Source: Tridacna crocea (taxonomy: Eukaryota > Mollusca > Bivalvia > Cardiida > Cardiidae). Taken from it: 64,000 bases of DNA. Below are positions 1-64,000 of the stretch, piece by piece. The notes under the pieces are model-generated. The model was not told the DNA's origin, made no database searches, and saw only the letters and a list, made by a program, of their open reading frames with translations. A program made the position numbers and the translations under genes. How positions within the stretch are numbered: position 1 is the first letter of the stretch; the number at the start of each line of letters is the position of its first letter. The DNA is taken from assembly GCA_943736015.1 (NCBI GenBank), contig OX031065.1, forward strand, positions 37,400,427 through 37,464,426. The letters are read 5' to 3'.

Positions 1-19
1 AAGTTGTGTTAGTACTAGT

Positions 20-90
20 GTGAGAAAGCCAGGAAACACAAGTGCGTCATCGACCGCCATGATATGACCATAGCTGTTACAACCAACCAA
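20..90 (+). repeat. SINE body fragment
   Basis: The complement of the body of the SINE at 60737-61003 is recognisable: a CCAGGAAACACA motif, then CGACCGCCATGATATGACC. The tRNA-like head is absent. Confidence 0.6.
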
Positions 91-320
91 CTATAGTAGT
101 ACACATATCATCTTGAATAGGTTAAAAAGAAAGGGGAAATGGAAAAGTAAAACGGAATATTTTATGTGCTTTTCTGTGTTATTTAAAAAAATACATTAGA
201 ATATAAGTTCTAAAATATAATAGGTTATAAAAAGATAAAAGTATTATGATTTTAAAAAAAACTTTCGATTCTTCTGAAAAAAAAAAAAGATTTTACGGAT
301 TTTCGGATTTTGGGAAACAA

Positions 321-545
321 TTAACCCTGTATTAAACAATCCCTGTTTTTTACGACCCATAGGAAGAAGCCGTCTCAAAACATTATGGGAAAAGAAAAAA
401 AATGCTTGAAACCAGCATTTACTATTTTTTCCACAATGTTTTCTACTCTTCCAAAATCAAGTCACAATTTTTGAGTCCCGTTTATTTTGCTGTCTGCAAA
501 TGCTTTGAATTTGGACCAGTCTAAAATATTGTCCTTTGGTAAACA
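321..545 (+). mobile_element. MITE-1, core A, diverged
   Basis: TTAACCCTGTATTAAACAATCC start, imperfect central palindrome, right end near GTCCTTTGGTAAA. An old copy with the right TTAA lost. Confidence 0.7.
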
Positions 546-625
546 CCAAGAGGAAAAAAAATGGCTCGGCCAAATCGAAAATATTTCCTGGTAACAAATT
601 GAGTCACACTCTTGCAAAAGGGCGT

Positions 626-858
626 TTAACTCTTTACCAAACAACAAAATTTTGGACTTGTTCAAATTGAAAGCAATTGCAGACGACAAAATAAATGAGA
701 ATCAAAAATAAAAAAAAAACTGATTTAGAAAGGATTGAAAACATTGTGGGAAAAGGAGAAAATGCTGGTTACCAGCATTTTCTCCTTTTCCCACAATGTT
801 TTCAAAAGGCTTCTTCCTCAGGGTCGTTAAAAGTGGGGATTGTGTGGTAAAGAGTTAA
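626..858 (-). mobile_element. MITE-1, core A
   Basis: TTAA at both ends and a perfect core palindrome around GCTGGTTACCAGC. Reverse orientation to the copy just to its left. Confidence 0.88.
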
Positions 859-984
859 TTAATGTACCAATGTGATGCATTACACCAAACATCACATAAT
901 CTTGGATCCATAACATTTATTTTGTCCTACAACCAACGGTAACGTAAGGTAGACTGGTCCTTCTACACACAGAAAACTAACCGA

Positions 985-1075
985 AAGCAAAAAAAGTTTA
1001 GACCTAGGTTAGCCTGCGCGGTCGACGCAGGCAGACCTTGGTCGACAGTCTTATTCTTTTGCAGAAACAATGAGA
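985..1075. repeat. CG-rich palindrome repeat (single-hairpin type)
   Basis: GACCTAGGTTAGCCTGCGCGG faces CGCAGGCAGACCTTGGTC around GTCGAC. Member of the family seen again at 10775, 34228, 36880 and 40095. Confidence 0.65.
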
Positions 1076-1100
1076 ACCTTTTTCATACAGCATGCTTTAA

Positions 1101-1329
1101 TCAACCCTTTCCCAAACAATCCCTGGTTTTCAAGACCCTGAAAAAGAAGGCTTTTGAAAACATTGTGGAAAAAGGAGAAAATGCTGGTAACCAGCATTTT
1201 CTCCTTTTCCCACAATGTTTTCTATTCTTTCCAAATCAATTTTCAATTTTTGATTCACATTTATTTTGTCGTCTGCAAATGCTTTCAATTCGGACCAGTC
1301 TAACATTCTGCTGTTTGGTAAAGAGTTAA
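1101..1329 (+). mobile_element. MITE-1, core A
   Basis: CAACCCTTTCCCAAACAATCC start, complete palindrome, TTAA right end. Confidence 0.88.
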
Positions 1330-1485
1330 TTTAGTTGAAAACTGTTCGCCCACACCACACCATAGAGGCTAACTTTGAAGATGAATAAAGCATTTTCTTA
1401 AGTTTGAGGATTGTATCTGTAAATTTAGCTCAGGAATATGATCTTATACAAGTAATTTGAAACGTCACGAAACAAATGAAACGCT

Positions 1486-1716
1486 TTCACCATTTGCCGA
1501 ACAATTCCTGGTTTTACGATCCTGAGATAGAAACCCTTCGAAAACACTGCAGGAAAAGGAAAAAAATGCTGGTAACCAGCAATTTCTCCTTTTCCCGACA
1601 ATGTTTTCTATCCTGCTTGAAACAAATTTCAATTTTTTAACTTGTGTTTATTTTGTCGGCTGCAAGTGCTTTCAATTTGGAGTCTAATAAAATTTTGCCG
1701 TTTGGTAAAGGGTTAA
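1486..1716 (+). mobile_element. MITE-1, core A, diverged
   Basis: Left end mutated (TTTCACCATTTGCCG), palindrome imperfect, right end GGTAAAGGGTTAA intact. Confidence 0.8.
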
Positions 1717-1940
1717 TTAATTACTCACAAAAATATGAATTTGTCAACTAAATAGTCCACTGTCAAGGAAGCATAAGGTAATCAAAGTTCTTCGAGTAAC
1801 CAACAGTTACTGTACTTGTAGGCCGTGCACAAATATACGTTATGTCGAACAATTTTTTTTTTGTTCTCTCTCTTATCCGGAAAGTAGACATAGTAAACAT
1901 TTTTCGGGCGTGTGCCACATTGCATGATGGTCTCTTTGCA

Positions 1941-2130
1941 GAGCTCCAGATAAGAGGGAGTGATTGCATTCTAAATCCGTTATTTCTCTTCCAAACCCTA
2001 TGTTGTGGGTACTCATTAGAATCGTCTCGATGAGACGATTCTAATGAGTACCCATAACAAAGGGTTTAGTGGAAAATATTTTAACATATTCAACTATGAA
2101 ATCGAAATCACTGCCTCTATCTGGAGCTCT
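1941..2130. mobile_element. MITE-5 foldback
   Basis: GAGCTCCAGATAAGAGGGAG at the left mirrors CTCTATCTGGAGCTC at the right. The centre ATCGTCTCGATGAGACGAT is a perfect palindrome flanked by TACTCATTAGA/TCTAATGAGTA. Confidence 0.85.
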
Positions 2131-2396
2131 GGTCTCTATGTATAGAATGACAGTGGACAAACAAATATATATACATGGAATAAGAAAACAAAAATCTAAA
2201 AAAATAGCATTGTAGACAATGATAAAACATGTAATATCTAAAGAGGTGCCTCAGTGTGGTGTAAAAAAAACCTGAAGCAATATTATGTTAATTCACAAAC
2301 AAACAAGCCAATTCCAAAGTGGCATTCATCGTTTCGAATTATAGTCCATTTAGAACTAACTCTTTCAGCGCCAAATTTCGACCTCTTTGGTCGCAG

Positions 2397-2972
2397 TCTC
2401 CGAGCAGAGTTGTCGTTCGTTACTCTCACCATACATCTCTGCAATGGGTTAAATGACAAGAATCTTGTCAAACCGAGGAAAAGGTGTTTTGTTACTATGT
2501 AACTGTTTCATCTGTAACATTATAAAGTAGACAAAGGAAATATGATTCTGGATACATTATAGGTGCATTCAAACTGATCAATTTACCTGTATATAATGGA
2601 ACTATTTTTTTCGAGCCTCTTTACTGATCAGAATCTTACGCCAATTTTAACAAAAATGGCTGCACCAATGCATGATGACAACAGTTTTGACACACCGATG
2701 GATCTTAGTTTATTAGATTACAAAACAAGTTATGGTCCTTTAAAAGACATTAAAGCTTTTCAGAAAATCCCTCTTTTTCCAATTTCCTACCACTTAGTCT
2801 GATTGGCCGTATGCTGTTTGAACAGCACACAATTTGGGTCTTTCTTTCACCGGCGTTTACAGTGTCGCCTTTTTGAGTTTTGGTCATGTGACGAAAGTAT
2901 CACGTAATGACGGACTACTTTCTGAGCCCACTACAGAGGTGAATGTGAATGATCCGGAGTGCAAGAGAGTGC
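2397..2972 (+). repeat. Rep-6, ~580-bp interspersed repeat, copy 1
   Basis: Runs from CTCCGAGCAGAGTTGTCG to CCGGAGTGCAAGAGAG. Shares long stretches with 31543-32124 and 52158-52733. Family unknown; no coding capacity seen. Confidence 0.8.
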
Positions 2973-3015
2973 TTTTGACGTCTAAAATTTCTCTCAAACT
3001 CATCCTTCCACATAT

Positions 3016-3092
3016 CGTCGGTTTACTTCGAAAATCTCGTAACTACAGCTTGTAACAAGCTGTAGTTACGAGATTTTCGAAGTAAACCGAGA
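3016..3092. mobile_element. MITE-4 foldback, ~78 bp
   Basis: An almost perfect inverted repeat of CGGTTTACTTCGAAAATCTC with TTGTAACAA at the centre. Two more copies lie at 37918 and 41995. Confidence 0.88.
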
Positions 3093-3463
3093 ATATACTT
3101 GATTAAATGAGCGGACAATATAGATCAATTATCAGGCTGCGCGTTCTGTTCTGCCTGATCTTGATCTGTACCGTCCCCAAAAGGCCAAAAATTTGCATGA
3201 GGCGCTGACAGGTTAAAAGAACACACACAAAGCAAAGACTGAATTTTCTGGATAATTGTATAGAAAATATTGTGCTACGGGACGCAGTAGATTGTTACAA
3301 GCAAGTGGTCTTTTTTTCCTCGTAGTTTTTCTAAAAATAATTTCTCTTACAGGGACTTATCAACTCGATATGTTGTGTATTTGAATTATAAAACGGTGTT
3401 TTATGGCGCGTTGAATAGGTTCCATTACCTACGTAACGTTGCCATAACGACACAACACTTATT

Positions 3464-3960
3464 CAGGTATTTCTTGTGTTTCATCAATACTCAGCTTGGT
3501 TATTCTGGTATTTCCTGTGTTTCATCAATACTCAGCTGAGTTTGTTCAGATATTTAGTGTGTTTCATCAATACTCAGCTGAGTTTGTTTAGATATTTAAT
3601 GTGTTTCATCAATACTCAGCTGAGTTTGTTTAGATATTTACTGTGTTTCATCAACACTCAGCTGGGGTTTATAAGGTATTTCCTGTGTTTCATCAATACT
3701 CAGCTGAGGTTATTCAGGTTTTTTCCTGTGTTTCATCAATACTCAGTTGAGGTTGTTCAGATATTTACTGTGTTTCATCAATACTCAGTTGAGGTTGTTC
3801 AGATATTTACTGTGTTCTATCAATACTCAGCTGGGGTTATTTAGATATTTCCTGTGTTTCATAAATACTCAGCTGGTGGTTATTCAGGTTTTCCCTGTGT
3901 TTCATCAATACTCAGCTGATGTTATTCAGGTTTCTACTGTGTTTCATCAATAATCAGCTG
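3464..3960 (+). repeat. 42-bp minisatellite, about 11.8 units
   Basis: Units of TTTCATCAATACTCAGCTGA plus about 22 variable bases. 42 is a multiple of three, so long open frames arise (14-residue repeats CFINTQLSLFRYL). These are low-complexity translations, not a gene. Confidence 0.93.
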
Positions 3961-4389
3961 AGGATTCTAAATACCTACCCGAAATGGACACCGTATGCTT
4001 CCAGTGTCTTTAAATAGCGAGGATCAAACACAGAATACCGAATTAAGTATCTCAAGCTTTAACCAATACCCCCGTGGGGCCCTTTTAACTGTTAAAGCTT
4101 GAATTCTTGTAACTTTAAAATACTTTGTTCATTTGTAAACTGGAGACTGTAACGTTGATTAATCCGTAGGTTCATAGGGACTTGGTGCAACTTCTAACAG
4201 TAACTGAATAATAGTCGTCACTTTATCTGTGAAAATAAAGTAATTGGAATGCAGAGACGAGCCATGATAATTGATAATTGTTGATACAAGGCGAGCATGT
4301 AAATAATAAGTTATATGGTCATAATTATTCTACAACAAAAAGTCATCACTGTCTTATGTCAAAGATACTTTAAAGAAGGCTTTAAACTA

Positions 4390-5226
4390 GAAGGCCCTGA
4401 AGGGCCTGAATATGCTCTACTGGCAGTCAACTTGAAATGGCTATTTTTCCCATACTGTATGTTGGATTTTTTTCAAAATCAATAGGGTTGAAGCTATTGA
4501 TGAGATAATTAAACTGTGCAAGTTTCAAGAAAATATGACCAAAAATGCAGATTTCATCGCGCAAACAAGAAACAGACTAACAGACAGAAAGATGGACAGA
4601 TGAAGCTACTGATGTGATAAACAAACTGTGTGATTTTCATGAAAATCTGACATGAAATGCAGACTTTATCGTTTAAACAAGAATTTGAAATTTTCAACTT
4701 GAAATGGCTACTTTTCCAATACAGTTTGTTGGATTTTTTTCAAAATCAATAGGGTTGAAGCTATGGATGAGATGAACAAACTGTGCAAGTTTCACTTAAA
4801 TCTAGCAATAAATGCAGACTTTATCGCATAAACAAAAATTGGAAATTTTAAACTGGAAATGGGTACTTTTCCCATAATATTAGTTGGATTTTCTCAAAAT
4901 CAATATAGATGTATAACTATTGATCAGATAATGCAAGTTTCATGAAAATCTGATGAGAAATGCAGAATTTATCGCGTAAACAAGAATTTGAAATTTTCAA
5001 CTTGAAATGGCTACTTTTCCCATATTGTTTGTGGAATTTTTCTCAAAATCAATAGGGTTGAAGCTGTTGATAAGATAAACAATCTGTGCAAGTTTCATGA
5101 AAATCTGACAACAAATGCAGACTTTATCGCGTAAACAAGAAAAAGACTAACGGACGGACGGACAGACGGACTACGGAAACCCCGCCATGACATAAGCTCT
5201 GCTGGCTTTCAGCCAGTAGAGCTAAA
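4390..5226 (+). mobile_element. Pearl/Helentron-like non-autonomous element
   Basis: About 4.5 diverged units of ~155 bp (TTCAACTTGAAATGGCTACT start), then a GACGGACAGACGG tract, then a hairpin (GCTCTGCTGGCTTTCAGCCA facing TAGAGC) followed by CTAA. Core repeats, a microsatellite and a 3' hairpin with CTRR are the plan described for bivalve pearl elements (Helentron-related). Assignment by structure only. Confidence 0.6.
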
Positions 5227-5507
5227 AAATGTTATTCTGTTGCAGTATGGGTTTGTGAGTATCTACGAAAAGTATTTTGCAGGAGATTGCCAGTACATTT
5301 CAAACGATGTCCTTTTTAAATTTTAATGTAATTTTTGTCAATCATTTATTTCGTGGTCTGCAAAGTTTTTCAATACGAACAAATCTATTATTTCGTCTAG
5401 GAAAGTATTTATCCGAGTCTATGTAAGCTTTGTTGGGCCTGAGGCCTCTTGACATATGCTTCCCATGTCTGTCGGACCTTCATTTGATTGGTCTGTACCA
5501 CTAAGTC

Positions 5508-5737
5508 TTAACCCATTACCACACAATCCCTGCTTTTGACGCCCCTGAGAAAGAAGCCCTTAGAAAACATTGTGTGAAAATGAGAAAATGCTGGTAACCA
5601 GCATTTTCTCCTTTTCCCACAATGTTTTCTACCCTTCACAAAACAAATTTCAAATCTTCAGTCACTTTTATGTTGTCGTCTGCAAATGCTTTCGATTTGG
5701 ACAAGCCTAAAAATATTGTCGTTTGGTAATGAGTTAA
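5508..5737 (+). mobile_element. MITE-1, core A, 50 bp from exon 12 donor
   Basis: TTAACCCATTACCACACAAT start and GGTAATGAGTTAA end, complete palindrome. Confidence 0.9.
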
Positions 5738-5786
5738 TAGCCCTACACATTTTTTTTGAAAATAAAGAGAAAAATCCAAAGCTTAC

Positions 5787-5955
5787 CAAAGCACCCCCTG
5801 TCCAGCTTGAAGACAGCAAAGGGGAAATAAAACAGGAGCCCACCAAGGATAAACATACCAGCGTACAACAACTCGACTTGTGGATTATCGATAATCGGTC
5901 CAATCACCAGATAGACTGCGCACAGCACGAAAATGATCGGGATCAGAATAAATAC
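5787..5955 (-). CDS. SLC7A9-like exon 12 (TM11-TM12), last exon found
   Basis: Encodes [40 protein letters not shown] and [16 protein letters not shown]. It ends in phase 1 at a GTAAGC donor, so at least one more exon (C-terminal tail of some 20 to 40 residues) must follow to the left; I did not find it in 1-5786. MITE-1 copies sit 12 bp upstream of its acceptor and 50 bp past its donor. Confidence 0.92.
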
Positions 5956-8900
5956 CTAAAACAGAAATCAAACCACTGCCACACAATTTCCACTTTTGTT
6001 GAACCTATCGGAGAAGATTTTTGAAAACATTGTTGGAAAAGGAGAAAATGCTGGTAACCAGCATTTTCTACTTTCCCCACAATGTTTTCTACCCTGCCAG
6101 CGAAGTTCAGTTTATTTCACTTTCGAAGTGGTCGCCAGTAGGAGCTTTCAAATTTGGAAAGTCTAGGAACTATCGCTGGGTAAATAGATAAAATGGATAA
6201 TTTAGAGTGCAAAGTAAATGATATGACTGACACACTACATACAGATGGTGTAATCCATCTGCAATAAGTATTGACACGGGTCAGTCAGCTCAGTTTATGT
6301 AGGTTGTTCCAAATGAAACCTCTTTGTTACTGGTAAATTTTCTGCCTTTAAAATAACTGTTCTACCTCATGCTTCAGTCGATTTTGGACAAAACGGACCA
6401 ATATTTGGTCATTAAACGCCCCTTTTTACAGAGCAAAGCTCATGTAGATGCATGCAATCAGTAGTCACACAGTTAACTGGTGTTTTAGTGCACTGTCAAC
6501 ATAATTTTAGTCACAACATGGCGACAGCTGGCTTATTCACTTATTTCCTAGATATTACCAGTACTAAATTAAGCTATTGCATCTGAAGTGTCTTGCCCAA
6601 GGACACTCCTATGAAAAGCTTTGTGCATTGGATGAGGATTGAATTCGTCACCTCTGGATTACCAACTTAGCATCGTATATCTGGGTCACACAGGGATACC
6701 AATCAGTCAAAGCCAAACAGTGCAAGTTTGAAGCCTTTTTCCGCGAGATCAGGGCTGTTCAAAATATCTCGCCAATAGATGGACAAGATGAAATCAAAAT
6801 CAGAACTGCACGCTCTGCATCATGATCTTGGGTCTACAATGTTAGAACTTGTTTGTGGGTATTTTGGCCTCAGCACATTACTACCGATAAATGAATAAAA
6901 CTGAAAGTAATGAAAGGTCGGCCTAAGAACTTCGAGGTACAGAAAGAAGATAAATATCTACTAGGGGCTACACGTTCGAATCCTTGATTTTATTTAACCC
7001 TTTACCTGATATGGCAATTTTAGGCTCTTCCATTTCAGCAGCAAATAAAGATATGATATCAAAAATATGGACTTATGAGGATATAAATATCTGATTGAGT
7101 GGAAAACATTGTGGAAAAAGGAGAAATTGCTCGTTACGAGCAATTTCTCCTTTTTCCACAATGTTTTCAAAAGCTGTCTGTTGTTGATACCTCAAAATGA
7201 GTATCTATGGAGTAATGGGTTAAATTCTGCCAGCAGAGTGGAGAAAAGCACTGTGAATCATAACAGTCAAACAGATATCCGGAAAAGACAAAGGTATTAC
7301 TAGCCACAGAAAAAAGATTGGAAAAAACTGTTGACAATTGCCTTTAGCCTTTACCAGACCATGCAATGTTGGACATATCAAATCCACTACATTTGCAGAC
7401 GAAAAATCAAAATGTGGCTAAAATTGCTGATATTAGTCTAGAACGGGTTGGAAATATTACAAATAAAAAAAAATAGAAAAGGCTGGTACATGTAATTAAC
7501 ATTTACTTCTGCTTCCTCTATGACACCAAAAGCATTGTTCCATGGAGGTCGTAACAACACGTGATTGGTGAAAAATTAAACGCCACACCAGCTTGCCTAC
7601 AGATAGACAGAGAGACAGACAAACTGAGACACACAGACCATCAGACAGACAGACAGACAGATAAGGAAACAGACAGATAGTTAAACAAATACCTTTATAG
7701 GTCGTTCATCGTGGGGCCTTTTAAACCGGAATACAATGAGACATGAAACTGCAAGCCCATAAAATATCCACGATGCAAAGCTAAAGAAGTCTATCATGGA
7801 AGAAATGTCTGCAGGAATTACCATGAGAACCGCGATGAAACACTGAAATGGTGAGTAAAGTTGTTCTAAATTTGTTTAGATAGGACGAAAATTTTTACTG
7901 TAAAAAGTCTTCTTTGATTCAAAAACCTAAGACGTAATACAATATTCTGTTTGAATCACTATTAGGACTATTCTGGATAACTGAAAACTTTGAGCAAATT
8001 TTGTGTTACCTCGTTTTCAGACATAAAATTTTTTATACATGTCCAAATTGATAGAATTGCAGACGACAAATTAAATGTGGCTCAGATGATACCATTTATC
8101 TTTTAAAAGAATAAAAACATTGTGGGAGAAAAGGAGAAGACGCTGGCCTCCTTTATTTCCCTCCTTTCCATAGATGTTTATTTCCTTCGGTTAAGCTATC
8201 TGCCTTTAGGGTCAATTATGACAATGTTTACTGAAGCTATGGTCATAGTCTTCGTCGAGGAAGATTGTTAGTGCTATTTTCTTTCATTCTACTTGAGAAA
8301 AGACAATAAGACGACATCTTGTGGTTGGATAAAGAACTGTCACTTTCCGACAAATACCCAAAACTACTTTTTGAAAAAATATCAAAGTGCTATAACTCCT
8401 ACATCACAATCAAAATTGCCAGTACACAAGTTCTTCTGAAAGGAAGGCTTCTAATAAATTCTTAACTCAAACGACTGAAAATTTTACGAGGATATAGAAA
8501 CAAACGTAAGTCCACGGACAGACTATCTTAGTTTTTTGGATGTTTTGTAATGTTCACAATAAATAAAATTCTAAAGAACCACATTAGGATTACCGTTAAT
8601 ATGATTGAAGGTACAGGTGTATATCGCTTTACATGAACATACGATAACACTTCCGGCAGATGCCCCTCACGTGCGGCAGAATACACAAGTCTGTAAAAGG
8701 GGAAACACAAAATATTAATAATATTGTATCAAACATACATCAGAAACTCGGGTTTTACTTGATACAGTCCGATATCAATAGTCAAGTATAAAGTAATGAA
8801 AGCTTGTAATTAGAATCGTATTACAGGTCTTCAACTGGTATTTCTTTTGGCACTTCGTAAATACAGCGATAAATACTTCCAATTTCCCACTGCTTCTTTT

Positions 8901-11900
8901 TCAAGGACGAAGCAGAAACTTCCTGGTCATTAACCATTTCCCAAACAAGCCCTGGTTTTTACGTGTCTGTAGTAAAAGTCTTTTGAAAACACTGTGGGAA
9001 AAGGAGAAATTGCTCGTAACGAGCAATTTCTCCTTTTCCCACATCATTTTCTTCCCATTTTGAGGATTTTCTGCCATTTCTCAAAATCTAAAATTGTCGT
9101 CTGCAAACTCTTTCGGTTTGGAAAGGTCCAAAATTTGTCGTTTGGGAAAGGGTTAATTTATAGAATACATGTCCAAATGGTCTGAAAAATGCCACCATTT
9201 TACCACTGCTCTGCCAACACAGCTCCTCTTTGTAAATAACAGTAAACAAAACCCTTACTAGCTTTAGATCTGGTTCCTGTCTATGGTCACAGACACAAAG
9301 GAATGCCCGAATGGTACACACCTTCTCGACAGATCATCGAGCTAACACTAGAAACTTATTTTTGACATCATGTTGCATCATCTTTTGTAATAAGCAGTGT
9401 AGCAGAAGTCCGTGGTATAAAGTTTTCAAATGAGACTACTTTTTATTATAGTGTCAAGATAACCATCAGGTCAGACGAGACAGTCTGTGCTATAGTCAAT
9501 TAGAAAATTCGAATTGTATGAGTACTCTCTACTTTAAAAAAAATAAAAAACAGTTTGTGATCGCGATTCCGGATGGTATATTCTGTACAGTTGGTTGTCA
9601 TTGACAGGATCCTTAGTGTAAGCGGCAAAAGAAAGCTTTACCTGCCAGACGAAAAGCAAAACCCGTTTGCGGCCCCAAATGTTGAAAACAAAACAGCAAT
9701 CGGCATGATGATATATGCTTTCTCTCCTAGAACACTCTTTCCCCAGTCCTGACAAAAGAAAATTATTTGTCGAACTTATATTTTGTACGCATTATAATGA
9801 TCTAAATAAAACATATGCATGGAAAAAATCATGTATGAGTAAGTGATATTTTTTTTATGATCATAAACAAAAAATATGATGCAATGCAATCAAGTATAAA
9901 TCAGTCGACACAAAAATGAATGAATCGACCAGTCCACAATTTGACAGATAATCTCCAATAAAATAGCCAAAATGAAGCACAGATCTTTTGCACAAGAAGC
10001 AGTCTATGCAATAAGGCAGCCACACAACATACAGCCATTAAACATTGAAGTGGCACACACCACTGGTAGTAGACATGTTAATATGCTTATATGTGATTTT
10101 TTGAAACTTAAATGGCAAGTAAAGTTATCGACCTGCTGTGACTAAAAGAGGTATTAACCCTTAGGGTGCTTACCCTGACTCGATGACCTTTTGCGGACAG
10201 TTTAGACTCAGATCAGACTACATAGAAAGTGCATGTTTGAACTTGAATCTACACTGCCAGAAAAGAAGATATTTTTCTCAAAAATGTAAGTTTGAAGAAG
10301 CATTATTCGGGTGTTACTACCGGCTTGAACGTTTCATTAATTAACTCATTACCAAACGACAATATTTCAGGCTTGTCCAAATGAAAAGCATTTGCAGACG
10401 ACAAAAAAAAGTGACTGAAAATTTAAAATTTGTTCAGTGAATGGTAGAAAACAATGTGGGAAAAGGAGAAAATGCTGGTCACCAGCATTTTCTCCTTTTC
10501 CCACAATGTTTTCTAAAAGTTTCTTTCTGAGGGTCGTCAAAAGTAGGTATTGTGTGGTAATAGGTTAAAGAGGACAAGGTCTAACTCTTTCATCGCCAAA
10601 GATAATTGAGCGGTGCTCCGGCAAAAGGGGGCTGACTGCATCACTGTGATTCATGACATCAAAGAAGCCATCACATGTTATGAATCCTTAACAGCCACTT
10701 CTTTTGATAGCTGATATAATCATGGGGTAGACTGCTCCTGGTACATACAAATAATTGACCAATAGCTAAAAGTTTCGGCCCAGGTCAGCCTGCGCGGACT
10801 GCGCAGGCTGACCTGAGTCGATGCTTTTTCGCAGATGCATTAAGCCCCCTTTTCAAAGGAAATGATTCAATATTATAACTTCTTCCAACGGATAAATATA
10901 AAGTCCACTGAAACAACAGCTGAAGTCCTAAGGGCTTGAAAAGCAGACAATGTAGATCCAAGATCAGACTTTAAAGTCTGTGCAGTCTAATCTTGATCTG
11001 TGCCTTCTGCAAAAGCTCTCCATGTTAACCTTTGGCGCTGAAAGGTTTAAAGGTACGTAATTCACTCACAACAGCCACTGCATCAGACTCTAATACACCG
11101 TTCAACGACAGCACCGTTATGTAGGAGATATTCGTCAGTATGTACACAATCGTTACCAGAACAACACCGATGACATTAGCTCGGGGCAAATCTCTGTCAA
11201 AGATCATATCAAAGAAAATCACAGTCCTGGGCCCGTATTGACCAACCATTCTTGAGAATATTCTTAGTGTTATTCTCCAAGGTTTTCTATATTTGTAAGT
11301 AACACAACTTCTGATTGGCTAAACAGAATGGTTTAGCCAATCAGAAGTTGTGTTTCGTACAAATTTACAAAATCGATTGACAGTTTTGGATTTACTTTTC
11401 ATTTCAGCATGATTTTTTTTGTTGGTGGTAAATTTTCTCGCGTTTCCAATAAGTTGTGTAGTATTAGGAGATTGAATTCTGTCAACATTTTCAGACTAAA
11501 TTTTGTAGAATTCGTATCAGTTAAAAATAATAATGCAAAAAATCTCTTACTGTAAAATTACATTTTTTTTAAATTGTTAAGTGCACAATACCAAAAACTT
11601 TATTGACTTCAAAACATATTTGCCCTTTGCCATACATATAAAATCCATTTATTGTCTTTATTCAAGTAACCAATGTAGGATCAGGTTGATAGCTCGATAT
11701 AGTATAAGAACTGACGCTGCAGTACTTACTACGTATAACCACGTCATTTCCTAGAATTGCTTCGAGTGAATTCTGAAGAGGGCTATTTAGATTTTAAAAA
11801 AACTTCGGCAAACTTCAACAATTCCATCACTAAATTAAGTTGGTCGCTAGCTGACAAACAATTAGTAAAGAAGAAAGCCAAAAGTTATTACACCAGGCGA

Positions 11901-14900
11901 TTGCAAAACTGCATAGAATTACGACGGACAGAGAATGTAATTTAGGACTTAATTGACTCCTATCAATCGAGGATACCACATGATGCTTGTCACGTGATCG
12001 TGTTCGACCCTCGCCTAACATTCATTTAGCTGGCAAGAAAATGGTGCTGAGATACACTTCACATGTCTGCTGTCGCAACAATCTGTCACAAAAACCCAAC
12101 AGTTATTTACTCGAGGATGGCGAAATTTTATATTGAGACTGCAGTGGAATGATTTTAAAGGCAGAAGAAATGTAAATCTGGGCCGGTATTTACCAACCAT
12201 TCTTGAGAATATTCTTAGTCTCATTCACCAAGGTTTTCTAAATTTGTAAGTAACACAACCTCTGATTGGCTAAACCGAAAGGTTTAGCCAATCAGATGTT
12301 GTGTTACTTACAAATGTAGAAAATTCTGGAGAACAAGACAAAGAACCTTCTCAAGAATGGTTGGTGAATACAGGCCCTGGTCTATATTCAAACCAGTACG
12401 ATGTTATCATATCTGATCTATAAATGTTGGCGTGTTGATATCAGAAAGACCACCCATTTATTCTAAACGTTTCAAATTGCACGTTTTTACTGAAACTAAC
12501 CACACAGTTTCTTTTTGCTTTCAGGGAATATAAACATTCGGTTGGCATTTACCAGTATCTTGTATGAAATTTTGATTTATGGAAAAATTAATAAAGCCCA
12601 CAAAACCACTTGAAATTAACCCATTACCACACAATCCCTACTTTTGACGCCCCTGAGAAAGAAGCCGTTAGAAAACATTGTGGGAAAAGGAGAAAATGCT
12701 GGTAACCAGCATTTTCTCCTTTTCCCACAATGTTTTCTAACCTTCACAAAACAAATTTCAAATTTTCAGACACTTTTATTTTGCCGTCTGCAAATGCTTT
12801 TGATTTGGACAAGCCTAAAATACTGTCGTTTGGTAATGAGTTAAATGGAAATGTCTAGCATATACTTAAGTTTGCAATTTATAAGATGTAGGGTTTTTTT
12901 TTTAGATGGAATTCTATGCGTATGGGATATTCAGTAAGTGCCTACCTGTAAGGGTGTTCCAGCTCTTCTGTTAAATAGTTCAAAGTATTCCTGTCAAAAT
13001 CATGAAACGGTTAGTTAAAGGTACAGAGTAAAATATGACGGGGAAAGAAATACAAACAAGAGAGCTCTGGGTCTATATTCACCAATCATTCTAACGTATA
13101 TAACTAGTCTTATTCTCCAAGATGTTCAAAGTTTGAAAGTAACACAACTTGTGATTGGCTAAACCATTTGGTTTAGCCAATCAGAAGTTGTGTTACTTTC
13201 AAAAACAGAAAATTTTACAGAATGAGACAAAGAAAAGTTTAAGAATGGTTGGTGAATACGGACCCAGGATGAGGTAAAGGAATTTTTTTTTTATATAAAA
13301 GAAAATGAATATTCATGTATGTTGGTAGTAGTATATAAGTACTTTCATTGGTGATGGATGCATTTTGCGATCTGTCATTTTTGCCAAAATTCATTAACAG
13401 CCTGTCTGTATCAGCCTTTTGTTCCGAAATACAGATGGATAAACGCGTAAATGATGGATTTGTTAGCAGGGACGATAACAAAGAATTAATTTTTATCCAT
13501 ATGAAAATACTTTCGAAAAAAAAAAAACAGTTTTAATTAACATGTTGGACCGCTGTTTTCATTGCTTGGATGGTGTTCATTCAAACATTTAAGTATTCTT
13601 TGACTAACTTTTAACAAGACAACGACCTCGAGGAAGAAAGCTTTTGAAAACAAAAATAAGCGAAAATGCTTTTAGCAAGCATTTGTGTCCCTTTTCCACA
13701 ATGTTTTTATCCTTTCTATACCAAATCTAATCACTTGAGCCACGTTTGCAGATGTTAACTCTGGACAAAACTTTTATATCTAGTTAACACTGGCCTGTTT
13801 ACACTGTTATTATGTATTTTATTTAATCACTGGAATAACATCTTCGCAAGCCAAGGCTGACGATTCACTACGCTACTCTACCCTTGGCGGATCGAGCTTG
13901 ATTTTTACATTCACCCGATACGCTTTTTCATTGGATGCAGCCAGCTCTAGCTGCAACGAATGAAATCGCTCGTAGCATTTCATTTTTGATAAAAATAGAA
14001 TAAGGTCGCTACCTTTCGAAGAGAAGGTAAACACGGAAACCCACGTGGATGTCTGCTTATCGCTTCATGTGTATTCGTAAGCGGTTTGTAAAACGATATT
14101 TCATTTGCTTCTAGAAATATGATGTAAAGGGGGTTAATAACCAACATCCAATAGAGGGCGCATCGCAGAAATCTCGAAATCGGGCTCAATCAGCCAAGGT
14201 AAGATCCACGTAGTGATCGTAAACTCGGCTCGCGAAGATGTTGGAATAACAGGGCTGACAATGAGTCATCTATTAGACATGTTTGTAAAACTAGAGATTT
14301 AGTCTCTGTCATCAGCTTTTTTTTCCCCTCCACTATTCTTAACCCTTTACTCCATAGATACTCATTTCTACGCATTGCTTGTAGGAGTCTTTCGAAAACA
14401 TTGTGAAAAAAGGTGAAATTGCTCGTGACGAGCAATTTCACCTTTTGTCACAATGCTTTCTATACTATGAAAAGGTGTCATATGCACATATATAAGAAAC
14501 AGTTTCATATTTGCTGTTATTTAGGGTCAATATTAAAGATACCATAGAAATGCCTCATGGGGTAAAGGGTTAATAGGAATCTTATTCCTATTCACAAAAA
14601 TTGTCCGAATTCCAGTGTCCGGTTGGCTAGATTAAGAAAATAACCCGAAACGTGGATGAAAACGGGCATTTCGTGACTTTCTTATGTTTGCATGGGTTTC
14701 ACCAACAGTCGCTCGAGGATTTGGAGCCCTTCTGGTAAAAAAACATGTTTATAATTTTGAGATCGTTGAATCATTTCCTGGGTTTGTCGAAAACCCCTCC
14801 TAGGGCTGATCAAAGTCATTTCTAAATCATTCACCTCTCCCTCATCGCAGAATACTGTTCTATATAATAGCAATATAAGTCCGTATTAAACCGTCTTCGC

Positions 14901-17900
14901 AAGCCAAGGGAGACGATCCACTACGCTACTCTACCCTTGGCGGATCGAACTTGATTTCGACATTCCCCCCGATACGCATTTTCATTGGTTGCAGCTAGCT
15001 CTAACTGCACCGTATCAAATCGGTCGTTGCATTTCATCTTTGATAAAAATAGAACAAGGCCTCAACCTTTCTGATAAAAATAGAAGGTAAACATGTGAAG
15101 TGTGCAGGATCTGTAATGATTTATTACCGAAAAAGACGTAGACGAACGATATTTACAAAAAGTTTCAGTGTGACCAATAAATTATCAGAGGTTTTAGGCT
15201 ATATCCCAGCACCTGATCAGGGAATGTCGAAGTACGTATGTGGTTGTTGCTTCATGTTGAATTATTGTATTCGTAAGCGGTTTGTAAAACGATACTTCAT
15301 TGGCTATAAGAAATATGATGTAAAGGGGGATAATAACCACCGTCCAATAGGGGGCGTATCGCGGGAATATCGAAATAGGGCTCGATCCGCCAAGGTAAGA
15401 TCCACATAATGATCGTAACCTTGGCTCGCGAAGATGGTATTAATCCAACACTCTGATATTTTGTTATATTCATTAGTCCAAAAATATCCAGAATCTAACA
15501 TTCAAAAACTAGCTATCTGATTCGCCGAGGAGATAAATCATCTTGGCCAATCAGTGACTTGTGTTATTTTTCTTTAATCTAAAATTAGACTCGAACCAAA
15601 AAATGCGTTGCGAATACTGCCGAGAAATATAAGTCGGACAAAAATGCAGCATTGGTGTAAAACTTTATAGATCTACCACAAAATTCCGACTTTTAACGAC
15701 CCCTGAGAAAACACTGTGGAAAAAGAAGAAAATGCTGGTAACCAGCATTTTCTTCTTTTCCCACAATGTTTTCCAATGTTTCCCAGCCAAATCTCATAAT
15801 ATTCAGTGACATTTAAATTGTCGTCTGCCAATGCTTTCAATTTGAAACAGTCTGAAACGTTATCGTGTTTTAACCCATTACCACACGATCCTTTCTTTTG
15901 ACGACCCTGAGAAAGAAGCCTTTAGAAGACATTGTGAGAAAAGGAGAAAATGCTGGTTACCAGCATTTCCTCTTTTTCCCGCAATGTTTTCGACCCTTCA
16001 CAAAGAAAATTTCAAATTTTCAGTCTCTTTAATTTTGTCGTCTGCAAATGCTTTCGATTTGGACAAGTCAAAAAAATTGTCGTTTGGTAATGAGTTAAAG
16101 AGTAAGAACGGTGTTGAGCACTGAACAAAAAAAAAAAAACCCTTACCAGCCATCATACGCCCACATGGCGTCATAAAACGACAGGGCGATGTCAGATGGG
16201 TTGCTCAGGGTACCATGAAAACCTTCTTGCATCCCACTCAGATGACCTACAAAACATTGGTCAATGTGTAATGGAGGAATCTTTTCGGGGGGATCCTTGA
16301 ATGGTTTGCCTGAATTCTGTTCCCCGACCTAAACAGTCAAACAATATTGCAATTTCATATTTTTTTTTTTCGGGGGAGGGGGGGGGGGGCAGGGGCGGAG
16401 ACGGGAATATTTCTCCTCATCGGACAGTGTATATCCAAGATTACACTGCATTTTTTGTGCAGTCTGATCTTGGATATAAACTGTCAGAAAAGAGACCTTG
16501 AGTCGCGCTTTGTTGGCTACGGGTTAACCCATTACCAAACGACAATATTTTAGACTGGTCCAAATTGAAAGCATTTGCAGACGACAAAATAAAAGTGAGT
16601 GAAAATTTGAAATTTGTTTTGTGAAGGGTAGAAAACATTGTGGGAAAAGGAGAAAATGCTGATTACCGGCATTTTCTCCTTTTCCCACAATGTTTTCTCA
16701 AGGCTTCTTTCTCAGGGGTGTCAAAAGTAGGGATTGTGTGGTAATGGGTTAAATTGCTAAATGTGTATATGTAACTTTCCCAATAATACTAGATCTATTT
16801 TTATGCCTACTTATATATTCAGTATAAAGGTCAGGATAAGGTTAAATTGCTTACCGTGTATATGTAACTTTCCCAATGATAGTTGGAGTTCTATTTTTAT
16901 GCCTACTTATATATTCAGAATAAAGGCCAGGATCAGGTTAACCCATTACCAAACGACAATATTTTAGACTGGTCCAAATTGAAAGCATTTGCAGACGACA
17001 AAATAAAAGTGAGTGAAAATTTGAAATTTGTTTTGTGAAGGGTAGAAAACATTGTGGGAAAAGGAGAAAATGCTGGTTACCGGCATTTTCTCCTTTTCCC
17101 ACAATGTTTTCTAAAGGCTTCTTTCTCAGGGGTGTCAAAAGTAGGGATTGTGTGGTAATGGGTTAAATTGCTAAATGTGTATATGTAACTTTCCCAATAA
17201 TACTAGGAGATCTATTTTTAGGCCTACTTATATATTCAGTATAAAGGTCAGGATAAGGTTAAATTGCTTACCGTGTGTATCTAACTTTCCCAATGATAGT
17301 TGGAGTTCTATTTTTATGCCTACTTACATATTCAGAATAAAGGCCAGGATCAGGTTAAATGAAGTAGACAATACGGTAGGTTAGAATTTACAGATTAGGA
17401 CAACCATATGACCAATACAATGAGAACAATAGGAAGTTAGTACTTTGACAAGGAATCTTGCTTTCCACCCAAATGGATTAAAAATCAGAATTAGCACATA
17501 ACTGAAACTCTTTACAAAAAAAAAAAATTGAAATGATTCGTGGATGACACAAAGAGACATGGCTTATGTGATGGGATGAATTTTTAAAGGGGTTGAAAAC
17601 ACGAAGGGAATAGGAGAAACTGCTTGTTGGCCAGAATTTTCTCTTTTTCTAACAATGCTTTCACATGCTTTCTCTCTCTGAGAGTTGTGTAAAGAGTTGT
17701 TTGGAAAAAATGCTCATTTTGCTATATGAACCCACCAACGAATCAACTAGGTGATTATTATCACTGAATTTGACCACTTATAAAATAGATCTAAAACTTA
17801 AGCAAAAAGTAATTATCGAGCAGGCTATCGACCCAAGGAGACCAAGATATGCAGATGAAATATGCAGACCTCGCTTGATCTGTAGTCCCCCTACGGATAT

Positions 17901-20900
17901 AACAGTTTGTGAGGTGCAGGGTCATTGCGTTCGACCAGTGGCGTTTAAGGGTTTATTTTCTTTGCAAAACTATACGAAAATGCGCCATCCGCTTCCGACT
18001 GAATACATCACTGTGATTTTACCTTATAAAAGACTTTTGAATACCTCCAAGTAAAAAGTTCAATAGGCGCGTTAAATGCTCATTCAACTAACTTGTTCTT
18101 GATTCGATCAATGAAAACTTTATCCTACAACGACAACTTTCGTTGTACTTTGCCACATAGGCTAACCATCCATCTTTTCATTGTAATATTGAGATGTAGT
18201 CAAAGTGAAAGTTTTTATTTCAAAGAAGTTTGAAATAAAATCATGTTAGATGATAACAAAAATATATCATCTAACCCACGAAATTTATTACCTTGACAAA
18301 CAAAATATCTAATTTTATTATCAATATAAATGTAAAGTCAAGTTATCATATGCTAGAGACTTTGGGACTATCTGTATCTTTGATGTGCGTATACGCCAGT
18401 CTGTCAAAGCTGTAAGTTGGTCTCACGAAACCTTCCAAAATGTATGCAGCTTCCACAGTGTCATTATCAACTCCATTAATTATTATAGAGATATCTGATA
18501 AAAAGAATCTTACATTCCTGGGCTTTTACATAGATCTTTTAACAGATTGGTTAAAGAAAACGTCATAAGCTCGCAAAGGCTTACTTATAACATCTTCCTA
18601 GATTCGTTCAATAAAATAATATTTCCAAAACAAACCGTTAAACCAAATCTTTGTGGTCGTTTCTACTGGCGGTCGAGGAACAAACAAAAAGAAGACTGTT
18701 CGGTACAAATTTCACGTAATGGGAATCGGAAGCAAAATTGCTAATGCAAGCTGAACAATGATAGTTATTGTTCCCACTTGATAATTCACAATTGTTATTG
18801 ATACCAGTATTGTATAGCAGAAATAACCATCTTCAATAATCATTGACACGTTTATATATATTTATTCATTTATCTATTTATTTATTTATTTATTTATTCA
18901 TCTTTGGTCGTTATTTCCATTTTTACTGGAGACTTAAGCGTATAAAGTACAATGCAAAGCAACATCTGCACAAAATACCATAACGATAGTGGGTAAAAAA
19001 TGCATGAAAATCTGTTTGTCTGTCAATTTATTTTCACTCTATTTTACTAAATGTGATATAGCTACTACTTGTGTATCTAATTCATATGAAAGCTCATCTT
19101 AGCGCCTTATATAGTTACTGCATTATCATACCACATGTATATTTAAAAAGATTTACGATACAACCTTACGGCAAGAGAGAAAAAAAATAAAAATTTGAAA
19201 TTACCAATACATATGCTGCAAGTATAGAGATACTCGAGGATTTGTCCTGGTTTAAGGTAAGACCTGTGTAATGCACTTCCGGTGAAAATTCTAATTGGTT
19301 GATAAATAAGGATAAAGAAGGATTTATGCAGAAATATAATTTTTGCACATTTATAATGGATCAGAAATTCCGTTTATGTCTATCCTGAAATTATCTTTTG
19401 ATACTTTTGTTAGTTTTCTGAAAAGGGAGGTAATTATTATCGCTTTTTGAATTGAGAACATAGTGGTTTTAGATTTATGAATGATAATTCAAAGGAGGAA
19501 AAAATGGAAAAAATGAATTGGTGAAAGTAGTTCAATAATACTCATTTTTAAGTATAGCTGATTTTGCAGGATGATATTTTAGTGGAAATAGCTGTTTTCC
19601 ATTACACAGGTCTTACCTTAAAACCGGAAACGGCAAAAGTGATTTCTTCTCAGGCTGCCAAAAAATAGAAAGCATTTCTATCCATCGGAAGCTGTGCAAC
19701 CTGGCAGCTCCCAGGGGAAACGTTCGGTGTGAAGATATAATAATGATAATAGTTTAAAATTGAATTTTTTGATTAACTAAATTAACCCATTACCACACAA
19801 TCCCTACTTTTGACGCCCCTGAGAAAAAAGCCTTTAGAAAACATTGTGGGAAAAGGAGAAAATGCTGGTTACCAGCATTTTCTCCTTTTCCCACAATGTT
19901 TTCTACCCTTTACAAAACAAATTTCAAATTTTCAGTCACTTTTATTTTGTCGTCTGCAAATGCTCTCAATTTGGACCAGTCTAAAATATTGTCGTTTGGT
20001 AATAAGTTAAGATCAAACGGGTTCAAGACTGGCTGAAAATTAGCGTAGCTGTATCTTTAACTGAGTGATATACAATCGAAAATCTATGGTTGTAAAAAGT
20101 AAAGTTCACACGTCGATTAAACGTGCCAAATCTGCAGAGAGTGTTATCATCAGCAAGATTCCACTTATGTTTCTTTTATAAAGGCTTGTGGTGGTCGTCG
20201 TCTATAACAACTTTAAAAAATACCTTCGAAACAAGTCGTCGTTTAATCTATATTGTCCGTCGTTATTCCTATCAAGGAAATCAGTTTTTGAAAAAGCAAG
20301 GCTAAATGCCATTTTGTAGCATTGTTATAAGGTCTGATCTGCCAAGATCTAGAAAAGCAAAGGAAAGCATCTCCAAGGCTCGTTTCCTGTGTAAATATCC
20401 AGCCCAAAAGGTTAAAAGCAGTTTCTCTGTGACCAAGATTGGAACCTTTGAGAATGACATCAAGCAACTTATCAATGGCACGTTGTTTGTTGACTTGATC
20501 TCCTCTTTTCGAAGCCAAATCGTACTGTAAGAAATATAGATACACCTGTGAATCAACAGCTATCCAGTTAAACCAAAAGTCTGATCTTTGCTGCTGATCA
20601 CAGTGCGTGAAAACAGATCTGTACATTTCATACTGTAGAGCAGGATGCGCAAGGCTAGCCTGGAAAGGTAGAAACACCACACATCCCGTTGTAAATCTCT
20701 TTGCGAATGATATATAAGATATTTCTGCTGTGTTTGGCATTTGCTTTTGGTCATCCTTGTAAAACATAGTTGTTTCGTCACAACAGCCACACACAGATTC
20801 GGTATATGGTTTAATATGCGTCTCACATGCCTTTAGGATGGCTTCACATGAATCAATTTTACCAAAACGAAGATAGAAAGTTGCTGCTAACAGCCGAGGT

Positions 20901-23900
20901 AAAACAGAATCATACTCTAAACATTTAAGAATATGTCTTCTGAATACGCTTTTCGCTCTGTTACAACTGTTGGCAGAGCCGTCCAAAATGATGGCGGCGA
21001 CAGTCTGGGCTATCTGCAAGTGTAGATGGGGGATGAAGAGCTCTAGTGCCCGTTTTACATCTGTTTCTGTGTAAACAGTGACTGGTTTGGGATTCTCCAA
21101 TTTGTTTATCAACAACAATAGTCTGACCAAACACTCTTGAGAAGTTCCGGATGCGCATGTATCTTTGAGGTACCAATGTTTTATAGACGCGATATCTCTA
21201 ACTATGAACCAGTGTCGACAGAATGTCTGGAACACCATTGTTTCGTCTGTCATTTCAATAATGTCCAAAGGTGGCTCTTCATTCTGTAGCAGTAAACCGA
21301 CACTTCCGGATGTCAAATCAAATAGAAATTCTGGGCCCTTCATTATCATCTTTTCAATCAGCTCAACAACTTGCCTGCACGTCTGATCTGCCAAACCGTC
21401 CAACATATTTTTCTCTGGAAGAAAGTAATTCGGGCAGTATCCTTTCCTCAGCCAGTCTAAAAGGCGATTCAGACAATCAATGGTACAATGAATTAGATTT
21501 GCTGGTATCCAGATTGCATGGTTTGTGTTTTCCATCGTGTAGAATAGGCAGGTCTTACAATGGTATGACGAGATCGATTTTGTATTGGTCCCGATGGCTT
21601 TGTCTATTACAGGTTTAATAATGTCGTTCTTTATCGTCTTCAGAAGTATGTAACATTTATGCTGTGTCGGGTTAAGACTTAGCATAAGGTTTCTTTCTTG
21701 AAGTGAGAAAGAAATACTCCATTCTGTGTGTATGTGCTTACTGTCTGGGTGACCTTTACCAACAAAAAAACACCCTAAAGAGCTAAGCTTTTCTACCGTT
21801 TCTTTTGTAGGCCAGCTATATGGACGTTCCCTGTGACTCCATTCGTCAGCCAATTTTGGAATTACCTCACATCGCTGTGCAAAAACATAATCAATTGGAT
21901 CAGATATTCCAGGTGATGTGTCTGCTGGACCACTTCTTTCTTTAATAGTAGGCAGAATACCTACTGCAGAATAATGTCTCAGACATACGTTGCCATATTG
22001 GTCAGTTGTGAGATTCTGTCTGTGAATTTTAACATCTGCTAACTCATTTTGGATGTTTTGTGGTTCACCGTCGACCGCAAGCTGTAACTTTACATATCCT
22101 GGCTTGGTACTCTCATCAAGTACTATCAGAAGGCATAAGTTATGCAGTTTTGCATCATCTCTGTTCTCTACAACCTTGAAGTAATCATCACACATCAAGA
22201 AATCTCTGTCTGAGTCGAGGCCAGGTATCGTGGTACCCTCACTGTAACTACCAAAGATATACCACGACGATGGGCGTGAAAGTATTTGTGCCCGTGTAGT
22301 GTCTGCTATTTCCCGAATTTTAGCATATTTCCAACATTGTGCTCTCACTTCTTCGGAAGCTCCAAGAGACTCTAGGATTTGAGAAAGACGGACAGACAGT
22401 CCTTGCATGTTCTCATTCATAGTTCTATTGAAGTGTCATATGGCTGAAAAAATATATATAATAAAGATTATAATTATATTGAATTTCTGTATCAACTGAC
22501 AAATTATTAAATGAAATATGATAAAAAGGAATTTTTGGTGGTTTTCCTGGTACATTAATTATTACTCCAAATTGTCATTAGCGGCCATAAAAACAAAACA
22601 GGTGTTACAATGCATTCAAATCTAAATCATACAATTTAAAAAGATGTAAAATAATATGCAGACGACAATCTGTTATTGTGGGGTCGGTCAAAGCACCAGT
22701 TGATGGCACGAAAATGAATATTAAAATCTGGCAAAAAGTACACAAAAGATAGAGGAACCTAACAGGTTTTACTCTAACTTTGACTCGGGTAAAATATTTT
22801 TGTCATCGGTCAATATTCTACATGGGAAAGGACATTTAACCTCCAGATCCAACCGTTTAAAACGTTGGCTTTTATGGATCCATAGTTATGCGATAACTTG
22901 CTTGATATTATTATCTGCATCATTTAACCTGATCCAGGTCAAAATCATTTACATTATTAGTTGTACGGTCAGGTGGCAGGGGACTTGGAAACTTGTTCAC
23001 AGCTGTGGTTAATCATGTCGCCCCGAGCCGAAGGCTATGAACTATGTCCAGAGCATAGTTCATATCAGAGCTCCAGATAAGAGGGAGTGATGGTACTCTA
23101 AATCCACTATTTCGTTTCCAAACCCTATGTTGTGGGTACACATTAGAATCGTCTCGATGAGACGATTCTAATGAGTACTCATAACATAGGGTTTAGTGTA
23201 GAATAATCAATATTTTCGATTTTGAAATCGAAATCATTCCCTCAATCTGGAGCTTTGTCATATGCTTTTGTATCATATCTTTTGACACACGTTCGTCTTA
23301 GGTGAGCATAGCAGTAGTTTGTTATGTAATATTAGGGGGTGTTTTTGACAAAATTTCAGTCATTTTGCTGCTATTATTTTTTCGGCATTACTTGGATCTG
23401 GGAAATGTAGGCCTACTTGTACCATATTTCTTCTCTTTCGATCTGTCCCGGCTGAGATCGAATACAGGACAGCAGGATCATAGATCCGACATGTTAATCA
23501 CTAACCGCCCCCTAAACCCGAAAAAAGGCAAAATCATTGTAAAAAATAAAAGATTGACCTTAGTTTCGAATTGGCATAGCACATCATGATCATTCTATGT
23601 ATTTTTCGATATTATTTAAGGAATAAAGAGAATTTTATATTTTTCATGGAGGTATGAAAAAAAAAAAAACCTAATCACACTGCATCTTCATTCTTTATAA
23701 TTTAATATTACAGAGACATCTTCCCCCCCCCCCCCCATTCATTTTCTTTAGTTTTGAATCTAATGTTTGAGTTTTTAAGTTCCTTCCACTCATATATGGC
23801 GCAAGAATATAACAAGGAAGCAATTTTCAGATCCCAAATACTGAAAATTAACCAACAGAATGAAAGTAAAGGAACAAAGCAGTGTGTAGGACCCGCAAAA

Positions 23901-26900
23901 GTAACCTTCAGCAAAAGTAGTTCCGGCACATGGTGATTTTTTTTTATGGAGCTATGAAAAGAAAATTCAGCCAATCAGAGTTTATCAATGTTCATGAAAA
24001 CATCTGATATTAAACTATTTGTACATTTATCAAAGTGTAAGCATGCAGTTTGAATGACAAAGTCCTAGCGAGTACGGACTTTAACATAATAAGGCCTGCA
24101 ACACGCGAAAAGGGGCATTCGTACATTTGCCGTCCGCACAGGTTAGTCCAAAAACGACACTTTCCGTTTTATATAATTTTCTATTTGCGCAAGTCTAATG
24201 AAAAAAAGAACCTATGTAGTCGTAAAGTGCCGTCTCGGATCAACCGGCGCCGACAACACGATACTTTACGCAAATGTCCGAATGCCCCATTTTCGCGTAT
24301 TGCGAGCCATATCGATTTACCTGAAAGGCACAGATCACAACTTGTATAACAGCAAAATATTGTTTAAACCCGATTGATATGCACACAATATACACCTGGA
24401 TACATGTTGCTGTATTGATTTAATGTGCACAATAACGATTGCTTATACTGATTTTGTGCTTGAATGTTTAAAGAATTCAGATTTTAGGAAGCTCTGTGAA
24501 AAAGAAACTTGATGCATCTGCATTAACCCATTACCAAACGACAAAAATTTACGTCTGTCCAAATCGAAAGCATTTGCAGACGACATGATAAAAGTGACTG
24601 AAAATTTGAAATTTGTTTTGTCAAGGGTAGAAAACATTGTGGAAAAAAGGAGAAAATCGTAAATACAAGTAATAATGTTTGGTAAAGGCCTAAAACATAT
24701 TCATAATGCATTATTCAAAATAGGTTGCCTCCTGAATATGCATCGATTTGTCTTAACCCTTTCCCAAACAAGCCCTGGATTTTACGTGTCTGCAGTACTA
24801 GTCTTTTGAAAACACTGTGGGAAAAGGAGAAATTGCTCGTAACGAGCAATTTCTCCTTTTCCCACAGTGTTTTCTACCCTTTAGTAGAACTTTCTACCAT
24901 TTTCATCAAATTCAAAATTGTTGTCTGCAAACCCTTTCAGTTTGAAAGAGTTTAAAATTTGTCGTTTGGGAAATGGATAATGAAAAAGGTATTTCGTGAG
25001 GCAGAATGGTCCTTTGACATGTATCCAGGCCAGTCTGCACAGATTGCGTTGTCCGACATTGGCCAATACTTTTTTGCAATATTCTAAGATCATGGCGGAT
25101 ATATTTATACTGTTATTAGACTTTTTTTTTTTTATTTTGCACCTATTCAAGTTGACAGAATTTCAGCACACAATGAAAAGTGGATTCAGTAATTATAGCA
25201 TTAATGCATTCCTACAGCTTCCATGTAAAAAAAAAAACTCAGCAGTTTGCTTACATATATATACTAGGACGAAAAAGAAACGCAGGGTACCACGAGATAT
25301 TGAACAAGCTTTAACGCATTACCACACAATCCCTACTTTTGACGACCCAGAGAAAGTAGGCTTTGGAAAACAGTGTGGGAAAAGGAGAAAATGCTGGTTA
25401 CCAGCATTTTCTCCTTTTCGCACAATGTTTTCTACCCTTCACAAAACAAGCTTCCAATTTATGGTCACTTTTATTTCGTCGTCTGCAAATGCTTTTGATT
25501 TGGACAAACCTAAAATGTTCTCGTTTGGTAAGAGTTGAGTCTCCGTGTGCAGTCAGTCACTCCTTTTTTCACTGAGGAGTGGGTACTGTCAATAAGAAGC
25601 CATTTTCTCATTTCCTTCTGGCCACATTGACATGGAATTTCGTCAAAATATTCAAAACTGACCAGTGGTAAACATAAAATCATAATTTAGAATTCTCAAT
25701 CAAGTTATACTCCTCTAAACTACACTGAAAGGTTACCCTGCGTTTCTTTTTCGTTCTAGTATATACAGCAGTCTCTGTTCACTTCTACAATACAGAGAAC
25801 AAATACTTATGGGTATATATATATTTTTTGTCCTCCAGATGTGGTGCAAATATATTTTTAAGAAATCAGGTTACTTCTGGGGTTATATATTAACAAAAAT
25901 ATAGGTATTTACATGAAAATAAACGTAAATCTACCGGTTAAGGTATCTTTACTTTCGTTATTAAATGTGTTTTTGTGAAGAGACTCATGCCAAATTTGAA
26001 AGAAAACCTACTGTATGCCTACAACTTTACATGCAAACAAATATACAAGTTGTAACAACAGAAACTCTATGTATACCCCTGTTAAAAGCCTTTGATTATT
26101 CAAGAGCACATAAATAACACATACCAAAACTGATCGCAGAATTTCTCCCAGTGTCCTAACCATGGCATTTCGTCACTCTGTAGGCCAAATCACGCGTTAT
26201 GAGCGTTGATTGTACAACGGGAAACTTCACGGAATTTGTTTATCGTAGAGCCAAAAATAGAATATTGGAACTATAATATTCTCACGCGTCATATGGGTAT
26301 CATATTACGATCTCTTTTCTTTCATAAAATATTGATTGTGGGTATTTTAAGTATTGTTCAATAGTCTAGACATTTAAATATGCACACTAATTTAAAGTAT
26401 ATCTATACTTATTTATAACTGAACAATTCTGACAATTGTCGAAAACATTTTCGACTCTTATATTTAAGATTTGCCTGGAAAATCAATAATTAATTCAAGC
26501 TTTTACTTTGACATTTGAGAAAGTAAAAATAGGTAAGCAGAGTTTTCTTCAATTCCATCACGTTGTCTAATTCTTCCATTGACTAACAGTAACGTGTCGC
26601 TTGTAAATATACTTTCCATATCAGTGACTCCAAAATTTTGTCGTCTGCTACAGCGTTAACTCATTACCAAACGACAAAATTTTAGGTTTGTCCAAATCGA
26701 TAGCACTTGCAGATGACAGAATAAAAGTGAACAAATTGATAGCATTTGCAGATGACAGAATAAAAGTGACTGAAAATTTGAAATTTGTTTTGTGAAGGGT
26801 AGAAAACATTGTGGGAAAAGGAGAAAATGCTGGTTACCGGCATTTTCTCCTTTTCCCACTATGTTTTCAAAAGGCTTCTTTCTCAGTCTTCAAAAGTAGG

Positions 26901-29900
26901 GATTGTGTGGTAAAGCAATAATATAATTTACTTCACTAATTTGCTGCTTGAAAAAATTGAACATTTGCCACACAATCTGAGCTTAGATGACCTTGACTTA
27001 AAAAGCTTTTGAAAACACTGTGGGAAAATGAGAGAATGCTGGTAACCAGAATGTGTTTTACTTTCTAGATCAAAATTTAATATCAAAATTCGAGAAATAT
27101 TAGTTTGTAGTCTGGAGGTACTTTCAGTTTCGATTAGACATGCTTTATCATGTTGTAAAGATTTAGACGAAAAATCAGTACATTAGTAAGTACATTAACT
27201 GATATAAATTTAATCCTTTACCTAACAATCCCTGGTTTTCACGACTCTGGGAAGGATGGGTTTTGAAAATATTTTTGAAAAAGGAGAAAATGCTGGGATG
27301 GTTTTTGAAAATACTGTGGAAAAAAAAGGGAGAACATGCTGGTAGCCAACATTTTCTCCTTTTCCTACAATGTTTTTGTCCTATCAAAGACAGAAACCGT
27401 CATTTGGGTTGTATTTAAATCGTAAACTTCAAATGCTTTCAGTTTGGTTTGGTCCAAAATTTCGTTGTGTGGTAAAGAGTTAGTGCAAATACAATTGATA
27501 TAACCTCTCCGAGCAGGACGAAATGGCCGACGCGACTAGCTTACTGGTCGTGTTTATATCTATAGACAAATTTATAATTTTGAAAACATTTATTTTGTAG
27601 TCTACAGATACTTTCAAAGTTGACGAAACTTAAGTTGATAAAAGGTTTGGTAAAGATTCGTGCAAGACATTTGACATACCCTGTCCAAGCCGAACAAATC
27701 CTCCAACTATGATTATAGCCACGGCGACCAGTTTACTGGCCGTAAAGAACACCTGGACATTTGAGGCCCACTTTGTGTCGTAACAGTTGATCATACAGAG
27801 TGCGACTGAAAAAAAAAAGACTGAAAGATTAGTACAAGATATTTAGTATTGGCTCTCCGAGGCGAACAATTCCTCTAACTGTAATAATGTCCACAGCGAC
27901 CAATTTACTGATCGTGAAGAATACTTGATCATTGGAGGCCAAGTTTGTGTCCTCATAGAGGACCATACAGAGTACGACTGAAATAATGTCAAAAAGTTTC
28001 GTAGAATACATTTGATATACCCTGTCTTAGACCTACGAGTCCTCCGGCTATGAGGGCGCACAGATCATTTTAAATTTGGATGCCCACCTTGTGCCGTAAC
28101 AGTTTATAATACAATGTGCAAGTAAAATAAACGAAAGTCCTAAAACCCCGGCCGAGCCCTGGTAACTCAGTCGCTAGCATAGAGATATTGAGAACAACGC
28201 TTCAAAACATCATATTCACTGTCTGGTAAAAAAGAAACTGAAGTTGTGACACGTCCAAAGGGTCAGTAACTCTGTACTTACTTATTACTACTACAGCCGT
28301 TATCTTTTCCGGTGGCTGAGGACTTCCACAGTACTCGAAGAATGTACCGAAATAGGACGCAAACACCATACAGATGACAGCTACAGCTGATGGCTGAAAT
28401 AGTACACACAATTTTGACAATAATTTTATAATTAAGTGTCTTACGCTGGTATTTTGTGACGCCTGACTTCGTTAGCTTGATATCTTTAAACGGTACAATG
28501 ATGTCCATCACCTTGCGTTTAATGTCATTAATTGCGAGATGCGTAGTATCCGTCATTATGTGGATAATGTCCATCATAATGTTTGCAGTGTCAGCCATAT
28601 GTTACGTGTTTTGTTTCATTATGGACCAGGCATCTATAACTGTTTGCGTGGTGTTCGTTGTTATTTGCGTGGTATCAGTAATTGTGTACGTGACACCTAG
28701 CATTACAATTGTCGTTCCGTCCGTAAATGATTGCGTGCTGTCGGTCATTATGTGCATAGTGTTCCTCATTATCAGTGTGGTATTAAGTAGTGGGTGCGTA
28801 GAGTTCGTCATTATTATGTGTGTGGTATTCGGAATTATTTACGCGGTCTTTGTTATTGCATGAATAGTGTCCATTTTAACCCTTTCCCAAACAATACCTG
28901 GTTTTCACGACCCTGAAAAAGAAACCTTTTGAAAGCATGGTGGGAAAAGGAGGAAATGCTGGTAACCAGCATTTTCTCTTTTTCCCACATTGTTTACTAC
29001 CCTATCAAAGAAAAATAATATCATATGAGCCACATTGAAACCATCATCTGCAATTGCTTTCAATTCAGACAGGTGTAATATTTTGTCGTGCAGTAAAGGG
29101 TTAAGGCGAAGCCTATGCGTGTTTTATTAATGTCTGTCATTAAGTGCATCGTGACGTCTTCTTAGCTGAATAAATTTCACACTTTATACGCAAAAGTACT
29201 GGCCACATTGAGATTCAGAGCATGACTTCTTTGGCAGCAAAAACAGAAGATACATATTTTTTTCCTTTAACCCTTTCCCAAACAATCCCTGGTTTTTTTC
29301 ACGGCCCTGATTTAGAAGCCTTTTAAAAACATTATGGGAAAAGGAGAAAATGCTGGTAACTAGCATTTTCTCCCTTTCCCACAATGTTTTCTATCCTTCA
29401 CAAAACAAATTTCAAATTTTCAGTCACTTTTAATTTGTTGTCTGCAAATGCTTTCAATTTGGACAGGTCTAAAATATTGTCATGTGGTAACGAGTTAAGA
29501 GATGTCTACCAGTAGATAAAATATCCCGCAATAATGATTCGGAGTCAAAAGGAAGATTTGTTTGTCGACTGGTAAAGAATGAAAATAGATATCGACAGGT
29601 GGGACACCATTTTAGTGTGTACAGCTATCTCACCTACCTGAATGACGAGGGTTCGAGTCCAAGCGTACAAAAACGCCAACATCGGAATATAAGCTTCGTA
29701 AATATAAACATACTCGGCGCCAGACTTAGGTATTAGTGTTCCTAGTTCTGCATACGACAGTGCACCTGAAAACAAGGAGATACGGTTTGAGCGCTGTATT
29801 TTTACAACATAGCCTATACCTCACTTTGTTATTCTTCGAGAACCATCAAGTACAAAATATACCTTGCGCGTGTAACAGTGTAACAGACCTTATTGAGATT

Positions 29901-32900
29901 TCTTTGCTATAAATAAAGAATTTTTTGGTGAAACGGGGTATTTTTGTCAGTCAAAATAATGTGATGGTCGTAGTTCATTCGGTGATTCCTATCTATATTT
30001 ATGCGATCAAACATGACATCATTATACTTATTTATATACGACACCACATAATTGACATGTGCTATAGATCGTGTGACATTCCCAGACGTTATTGTGACAT
30101 TATAGTTTGAAGTCTATAATACTCTAGGAGGCTGTAGATAATGTCTGCAACGCGCAAAAAGGGCCATTCGGGCATTTGTGTAAAAATTCGTCAAAATTGG
30201 ATGGGTAGTGTCAGAGAAGATGTTTGAAATATAAGTTTACGCACGCACAGACAGACGCACGACAGACACCGGGCCATGACATAAGCCCGCTAGCCTTTAA
30301 CCAGTAGAGCTAAAAACCTCTGGATAACTTAAGATTAACAAATACATGTATATATATATATATACACACACACACAAAGGAGCTGTATTGTCAATGCAGC
30401 AAACAAAGAAGCTGATGATTGATCATACGTCACAATTACGCTCAATGAACTGTGCATTTGTTAATCAACCGAGTATCGAACTCACAATCACCAAGTCATG
30501 AGTCCGACACGCTCACCACTTGGCCACCCAGGCGGGCCATAGGGCCTTGAGATACCAAATTTGGCATGTATCTTTATCAAGTGGGCGTGTACCAAGGATA
30601 TCTAACTTATAGCCATGAGGTCAAATTTGGCCCGGGGGTCACAAATTTTATAAGGGCTTATATTGGGAAAACCTCTACTTGTACATAACCCCAAGGCCTA
30701 GGACTACCAAATTTTGCATGTAGCGTAATCTAGTGGGCCTCTACCAGGAGGGCCCAAATAATAGCCTTAGGGTTAAGTTTGTCCCCACACCACTAGGGTT
30801 CACAAGTTTTACCTTGGCTTTTGTGGTGAAAACTTTTTAAATGATCTTTTTACGAACCAAAATAAGGCCTAGGGCTACCAAATTTAGCTCTGTTTCATGG
30901 GTCTCATTTTTTACATGGCATTTATTTTAGGAAACTTTGAAAATCATCTTGTATATAACCACACATCCTGTATTATTTGGTATGGGGGTTTATCTTATAG
31001 ACCTCCACCAGGATTCAAGTAATTATAGCTTTGTGGCCAAAAGTGCCTTTGCCCAGGGGTCAAAGGGTTAAAACCTTCTCATAGAACTTTATAGAAAAAA
31101 ATGTATGTCTTCAAGTTTAAAACCAATAGGCCAGAGTTGTAATGTTTGGCTTGTACTGTTTTCACTTATTAACTAATGGAGCGATACATGGCCATCATGG
31201 CCCTCTTGTTTGAAGTTAGATCCCCTATTGCATCAGTGAACTAGAGTAACAGATGGATGAAAAAATAGGGCCCTTTTTTGACCTGGGCCATTGCCAATTG
31301 TATGTCTTCAAGTTTGAAACTTTTTGGCCGGATTTGTAATTTTTGGCTTGTAGTGTCTTCACTTATTAGCCAGTGGAGCGATACAGGACCATTATGGACC
31401 TCTTGTTTCAAGTCATATCCCCTATTGCATCAGTGAAATAGAGTAAAAAGAGTAGGAGAGTAAGAATAACAAAGGAAATAACGCAGCTTCAGTAATGAAA
31501 ATATCCGAATCTCAGTGTTGGCATACTTATGGTTAAAGCAATCTCCGAGCAGAGTTGTCGTTCGTTATCTCACATACATCTCTGCGATGGGCTAAATGAC
31601 AAGAATCTTGTCAAATCGAGGAAAAGATGTTTTGTTACTATTTAACTGTTTCATGTGTAAAATTATAAGGTAGACAAAGGAAATATGATTCTGGATACAT
31701 TATAGGTGCGTTCAAACAGATGAATTTACCTGTATAAAATGGAACTATTTTATTCGAGCTTCTTCACTTATCAGAATCTTACACCAATTTTAACAAAAAA
31801 TGGCTGCGCCCATGGATGATGACAACTGATTTGATCTAAGTGGTGGATCTAAGTTTGCAAGATTAAAAATCAATTTATCGTCCTTTAAAGACATTTAGGC
31901 TTTTCAGAAAATCTCTCTTTTGTGCATTTCCTATCACTTAGTCTGATTGGTCCCATGCTGTTTGAACAGCACACGAAACAATCGATATTGGTCTTTCTTT
32001 CATCGGCTTTTGTGTCGCCATTTTGAGTTATGGTCGTGTGACAAAAATATGACGTAATGACGGACTACCTTCTGAGCCCACTACAGAGGTGAATGCGAAT
32101 GATCCGGAGTGCAAGAGAGTGATGGTTACAGTTGTGAATATATGCATATAATGAAATAACGAAATCAAAGGTTTATAGTGTGCAACAATAAATTATACTG
32201 TTGCACTCATAAATGGATCATTTTTGAGGTACTAAATGCTAGAACTCAATAACTTTTCTTAATTTTTGTCCCGTATGTCTGTCCTAATAGCTCTAGTCAA
32301 AATTGTGAATAAATTTAGCCAGAAATATAAACACATTCAACGTGCAGACTGAAAATTCAGAGATTGGTTTCAATTAATTCTGCTAGGAACATTTATTAGA
32401 TTGTTTTACGGTATGTGAAATTAGTCAGACTTGATTTAATACATGTATAAGTCTTACATAAATGTGGATTTGTATGAGCACCTTAAATTAAAAAGATTTG
32501 TAAAAAAGATTGCATTGTTTCATTGTTTGCTTCATTTTTGTGAACATAGGAAAAGTTTAATTTACGTAATGGGCAAATTTTGGGTAGGCGCGTTTATTAG
32601 CATATAAAAAAAATCTGCACCACTTTCAGATCTGGCATCCATGCTTAAAGTGACTCTAATAGGCTATCCTAACTCACTATACCATTTGAATTTTTCTACC
32701 AGATGGATTGAAAAAAATAGGGCCCTTTTTTGATCTGGGCCTTAGCCTATATATTCGACGGTCTAATGTTGGGACACTTAACCCATTACCACACAATCCC
32801 TGCTTTTGACGACCCTGAGAAAGAAGCCGTTGGAAAACATTGTGGGAAAAGGAGAAAATGGCTGGTAACCAGCATTTTCTCCTTTTCCCACAATGTTTTC

Positions 32901-35900
32901 TGTCCTTCACAAAACAAATTTCAAATTTTCAGTCACTATTATTCTGTTGTCTGCAAATACTTCCAATTTGGGCAAGCCTAAAATATTGTCGTTTGGTAAT
33001 GAGTTAAAACAAAATCTGAGTTTTACCAAACCTGACTATGAGGGTTTGTTTTAATCCTTAAGCTGCGAAGCGCCACTTACTGCCCTTTTGCCGACATCAT
33101 AGATCAAGATCAGACTGCACAGAACGTGCAGCCTGATCCTGAATCTTCACTGTCCATTAAAGAAACATTTTTCTCTCACATAAAAAAGTTTAAAATGACA
33201 TTATTTGACTTTTCACTGTCGGTTTGAAAGTTTTATTTAACTTTTGTTTTACCAGGATAAGGATTAACCCGTTACCACACAATCCTTACTTTTGACACGC
33301 CTGAGAAATAAGCCTTTAGAAAACATTGTGGGAAAAGGAGAAAATGCTGGTAACCAGCATTTTCTCCTTTTCCCACAATGTTTTCTACCCTTCACAAGTC
33401 AAATTTCAAATTTTCAGTCACCTTTATTTTGTCGTCTGCAAATGCTTCCAATTTGGACCAGTCTAAAATATTGTCGTTTGGTAATGGGTTAAAACGTTGG
33501 TAGCAAAGAAGAAAATGAACGGCATGTAGCGTTCTTCCCACACTGTTTTCTTTCCTTTCAAAGCCAAAACCTATTATTTAAGCAAAAATGCTCTACAACC
33601 TCCTTAGACCCAGACAAGCTTATGAACTTGTTGTTTAGTAAAGAACACAACTTGTGAGAAGATTAAGAAAAGTGTATGTGACCCGTCACCTAAAAAGGGA
33701 CAATCTGGGAATTAACCCTTTCTCAAACAAGCCCTGGTTTTTACGTATCTGAAGTACAAGTCTTTTGAAAACACTGTAACGAGCAATTTCTCCTTTTCCC
33801 ACAGTGTTTTCTACCCATTTGGAGAACTGTCTGTCATTTTTATCAAATTTGAAATTGTCGTCTGCAAACTCTTTGAGTTTGGAAGAGTCTAAAATTTGTC
33901 GTTTGGGAAAGGGTTAAAACAGATCAAAGATAGTGCAGGTCAGTTTAAACCATTACCACACAATCCCTACTTTTGACGACCCTGAGAAAGAAGCATTTAG
34001 AATACATTGTGGGAAAAGGAGAAAATGCTGGGAACCAGCATTTTCTCCTTTTCCCACAATGTTTTCTACACTTCCCAAAACAATTTTCGAATTTCCAGTC
34101 AGTTTTATTTTGTCGTCTGCAAATGCTTTCGATTTGGTCAAACCTAAAATATTGTCGTCTGGTAATGAGTAAAGTTGATAGGTCAAAATTGATTGTATAG
34201 TAAGGTAGAATGACCACTTTTCATGCAGAAAAAAATTCACCAACGCGAAAAGTGTCTACACTTTTCAGCCTGCGCAATCGGCGCAGTCTGACCAGGGTGG
34301 ACACTTTTCGCAGGTCCAAGAAGGTCCCTTTTTACCTGATTTTGATTTTGATATTGAAAATATTGATTATTCTCCACAAAACCCTATATTATGGGTACTC
34401 ATTAGATTGTAATGAGTACCCACAACATGGAGTTTAGTGGAGAAATAATGACAATATCACTCCCTCTTATCAGGAGCGCTGTGCAATACACCCCATTCTG
34501 CCAAAGTGCAGCTAAAATATTGAGTATATTACCAAATAAGGAAAGGAGTCCACTGGAGGCCCAAATAATCAGACTGAGGCCCACTGAGCCTGTTCCCTGA
34601 ATCACGCCCTTCGGTGAAATAAAGATGCCCGAACCTGAAAATTGAAAAAGAATGAACCCTCAGCATTTTACTAGATTACAAAAATTTAGACCCATCCAAA
34701 TTGAAAGCATTTGTAGACGATAATAAAAATGTTGCTGAAATGGTGGTTACCAGCATTTTCTCATTTTACTTCAATGCTTTTCGTCAGTCCACTTTTTCAG
34801 AGTAATTTAATCTATGGCAGAGGTTTAATTCTCATATTTATCGACAAACATTCGTATCCATCCAAATTGCAAATATTTAAAGACAATATATTATTATGTT
34901 GCTCAAATTATGGAATTAGTCAACAAAATGATTTAAAAAAAGATATTGGAAAAGGAGAAAATGCTGATCACCATTTTCCACAATGTTTTCACCAAGCTTC
35001 TTTCCTGTATCGATTCAACAAGGAATTGTTTGTAAAGCGCACGACAAATAATCTATAGGGAGTTTACAGCGGAAAATATTTGACAACATTGCGGAATAAA
35101 AAGAAACTGCTTGCAACAACTTACATCTATAACCAAACGACAATGTTTTAGGCTTGTCCAAATAGAAAGCATTCGCAGACGACAAAATAAAAGTGACTTG
35201 AAATTTGAAATTTGTTTTGTAAAGGGTAGAAAACAATGTGGGAAAAGGAGAAAATGCTGGTTACCAGCATTTTCCCCTTTTCCCACAATGTTTTCTAAAG
35301 GCTTCTTTTTCAGGGGCGTCAAAAGTAGGGATTGTGTGGTAATGGGTAAAATCTATCATACAGACTCATTTGCATTCATTTATCTTGTGAAGATCTACGC
35401 TTTCAATTAAGAGGACAAGCCTAAAAGTTTTCGTTTGAGAAATCCATCAAATAATTCCATGGTCTAGAACGACCCTAGGAAGAGGGCTTTAACTCTTTAG
35501 CCGCTAAGCGTGACTCACTGACCTTTTGCGGACAGTGTAGATCAAGATCAGACTGCACAGAATGTGCAGTCTGATCTTGAATCTATAGTGCCCGATAAAG
35601 AGATATTATTTAACTCATTACCAAACGACAATATTTCAGGCTTGTCCAAATCGAAAGCATTCGCAGATGACAAAATAAAAGTGAATAAAAATTCGAAATT
35701 TGTTTTGTGAAGGATAGAAAACATTGTGGGAAAAGGAGAAAATGCTGGTTACCCAGCATTTTCTCCTTTTCCCACAATGTTTTCTAAAGGCTTCTTTCTC
35801 AGGGTCGTCAAAAGTAGGGACTGAGTGGTAAAATGGGTTAAGAAAAAAACTTAACTTCGTAATAGCAACATTTGGGTTTTTACTATCGAATGGAAAATTT

Positions 35901-36701
35901 CATTTAAGTTATTTATCACGATACGGGTTAAGAAATAACCTGAGAAAAATGGACAATGCTGGTGACCAGAGTGTTCTCCCTTTCACAAATAGTTTTCTAC
36001 CTCTCCAAAGTCAAGTCAAATTAACAGAGGCACATTGAAAGTGTGTCATCTGCAAATGCTTCCATTTTTTGAGATATCTAAGTTTTTGTCCTTGGGTAAG
36101 GAGTTAGATACTCAGCTCTGGCTTTAATTCATTACCACACAATTCCTACTTTTGACGTCCCTTAGAAAGAAGCCTTTTGAAAACACTGTGGGAAAAGGAG
36201 AAAATGCTGGTAACCAGCATTTTCTCTATTTCCCACAGTGTTTTCTACCCTTCCCAGAACAAATTTCAATTTTTTTTAGTCATATATATTTTGTCGTCTG
36301 CAAACACTTTCAATTTGGTCCAGTCTAAAATTTTCTCGTGTGGTAAAGATATAAACCGGTCTTTCTGTCCGTCTGTCTGTCTGTCAGGCTGGCTGCCTGC
36401 CGGCCTGCCAGCCAGTCTACCTGGCTTCCTGTCTGTCTGTCTGTCTACCTGTCTCTTTGTCTGTCTGCCTACCTGCATGTCTCTGTGTCTGTCTACCTGT
36501 ACGTCTGTCAGTCCGCCCGCTTGTCTATCTGTTCCTCTATTTATCTTTCTATTTCTCATCACACTAACCTATAATACTGCCGACTATAAAGCTCGTTCCA
36601 CTCAGTAGGCCCACATTCTGCTTCATTTTCACCTTTCCAGTCGGCAAAACCTGACCGTCCGTCCCTGTCTCCCCACCACCCGCATTGTTTCGCTGACGCA
36701 T
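5787..36701 (-). CDS. SLC7A9-like: SLC7 amino-acid transporter light chain, b(0,+)AT1/SLC7A9-like (12 coding exons, C-terminus not found)
   Basis: Joined minus-strand exons: 36701-36569, 34634-34533, 29765-29638, 28393-28282, 27805-27680, 16246-16147, 12990-12946, 11193-11070, 9748-9642, 8690-8594, 7842-7693, 5955-5787. All borders are GT/AG and every phase matches, giving 464 codons; family members are about 490 to 530. Seen: the TM1 loop [10 protein letters not shown], which in this family holds the substrate-binding GSG; a Cys in [11 protein letters not shown] at the TM3-TM4 loop, where family light chains form a disulfide with the SLC3 heavy chain; [37 protein letters not shown] and [12 protein letters not shown]. 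These match human b(0,+)AT1 almost without gaps by my recollection of that protein. Known role: an obligatory exchanger of neutral and basic amino acids at the plasma membrane, working with a heavy chain not seen here. Substrates are inferred only. The terminal exon after 5787 was not recognised. Introns are packed with MITEs, and intron 5 holds another gene. Confidence 0.93.
5968..6185 (+). mobile_element. MITE-1, core A, old, abutting the exon 12 acceptor
   Basis: Starts TCAAACCACTGCCACACAAT only 12 bp from exon 12, so the region where a branch point would lie is MITE-derived. Right end eroded. Confidence 0.75.
6186..6990. other. Intron 11 stretch with degenerate repeat remnants
   Basis: No coding exon seen. 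6310-6470 resembles the flanks of the CG-rich palindrome family. 6588-6700 carries a SINE-like body (GTCTTGCCCAAGGACACTCC) with a tRNA-like remnant. Confidence 0.45.
6994..7223 (-). mobile_element. MITE-1, core B (GCTCG/CGAGC)
   Basis: TTAACCC and GGGTTAA ends. Palindrome core GCTCGTTACGAGC inside GGAGAAATT/AATTTCTCC arms. Its right end (GAGTATCTATGGAGTAATGG) is shared with the copy at 14339. Confidence 0.88.
7600..7672. repeat. GACA-type simple repeat
   Basis: Interrupted GACAGACA tract next to exon 11. Confidence 0.8.
7693..7842 (-). CDS. SLC7A9-like exon 11 (TM9-TM10)
   Basis: 50 codons: [40 protein letters not shown] and [10 protein letters not shown]. The DERPIK end matches human ERPIK exactly in context. 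The donor is GTATTTG. Confidence 0.93.
8110..8175. mobile_element. MITE-1 palindrome remnant
   Basis: AAAACATTGTGGGAGAAAAGG followed by a decayed second arm; ends not recognisable. Confidence 0.5.
8594..8690 (-). CDS. SLC7A9-like exon 10
   Basis: Encodes [32 protein letters not shown]. The AREGHLP loop after TM8 is diagnostic for SLC7 light chains. The donor is GTAATC, in phase 0. Confidence 0.93.
8930..9156 (+). mobile_element. MITE-1, core B
   Basis: TTAACCATTTCCCAAACAAG start, GGGAAAGGGTTAA end, perfect core GCTCGTAACGAGC. Confidence 0.9.
9642..9748 (-). CDS. SLC7A9-like exon 9 (TM8)
   Basis: Encodes [20 protein letters not shown] and then [16 protein letters not shown], the conserved TM8 region. 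The acceptor is TTTTGTCAG and the donor GTAAAGC. Confidence 0.93.
10154..10344. mobile_element. MITE-2, joined to MITE-1 at a shared TTAA
   Basis: TTAACCCTTAGGGTGC start, the family's GGACAGT...AGATCAGACT palindrome (degenerate), and end at the TTAA of 10341-10344 that also begins the next element. Confidence 0.7.
10341..10568 (-). mobile_element. MITE-1, core A
   Basis: TTAACTCATTACCAAACGAC start, GGTAATAGGTTAA end; the core reads GCTGGTCACCAGC, a paired variant. Confidence 0.9.
10775..10850. repeat. CG-rich palindrome repeat
   Basis: GGCCCAGGTCAGCCTGCGCG faces GCGCAGGCTGACCTGAGTCG. Almost perfect hairpin. Confidence 0.75.
11070..11193 (-). CDS. SLC7A9-like exon 8 (TM7)
   Basis: Encodes [40 protein letters not shown] and AV. 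The acceptor is CTTTGACAG and the donor GTGAGTG, in phase 0. A MITE-3 foldback begins about 35 bp upstream of the acceptor. Confidence 0.93.
11229..11372. mobile_element. MITE-3 foldback, second arm truncated
   Basis: Begins GGGCCCGTATTGACCAACC. The hairpin centre TGGCTAAACAG/TGGTTTAGCCA is intact but the distal arm stops early. It lies about 35 bp upstream of the exon 8 acceptor. Confidence 0.8.
12180..12378. mobile_element. MITE-3 foldback, complete
   Basis: ~95-bp arms from GGCCGGTATTTACCAACC to GTTGGTGAATACAGGCCC, centre GATTGGCTAAACC/GGTTTAGCCAATC. Confidence 0.9.
12616..12844 (+). mobile_element. MITE-1, core A
   Basis: TTAACCCATTACC start, GGTAATGAGTTAA end, perfect palindrome. Confidence 0.9.
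12946..12990 (-). CDS. SLC7A9-like exon 7 (45-nt micro-exon)
   Basis: A 45-nt exon encoding [16 protein letters not shown] with its neighbours. The acceptor is TTTTGACAG and the donor GTAGGC. It was found by looking for the motif that follows WAYDG and is confirmed by phase 2 on both sides. Confidence 0.92.
13068..13268. mobile_element. MITE-3 foldback, complete
   Basis: Arms from TGGGTCTATATTCACCAATC to GGTTGGTGAATACGGACCCA. Lies 78 bp upstream of the 45-nt exon 7. Confidence 0.88.
13630..13770 (+). mobile_element. MITE-1 remnant
   Basis: GAAGAAAGCTTTTGAAAACA, then a decayed palindrome and CCACAATGTTTTTATCC. Both ends lost. Confidence 0.55.
13839..14240 (+). mobile_element. Mutator-like element (MULE-like), copy 1, 9-bp target duplication
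   Basis: Terminal CATCTTCGC at both ends as inverted repeats (about 65 bp similar). Flanks are CTGGAATAA (left) and TTGGAATAA (right), 8 of 9 matching. Non-coding. Confidence 0.8.
14339..14573 (+). mobile_element. MITE-1, core B, variant arm
   Basis: The palindrome reads AAAGGTGAAATTGCTCGTGA and its mirror; G-to-T style changes occur in both arms. TTAA at each end. Confidence 0.88.
14892..15436 (+). mobile_element. Mutator-like element (MULE-like), copy 2, longer, carrying an ORF
   Basis: Same ends as 13839 (CGTCTTCGC left, GCGAAGATG right), flanked by GTATTAAAC and GTATTAATC (8 of 9). It holds about 145 bp more than the other two copies; the extra part encodes the Cys-containing peptide at 15095-15409. 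Confidence 0.82.
15095..15409 (+). CDS. Cys-rich peptide carried by the MULE-like element (possible captured exon)
   Basis: 104 codons. Residues 1-52 read as CAGS...[20 protein letters not shown], then [10 protein letters not shown] CxxS/C start, a basic stretch, a helical segment ending in LG and then YVCxxC recalls zinc-associated N-terminal domains of invertebrate DNA-binding proteins. That match is from memory and weak. The part after residue 55 is ordinary element sequence shared with the other copies. It may be the element's own gene remnant or a captured exon. Confidence 0.3.
   Translation: MKCAGSVMIYYRKRRRRTIFTKSFSVTNKLSEVLGYIPAPDQGMSKYVCGCCFMLNYCIRKRFVKRYFIGYKKYDVKGDNNHRPIGGVSREYRNRARSAKVRST
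15664..15872 (+). mobile_element. MITE-1, core A, short diverged copy
   Basis: Palindrome intact (AGAAAATGCTGGTAACC), left end eroded, right end merging into the TTAA of the next copy. Confidence 0.75.
15869..16098 (+). mobile_element. MITE-1, core A, 48 bp from exon 6 donor
   Basis: TTAACCCATTACCACACGAT start and GGTAATGAGTTAA end. Tandem with the previous copy through one TTAA. Confidence 0.88.
16147..16246 (-). CDS. SLC7A9-like exon 6 (TM6)
   Basis: Encodes [20 protein letters not shown] and then [13 protein letters not shown]. The Trp codon is split TG|G with exon 7. The WAYDGWN motif is a family hallmark of TM6. The donor is GTAAGG, and a MITE-1 copy ends 48 bp beyond it. Confidence 0.92.
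16416..16527. mobile_element. MITE-2, joined to MITE-1 at a shared TTAA
   Basis: CGGACAGTGTATATCCAAGA faces TCTTGGATATAAACTGTC. Preceded by a G-rich tract at 16373-16400. Confidence 0.7.
16524..16752 (-). mobile_element. MITE-1, core A, first copy in a 414-bp tandem duplication
   Basis: TTAA ends; the palindrome has an offset G (GCTGATTACCGGC). Confidence 0.9.
16938..17166 (-). mobile_element. MITE-1, core A, second copy of the tandem duplication
   Basis: TTAA ends and 414-bp offset from the copy at 16524. Confidence 0.9.
17390..19780. other. AT-rich intron 5 sequence, no gene recognised
   Basis: Contains a MITE-like remnant near 17585-17700, a TTTA/TTCA simple repeat at 18865-18902, and an inverted pair TAAGGTAAGACCTGTGTAAT (19253) and ACACAGGTCTTACCTTA (19604). 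No ORF with recognisable features. Confidence 0.5.
19253..19621. mobile_element. Possible foldback with ~20-bp inverted ends
   Basis: TTTAAGGTAAGACCTGTGTAATG at the left mirrors ATTACACAGGTCTTACCTTAAA at the right, with about 325 bp between. No family recognised. Confidence 0.55.
19792..20010 (+). mobile_element. MITE-1, core A, just downstream of the Mab-21 gene
   Basis: TTAACCCATTACC start, AATAAGTTAA end. It supplies an AATAAA on the minus strand for the neighbouring gene. Confidence 0.9.
19941..19946 (-). promoter_or_regulatory. Possible polyadenylation signal for the Mab-21 gene inside a MITE
   Basis: AATAAA on the minus strand about 300 bp past the stop codon. It lies within the MITE-1 copy at 19792-20010. 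An ATTAAA overlapping the stop codon is too close to serve. No other canonical hexamer was seen between the stop and the MITE. Confidence 0.4.
20243..22420 (-). CDS. Mab-21 domain protein (cGAS-like nucleotidyltransferase fold), single-ORF gene nested in the transporter intron
   Basis: 725 codons. Residues 57-74 hold a nucleotidyltransferase signature: GS (57-58), then LDSDRDFL with acidic residues at 69, 71 and 73. The third carboxylate usual in active enzymes is not clear; PGYVKLQL (107-114) sits where that strand should be. The Mab-21 C-lobe follows: [14 protein letters not shown] (233-246), CYILLKTIK (256-264), [14 protein letters not shown] (284-297) and [17 protein letters not shown] (319-335). 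Residues 370-725 are mainly helical, and about 665-712 look TPR-like ([19 protein letters not shown]). Bivalves are known to have large families of such cGAS-like receptors, some making cyclic-dinucleotide signals after nucleic-acid sensing; function here is inferred. A 3' splice site at 22445-22444 leaves a 23-nt leader with a four-codon upstream ORF, so a non-coding 5' exon is likely. It lies on the same strand as the host gene and is intronless. Confidence 0.9.
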   Translation of the reverse strand: MNENMQGLSVRLSQILESLGASEEVRAQCWKYAKIREIADTTRAQILSRPSSWYIFGSYSEGTTIPGLDSDRDFLMCDDYFKVVENRDDAKLHNLCLLIVLDESTKPGYVKLQLAVDGEPQNIQNELADVKIHRQNLTTDQYGNVCLRHYSAVGILPTIKERSGPADTSPGISDPIDYVFAQRCEVIPKLADEWSHRERPYSWPTKETVEKLSSLGCFFVGKGHPDSKHIHTEWSISFSLQERNLMLSLNPTQHKCYILLKTIKNDIIKPVIDKAIGTNTKSISSYHCKTCLFYTMENTNHAIWIPANLIHCTIDCLNRLLDWLRKGYCPNYFLPEKNMLDGLADQTCRQVVELIEKMIMKGPEFLFDLTSGSVGLLLQNEEPPLDIIEMTDETMVFQTFCRHWFIVRDIASIKHWYLKDTCASGTSQECLVRLLLLINKLENPKPVTVYTETDVKRALELFIPHLHLQIAQTVAAIILDGSANSCNRAKSVFRRHILKCLEYDSVLPRLLAATFYLRFGKIDSCEAILKACETHIKPYTESVCGCCDETTMFYKDDQKQMPNTAEISYISFAKRFTTGCVVFLPFQASLAHPALQYEMYRSVFTHCDQQQRSDFWFNWIAVDSQVYLYFLQYDLASKRGDQVNKQRAIDKLLDVILKGSNLGHRETAFNLLGWIFTQETSLGDAFLCFSRSWQIRPYNNATKWHLALLFQKLISLIGITTDNID
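22421..22445 (-). promoter_or_regulatory. 3' splice site and 5' leader of the Mab-21 gene with a tiny upstream ORF
   Basis: Reading the minus strand, a T-rich tract ends in CAG, then 23 nt lead to the ATG at 22420. The leader contains ATGACACTTCAATAG, a four-codon upstream ORF. This implies a spliced transcript with an upstream non-coding exon. Confidence 0.55.
22446..23067. other. Upstream of the Mab-21 gene; no feature recognised
   Basis: AT-rich sequence that should contain the 5' exon and promoter of the Mab-21 gene. I could not single out a TATA box or exon with confidence. Confidence 0.4.
23068..23264. mobile_element. MITE-5 foldback, complete
   Basis: GAGCTCCAGATAAGAGGGAG faces CTCAATCTGGAGCTT; centre ATCGTCTCGATGAGACGAT. 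TCATAT flanks on both sides may be the target duplication. Confidence 0.88.
23265..24084. other. Intron sequence without a recognised gene
   Basis: Homopolymer tracts at 23658 (A) and 23724 (C). Open frames on both strands at 23708-23974 look like chance. Confidence 0.4.
24085..24312. mobile_element. CG-rich double-palindrome element, decayed
   Basis: Ends AACACGCGAAAAGGGGCATT and AATGCCCCATTTTCGCGTAT are inverted repeats. The two internal hairpins are eroded relative to 39757 and 44786. Confidence 0.75.
24523..24660 (-). mobile_element. MITE-1, truncated at the palindrome
   Basis: One end (TTAACCCATTACC) through GGAGAAAAT, then unrelated sequence. Confidence 0.8.
24753..24980 (+). mobile_element. 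MITE-1, core B
   Basis: TTAACCCTTTCCCAAACAAG start, core GCTCGTAACGAGC perfect, right end slightly mutated. Confidence 0.88.
25311..25538 (+). mobile_element. MITE-1, core A
   Basis: TTAACGCATTACCACACAAT start, palindrome nearly perfect, right end GGTAAGAGTTGA. Confidence 0.85.
25539..26650. other. AT-rich intron sequence, no gene recognised
   Basis: No repeat family or exon recognised apart from ACGAAAAAGAAACGCAGGGT (25268), whose complement recurs near 25735-25755, a short inverted pair around the MITE at 25311. Confidence 0.4.
26656..26914 (-). mobile_element. MITE-1, core A, with a 45-bp internal duplication
   Basis: The segment ATAGCAYTTGCAGATGACAG is repeated in tandem near the left end, making this copy about 30 bp longer than usual. 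Core GCTGGTTACCGGC. Confidence 0.88.
26960..27060 (+). mobile_element. MITE-1 half element
   Basis: TGCCACACAATCTGAGCTTA through GCTGGTAACCAGAATG; the second palindrome arm is missing. Confidence 0.6.
27209..27483 (+). mobile_element. MITE-1, core A, with duplicated first palindrome arm
   Basis: Two successive GGTTTTTGAAAAT...GGAGAA stretches before one second arm (ACATTTTCTCCTTTTCC), suggesting slippage inside the hairpin. Confidence 0.75.
27680..27805 (-). CDS. SLC7A9-like exon 5, functional copy (5a)
   Basis: 126 nt encoding [30 protein letters not shown] and the rest of TM5. Both splice sites are intact: a T-tract then CAG acceptor, and a GTATGTC donor. It is one of three tandem copies of this exon (172-bp period) and the only one keeping both sites and all conserved residues. 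Confidence 0.93.
27852..27977 (-). pseudogene. Duplicate exon 5 (copy 5b), open frame but donor lost
   Basis: Aligns to the functional exon at the same 126-nt length, in the same frame and without a stop. It has an intact acceptor (TTATTTCAG). The donor position reads CAATACT instead of GTATGTC, and charged residues enter the membrane segment ([10 protein letters not shown]). Only 46 nt separate it from copy 5a, too short for a normal intron, so it could only have been used in place of 5a. It looks like a decayed alternative exon. Confidence 0.85.
28021..28125 (-). pseudogene. Duplicate exon 5 (copy 5c), degenerate
   Basis: The third copy keeps NCYGTRWAS-like coding and a G|GTATATC donor-like end. 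It has lost the AG acceptor, carries an in-frame stop early (TATTATAA where the functional copy has TATGATCA) and is about 25 nt short in the middle. It lies 43 nt from copy 5b, with a homologous mini-intron between them. Confidence 0.8.
28282..28393 (-). CDS. SLC7A9-like exon 4 (disulfide-loop exon)
   Basis: Encodes [20 protein letters not shown] and then [10 protein letters not shown]. The Cys is at the position that pairs with the SLC3 heavy chain in family members. The exon ends after the first base of an Ile codon, and the donor is GTAAGTAC. The next usable exon (27805) supplies TC, giving ATC. Confidence 0.92.
28456..28863. repeat. Degenerate GT/AT-rich minisatellite with frames open on both strands
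   Basis: Recurring YGTNATTATGTGNRTNRTGT phrases of roughly 18 to 33 bp. Translates as Val/Ile/Cys-rich on the plus strand and Thr/Asn/Met-rich on the minus strand. It lies in intron 3; no splice sites favour coding. Confidence 0.75.
28876..29104 (+). mobile_element. MITE-1, core A
   Basis: TTAACCCTTTCCCAAACAAT start and TAAAGGGTTAA end. Confidence 0.88.
29267..29498 (+). mobile_element. MITE-1, core A
   Basis: TTAACCCTTTCCC start, GGTAACGAGTTAA end; core GCTGGTAACTAGC has one unpaired change. Confidence 0.88.
29638..29765 (-). CDS. SLC7A9-like exon 3 (TM2-TM3)
   Basis: Encodes [20 protein letters not shown], then an amphipathic loop and TM3 ending LVIQ. ELGT and KSG(A/G)EY are strongly conserved in SLC7 light chains. 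The donor is GTAGGTGAG. Confidence 0.94.
29770..30185. other. Intron 2 sequence next to exon 3, including a CG-palindrome element end
   Basis: No gene. 30130-30185 matches the outer end of the 24085/44786 family (CTGCAACGCGCAAAAAGGGC). Confidence 0.5.
30190..30318 (+). mobile_element. Pearl-like 3' tail fragment
   Basis: ACGCACGCACAGACAGACGC tract, GGGCCATGACATAAGCCCGC, then a hairpin ending AGAGCTAA. Same tail as 62150-62306. Confidence 0.7.
30440..30541 (-). repeat. tRNA-derived SINE head, truncated
   Basis: On the minus strand: CCTGGGTGGCCAAGTGGTGA (A-box region) and GTGAGTTCGATAC (B-box region), as in the SINE at 60737. Confidence 0.75.
30541..31230 (-). mobile_element. Pearl-like element, ~165-bp units
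   Basis: Units with CTACCAAATTTGGCATGTA and GGTCACAAATTTTATAAGGG, reverse to 57505-62306. Ends near ACATGGCCATCATGGCCCTC, the same end as at 57500. Confidence 0.65.
31230..31455 (-). repeat. Second copy of the pearl-like element end
   Basis: ATCCCCTATTGCATCAGTGA appears at 31218 and 31418, each just past a TGGCC/GGACC...CTCTTGTTT motif, so the end module is duplicated about 200 bp apart. Confidence 0.6.
31543..32124 (+). repeat. Rep-6, copy 2
   Basis: CTCCGAGCAGAGTTGTCGTT to CCGGAGTGCAAGAGAG. Confidence 0.82.
32778..33007 (+). mobile_element. MITE-1, core A
   Basis: TTAACCCATTACC and GGTAATGAGTTAA ends; one extra G in the first palindrome arm. Confidence 0.9.
33051..33267. mobile_element. 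MITE-2, joined to MITE-1 at a shared TTAA
   Basis: TTAATCCTTAAGCTGC start, AAGATCAGACTGCACAGAAC hairpin, AGGATAAGGATTAA end shared with the next element. Confidence 0.8.
33264..33492 (+). mobile_element. MITE-1, core A
   Basis: TTAACCCGTTACC and GGTAATGGGTTAA ends, perfect palindrome. Confidence 0.9.
33712..33917 (+). mobile_element. MITE-1, core B, one hairpin arm deleted
   Basis: Reads GAAAACACTGTAACGAGCAA: the first arm is gone between two GT dinucleotides. Both TTAA ends intact. Confidence 0.88.
33945..34173 (+). mobile_element. MITE-1, core A
   Basis: TTAAACCATTACCACACAAT start. The core GCTGGGAACCAGC carries one unpaired change. Confidence 0.88.
34228..34320. repeat. CG-rich palindrome repeat
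   Basis: GCGAAAAGTGTCTACACTTT, CAGCCTGCGCAATCGGCGCA, then TGACCAGGGTGGACACTTTT. Confidence 0.7.
34371..34482. mobile_element. MITE-5 foldback, internally shortened, beside exon 2
   Basis: ATGGGTACTCATTAGATTGT faces AATGAGTACCCACAACATGG; the central ATCGTCTCGAT block is missing. Confidence 0.8.
34533..34634 (-). CDS. SLC7A9-like exon 2 (TM1 end, TM2)
   Basis: Encodes [20 protein letters not shown] and then the TM2 segment ending in LLSLFG. Its 102 nt join exon 1 in phase 1 and exit in phase 1; the donor is GTAATA. A MITE-5 foldback ends about 50 bp past the donor. Confidence 0.93.
34640..35045. mobile_element. Two overlapping MITE-1 remnants
   Basis: ATTGAAAGCATTTGTAGACG (34699) and GATATTGGAAAAGGAGAAAA (34941) are family motifs; both palindromes are broken. 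Confidence 0.55.
35121..35350 (-). mobile_element. MITE-1, core A
   Basis: Palindrome near perfect; left TTAA mutated; right GGTAATGGGTAA. Confidence 0.87.
35489..35612. mobile_element. MITE-2, joined to MITE-1 at a shared TTAA
   Basis: Perfect hairpin AAGATCAGACTGCACAGAAT facing GTGCAGTCTGATCTTGA. Confidence 0.85.
35609..35841 (-). mobile_element. MITE-1, core A
   Basis: TTAACTCATTACC and ATGGGTTAA ends; the core has an extra C. Confidence 0.89.
35935..36105 (+). mobile_element. MITE-1 remnant
   Basis: AATGCTGGTGACCAGAGTGT in a decayed palindrome, then GTCATCTGCAAATGCTTCC and GTAAGGAGTTAG. Confidence 0.6.
36124..36352 (+). mobile_element. MITE-1, core A
   Basis: TTAATTCATTACCACACAAT start, perfect core, right end slightly diverged. 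Confidence 0.87.
36355..36555. repeat. CTGT/CCTGC-rich simple repeat beside coding exon 1
   Basis: About 200 bp of CTGTCTGT and CTGCCTGC variants ending 14 bp before the exon 1 donor. Long Cys/Leu/Ser-rich frames here are repeat translations. Confidence 0.92.
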
Positions 36702-36702
36702 T
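36569..36702 (-). CDS. SLC7A9-like coding exon 1
   Basis: A pyrimidine-rich acceptor (AG at 36704-36703) is followed after one base by ATG (36701). The exon encodes a short polar N-terminus ([10 protein letters not shown]...) and the start of TM1, ending GSIIG. The donor is GTTAGTG. The AUG directly after an acceptor implies at least one untranslated exon further upstream (right); I could not find it. The reading frame stays open upstream, but that sequence is a MITE-1 fragment, so the start at 36701 is preferred. Confidence 0.9.
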
Positions 36703-36734
36703 CTGAAAATAGAAAAAAAGGCATCATTGTTCAC

Positions 36735-36850
36735 CAGATGACAAATTCTTAGACTAGTCCAAATTAATAGCAAGTGAACATTACAATCTTGATGCTGTCA
36801 AGAAATGGCGAGTTAACTTTGAAAGGATGGAAAACATTGTGGAAGAGAAA
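36735..36850 (-). mobile_element. MITE-1 remnant upstream of coding exon 1
   Basis: CACCAGATGACAAATTCTTA and GGATGGAAAACATTGTGGAA fit the family's right half. Confidence 0.6.
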
Positions 36851-36879
36851 ATATTTAAGCGATGCTTCGTGAAATGGAG

Positions 36880-36962
36880 GTATAAAGCATTTGCGAAAAA
36901 TATCGACCCAGGTCAGCCTGCGCAATCCGCGCAGGCTGACCTGGGTCGAAACTTTTCAATAT
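36880..36962. repeat. CG-rich palindrome repeat, near perfect
   Basis: TCGACCCAGGTCAGCCTGCG faces CGCAGGCTGACCTGGGTCGA around CAATCCG. Confidence 0.88.
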
Positions 36963-36972
36963 CGGTTAATTT

Positions 36973-37174
36973 CCAGGGCCCTTATTCACCAACCATTCTT
37001 AAGAACGTTCTTTGTTTTATTCTCCAGAATTGTGTACATTTGTAAGTAACACAACTTCTGATTGGCTAAACCATTCGGTTTAGCCAATCAGAAGTTATGT
37101 TACTTACAAATCTTGAAAACTTTAGAGAATAAGACTAAGAATACTCTCAAGAATGGTTGGTAAATACGGGCCCT
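36973..37174. mobile_element. MITE-3 foldback, complete
   Basis: GGGCCCTTATTCACCAACCA faces GGTTGGTAAATACGGGCCC; centre TGGCTAAACC/GGTTTAGCCA. Confidence 0.92.
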
Positions 37175-37388
37175 GTTTCTCCAATGATCGGTCTATTTCA
37201 TTATTTTTAAGTGGCTTATAACAAAAAGTGATTATCATGGATCCATAATGGTGTGATGGATCTCTTGTAATCAGGAAGCTGCAGGACGCCTATTTTTGCC
37301 AAAGCGTTGCTCATTTTATTACGGCTTATTATATCTGGAAATCTCATCGTTCAGTCAAGACCATAGATCAGACCACTTTCTGTGAGTT

Positions 37389-37592
37389 CTGGGTCCGTAT
37401 TAATCAACCGTTCTCATGAATTTCTTTGTTCTTGTTCTTCAGAATGTCATCAATATGAAAGCAACAGAAGTTCTGATTGGCTAAACCATTCGGTTTAGCC
37501 AATCAGAGGTTCTGTTACTTTCATAGTTCGCAAATCTTGAAGAATAAGACTATAAGAACGTTCTCAAGAGTGGTTGGTAAATACAGACCCTG
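37389..37592. mobile_element. MITE-3 foldback, subtype
   Basis: Same centre but arms carry ATATGAAAGCAACAGAAGTT facing its mirror; both arms differ from the other copies in a matched way. Confidence 0.9.
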
Positions 37593-37917
37593 ATCTTGGT
37601 CCGCACTGTCCGCAAAAACGTTTTGAGTTTCTTTCGAAGCCCAGTCAGCCTAGAACCTGTAAGCCTATAAGACACAAATAAATCAGTTAGCTATACTTAA
37701 AAAGGGCATATTCAGAGAAGCCTTTTCAAAGCATTTCAGGGAAGATGCCTCGTGAAATCAGCTAGAAAAAAAGGAAACGCTGTTAATCCTGTCTTGCATT
37801 CTTTCATACGCAAATTCGATCCTTCCATCAAAATGTTTTGAATTTGGTTAAGTCTGAAATTTTATCTTTCGATAAAGGCCATTATCACCCGCCAGATAGC
37901 ATTCTACAAATACATAT

Positions 37918-37995
37918 CGTCGGTTTGCTTCCAAAACCTCGTAACTACAGCTTGAAACAAGCTGTAGTTACGAGGTTTTGGAAGCAAACCGACGG
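37918..37995. mobile_element. MITE-4 foldback, perfect
   Basis: CGTCGGTTTGCTTCCAAAAC faces GTTTTGGAAGCAAACCGACG. TTGC/TTCC differ from the other copies in both arms. Confidence 0.92.
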
Positions 37996-38011
37996 TATAT
38001 AATTTTGGCAT

Positions 38012-38302
38012 TCTTGGTATAGAAGCGGACTACTTTTCTACGCGACAACAGTTAATCTGAATTTCAAACTAAAATAAACGTTTACTCAATAAAACGCTAT
38101 CCGAGGTGCGATTCTTTCAGCTATGATCACCTAGCATGTAAACTCTAAACCGACTTTTTATTACAACAGCCCCTACAGGCTTGGGTAACAGGTTCGATGT
38201 AAGCCCTACTTTTTCCTAGCAGACGGGAATCGGTGATGCGTCATAGCCGATAGGTCGAATCTTCGAAGAATATGACATACGGAGACAACGGGTAAAGGCT
38301 TC
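38012..38302 (-). repeat. Rep-8 (TCGAAGAATATGACAT repeat), copy 1
   Basis: AATAAACGTTTACTCAATAA, then GGTCGAATCTTCGAAGAATA. Family copies at 40222, 42425 and 45340/46000. Confidence 0.7.
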
Positions 38303-38356
38303 AAAAATCAACACACCCAGACGACTTTCTTCCCCGTTGATTTAAGCCAGCCAACA

Positions 38357-38432
38357 TTCATTCATTCATTCATTCATTTGTTCAATCGTTTATTCATTCT
38401 TTCATTCGTTCATTCATTCATTTGCTTCGTTC
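38357..38432. repeat. ATTC simple repeat
   Basis: Interrupted ATTCATTC tract; a TTAC tract follows at 38595-38620. Confidence 0.9.
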
Positions 38433-38729
38433 TATTATATTTCAGTAACCCACCATTTATTTTTTTATTTATGTTCTATTTATCGTTTAGATATATATAG
38501 GCCCATGGGGCCGGGTGTTGAAATTTTTATATATCATGTATTTGTCAAACTTTCATGAGTTTAACGTTAACATGTCACTATAATAAAATATTTACTTAGT
38601 TACTTACTTACTTACTTATTTATATTGAAAACGTTTTGTAAAAAAAAAAAAACAAAGAGAGAGCAGTGTCTCGTTTTGCAAAAATACTTTATAATGATAT
38701 TTGTATTCTTGTTTGAGGCCTTAACCCTT

Positions 38730-38957
38730 ACCGTGGTCCTGTGTGGCTCAGTGGTAAAGTGTACGACTCGTGACCTGGAGGTCCCAGGTTCGAGCCTCGC
38801 TGGCTCCGCTGGGTTTTTTTCACAGGAGTGTCCTTGGGCAAGACACTTCAGAGCCTAGCCTAGTACTGGCGAAACCCAGGAAACATGAATATGTGAACTG
38901 TCGCCGTGATATGACTGAAATACTGTTGAAAGCGGCGTAAAACACCATTCAATGAGA
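38730..38957 (+). repeat. tRNA-derived SINE
   Basis: A-box-like TGGCTCAGTGGTAAAGTG and B-box-like GGTTCGAGCCTC, then a body with GTCCTTGGGCAAGACACTTC and CCAGGAAACATGAATATG. The body resembles the SINE at 60737 although the head is different. Confidence 0.85.
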
Positions 38958-39168
38958 TTAACCCTTATCATGTTAAATGATTCAGTTAAATTAAATTTTC
39001 AGGCCGAAAGAAAAAGTCCTAATAATGCTGTTTCAAGCTTACTTTTTTGGAGAAAAATATATCTTTCTCGGACAGTTAAGATCCAAGATCAGACTGCACC
39101 TTCTGTGCAATTTGATCTTGATCAACACTGTCCGACAATGATCAGTGAGTCGCACTAACAGCCTAATA
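38958..39168. mobile_element. MITE-2
   Basis: TTAACCCTTATCATG start, ATCCAAGATCAGACTGCACC hairpin, decayed right end. Confidence 0.75.
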
Positions 39169-39279
39169 GCTGACTCATTCTGATGGGTGACAATTTATAG
39201 GTAGGTTTCCTAAGTAGTCCGTCATAAATTTTGTTGGAAGGATAAGTATTTGCTTCTAGATAACGCCCAAAATATCTTC

Positions 39280-39560
39280 AGCTACTTAAAAGATAAACTT
39301 TGCCTTCTTCAGCCATAACACGGCTTTGACACGAGTCTGGCCAATTGAGGTTTAGATTTTTACTTTGTCTAGATTGAAGGCATGTGCAGACGATAGTTTC
39401 ATTGTGGCTCAAATGGTGCATTCTTTCTTTAATAGGGTAGAAAACATTGTGGGAAAAGGAGAAAATGATGGTAACCAGCATTTTCTCCTTTTCCCAAAAT
39501 GTTTTCAAAAGGATTCTTTTTGAGAATCATTAAAAGGCGTCATTGTATGTAAAGGGTTTA
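39280..39560 (-). mobile_element. MITE-1, diverged
   Basis: Good palindrome (AAATGATGGTAACCAGCATT) with an eroded left part. Confidence 0.75.
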
Positions 39561-39569
39561 TTGCATATG

Positions 39570-39735
39570 AAAAAAAAAGTATCGGCCTGGTCAGTCTTTG
39601 CAGTCTGTACACGCTGACCTTTGTCGAAATGTTTTTTCACTACTGGTAAATTTCCTGCATGCCCTAGGACCACTTTACCTTGTGATTCAATAGGTCGTTA
39701 AACAAAATGGATTTTCACAGATCCTTAATTACGTG
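39570..39735. repeat. CG-palindrome family, decayed
   Basis: TATCGGCCTGGTCAGTCTTT faces ACGCTGACCTTTGTCGAAA; the flank CTGGTAAATTTCCTGCATGC recurs at 56000. Confidence 0.55.
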
Positions 39736-39756
39736 GTGACTTATATTATAATTGGC

Positions 39757-40018
39757 TTGCAACAAGCCAAAAAGTACACTCGGACATTTGCGTACAGTGT
39801 CGTCTCGGATCAGCCTGCGCAGTCCGCGCAGGCTAATCCGAGACGGCACTTTACGACTATATTAGATTTTCTGCTTCAGTATACTTGCACAAGACAGAAA
39901 ATTACATAAAAACGGAAAGTGTCGCCTCGGATTAGCCTGCGCGGACTGCGCAAGCTGATCCGAGACGACACTTTACGCAGATGTCCGAATGCCCCTTTCC
40001 GCGTGTTGCAAGCCAATT
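39757..40018. mobile_element. CG-rich double-palindrome element, intact
   Basis: Ends TTGGCTTGCAACAAGCCAAA and GCGTGTTGCAAGCCAATTAT. Two internal hairpins each read GTCTCGGATNAGCCTGCGCR with its mirror. TTATAAT next to both ends may be target duplication. Confidence 0.85.
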
Positions 40019-40094
40019 ATAATGCATTACGGAGATTCATTAACCCCTCTTTTCCCAGATCATGGTTCATAATTATATTTGCTCTTTGAAAATG

Positions 40095-40180
40095 GAACTA
40101 AGCATATCTGCGAAAAGAATCGGCCAGGGTCAGCCTGCGCAGTTCGCGCAGGTTGACCTTGGCCGAAACTTTTCGATATT
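40095..40180. repeat. CG-rich palindrome repeat, near perfect
   Basis: TCGGCCAGGGTCAGCCTGCG faces CGCAGGTTGACCTTGGCCGA. Confidence 0.85.
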
Positions 40181-40221
40181 GGTCATTTTTTTTTTCAAAT
40201 CAAGGGACCAGACGTTGTCTG

Positions 40222-40562
40222 CGAATGTCATATTCTTCGAAGATTCGACCTGTCTTATATGACGCATCACTATCCCCAAAAGCGGGTAGACTGTAATATT
40301 ACGCTCTATAAAGTAGCAATGCTGAAAATAGCTTTTATCAATACGTTTGAGGAGAAATGAGACCTGTTTTAGCTCTAGATGTCACTAAACTGCAGATCAT
40401 AACAGAGTGAATTGCACGAGGTTGCGTTTTATTGAGTAAACCTTTATTTTAAACTCAAAGTAACGGTTGTCGCGTAGGAAAGTGGTTCTGTTCTGTTCCC
40501 AGGATACCCAAATTATATAGATAGACGAGTATTTATTGAATGCCATCAAGCGGGAGATAATG
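40222..40562 (+). repeat. Rep-8, copy 2 (uninterrupted reference copy)
   Basis: ATGTCATATTCTTCGAAGAT, ATGACGCATCAC, GTTTTATTGAGTAAACCTTT in one block. Shows the order that is interrupted at 45.4-46.0 kb. Confidence 0.75.
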
Positions 40563-40651
40563 GGGACCAGTTTATCTCATGTTCAAGTCGGTTGCTCGAA
40601 AAATTGCTGTTACAGATCTATCATTATATGATGATTTCGTCTGGTATCATA

Positions 40652-41091
40652 TTGTATGGTGTTTAACGCCGTTTCCCACATTATTTCAGTTATATCGCGG
40701 CGGCCAGTGTGAAATAACTTGCGTATTTGGGGCAAGAAAAACAATCTACTATTGGCCACCATCATTCTTTATTTATCACCTTCTTCATTGGAGAGTATAT
40801 AAAATCAAAGTACTGAGAGTACAGTATATGACACAGTGCACCTATCCATGCTTTCCTGAAGTTTCTCTTTCCAGTACTCCGCACAATATACTTTCCAAGC
40901 CATTGGCTGCTTTCCCACAAAACCATCGTCGAAAAAACGATCAGCGTTGAGAGAGGAACGAATCCTGTCGCAAAGACTATCATTAATCCTCGGAAATTTA
41001 AGAAATTGGCTAATCCGGGGATCGAATTCACGACCTCCTGTTCTCAAGTCCTGTGCGCTACCGACTGAGTTACCGGAGCTCGACTTGCTGG
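40652..41091 (-). repeat. tRNA-derived SINE with 10-bp target duplication
   Basis: TGGTATCATA at 40642-40651 and 41092-41101. On the minus strand the head reads GGTAACTCAGTCGGTAGC with a B-box-like GTGAATTCGATCC. Confidence 0.88.
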
Positions 41092-41464
41092 TGGTATCAT
41101 AGATCACGGAGATGCACCAAGCCCCCTTTTGCCGAAGGATGGCTCATTTATCTAGAAAGGTTTTGCTCATGTAACCCAATCTTGAAGGTTGTTAAAGATA
41201 GCATTGTTCGGTAAACAAACAACAAAGAATACGAGTTTGGCGAAGCTGTCGTAAACATCTTTTGAGAACGTGGGGAGAAAAACACAAAAGAATCCGGATA
41301 TTTCAGTGTTATCTCTTTGGCTCGTCCCTGAAATCTTTGTTATGGGTATCCATATGCCAGTCTGTTTATATGGTGCTTAACTTCACTTTCAACGAGCTAT
41401 CAGTAATATTACGACTAATGCTTACCTTTTCATGAACTATGTCGGTTTTACCACTACTAGCCAG

Positions 41465-41469
<5 letters not shown>

Positions 41470-41527
<58 letters not shown>

Positions 41528-41536
41528 CTATCTATT
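41470..41536. repeat. (CT)n-(CTAT)n microsatellite
   Basis: About 19 TC repeats followed by six TATC repeats. Confidence 0.97.
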
Positions 41537-41539
41537 GTG

Positions 41540-41990
41540 GTTCTTTGTCCACAAGAGTCATATACAAGGCATTTTTACAGCTTTTGAATTTTTCTTCGAG
41601 TATTTCAATGGACAAATGGAGAAAATTATAAACAATAAATATCTTCAAAGAAGAAACAAGGCGGAAGAAATAATGAAATATGAATCTCTAAACTCTATTT
41701 TATCTCAAGATGAAGTAAAAAAAAAAAAAACCCCAAAACCCTCGCTGTATTTGATTTTATTAAAAATAGTATTGGGTTTTAGGGGAACATTAGGAAACTA
41801 TTCGTTTTCTAAACAGCTCAAGAAAAGAAACTCTTTCTACTAATTTGATTGCTATGGTAATTGGTATGAATCAAGGTATCGAAATATCGATTAGCGGTTG
41901 CAAGGCTTGTTAACTGTGGTTTCATAAATGTGCAAGCAAATATGCTAGCAAAGAACCGCAGAATAAACATGTGCACGTTTTTACAGATCA
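41540..41990. other. No feature recognised
   Basis: A 134-codon open frame starting in the microsatellite is low-complexity at its start and Lys-rich later, without recognisable motifs; I do not call it a gene. Confidence 0.4.
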
Positions 41991-41994
41991 TAAA

Positions 41995-42074
41995 TCGTCG
42001 GTTTACTTCAAAAACCTCGTAACTACAGCTTGTATCAAGCTTTAGTTACGAGGTTTTTGAAGTAAACCGACGAA
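41995..42074. mobile_element. MITE-4 foldback
   Basis: CGTCGGTTTACTTCAAAAAC faces GTTTTTGAAGTAAACCGACG; one mismatch near the centre. Confidence 0.92.
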
Positions 42075-42180
42075 ATGTAACACCTTTTCGTTCTTTATCA
42101 ATATAAAAAAGTAGATCAAAAATCCAGCGCATTCTGCTGCGTTGAAAAAAATGCACATGTAAATCGTCAACGTGCATGTG

Positions 42181-42406
42181 AACTCTTTATCAAACGACAA
42201 AATTTTAGACTTGTCAAAATTGAAACCATCTGCAGACAACAAAATAAACATGACTCAAAAATCCAAACTTAACTTTAGAAGAGAAGAAACATTTTGGGAA
42301 AAGGAGAAAATGCTGGTTACCAGCATTTTCTCCTTTTCCCAAAATGTTTTCAGAAGGCTTCTTTCTCAGGGTCGCAAAAACCAGAGACCATGGATTGTTT
42401 GGTAAA
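42181..42406 (-). mobile_element. MITE-1, core A
   Basis: ACTCTTTATCAAACGACAAA start; arm variant CATTTTGGGAAAAGG facing CCTTTTCCCAAAATG, a paired change against the usual CATTGTGGG/CCCACAATG. Confidence 0.88.
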
Positions 42407-42424
42407 CAGCATTATCTCCCCCTA

Positions 42425-42762
42425 GATGACATTATACACATACTCATCTATCTAATTTGGGCACCCTTGCTACACAGGATCGGACCACATTTCAACGCCA
42501 CAACCGTTACTTTGAATTTCAAATTAGAATAAACGTTTATTCAATAAAACGCTACCTGGTGCGATTCACTCAGCTATGATGGGCAGTTTAGAGAAATCTG
42601 GAGCTAAAACAGGCCCGATTTTTCCTCAAACGTATTGATAAAAGCCATTTTCTCCATCGCTACTTTATAGCGCGTAATATTACAGTCTGCCCGATAGCGG
42701 GGAGAGTGATGCGTCATATAAGACAGGTCGAATCTTCGAAGAATATGACATGCCCAGACAAC
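42425..42762 (-). repeat. Rep-8, copy 3
   Basis: AATAAACGTTTATTCAATAA, GAGTGATGCGTCATATAAGA, then TTCGAAGAATATGACATGC. Confidence 0.75.
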
Positions 42763-43107
42763 GTGGTAAACAGTTAAGAATGCTTCGAGTTGAACTTCTA
42801 ACCGCACGACTGATTGATTTCAACTGGATAATGGTAATGATCGTGCACATTGCATGTGTACCTTCCACAAAATTGGTGCATGCAAATTGACAAAAAAAAA
42901 AATATGGCTGAAATGTCTGTTTTGTGTGTATTTTAGCTGAAAGAGTCTTCCGCTAGCTGTCTCGTTCATATGACAGTCAATGTATATGACAGTCAATGCC
43001 ACCTTTTACCTCAATTTGCAATTCTATTTGCCGATTGACCCGTTCTCTTTTTCAGTGAGTCTTAGAATGAGGGCGTTGGCATGTATTGTACATAGTAATC
43101 AAAGCGT

Positions 43108-43675
43108 TGAGAACGCTGAAGTGGTATTTGTCAAGGAAACCCATTGTGTGGAATTAATAGTTTGAAAGAAAAAGAGACGTATTGTTCAAATATTGGCTTA
43201 AAAGTCAACCCATTAAGCAAATGAATACCTTTTCGGTTGAAGGGAGAGTGCTCATGTACCTTAAAACTATAACTTTGAAATATCTTTAGCCTTTTATATT
43301 TATTTTTCAACATTACAATCAATTACTTCGATCTATAAATATTCATGAGCAATCACATGTAGAAGCGCGCAATCATAGGACGAACAAGCCATGGAACGAA
43401 AAAGCAGGCAAATTTGTATCATTGCACCAATAAAAGGCTATGAGCGATAAGCTATTTTCAATAAAAAAAATAAGTATCTCAACGATCGATGGCCTCGCCC
43501 AATGTATTTTAATATGCCATTTCAAATTACATATCTGAGTGCTACCGAAAAACTCATTTGCCTAAGAAAAAATGAGTTTAACTGGGTTTATTTCCTTCGG
43601 CCTTGCACAAAATAAGATACATGGTTATCAAAATTCAATCCTGAACTCATAGTGGTATTGTTTTCGAAAAATACC
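43108..43675 (-). repeat. Rep-9, left member of a large inverted pair
   Basis: Complementary to 45400-45980 over about 570 bp (CGCTGAAGTGGTATTTGTCA at one end, TAGTGGTATTGTTTTCGAAA at the other). Confidence 0.85.
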
Positions 43676-43882
43676 ACAAAAATATGAACATGTTAGCAAG
43701 CAGCTTTTTACCACATTTCATTTCTCGTCTGTAAATGCTTTCAAGTTAAACTAGCCAATAATTATTGTTAAGCAAAAACACACATATACATTCGTAGTAA
43801 AGTTCAACTCGAGTCCTCCTAAATACATGTATGTAACATGAAACTTTCAAACCGCCAGTAAAACCGCAAATTTTGCTAGTTT

Positions 43883-43945
43883 GCTCTTTCGTTTTTTAAG
43901 GGGGCGGGGGAAGGGGTGGGGGTGGAGGTGGGGGTGGAAGGAGGC
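43883..43945. repeat. G-rich tract
   Basis: Runs of GGGGG and GGTGGGGGTGG; potential G-quadruplex. Confidence 0.85.
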
Positions 43946-43950
43946 ATCTC

Positions 43951-44062
43951 CTTATCGGACAATGTAGATCCAAGATCAGACTGCACATTCTGTGAAGTTT
44001 GATCTTGAATCTACACTGCCAGCGACAGGTCATTGAGTCGGGCTTAGCAGCCTAACGGTTTA
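43951..44062. mobile_element. MITE-2
   Basis: CGGACAATGTAGATCCAAGA hairpin partner GATCTTGAATCTACACTGCC. Confidence 0.72.
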
Positions 44063-44111
44063 AAAAGATGATCCAAAATCCTTTAAATATAGGTGTCTAC
44101 TTTGTAACTGT

Positions 44112-44339
44112 TTAACCCTTTCCCAAACGGCAAATTTTGGACTCTTCCAAAAAGAAAGACTTTGCAGACGACTATTTTAGATTTGGAGAAAATGGCAGAA
44201 AGTTCTCAAGGAGGGTAAAAAACACTGTGGAAAAAGGAGAAATTGCTCGTTATGAGCAATTTCTCCTTTTCCCACAGTGTTTTCAAAAGACTTTTATTGC
44301 AGACACGTAAAAACCAGGGCGTGTTTGGGAAAGGGTTAA
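44112..44339 (-). mobile_element. MITE-1, core B
   Basis: TTAACCC and GGGTTAA ends; core GCTCGTTATGAGC. Confidence 0.9.
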
Positions 44340-44376
44340 AATAAGTTTTTGTTGTAATGGGTAACCTTTGATAGGT

Positions 44377-44580
44377 TTAACCCTTTCCCAAACAATAAAT
44401 TTAGGACCCTTCCAAACCGAAAGAGTTTGCAGACGACAATTGTACATTTTGAGAAAATGGCAGAAAGTTCTTAATAAGGGTAGAAAACACTGTTACGAGC
44501 AATCTCTCCTAGTCCCACGGTGTTTTCAAAAGACTTACTGCAGAAACGCAAAAACCAGGGCTTGTTTGGGAAAGGTTTAA
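44377..44580 (-). mobile_element. MITE-1, core B, one hairpin arm deleted
   Basis: Reads GAAAACACTGTTACGAGCAA, the same junction as at 33712 but in the other arm of the element. Confidence 0.88.
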
Positions 44581-44785
44581 TGTTAATTTACCTAAAGCAA
44601 GACATTTGTAGGCTATTCATGCTTTTATCTACATTGACGCATTGAAATGTAACATGTCTGTCAACATAATTATATCTTTTACGAAACCATATGACAGGTA
44701 AAATTGTTGATCACACAGGCTGGGGGTCGATACTTTTTGCAGATACATTATGGACCAACTTTACTGAGAATGGTTTATCTATGAC

Positions 44786-45040
44786 CTGCAACAGGCGAAA
44801 AGAGGCATTCGGACATTTGCGTAAAATGTCGTCTCAGATCAGCCTGCGCACTCCGCGCAGGCTGATCCTAAACGACACTTTCCGTTTCTGTGTAGTTTTC
44901 TGTTTTGCGCATGTCTACTGTAGCACAAAATCTAATGTAGTCGTAAAATGCCGTCTCGGATTAGCCGGCGCGGCATGCGCAGGCTGATCCGAGACGACAC
45001 TTTACGCAAATGAATGCCCCTTTTTACGTGTTGCAAGCCA
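44786..45040. mobile_element. CG-rich double-palindrome element
   Basis: CCTGCAACAGGCGAAAAGAG and TTTTTACGTGTTGCAAGCCA ends, with two GATCAGCCTGCGC-type hairpins. Confidence 0.82.
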
Positions 45041-45127
45041 CTTATGTATGTGCTCAGAGATATTCCCCGGATTGCTTCTTGAATGAAAACAAAAAAAAAG
45101 GGTAAAGGGGGTGGAGGGGGCTTAGAT

Positions 45128-45325
45128 GAAGAAGTTGCAGAATTCGTACCGTGGAGGCCCTATGATCGAATCTCGTTCGAGACTGTGATTTTTCCTGGAA
45201 ATGCCCTTTGGAAAGACACCTCAGAGCATAAGCCAAGTATTGAGTTACAGGACACGCATGAATTAGTGTGCAGTTGTTATGATATGACTGGAATAATGTT
45301 GAAAGAAGCGTAAATCACAATGGTA
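45128..45325 (+). repeat. SINE, decayed (same type as 38730)
   Basis: GATCGAATCTCGTTCGAGAC (B-box region), GGAAAGACACCTCAGAGCAT, and TATGACTGGAATAATGTTGA. Confidence 0.65.
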
Positions 45326-45339
45326 GCCGTTGTCAGCGC

Positions 45340-45399
45340 ATGTCATATTCTTCGAAGATTCGACCTGGCTGATATGACGCATTACTCCCCCCATTTTTG
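45340..45399 (+). repeat. Rep-8, copy 4, left piece
   Basis: ATGTCATATTCTTCGAAGAT then TGACGCATTAC; continues at 46000 after a Rep-9 insertion. Confidence 0.72.
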
Positions 45400-45980
45400 T
45401 GGTATTTATCGAAGACAATACCACTATGAGTTCAGGATTGAATTCTGATAACCATGCATCTTTTTATGTGCAAAGCCGAAGGAAATAAACCCAGTTAAAC
45501 TAATTTTTCTCAGGAAAATGAGTTTTTGGTAGCACTCAGATATGTAATTTGAAATGGCATATTAAAATACATTAGGCAAGGCCATCGATCATTGAGATAC
45601 TTATTTTTTTTTTATTGAAAACAGCTTCTATCGCTCATAGCCTTTTATTGGCGCAATGATACAAATTTGCCTGCTTTTTCGTTCCAAACCAATTCCTTCC
45701 ATGGCTTGTTCGTCCTATGATTGTGCGCTTCTCCATGTGATTGCTCATGAATATTTATAGATCGAAGTAATTGATTGCAATGTTGGAAATTAAACATAAA
45801 AAGCTAAAGATATTTCAAAATTATAGTTTTTAGGTACATGAGCACTCTCCCTTCAAGCGAAAAGGTATTCATTTGCTTAGTGGTTGACTTTTAAGCCAAT
45901 ATTTGAACAATATGTCTCTTTTCTTTCAAACTATTAATTCAACACAATGGGTTTCCTTGACAAATACCACTTCAGCGTTT
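45400..45980 (+). repeat. Rep-9, right member of the inverted pair, inserted into Rep-8
   Basis: Complement of 43108-43675. It sits between the two halves of the Rep-8 copy that is continuous at 40222. Confidence 0.8.
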
Positions 45981-45999
45981 GTGGGGGAGGGGGGTGTGT

Positions 46000-46271
46000 G
46001 TGTGCCGTAATACGCGCTATATATAGCGATGGAGAAAATGGCTTTTATCAATAAGTTTGAGGAGAAATCAGGCCTGTTTTAGCTACAGAATTTTCTAAAC
46101 TGCAGATCATATAGCTGAATAAATCGCACAAGGTAGCGTTTAATTGAGTAAACACTAATTTAAGTTTGAAATCAAAAATAACGATTGTCTCGCAGTAAAA
46201 TAGTCCGGTTCGTACCCAGAATGCCCAAATTAAAAAGATATGTATTGCCATCTAGCGGCAGATAATGCAAT
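46000..46271 (+). repeat. Rep-8, copy 4, right piece
   Basis: CGATGGAGAAAATGGCTTTT, TTTGAGGAGAAATCAGGCCT, GCGTTTAATTGAGTAAACAC. Confidence 0.72.
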
Positions 46272-46369
46272 AGAAACAAGTAAATTAAAATGGAAATTTT
46301 CGACCACAAAAAATTTATAGCTTCTTCAAAAAGTCTGAAAAGCAAAAGCACTATCAACACGTACATTTA

Positions 46370-46440
46370 ACGGTGTAGACCCAAGATCAGACATTTCTCC
46401 GTACAGTCTGATCTTGGATCCACAATATCCAACGTAGAAG
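46370..46440. mobile_element. MITE-2 core only
   Basis: GTAGACCCAAGATCAGACAT faces CAGTCTGATCTTGGATCCAC. Confidence 0.65.
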
Positions 46441-46477
46441 CCACTTGTATGCAAAGCATGTTCGCAACCCCAGGTGT

Positions 46478-46722
46478 TTAACCTTTTACCAAACAATCCC
46501 TGGTTTTTCCGACCCTGAGACCCTGAGACCCTGAGATAGAAGCCTTTTGAAAACATTGTGAGAAAAGGAGAAAATGCTGGTAACCAGCATTTTCTCCTTT
46601 TCCCACTATGTTTTCTACCCTGCTAGAAACAAATTTCAAATTTTTAGTTACCTTTATTTTGGCGTCTGCACATCTTTCCGATTCGGATCAGTCTAAAATT
46701 TTGTCGTTTGGTAAAGGGTTAA
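46478..46722 (+). mobile_element. MITE-1, core A, with GACCCTGA triplication
   Basis: GACCCTGA is present three times near the left end; TTAA at both ends. Confidence 0.88.
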
Positions 46723-46941
46723 CTCTTTTTTGGCGGACAAAAAAACTTTTTAAACTTATTGAAATTAATATTTAATGCAATTGCAGACAACAAACAAAGT
46801 ATGAGTCATACGTTTCGATTTGTATGTACATGAGTCAAAAATATTATGGGAAAAAAGGAGAAAATGCTGGTTACCAGCATTTTCTCCTTTTCTCACAATT
46901 TTTTAAAAGCCTTTTTTTCTTTCTTGGGGTCGTTTGGTTAA
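46719..46941 (-). mobile_element. MITE-1, core A, back to back with the previous copy
   Basis: Shares TTAA 46719-46722. Core perfect, outer parts diverged. Confidence 0.78.
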
Positions 46942-47189
46942 ATGACCAGTATAACCTTACCTGGTATTTGTCCTAATAATAGTCCACGTTTATCAAGTTT
47001 GTCCGTAAACGAATGCAAATGGGTTTTGTGTACACGTACAAAAATGTTTTTGTTCCACTCCTGAAGTGTAATCCATGGAGCTTGACGCATGAATGTACAG
47101 TGTGATAAATTTTTATCTTTTCGTTCAACTCTTCTCCAAATGACAAACGGATGAGCATTTGCAACGTATTAGCATTATGTTGATAATAT

Positions 47190-47490
47190 ATGGTGTTTAA
47201 ACGCCGTTTTCAACATTATTTCATTTATATCGCGACTGCCAGTGCACCTATCCATGGGTTCATAGAGTTTCTTTTACCAGTGCTTTGCACAATTTTCTTT
47301 CCAAGCCACTGGCTGCTTTCCCACATGATCATCATCGAAAGAATAATCAGCGGTGAAAGAGGGGATATATCCTGTCGCACTGACTCATCCATCCTCGGAA
47401 AGAAATTGGCGGAGCCAGGGGTCGTAGCCACGGATCGAACCTTGAACACTTCAAGTCCTGCATGCAACAGACTGAGCTACCGGGGCTCAG
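47190..47490 (-). repeat. tRNA-derived SINE, same family as 40652
   Basis: The complement shows GAGCCCCGGTAGCTCAGTCT and GGTTCGATCCGTGG; the body shares TTTCCAAGCCAYTGGCTGCT with 40652. Confidence 0.8.
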
Positions 47491-47520
47491 TGCAATGTGT
47501 TAGCGATTGCATACGAAAAT

Positions 47521-47749
47521 CTAACCCTTTCCCAAACAATCCCTGGTTTTTACGGGTCAGGAATAGAAGCCTTTTGAAAACATTGTGGGAAAAGGAGAAA
47601 GTGCTGGTAACCAGCATTTTCTCCTTTTTCCAGAATGTTTTCTACCCTATCATATAGAAAAATCATCTTTTTAGCAACTGTTTATTTGCCATCTGTAAAA
47701 TGCCTTCAATTTAGTCTGGTCCAAAATTTGCCGTTCGGGAAAGGGTTAA
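47521..47749 (+). mobile_element. MITE-1, core A
   Basis: CTAACCCTTTCCC start, GGGAAAGGGTTAA end. Confidence 0.87.
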
Positions 47750-48071
47750 TGTAGCTGTTATCTTGGAATTTGTCTGTGAAGGAGGGGAGGGGAACATTGT
47801 GGGAGGAGGAAAATATTCTGAGTACCATCATTTCTCTTTTGACACCATTGCTTCTAAAAGATTTTTTTCTGTTAGGCTCGTTAAAACTAGGGATTGGGTG
47901 GTAAGGGGTGCAAAAGGGACCGGTTGATGGCCCAGAGAAGAAATGACATCAGACCACAAGACAAGATTAGGATGAACACATATTTACAAATCGATCTAGC
48001 TGAAAGCAAAAAAAAAAAATGTTGACATAAACCAAGTTGTGTTATATCCTACAAACCAAAATTCTTGTCTT

Positions 48072-48270
48072 AACCTGTTACCAAATTATCCCTGTTTTTC
48101 TACGACCCTGGGGTGGAAGCCTTTTGTTATTATTGTTGGAAGAGAAGAAAATGCCGGTAACCATTTCTAACCTGCTCAAAACAAATTTCAGAGGTTTAGT
48201 TACGTTTATTTTGTCCTCTGCATGTGCTTTCTGGATAGGTAAAAATTTGTGTGGTCTGGTTAAGTATGGT
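48072..48270 (+). mobile_element. MITE-1, most of the palindrome missing
   Basis: TTAACCTGTTACCAAATTAT start, AAATGCCGGTAACC then directly CATTTCTAACC. Confidence 0.65.
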
Positions 48271-48479
48271 GGATGGTGGGGGGGGGGGGGGGCGGCGAAA
48301 GGAGTATTGACTAAAATTCTGTAGAAAACTGCTAGATAATAGTCATTGTCTGACAAAAGGAAACTTAATCCATCTATGAAATCCAGCAAGCCATCATATA
48401 CAGATACCATTTTATCCTCCCTACAAAAAAAGACTTCATAATTAGGGAGACTGGTCTTTTGACATACAGAAAATTTACC

Positions 48480-48580
48480 TGTAGCGGAAATAAAAATTGT
48501 GGCCTAGGCCATCTGTGAGGATCGATACTTTCCGCAGATGCATTGAGGCCCCTTTTCACTGAGCAAGGCTCAATTATGTT
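48480..48580. repeat. CG-palindrome family, decayed
   Basis: GGCCTAGGCCATCTGTGAGG ATCGATACTTT in the position of a family hairpin, with GCATTGAGGCCCCTTTTCAC flank as near 10840. Confidence 0.5.
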
Positions 48581-48694
48581 ATTCAACTCATAACTACTCA
48601 ACAACCTATTATGCATGTCATTTTGATTTGACAAAATGGATTGGAATGTCCATAAACACTGCGATTATAATGGCTAACGTATTACCACTTACCC

Positions 48695-49103
48695 CATTAT
48701 CGCAAGCCAAGACTGACGATTCACTACCGTTACTCTACCCTTGGCGGATCGAGCTTGATTTTTACATTCCCCCGATACGCTTTTTCATTGGATGCAGCCA
48801 GCTCTAACTGCAACGAATGAAATCGCTGGTAGCATTTCATCTTTGATAAAAACAGAATAAAGTAGCTACCTTTCGAATAGAAGGTAAACATGGAAACCCA
48901 CGTGGATGTCTGCTTATCGCTTCATGTGTATTCGTAAGCGGTTTGTAAAACGATATTACATTGGCTTTTAGAAATATGATGTAAAGGGGGGGGGGGGTAA
49001 TAACCAGCATCCAATTGAGGTAGCATCGCAGGAATCTCGAAATCGGGCTCAATCCGCCAAGGTAAGATACACGTAGTGATCGTAACCTTGGCTCGCGAAG
49101 ATG
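48695..49103 (+). mobile_element. Mutator-like element (MULE-like), copy 3, perfect 9-bp target duplication
   Basis: CACTTACCC at 48686-48694 and 49104-49112. Ends CATTATCGC and GCGAAGATG; same interior as 13839. Confidence 0.88.
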
Positions 49104-49220
49104 CACTTACCCGTATGGCACGGCATTTTATATAGAAGGGAAATCTAGAACTCATGGATATGTGTGCAGCTTTTCATGTTTCAAAGCTGTATGTTTACAG
49201 AAAACCATTGGCTTTATCGA

Positions 49221-49417
49221 TTAACTCTTTCACAAATGACAAATTTTAGACTGTCCCAAACCCAAAGTGTTTGCAGATGACAATTTTGAATTTCATGATG
49301 AGAATGGCAGAAAGTTTTCCGATAGTGTTACGAGCAATTTCTTCTTTTCCCCCAGTGTTTTCTAAAGACTTGTACTGCAGACACGTAACAACCAGGGCTT
49401 GTTTGGGAAATAGTTAA
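49221..49417 (-). mobile_element. MITE-1, core B, one hairpin arm deleted
   Basis: AGTGTTACGAGCAATTTCTT: a third copy with half the hairpin gone at the same junction. Confidence 0.82.
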
Positions 49418-49419
49418 AA

Positions 49420-50165
49420 TAAGACTGGAAGACTTGGACAGGTTGAAATAGAATTTCCATCTGGTTTATAAATCAGTGATTACAATAAATAAAATCTTGA
49501 TAAGTTCTACTTTTGGTGTAAGAGGTTTACTTTTCATATTTTGTTGGCTGTAATGCAGTCCCCACTTCCGGGTTTGTACCACAACAGTGACAGACCACAG
49601 CCTGGACGAACCTCTTCCTTTCGTTGGTTTCGAGTGGAAAATCCAAATACCTTGCGTGTTTTTGTGGGAGTTGGTTTAAGATGTAATGCATGCAGCAGAG
49701 ATGGGAATCAAACAGCACAGAACCGGCAGTCTGGTCTTGGACCAACACCGTGCAATATTACCACTAAAACCTTGAAATATTGTGTTCATCTCTATTTTTG
49801 GTCGACAAAAACCTGTGGGACGTAAAGGAAATTACTATCACCAATTTAAAAGCATTCAAGCAAATCTCCACAAGCCGTTATTATATGCAGAGCAGTGTGG
49901 GGCAGGCGACATTGTTGCTATTTATACACACGTTATGCAGCCTTCGCATGGGACAACAATTTGCTTGTTCCTTTGAATGGTGTTAACACCAAACAAGGAA
50001 CACAGCTACATCAAACCCACAGAAATATGTGTTGTTATTTGCTCTTCTTCTGAAATACAGAGCGTTAACCAGACATTCAGAACATTGAGAACATATAGTA
50101 TTTGTTTTGCAGTTTTACTTGATGATTTTGTTTTGATGAAAATGCTCTATTTAATGGACTGATAC
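49420..50165. other. Unassigned stretch with overlapping short open frames
   Basis: Frames at 49541-49825 and 49782-49976 show no recognisable domain. CCGGCAGTCTGGTCTTGGAC suggests an old repeat. No splice-supported exon. Confidence 0.35.
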
Positions 50166-50169
50166 CAGA

Positions 50170-50410
50170 CTAATCAAAATCTGACACCGGTTCATAGTAT
50201 GAGCCTGCTGTTTTTTCTGATGAGAACACTTTAGTACCAAACAACCTCATGGTAGTACGAATCTCGATAAGAATACTTTTGAAACATTCTTTTAAAAAGG
50301 GGAAATGCTGGTAACCAGCATTTTTCTTTTTCGAACAATATTTTCTATCTTTCAAAATCGAACAACGCCTAAATTGTCATATGCAAATGACCCCAATTAA
50401 AGTTTGTCAT
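50170..50410 (+). mobile_element. MITE-1 remnant
   Basis: GGGGAAATGCTGGTAACCAG and the decayed second arm; the ends are not convincing. Confidence 0.55.
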
Positions 50411-50756
50411 GTTATTTAGAGCTAACATTTAGATTTGTAGAATCTGGTAAATCTTCAACTGTTTATGAAAGTTGTATGGAATGTAAAATACATAGCCTTT
50501 AAAATTTGCCGGTTCTATCCAGCACATAAAAATGTCTATTAACGATTTAAACCAGATTTGCCTAAAATTATTGGCAAAATTTGTAAAATGGCGTCCATTA
50601 AGTGATATTGTATCCAAATTGGCACCATGACGTCATTTCCTCTTTGCGATACGACCATCCCCTTATTTAAACGTAAAAGAATATGGACACTTTCACTAAA
50701 TGTAATCGTCCAACTTCTTTACTTTTGCAAAGAAAAATGTTCGAAGTAGAAAGGAT

Positions 50757-50971
50757 TTAACCCTAAGCTGCCAACCTTTAGCTACTCACTAACCTTTAGC
50801 GGACAGTGTAGATCAAGATCAGACTGCACAGAAAGTGTAGTCTGCTCTTTTATCTGCGCTATCCGATAAGTAAATATCATTCCCCAAAAACATAACTTTG
50901 AAAAAGAAATGCTCTAGATTTACTATCGATTTGAAAAGTTCATTTTACTTATTCAGCAGGATAAGGGTTAA
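50757..50971. mobile_element. MITE-2, joined to MITE-1 at a shared TTAA
   Basis: TTAACCCTAAGCTGCC start, AAGATCAGACTGCACAGAAA hairpin, GGATAAGGGTTAA end shared with the next element. Confidence 0.83.
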
Positions 50972-51196
50972 CTCATTACCAAACGACAAAATGTTAGGCT
51001 TGTCCAAATCGAAGGCATTTGCAGACGACAAAATAAAAGTGACTCAAAGTTTGAAATTTGTTTTGAGAAGGGTAGAAAGCATTGTGGGAAAAGGAGAAAA
51101 TGCTGGTTACCAGCATTTTCTCCTTTTCCCACAATGTTTACTAAAGGCTTCTTTCTCAGGGTTGTCAAAAGTAGGGATTGTGTGGTAATGGGTTAA
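50968..51196 (-). mobile_element. MITE-1, core A
   Basis: TTAACTCATTACC and GGTAATGGGTTAA ends, perfect palindrome. Confidence 0.91.
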
Positions 51197-51316
51197 CGAG
51201 TACTATCAAAAAGCCTCTAACTAGAAGTTTTGAATTACGACAGCAATTTCTTTTTGAACTACTCTTTCTAAAATTTTGGACTCCAACCGAGCTGAATGCA
51301 GTTGAGTGCGATAAAT

Positions 51317-51412
51317 TTAACCCTTTCCCACACAGTGACGACTTTTGACGACCCTTGGAAAGAAGCCTTTTGAAAACACTGTGGGAATAGGAGAAAATGC
51401 TGGTAACCGAAC
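51317..51412 (+). mobile_element. MITE-1, truncated at the palindrome centre
   Basis: TTAACCCTTTCCC through GAGAAAATGCTGGTAACCG, then unrelated sequence. Confidence 0.82.
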
Positions 51413-51767
51413 TGAATATAGTTGAGGTAGATAGATTTGAACTCCCTTTGAGTGCCGCCCTAACAAAGGATCCACTGTCACATGGGCGAATCAATGCATG
51501 CACAAGTTTGAACGGAAAAACCTTTCGCGTTGTGGTTATATATACTAAATTTAGTTTTATCTTACAAACTTATCCTTACCTCACATTACTTCCTCAAACT
51601 ACTTATTGGACGGGATCTGAAGGACAGGGTGCTCACGTAGGAAGGAGGCCAGGTTATAGAACATAAATATTTATGAAAAGACAACATTGTGACAAATGGC
51701 AAAATGGCTAGATATTTTAAAAATAAATGATTGCAGAAAGGTTAGAGAAGTACCTTCTTAGTGTTAT

Positions 51768-51995
51768 TTAACTCTTTTCAAAACAGTTCCTGATTTCACG
51801 ACCCTGAATTAGAAGCCTTTTGAAAACATCGTGGGAAAAATGAGAAAATGCTGATAAACAGCATTTTCTGCTTTTCCCACAATGTTTTCTACCCTACTGG
51901 AAACAAATTTCAATTTTTGAGTCACGTTTATCTTGTCGTCTGCAAGTGCTTTGAATTTGGACCAGTCTAAATGTTGTCGTTTGATAAAGGATTAA
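51768..51995 (+). mobile_element. MITE-1, core A
   Basis: Core GCTGATAAACAGC; TTAA at both ends. Confidence 0.87.
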
Positions 51996-52157
51996 TGCTC
52001 CTTGAGGACAAGGAAAACGCAGTAATATCCTAGTGATTCAGAAATGTGACTGGTATATGTACAGTTCAAACGTAGGTCGATCCAAAGATTGGCTGCAGTG
52101 GGCATCTATTGAGAAAACGTCAAGTGCGATAGCGTAGTCAGTGGCGTACCGGACCGA

Positions 52158-52733
52158 TCTCCGAGCAGAGTTGTCGCTCGTTACTCTCACCATACATCTC
52201 TGCAATGGGCTAAATGACAAGAATCTTGTCAAACCGAGAAGAACATGATTTCTTACTGTTTAACTGTTTTATGTGTAACATAATGAAGTAGACAAAGGAA
52301 ATATGATTCTAGACACATTATACGTGCATTCAGTCTGATGAATTTACCTCTATACAATCGTACTATTTTTTCAAGCTTCTTTACTGATCAGAATCTTACG
52401 CCAATTGTAACAAAAATGGCTGCGCCCTTGAATGATGACAACAGTTTCAGTACACCGATTGAGCTTAGTTCTTAAGATTAAAAAACAAGTAATGTTCCTT
52501 TAAAAGACACTTAAGCTTTTCAGAAAATCCCTCTTTTTTTTTTTAAATTTCCTACCACTAAATCTGATTGGCCATATGATGTTTGAACAGCACACAAAAT
52601 AATCGATATTTGTCTTTCTTTCACTGGCGTTTGAGTCGCCATTTTGAGTTGTGGTCATGTGACGAAAATATCGCACGATAAAGGACTACTTTCTGAGCTC
52701 ACTACAGAGGTGAGATGTAGTGCAAGAGAGTGG
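52158..52733 (+). repeat. Rep-6, copy 3
   Basis: CTCCGAGCAGAGTTGTCGCT to GTGCAAGAGAG. Confidence 0.82.
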
Positions 52734-52921
52734 TACAGGACTTGATAGCAGCTGGACACCATATTCCCAGCTCGGAGGATTTCTTTCAGAGAAATGGTTA
52801 ACGATATCAAAATGGCATTAAAACACCATACAAAAGAGAAAACAGTGCATCGGCAGTCCTGATTGCTCACATGAGCAATAATGTAATTTCTAATTTTCAT
52901 TCGGTGAGAATAGTCTCACAA

Positions 52922-53034
52922 TTTCGGGCGGCGAAGAACTAAAATCAGACTTCAAACTCTGTACAGTCTGACCATGATCTGTAATGTCAGCGAAAAAAAC
53001 GTATTGAGTCTCGTATAGCAGCCTACGAGTAAAC
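52922..53034. mobile_element. MITE-2, decayed
   Basis: AAAATCAGACTTCAAACTCT GTACAGTCTGACCATGATCT in the position of the family hairpin. Confidence 0.55.
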
Positions 53035-53051
53035 TAAGATGGGCCTAATGT

Positions 53052-53275
53052 TTAACCCTTTCCCTGGTTTTCACGACCCTGAGGATGAAGACTTCTGAAA
53101 ACATTACGGGAAAAGGAGAAAATGCTGGTAACCAGCATTTTCTCCTTTTCCCACAATGTTTTCTTCCCTTTCAAAAACAAATTTCAAATTTTGAGTCAAA
53201 TTAATCTTGTCGTCTATAAATGCTTTCAATTTGGACTGGTCTTAAATCACGAGGTTTGTCGGGCTAATGAGTTAA
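53052..53275 (+). mobile_element. MITE-1, core A
   Basis: TTAACCCTTTCCC start (a few bases deleted), TTAA right end. Confidence 0.87.
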
Positions 53276-53504
53276 GTAAATAGAAGAATTCGATATTCAA
53301 GTTTATTTAGTTCAGACACAGATTTCAACCCCTTTTGAATATATATAACAACCAGATTAAAGAAACACGTTTTTAGAATGTAAACCCCCAATCTACCCGA
53401 ATTCGCTACTTGCTGGTGTTCAAGTATACACGACTGACAAAATATCCCATACAAGAATGGTCGATTCAAGACCAGTCTGCTCGGTTTTTAAATAGTTTAT
53501 CTTT

Positions 53505-53790
53505 ATATGGTATTTAACGCTGTTTTCAACACGCAGGTATAATGGCAGCCAGTACACCCATTTAAGTTTTCATGTATTTTGCACATTATTCTGCCTCAGC
53601 CATTAGGTGTTTTATCACGTGACCATAATCGAAACAATGATCAGCAGAGAGGAAAGATTGCAGTCGCGATGACTAACAACAAAATCCGGAAATAAATTTG
53701 CCGATCTGGGAATTTGTACCAGCAAACTTCAGGTTATAAGTCCTTGTTCGTAGTCATCTGAGCTGCGTAGCTCAACACTTAAGGTGGGGC
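53505..53790 (-). repeat. tRNA-derived SINE, old copy of the 40652 family
   Basis: TATGGTATTTAACGCTGTTT start, decayed tRNA-like head near 53730-53775. Confidence 0.6.
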
Positions 53791-53916
53791 TGTGCGCGAG
53801 GTATCCTATGGTTTAGTCTACGTGACATTTCGGTTGTCTACATACCATTTCGGTTGACTACACGCCATTTCGGTTGTCGACCTACTTCACACCCTTTTCC
53901 TTATTTTGGTATGCTC

Positions 53917-54425
53917 ATAGCTTACTATTGGCGCAATGATACAAAATTTGTTTACCGATCGCTTGTACCTGGGCTTTTTCGTTCCAAAACCAGTTCGTCT
54001 CATGGCTTGTTCATCCCATGATTGTGCAGTACTCCATTTGATTGTGCATGGATATTTACAGATCGAAATAATTGATTGTAATGTAGCGAATCAAATGTTA
54101 ACAGCCAAAGATATTTCAAAATAACAGTTTTCAGGTACAAACTTAATTTTTTTAGATATATTAATATGGTTCTCTCTATCTCTATCCATCATGCATCCTA
54201 CTATAAAGGGGCGTTACCTCTGACTCCTCCTAATGATCAAAAGGAGCCCACTAATACACATCCTGACTTTGTCATGAGTACTCTCCCTTCAACCCAAAGG
54301 GTATTCATTTGCTTAGTAGGTTGACTTTCAAGGCAATATTTGAATATAGTTCTCTTTTCCTTTCAAATTATTAATTCCACACAATGGCTTCCTTGACAAA
54401 TACCACTTCAGCGCTTTCAACACTT
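53917..54425 (+). repeat. Rep-9, third copy, with an inserted block
   Basis: GCTCATAGCTTACTATTGGC to CAAATACCACTTCAGCG; about 130 bp near 54140-54270 are absent from the 43 kb and 45 kb copies. Confidence 0.75.
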
Positions 54426-54669
54426 TGTTTTTTTTCCTGATTCGATGCAAAAAGGCTGACTGGGAGCGATTTTCATTTGCGCGCTTGCGTAATTTTTTTT
54501 AAAAAGGTCTTTTTCGGAGGGGGATATCATTTCAATGAAATTTCTTGTTGCACCTCGTTTTACCCGCGACGAGAGTAAACTAAGCTCAGAGTGCACGTCC
54601 TTTACTTATATATCTATTTAATCCATGTTATCCGGAGTTTAATCATCAGGTTTATCCATTTCTATTCAG

Positions 54670-54890
54670 CCAGATAAAGCTTTAAAATCCTTAGGCAACT
54701 GAGCACGACTTAAGGACCCTTTGGGGACAGAGTGAGATTAAGATCAGACTGCATAGAAAGCGCACTCTGATCTTGGATCTACACTGTCCGATAAGGAGAC
54801 ATTATACCTTTGAAATATGAAAAAAAATCGATTTTTAATATAAGCTAAGAAGGTTCATTTGGCTCATGTAGCAGATAAGGGGGAAAACTG
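54670..54890. mobile_element. MITE-2
   Basis: AAGATCAGACTGCATAGAAA GCGCACTCTGATCTTGG hairpin and CCGATAAGGAGACATTAT flank. Confidence 0.7.
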
Positions 54891-54988
54891 CTGGGATCAG
54901 ACGGCAAGACACAGTTCTTAACCCTGTCGAAAAATTGAGCACCTGGCTTTATCGCTGAGAAAAGAAAATCACATGGACGAAGTATATT

Positions 54989-55205
54989 CTAACTTTTTAC
55001 CAAACAATCCCTGGGGAGACACCTTTTTAAAACCTTGAGGGAAAAGGAGAAAATGCTGGTAACCAGCATTTTCTCCTTTTCCCACAAGGTTTTCTACGGT
55101 ATCAAGGACAAATTCTGCCATTTGAGCCAGCGTAAAATCTTTGGTCTGTAAGTTCTGCTTTCATTTTGGACCAGTTTAAAATTTTGTCGTTTGGTAAAGA
55201 GTTAA
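54989..55205 (+). mobile_element. MITE-1, core A, variant arms
   Basis: The arm reads AACCTTGAGGGAAAAGG facing CCTTTTCCCACAAGGTT; most changes are paired. Confidence 0.85.
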
Positions 55206-55458
55206 ATCAAAGGATGAACAGGGACAAATTCATCTTCCAACTTTATGACTCTACAATCGTGACACTTGAAGTAACTCGTACGGTGCTGTTTTTGACGTCC
55301 TACGTTTTTAAAATCTACGGATCTTGAAATATGGCAGCCATAATCCAGCCTATAAGTGTCCAATAAATCAAATGGATATCTTAAGAAAGTCTGGTTAAAA
55401 GGTCCAAATATTCAATCTTCTATGTTTTCGTTGGTCAAAGTTCCTATCAAGGCGTATC

Positions 55459-55735
55459 AGGACAATTGCCTCTCGGACAATTGCCCTCAGAGGACAATTC
55501 CCCCCCCCCCACCATTGCCACCCCCCGAGGACAATCCTCCCCCCCCCCCGACTACACCCCCCCCCGGCGGACAATTCCCGCTCCTTGTCCTCTCGAGGCA
55601 ATGATCCGGGGGGGAATTGTCCTCGGGGGGCAATAGTCCGGGGGGGAATTCTCCTCAGGGGTCAATGGTGGGGGGGGGGGGGGATTGTCCTCAGGGGGCA
55701 ATAGTCCGGGGGGGGAGGCGATTGTCCTAGAATTC
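55459..55735. repeat. GGACAATT / poly-C / poly-G array
   Basis: First half: GGACAATT plus C-runs. Second half: G-runs plus GAATTGTCCTC. The two halves are complementary, so the array can fold back; G-runs reach 14. Confidence 0.9.
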
Positions 55736-55904
55736 TATCAAGGAGTGTAATGGTCGAAGGTCCCAGGGCACATTTTGCGCAAAAAAAAAAGCATATAAAT
55801 ATCGCTGTTGGCTCTGTTTTACAGCAGTTGGCAAGGTTTTACACCGACATATACAAAAGTTCAGCTGCCTAGGCAAATTCAATTTAAATCCTATGCATTG
55901 TGGA

Positions 55905-56090
55905 AATGTTTCTTAATGAATCTGCAAAAAGTAACTACCCGTGTCTGCCTGCGCGGTCCATACAGAATGACTTGGCTCGAAACCTTTTGCCAATTCGGAA
56001 ATTTTCTGCATGCCCAAGTACTATTCTAGCTAATGGTTCAGCAGGTTGTAGCGCAAAATGGATTTTATGAAAAATTTATCATTATCTTTT
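55905..56090. repeat. CG-palindrome family, decayed
   Basis: GTGTCTGCCTGCGCGGTCCA with flank ATTTTCTGCATGCCCAAGTA shared with 39650. Confidence 0.55.
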
Positions 56091-56306
56091 GAAACTGCAC
56101 GGGTATGAGTATACTTTGGAAATGTTTTAACCATCAATCAAACAATTTCTTTTTTTTTTCGACCCGGAGAAAGCTTTTGAAAACATTTGGGGAAGAAGAG
56201 ATAGAGCTAGTAGTCAGCTCTTTCTGTTTTCCCAGTGTTTTGTTCCCAATCAACGCCTCCCATCCTTTCAGCAACATCTAATTTGTCTGAAGTTGATGTT
56301 AATCCT

Positions 56307-56520
56307 TTAACCCTTAAAGTGCTGAATTAAAACAAGACACATTTTTAAATAGGAAAATCATCTGAAATATTGCTGTACCAAGTTTTTTCTTTGCCAGAAT
56401 ATGTAACAAAATAGTGGACAGTGTAGATCTAAGATCAGACTGCACATTCTGTGCAGTCTGATCTTGATCTACATTGTCCACAAAAACAAGTTCAGTCGGT
56501 TCCAGCGCTCTAAGGGTTAA
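56307..56520. mobile_element. MITE-2, complete
   Basis: TTAACCCTTAAAGTGCTG and CAGCGCTCTAAGGGTTAA ends; perfect hairpin AAGATCAGACTGCACATTCT facing GTGCAGTCTGATCTT. Best-preserved copy of the family. Confidence 0.9.
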
Positions 56521-56903
56521 TGGGAAAAACTATATCCTGTTCAGCTAGTTTTAATACTATTCAAACTAGAATTGCTAAATGCCCTGTCACATTATTAAAT
56601 GGATGAAATCATCAAAAGGTAATGTTATCCTTTCAGTAGGGGGACTATCCTAGTCAGCTATATTTAGTTTTCAAATTAGAATTGCGCAACGTCCTATCAC
56701 ATTACCACGTGCACTTTTCGAATGCAAGTAAGTGCAACGGTATCATATTCAGTGTAATACAACTAGATCGGGTTACCCTGGTGCTGAGATAACATTGGTA
56801 TCTCATTCTTGTGCGATTGTACGCGAACTGCATTAAGAACTTAAAAGTCAAGGTTTTTACAAGAAGGTTCAACGCAGATACTCACTAAATTTGAAACCTA
56901 TTT

Positions 56904-57491
56904 TGAGCTAACCTGAGCACAACGTTTCAAGGGGAGCTTTTAGGATCACTCTGTGTCTGTCGTGCGTCTTCAACAATTTCTTTAAACATCTTCTCCTTCT
57001 AAACCGCTAGGCCGATTTGGAGCAAACTTGGCTGGAATGTTCCTTGGGTGGTCCTCTTTACACAATGCTCCTTTGTTAACCATGTTCCATTAAAATCTCT
57101 GGTTGATGGCAACCAAATCGAATTTTTTCATGTCAGTATAGTGCAGGTAGCCACCATTCATCAGAGCCAAGTTTCTTGACGGATCAAAATTTCGCGAACG
57201 ATTTTTGAAAAGGGTCACCCAAGGAACATCTCTATGAAATTATTCTAAAATCTGGCCATTGATTTTTAAAGAATTTCTTGGAAAATTTCATTTGGGTGCC
57301 ATGGCTACCAGAGTTTTTGACGAAATCAAATTCTGTGAACAAGACCTCCCAAGGAACATTCCAGCCAAGTTTGGTCCAAATTGGCCCAGCGGTTTAGGAG
57401 GAGTTGATGTTTAAAGAATTGTTGACGACGCACGACGGACAGGGGGTGATCCTAAAAGCTCCCTTTGAGCACGTTGTGCTCAGGTGAGCTA
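56904..57491. mobile_element. Foldback element with ~235-bp arms
   Basis: AGCTAACCTGAGCACAACGT and ACGTTGTGCTCAGGTGAGCT ends. Arms share CTGGAATGTTCCTTGGG and CTAAACCGCT motifs in mirror order. Lies directly beside the pearl-like element. Confidence 0.85.
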
Positions 57492-57494
57492 AGC

Positions 57495-58040
57495 AAGAGG
57501 GCCATGGTGGCCCTGTATCGCTCCACTGGCTAATAAATACCACCGCCAAACATTACAATATTTGACCAATTGGTTTCAAACTTGACGAATTACAATTTTC
57601 TTTCTATCCAATCCTACGAGAAAGTTGTGACCCCCGGGCAAAGCTAATTCCGACCACAAAGCTATAATTATTTGACTCCTGGTGGAGGTCCACAATATAG
57701 TGCCTCATACCAAATAATACACTTCTAGAATGTGTGGTTATAAACAAGAAGATTTTCAAAGTTTTATCAATAAAAGACCCTGTAAAACATGAAACCAATG
57801 AGACAACACTAAATTTAGTAGCCCTAGTCTTTATTATAGTTAGTAACAAAATGACTTAGAAAGTTTTCACCTCAAAAGCCCATGTAAAACTTGTGATCCC
57901 AGTGTGGGGACAAACATGACCCAAAGGCTATAATTCGGGCCCTCCTGGTAGAAGCCCACTAGATAAAGCTACGTGCAAAATTTGGTAGCCCTAGGCCTTA
58001 TGGCTAGGTACAAGTAGATTTTTAAAAAAAAATCCAATAC
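57495..58040 (+). mobile_element. Pearl-like element, left part
   Basis: Starts with the hairpin GGGCCATGGTGGCCC; units with TTTGGTAGCCCTAGGCCTTA. Interrupted at AATAC by the long-TIR element; continues at 61573. Confidence 0.7.
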
Positions 58041-58807
58041 CACACTGATCAACGTGAGCCGCGGACACCATGTGTTCTCGGTACACCAGATCAAATTTTT
58101 ACATGGAAGAACCGGAGGTGGTGTAAGTATTTTCATTTTTATGGACCTGATTTACCTAGAAAGAAATGTTGATTTACAGCAATGTCAAGACGAATGATTG
58201 ATCTGTTTACATACAAACTACGGAATAATAATACCATCATCTAAGCGAGCTGTGGCTTTATGAGCAACTGGGGCCTTATTGTTTTGCAGTTTATTGCCAA
58301 ATTTTGGACAAAATTCCAAACCCTCGTTCATTTTACAACTTTGTATGATAAGATAAATGTTTTTCCTAAAAGAACACAAAATTTCACTTAGAAATGTCCA
58401 TCGAAAGCAAAGATATGTGTTTTTGAATGGACCTGGGTAGAGGAAAATATGCTAACAAGACACCAATTTTATTTTCAATGTATGCACATGGACACCAGAT
58501 CAGAAAAAGCTTGGGGTAACTGGACACCAACCTTTAAATCATCAATATTTCTGCCTGAAACTCGATGCATGGACTGTGTACGAAGACTATTTTTGTAAAC
58601 ATTATGTCACTACGGTCCATTACCTGATAAAGAGCATGTTCAACCCGATTTCATTACTTCTAGCACTTGCTTTTTTGAAATATTTGCAATATTACGGCAA
58701 TTTATGAGGTAGACCTACGATGCTTGATCACAATTGACCGGTCATTGCCTCCAATGTTGGTGCCAGACATGTTCCTTTTTTACAGCGTTTCAGTTTAATT
58801 AATGGCG

Positions 58808-58879
58808 TAATTAACCCATTACCACGCAATCAGGAGCTTTAATGTCCCTGGGAAAGATGGCTTAGAAAAACATTGTCCA
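58808..58879 (+). mobile_element. MITE-1 end fragment at the inner edge of the left arm
   Basis: TTAACCCATTACCACGCAAT through AAAACATTGTCC. The same fragment is mirrored at the inner edge of the right arm (60445-60515). Confidence 0.75.
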
Positions 58880-60444
58880 TAAAGAAAAACCCGTATTAAC
58901 AAATACAGTGTGTACATTATTTACCACATTTGGCCTGATTCTTAGTTTAAATAATTTTCAATTCCACGTGGCCAACTGTTAGAATGGCGTTGTACCCTTC
59001 GTACATTTTGCATGCGTGCGTTTGTTCGTGTACGCGTTTATTCCTAAAATTTTTATTTAATAGACTTCTCCTCAGAATTAAACCGCCAAATGGAAATCAA
59101 CAAAAATCAACGTGGATGATTCCATAAGTTTCTTTCGAGATACTTCGATCCTTTAAAAAACATGGCTTATGTGGAAGGAGCTTATTTTCCGTGTACGGCG
59201 CGTTGTGAAAATTGTAAAATTTGTCCTCTCTAAAGAACTCAATCACGAGATTGGCATTGGGTAGTTTTCTATCACACTCCTTCAATAAATTTTGATCTGT
59301 TGAAAAACATGGCTTTTGTTGGTGGGGTTTATTTTCTCTTAGTGTCATAAAGCGAAAGTACTTGCAGCTCTTTAAATTCATTGATAATAAATGTATACAT
59401 GTACATGTACTTCATAACACAGATGATCTCTGATAATGTTTCATTTCATCCAATATGCTGGGTGATCATGATATATGAGATATTTGTCTTTATTGTTACA
59501 AACTTACATAGTTCTTGGAAATACAGCATTATAGTGCTCAGATATAGTTACAGTTCAACCTATATTAATCAATTACCAAAGGGACGGTCGAAAGAGCTTG
59601 CCAAAGGCAGGTGCTTGCTCGATATAGATCAATGTCTGTGCATTGCTATTTGTCGGGAACTAAATGTATGCTTGTTTATTCAGGTTGTTTGCTTAATACC
59701 GGTGGCCAACATGCCAGGTTTCACTGTATTTCGTATTGCTGAAATTTATTGGAGAGGTCATCAGACCCTCCAACAGTGGTGATTTTAAAATTCAGACTGC
59801 CAGAGAGTTTGCTAATTCTATATCTTAGAGCGTAATTGTTCTGATACACAGTCTGTTTCGTCGTAGTTTTGTAAATAAAGCGAAATAAAAAAAAAAAACG
59901 AAACAGGAAATAGACGTGGTTTATTTTTATATATGACGAATTCCAGAAAAGATTTAATTTAGTAATTTGCCATGGCTGCAATTAACCTCTCTAATAATTT
60001 CCTAGCACACTAAGTACCTTTGAGCGATAGAAATTTAACCTGATTCTGTTCCCTCTTTTTATCCATGCAGAAGTCTTTAGTTGGTTCTAGAGAATCGAGA
60101 GGTAGTATCAAACTCAAAGTGAAAATTGTACAAGTGAAAAAAATGTCAGTAATCATGTTGCTGAGAAATTTCAAAAACAAACTCACCTCTTTATCAGTAC
60201 TCGAATGTTTACAAATATGTCTATTATGTATTAAGCATTATCTTGAAGATAATTAATTTTCATAGTCCCATTCGACATGTAGCATGTTCTACAAAAAAGT
60301 TTTTAGGAAAGAACTGAACATTTTCGGTGTATGTACAATCTAACTCAAAGCCGGCGATCTAACGTATACATACGTTGGCCAGTGTGACCAATTCTTGCAC
60401 TCAAAGTAATGAACACGAATTACAAATTCTTTGGATTAGTTAAT
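58880..60444. other. Unique interior of the long-TIR element
   Basis: Holds a 95-codon minus-strand frame at 59097-59381 with an internal repeat (ENKPHQQKPCFSTDQ and ENKLLPHKPCFLKDR) and a 133-codon plus-strand frame at 59381-59782. Neither is recognised. The first may be a remnant of a coding exon. Confidence 0.45.
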
Positions 60445-60736
60445 AGGGACAATGTTTTTCTAAGCCATCTTTCCCAAGGACATTATAGCTCGTGATTGCC
60501 TGGTAATGGGTTAATACGACATTCATAAAACTGAAACGCTGTAAACAAGGAACATGTCTTGCACCAACGTTGGAGGCAATGACCGGTCAATTGTGATCAA
60601 GCATCGTAAGTCTACTTCGTAAATTGCCGTAATATTGCAAATACATGTATTTCAAAAAAGCAAGTGCTAGAAATAATGAGGTTGGGTTGAACATGCTCTT
60701 TATCAGGTAATGGGCCGTAGTGACATAATGTTTACA

Positions 60737-61003
60737 TGGTTGGTTGTATTGGGGTTTAACGCCACTTTAACAGCTAAGGTCGTATCATGGCGGTCGGTGA
60801 CGCACATGTGTTTCCTGGCTTTCTCACACCGGTACTTACACTACTTTCTTTCCAAAGCCACCGACTACTTTTCTCACATGCTTTCAACAGAGGTGAGAGG
60901 CGAATATACGCCGGAAAGAAAGTTCGCCTCAACCGGGTATCGAACTCACAACCACCAGGTCATGAGTCCGACACGCTCACCACTGAGCCACCCGGGCGGG
61001 CAT
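60737..61003 (-). repeat. tRNA-derived SINE with 13-bp target duplication, in one arm only
   Basis: CATAATGTTTACA at 60724-60736 and 61004-61016. On the minus strand the head has GGGTGGCTCAGTGGTGAGCG and GGTTGTGAGTTCGATACC. The left arm has the empty site. Confidence 0.93.
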
Positions 61004-61572
61004 CATAATGTTTACAACAAAAATAGTCTTTGTACACAGCCCATGCATCGAGTTTCAGGCAGAAATATTGATGATTTAAAGGTTGGTGTCCAGTTACCCC
61101 AAGCTTTTGCTGATCTGGTGTCCATGTGCATACATTGAAAATAAAAATTGGTGTCTTGTTAGCATATTTTCCTCTACCCAGGTCCATTCAAAAACACATA
61201 TCTTCGCTTTGGATGGACATTTGTAAGTGAAATTTTGTGTTCTTCTAGGGAAAACATTTATCTTATCATACAAAGTTGTAAAATGAACAAGGGTTTGGAA
61301 TTTTGTCCAAAATTTGGCAATGAACTGCAAAACAATAAGACCCCAGTTGCTCATAAAGCCACAGCTCGCTTAGATGATGGTATTATTATTCCCTAGTTTG
61401 TATGTAAACACATCAATCATTCGTCTTGACATTGCTGTAAATCAACATTTCTATCTAGGTAAATCAGGTCCACAAAAATGAAAATACTTGCACCACCACC
61501 GGTTCTTCCATGGAAAATCCGATCTGGTGTACCGAGAACACATGGTGTCCGCGGCTCACGTTGATCAGTGTG

Positions 61573-62306
61573 AATACGAGCACATGTAAAACTTGTGACC
61601 CCCAGGACTGGGCCAAATTTAACCCCAGGGCTTTAATTTGGGCACCTTTAGTAGGTAACTACATGTACTTGATAAAGCCAGATGCAAAATTGAGTAGCCC
61701 TAGGCCGTAAGGCTAGGTACCAGAGGGATTTTAAGTTTTCCCCATATAAGCCTATATAAAACTTGTGACCCCCGGGGTGGGGCCAAATTTGATCCCTGGG
61801 CTAGCATTTGGGCACCTTTAGTAGACAACCGCTTCATAAAGCTACATGCAAACTTTGGTAGCCCTAGGCTCTATGGCTAGGTACCAGACGGATTTTAAAG
61901 TTTTCCCTATATAAGCCCATATAAAACTTGTGACCCCCGGGGCAGGGCCAATTTTGACCCCATGGCTATTATTTGAAGGAACTTGGTAGAGGTCTTCTAG
62001 ATAAAGCTACATGCCAAATTTGGTAGCCCTAGGCCTTATGATTTCAAAGAAGAAGATTTTTGAAAATTTTCAATATTTTTCAGTTTAGTTGCCATGGCAA
62101 CCAGAGTTTTTGAAGGAATAAAATTCTCTCAGGGCATTCTGAAGAGGATCATTTCTGTGAAGTTTCATCGAAATTGGATGAGTAGTTTCAGAGAAGAAGA
62201 TGTTTGAAATAATAGTTAACGCACGCACAGACGGACGGACACACGGCGGACACCGGGCCATGACATAAGCCCGCTGGCCTCGGGCCAGTGGAACTAAAAA
62301 TGGCTT
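61573..62306 (+). mobile_element. Pearl-like element, right part with tail
   Basis: ~165-bp units (AAAACTTGTGACCCCCGGGG), GGACGGACACACGGCGG tract, then GGGCCATGACATAAGCCCGC and a hairpin ending GGAACTAA. Confidence 0.72.
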
Positions 62307-62454
62307 TGGTCCTGTTAGAAATTCAGGTGAGTGATCCAGGGCCGACCTCTTGTTTTGTTTAAATTTCGAAATACTTTTGTTCGCGATTTCAAGAATTCCT
62401 TGCATAAAACTAGACAAAGATCAACACAAGTGATCTCAAATAATCATGTAGAAT

Positions 62455-62530
62455 GTTTACAACGCAGTTTGGGAAAAGATACAGGGATATAATGCTGGTA
62501 ACCAGAATGTTCTCCTTTTCCAGACATGTT
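62455..62530 (+). mobile_element. MITE-1 palindrome remnant
   Basis: AATGCTGGTAACCAGAATGT with decayed arms. Confidence 0.55.
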
Positions 62531-62553
62531 TTAGATCTATACTATTTTTTTTT

Positions 62554-62781
62554 TTAACCCTTTCCCAAACAATCCCTGGTTTTCACGGCCCTGAATAGGA
62601 AGCCTTTTGAAAGCATTGTGGGAAAAGGAGAAAATGCTGGTAACCAGCATTTTCTCCTTTTCCCACATTGTTTTCTACTCATCCCAAAACACATTTCAAT
62701 TTTAGATTCACATTAATTTTGTCATCTGCAAATGCTTCCAATTGGACCAGTCTAAAATTTTGTCATTTGGGAAAGGGTTAA
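62554..62781 (+). mobile_element. MITE-1, core A
   Basis: TTAACCCTTTCCC and GGGAAAGGGTTAA ends, near-perfect palindrome. Confidence 0.91.
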
Positions 62782-63003
62782 ATAAGAACCCTTGTTTCAG
62801 TAACATTCAGTTTTGTCTGCAAATGTTTTTTATGTGATTTTGACCAAACACTTTATCGTCTTGTAAAGTGTTGTCTAAAAAGATAATAACCAGCCTTTTG
62901 TATCGAGGTTTTACTGTATCTGCTGATGTAAGATGGCCACTTTGTTTCCTCCAGGATGGATCGTAAATTAACTCTTATCCTGCTAAGTAACAGAAAAGGA
63001 ACT

Positions 63004-63231
63004 TAACTCATTACCAAACGGCAAAATTTTTGCCTTGTCCGAATTGAAAGCATTTGCAGACGACAACATAAAAGTGACTGAAAATTTGAAATCTGTTTTG
63101 TGAAGGGGAGAAAACATTGTGGGAAAAGGAGAAAATGCTGGTTACCAGCATTTTCTCTTTTTCCCACAATGTTTTCTAAAGTCTTCTTTCTCAGGGTTGT
63201 CAAAAGGAGGGATTGAGTGGTAATGGCTTAA
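63004..63231 (-). mobile_element. MITE-1, core A
   Basis: TTAACTCATTACC start, GGTAATGGCTTAA end. Confidence 0.9.
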
Positions 63232-63405
63232 GGCGAATATGAAAAGCAAATTCTTGGTATTTCAAAGGTATTTTCTGGAGGAAAAAGATCTCTTGGCCGG
63301 ACAGGGTAGATCTAAGATAAGACTGCACGTTTTGTGCAGTCTTATCTAGATCTACACTGTCCGCTAAAGGTCCTTTAGTAGTCGCACTTAATAGCCTAAG
63401 TGTTA
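63228..63405. mobile_element. MITE-2, joined to MITE-1 at a shared TTAA
   Basis: CTAAGATAAGACTGCACGTT faces TGCAGTCTTATCTAG: the usual GATCAGAC is GATAAGAC in both arms, a paired change. Confidence 0.82.
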
Positions 63406-64000
63406 AGTGAGCGGCGATTACAATGGTATCCATTCGACCTTTTGACCTGATTCACACCTTTTTATCTTGTAAATTAGTCCGGAATTAAACTGTCCGACTT
63501 TTTCACGCCACTTACACCGACACCTCTGTAATTCATTTCACCTGTATCCTCATGATTTTGCATCATTCAATGTAGAGATATTTTACATATGAAAAGAGAA
63601 AGCGACCAAAGAGCCTCCGAAACTCACAGCTTGCCATGATAAATTGAACAGACTAGTTAACACCATGTTAGTCAAACAAAACTACCCATACGTTATCATG
63701 TAAAAACTGCCCAAAAACAGGACGTTGGGCACTAGAGACTGATTATGTTCCTAAGTCTATAAAATCACAATACTAGTATATAACCACGTCTGAAAATGAA
63801 AGCATCTGCAGCTGACAATTTATATGTGACTAACAAGAAAATATCAAGGGCGGATCCAGAGGGGGGGGGGGGGGGGGGGACCGAGGGTCCGGACCCCCCT
63901 GGAATTTTGGTAAAAATGTGGTTATCGGATTCGTGAAATGGTACTGGTTTGATATTGCACAGCATTTATATAAAAATACAGTCATAAATTTAAAGAGAAA
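63406..64000. other. Right end of window; no gene recognised
   Basis: A G-run at 63861-63880 and AATGAAAGCATCTGCAGCTGAC (63797), a MITE-1-like scrap. The repeat GGCGGATCCAGAGGGGGG context is common next to G-runs but was not assigned. Confidence 0.4.

What the first reader, a model, noticed from the sequence alone, without database searches (positions are those of the whole stretch)
27680..28125. Tandem triplication of one transporter exon, one copy live and two decaying
Three copies of SLC7 exon 5 lie at a 172-bp period with homologous mini-introns of 43 to 46 nt between them. Such short introns cannot be spliced normally, so the copies could only be used one at a time. That is the layout of mutually exclusive exons. 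5a keeps both splice sites; 5b keeps frame, length and acceptor but has lost its donor; 5c has lost its acceptor and frame. This looks like an alternative-exon cluster for the TM5 region that has collapsed, or one caught before 5b regained a donor.
Basis: partly seen in the sequence, partly recalled or inferred. Interest (0 to 1): 0.78.

Follow-up and report, generated by a model that had tools for sequence, protein, structure and literature searches.

The report
Decayed duplicate copies of transporter exon
In an otherwise intact animal amino-acid transporter gene one exon was copied several times in a row, and the copies other than one have since broken down, which is an ordinary fate of duplicated exons rather than a working switch.

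Summary
The repeats are real. On the minus strand lies an intact 13-exon gene for a b(0,+)AT/SLC7A9-like transporter (486 codons, no internal stop). Its exon 5 (126 nt, phase 1-1, TM5 region) is present in four copies, not three. Spacers are 43 and 46 nt, as stated. Only 5a has both splice sites. All 16 intron-bearing paralog loci examined carry a single 126-nt exon 5. On the 5b branch dN/dS is 0.82 (0.50 without 5c). Neutrality is not rejected (p=0.75; 0.20). The family background of 0.21 is rejected with 5c in (p=0.016), not without it (p=0.07). 5b has Asp and Arg in the TM5 core. Best reading: an old local exon multiplication decaying to pseudo-exons, a known phenomenon. A former mutually exclusive cluster is possible but not supported; the layout arises from any tandem duplication of an exon with short flanks. 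The species was not identified; no RNA or relatives were available.

The parts
27680..27805 (-). exon 5a, the live copy (126 nt, phase 1 to phase 1, TM5 region)
   Evidence: splices in frame into a 486-codon protein without internal stops; donor 8.6 bits, acceptor 14.3 bits on a local matrix
27852..27977 (-). pseudo-exon 5b (126 nt, open frame, acceptor kept, donor GT to CA)
   Evidence: 30 of 126 exon bases differ from 5a: 29 inside the codons compared, 14 amino-acid changes, plus the last exon base (sequence printed); donor -13.2 bits, acceptor 8.8 bits
28021..28121 (-). pseudo-exon 5c (101 nt, 25-nt deletion, acceptor AG to AC, donor GT kept)
27505..27551 (-).
   Evidence: donor 4.5 bits, first intron base 27504
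27806..27851 (-). 46-nt spacer 5b-5a; holds a TACTAAT branch-site-like motif with its A at -24 of the 5a acceptor, and a second AG acceptor 15 nt upstream of it
27978..28020 (-). 43-nt spacer 5c-5b
28282..28393 (-). exon 4 of the same gene, donor phase 1
16147..16246 (-). exon 6 of the same gene, acceptor phase 1
4159..36701 (-). whole coding part of the SLC7A9/b(0,+)AT-like gene, 13 coding exons including a 45-nt micro-exon at 12990-12946
   Evidence: best solved relatives are b(0,+)-type amino acid transporter 1 chains, E 9.2e-121
27040..27482 (-). stretch of dispersed repeat (low end set by my query, not by the repeat); most window copies begin about 20-23 nt after the 5d donor, and the same repeat start lies about 21 nt after the 5a donor (about 27658 down to 27559)

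Best explanation
Exon 5 of a working amino-acid transporter gene was multiplied in place by short tandem duplications that carried little flank. Because the spacers were under 50 nt, two neighbouring copies could hardly be spliced together, so one copy was kept as the constitutive exon (5a) and the others were free to decay: 5c lost its acceptor and 25 nt, 5b lost its donor and gained charges in the membrane helix, 5d is truncated. Shown: homology, damage, intact gene, single exon 5 in the paralogs examined. Inferred: absence of splicing of 5b and 5c, neutrality of the decay, and the order of events.
For: Gene otherwise intact, 13 exons in frame. Only 5a has both splice sites. Joining the 5b acceptor to the 5a donor stops at codon 208 of 487, the last being the stop. 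Of the 20 places listed for exon 5a (a list of best candidates, so a lower bound), 2 are 5a and 5b, 16 are intron-bearing paralog exons and 2 lie in longer open frames; 16 of 16 intron-bearing ones have a 126-nt AG|..|GT exon, and the other tblastn rows in their +-1.5 kb have E 0.65 or more. Branch model with 5c: dN/dS of 5b 0.82, neutral not rejected (p=0.75), background 0.21 rejected (p=0.016). 5b changes 3 of 11 positions where the 5a residue is in at least 12 of 16 paralogs and 11 of 30 others, so no significant avoidance of conserved sites (Fisher p=0.72), and has 2 charged residues in the 13-residue TM5 core where 5a and 16 of 16 paralogs have none. Of 29 in-frame differences between 5a and 5b, 5c agrees with 5a at 17, with 5b at 3, with neither at 4 and is deleted at 5.
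Against: 5b kept frame, length and acceptor with no stop; neutral simulations give no stop in 39-44% of runs, so this is weak. If all 29 differences are put on 5b, 14 amino-acid changes is fewer than neutral (mean 18.5, P 0.02; with absence of a stop as well, P 0.012); with the 3 differences that 5c assigns to 5a removed, P is 0.11. Pairwise dN/dS 5a-5b is 0.34 (NG86), 0.37 (LWL85), 0.43 (YN00), 0.45 (ML). Without 5c the 5b dN/dS is 0.50 and neither neutral (p=0.20) nor background (p=0.07) is rejected. A weak GT inside 5b at 27908 (3.0 bits; local donors range from -0.2 to 12.4 when left out) would make a 69-nt in-frame exon, so splicing of half of 5b is not excluded. 41 codons give little power. 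No RNA data.
Confidence: 0.82

Rival explanations
1. Collapsed mutually exclusive cluster: two or three copies were once used as alternatives for TM5, under selection, and the cluster later lost all but 5a.
For: Phase 1-1 exon, equal length of 5a and 5b, spacers of 43-46 nt; pairwise dN/dS of 5a-5b 0.34 to 0.45 by four methods; simulation P 0.02 if all changes are put on 5b.
Against: Branch estimate 0.82 with 5c, neutral not rejected; no significant avoidance of conserved positions; none of 16 paralog loci examined has a second copy within 1.5 kb.
Confidence: 0.12
2. Poison splice site: the kept 5b acceptor is used at times, the transcript runs on to the 5a donor and stops at codon 208, lowering transporter level through nonsense-mediated decay.
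For: 5b acceptor scores 8.8 bits, near the leave-one-out mean of 9.3 for 26 local acceptors, and the read-through stops early.
Against: The 5a acceptor is stronger (14.3 bits) and has a branch-site-like motif at -24; 5b has none at -15 to -50, though 5 of the 12 acceptors scanned in this gene, 5a among the 12, also have none. No test of constraint on the acceptor was possible.
Confidence: 0.05
3. Assembly error or very recent duplication in this individual.
For: No reads were available to check.
Against: 5a and 5b differ at 30 of 126 exon bases and 5a and 5c at 27 of 98 compared bases plus a deletion; such divergence is not expected of an assembly artefact.
Confidence: 0.01

Closest known systems
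Pseudo-exons among duplicated exons, as described by Pillmann et al. 2011 (PMC3228551, passages seen)
   Same: [quoted passage not shown] named there as a source of false positives in earlier searches for mutually exclusive exons.
   Different: No difference in kind; here three decayed copies flank the live one.
Mutually exclusive exons with steric exclusion (57 clusters, 9%, with donor to branch point under 50 bp in PMC5740500, passages seen; OGDH exons 4a/4b in PMC7969005, passages seen)
   Same: Tandem homologous exons that lie so that donor and branch point of the spacer would be too close.
   Different: Here no second copy has both splice sites.
Duplicated exon 10 of oyster alternative oxidase (PMC5589949, passages seen)
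   Same: Tandem exon duplication in a mollusc gene; one copy diverges faster than the other.
   Different: There transcripts with one or with both copies are reported; here 5b, 5c and 5d are broken. That our animal is a mollusc was not tested.
SLC7A2 CAT-2A/CAT-2B alternative exons (recalled; no paper read)
   Same: Exon alternatives in the SLC7 family.
   Different: A different exon, and both alternatives work (recalled); 0 of the 10 papers listed hold the term mutually exclusive exons.

Membership tests
Mutually exclusive exon cluster (criteria of PMC3228551) | sequence homology between copies | tested here: met
   5b, 5c, 5d against 5a: score reached by 0 of 2000 shuffles each
Mutually exclusive exon cluster (criteria of PMC3228551) | similar length | tested here: inconclusive
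   5a and 5b 126 nt each; 5c 101 nt; 5d truncated
Mutually exclusive exon cluster (criteria of PMC3228551) | compatible splice sites on each copy | tested here: not met
   5b donor GT to CA, 5c acceptor AG to AC, 5d lacks the acceptor part; no second copy complete
Mutually exclusive exon cluster (criteria of PMC3228551) | conserved reading frame without stop | tested here: inconclusive
   met by 5b, not by 5c (25-nt deletion)
Mutually exclusive exon cluster (criteria of PMC3228551) | one and only one copy in each transcript | not testable with these tools
   no RNA data
Decayed exon duplicate (pseudo-exon) | homology to a neighbouring intact exon plus lost splice site, frame or stop | tested here: met
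   5b donor, 5c acceptor and frame, 5d truncation
Decayed exon duplicate (pseudo-exon) | relaxed constraint | tested here: inconclusive
   5b dN/dS 0.82 with 5c and 0.50 without; neutral not rejected in either; background rejected only with 5c
SLC7A9 / b(0,+)AT-like light chain | full-length similarity to b(0,+)AT above other SLC7 members | tested here: met
   top three of 31 solved-structure matches are b(0,+)-type transporter 1, E 9.2e-121, 1.1e-120 and 4.3e-117; next 1.2e-111 (the query lacked the 15-residue micro-exon and the first 11 residues)

The most novel reading that the evidence does not exclude
The array shows how a gene resolves the conflict in a too-short spacer: the 5b donor, which would compete with the branch site of 5a within 46 nt, was selected away and its flank turned into the 5a branch site (GTATGT to CAATAC; CACGAAT to TACTAAT), so the loss was driven and not neutral, after a period in which 5b may have been an alternative TM5 exon.
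Probability: 0.08. Interest if true: 0.5.

Novelty: new member of a known kind. Interest (0 to 1): 0.2.

Why it matters
It is a clear, readable example of tandem exon duplication that left no working alternative, with copies at different stages of decay beside the live exon. About 10% of animal genes are said to hold tandemly duplicated exons (PMC9013439, passage; PMC5589949, passage, citing Letunic et al. 2002), so such remnants are to be expected. It also warns that homologous exons with a short spacer should not be called mutually exclusive before both splice sites of each copy are checked.

Tried and rejected
A live mutually exclusive cluster: rejected, no second copy has both splice sites. 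Rescue of 5b by a cryptic donor: the GT sites scoring above 2 bits inside 5b are at 27908 (3.0 bits, would leave a 69-nt in-frame exon without the second half of the segment) and 27879 (2.2 bits, 98 nt, out of frame); both are weak beside 5a (8.6) but the first is not excluded. Read-through from 5b to the 5a donor: early stop. Copies of other exons of the gene in the window: of 12 exon peptides searched by tblastn only exon 5 has a second strong match (E 3e-12); the other extra rows have E 0.025 or more (the micro-exon was not searched). Assembly artefact: divergence too large. Relatives: the genome collections offered hold prokaryotes, and states that this genome has no relatives there, so no ortholog test was made. 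Branch-site motifs: 5a has one and 5b and 5c have none, but 5 of 12 acceptors of the gene have none either, so this says little.

Their listings showed no paper on an SLC7A9 exon 5 array, but none of these searches named that gene or exon, so no claim is made that it is not in print. Of all papers cited I saw listings, abstracts or passages, none whole. PMC2447309 and PMC2257972 gave no useful precedent; PMC9741552 holds no mention of SLC7.

Full report
What is there. The window is C10:37400427-37464426 of an unnamed 1.05-Gb genome. On its minus strand lies an intact gene of 13 coding exons from 36701 to 4159; joined, they give 486 residues with no internal stop and consistent phases. A query of 12 of the 13 exons, without the first 11 residues, matches b(0,+)-type amino acid transporter 1 best among solved structures (E 9.2e-121), ahead of xCT, y+LAT and LAT chains. 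The missing piece, a 45-nt micro-exon at 12990-12946, was found by a motif search. I call the gene SLC7A9-like; orthology was not tested by a tree. The statement that the animal is a bivalve was not tested.

The array. Exon 5 (126 nt, phase 1 in and 1 out) covers the TM5 region. In transcription order the copies are 5c (28121-28021, 101 nt), 5b (27977-27852, 126 nt) and 5a (27805-27680, 126 nt), with spacers of 43 and 46 nt. A fourth, 5'-truncated copy, 5d, lies at about 27551-27505; about 20-23 nt after its donor begins a dispersed repeat, and the same repeat start lies about 21 nt after the 5a donor. The alignment score of each of the three extra copies to 5a is reached by 0 of 2000 shuffles.

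State of each copy. A matrix built from 26 donors and 26 acceptors (10 of each from this gene, 16 of each from paralog exons 5) gives 5a donor 8.6 and acceptor 14.3 bits; 5b donor -13.2 and acceptor 8.8; 5c donor 5.5 and acceptor 0.06, with AC in place of AG; 5d donor 4.5. Left-out scores of the 26 true sites range from -0.2 to 12.4 for donors and from -1.6 to 18.0 for acceptors, so the matrix is coarse. 5c has a 25-nt deletion and leaves the frame. 5b is open but cannot be joined to exon 6 by its own end; running on to the 5a donor stops at codon 208. A weak GT inside 5b at 27908 (3.0 bits) would give a 69-nt in-frame exon; its use cannot be excluded without RNA.

Was 5b ever selected? 5a and 5b differ at 29 in-frame bases, 8, 8 and 13 at codon positions 1 to 3, with 14 amino-acid changes, and at the last exon base besides. 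Pairwise dN/dS is 0.34 to 0.45 by four methods. Of the 29 differences, 5c agrees with 5a at 17, with 5b at 3 (all third positions), with neither at 4, and is deleted at 5. A codon model on 5a, 5b, 5c and 16 paralogs gives dN/dS 0.82 for the 5b branch (against 1: p=0.75; against the background of 0.21: p=0.016); without 5c it is 0.50 (p=0.20; p=0.07). The model fixes the topology and the relative branch lengths of the paralogs from FastTree and holds 5c at 1. A simulation that puts all 29 differences on 5b finds 14 or fewer amino-acid changes in 2% of neutral runs; with 26 differences, 11%. So a period of constraint is not excluded, but none is shown. 5b has Asp and Arg in a 13-residue helix core where 5a and 16 of 16 paralogs have no charge, and changes the Asn found in 16 of 16 paralogs.

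Uniqueness. One search listed 20 places in this genome as best candidates, a lower bound; 2 are 5a and 5b themselves, 16 are intron-bearing paralog exons, 2 lie in longer open frames. Of the 16, all have a 126-nt AG|..|GT exon at the same place, and in the 1.5 kb held on either side no second copy was seen, the other tblastn rows having E 0.65 or more (one locus, L014, shows a short tandem motif of 8 residues that is not the exon). Among the loci examined the multiplication is confined to this gene.

Interpretation. Short tandem duplications placed copies so close that two neighbours can hardly be spliced together; published limits are near 50 nt between donor and branch point (PMC5740500, PMC7969005, passages seen). 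Under such a layout one copy can serve and the others are free to decay. This is the pseudo-exon situation that Pillmann et al. name as a source of false positives in searches for mutually exclusive exons (PMC3228551, passage seen).

Noticed in passing
window 27820: A second AG acceptor 15 nt upstream of the 5a acceptor (7.7 bits against 14.3) would add five codons in frame.
   Followed up: partly
window 27040-27482 and about 27559-27658: A dispersed repeat with many copies in the window begins about 20 nt after both the 5a and the 5d donor, which suggests that exon end, flank and repeat start were duplicated together.
   Followed up: partly
window 28498-28860: Degenerate short-period repeats in the intron between exons 3 and 4 (families D4 and D6, and by eye).
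   Followed up: no
window 26693-26769: A 39-bp unit repeated twice at 94% matches.
   Followed up: no
G000:C10 33.85-34.17 Mb (L014-L017, L021, L022): A cluster of paralogous SLC7-like exons 3.3 to 3.6 Mb from this gene; L015 and L016 encode the same exon 5 peptide and have nearly the same flanks.
   Followed up: partly
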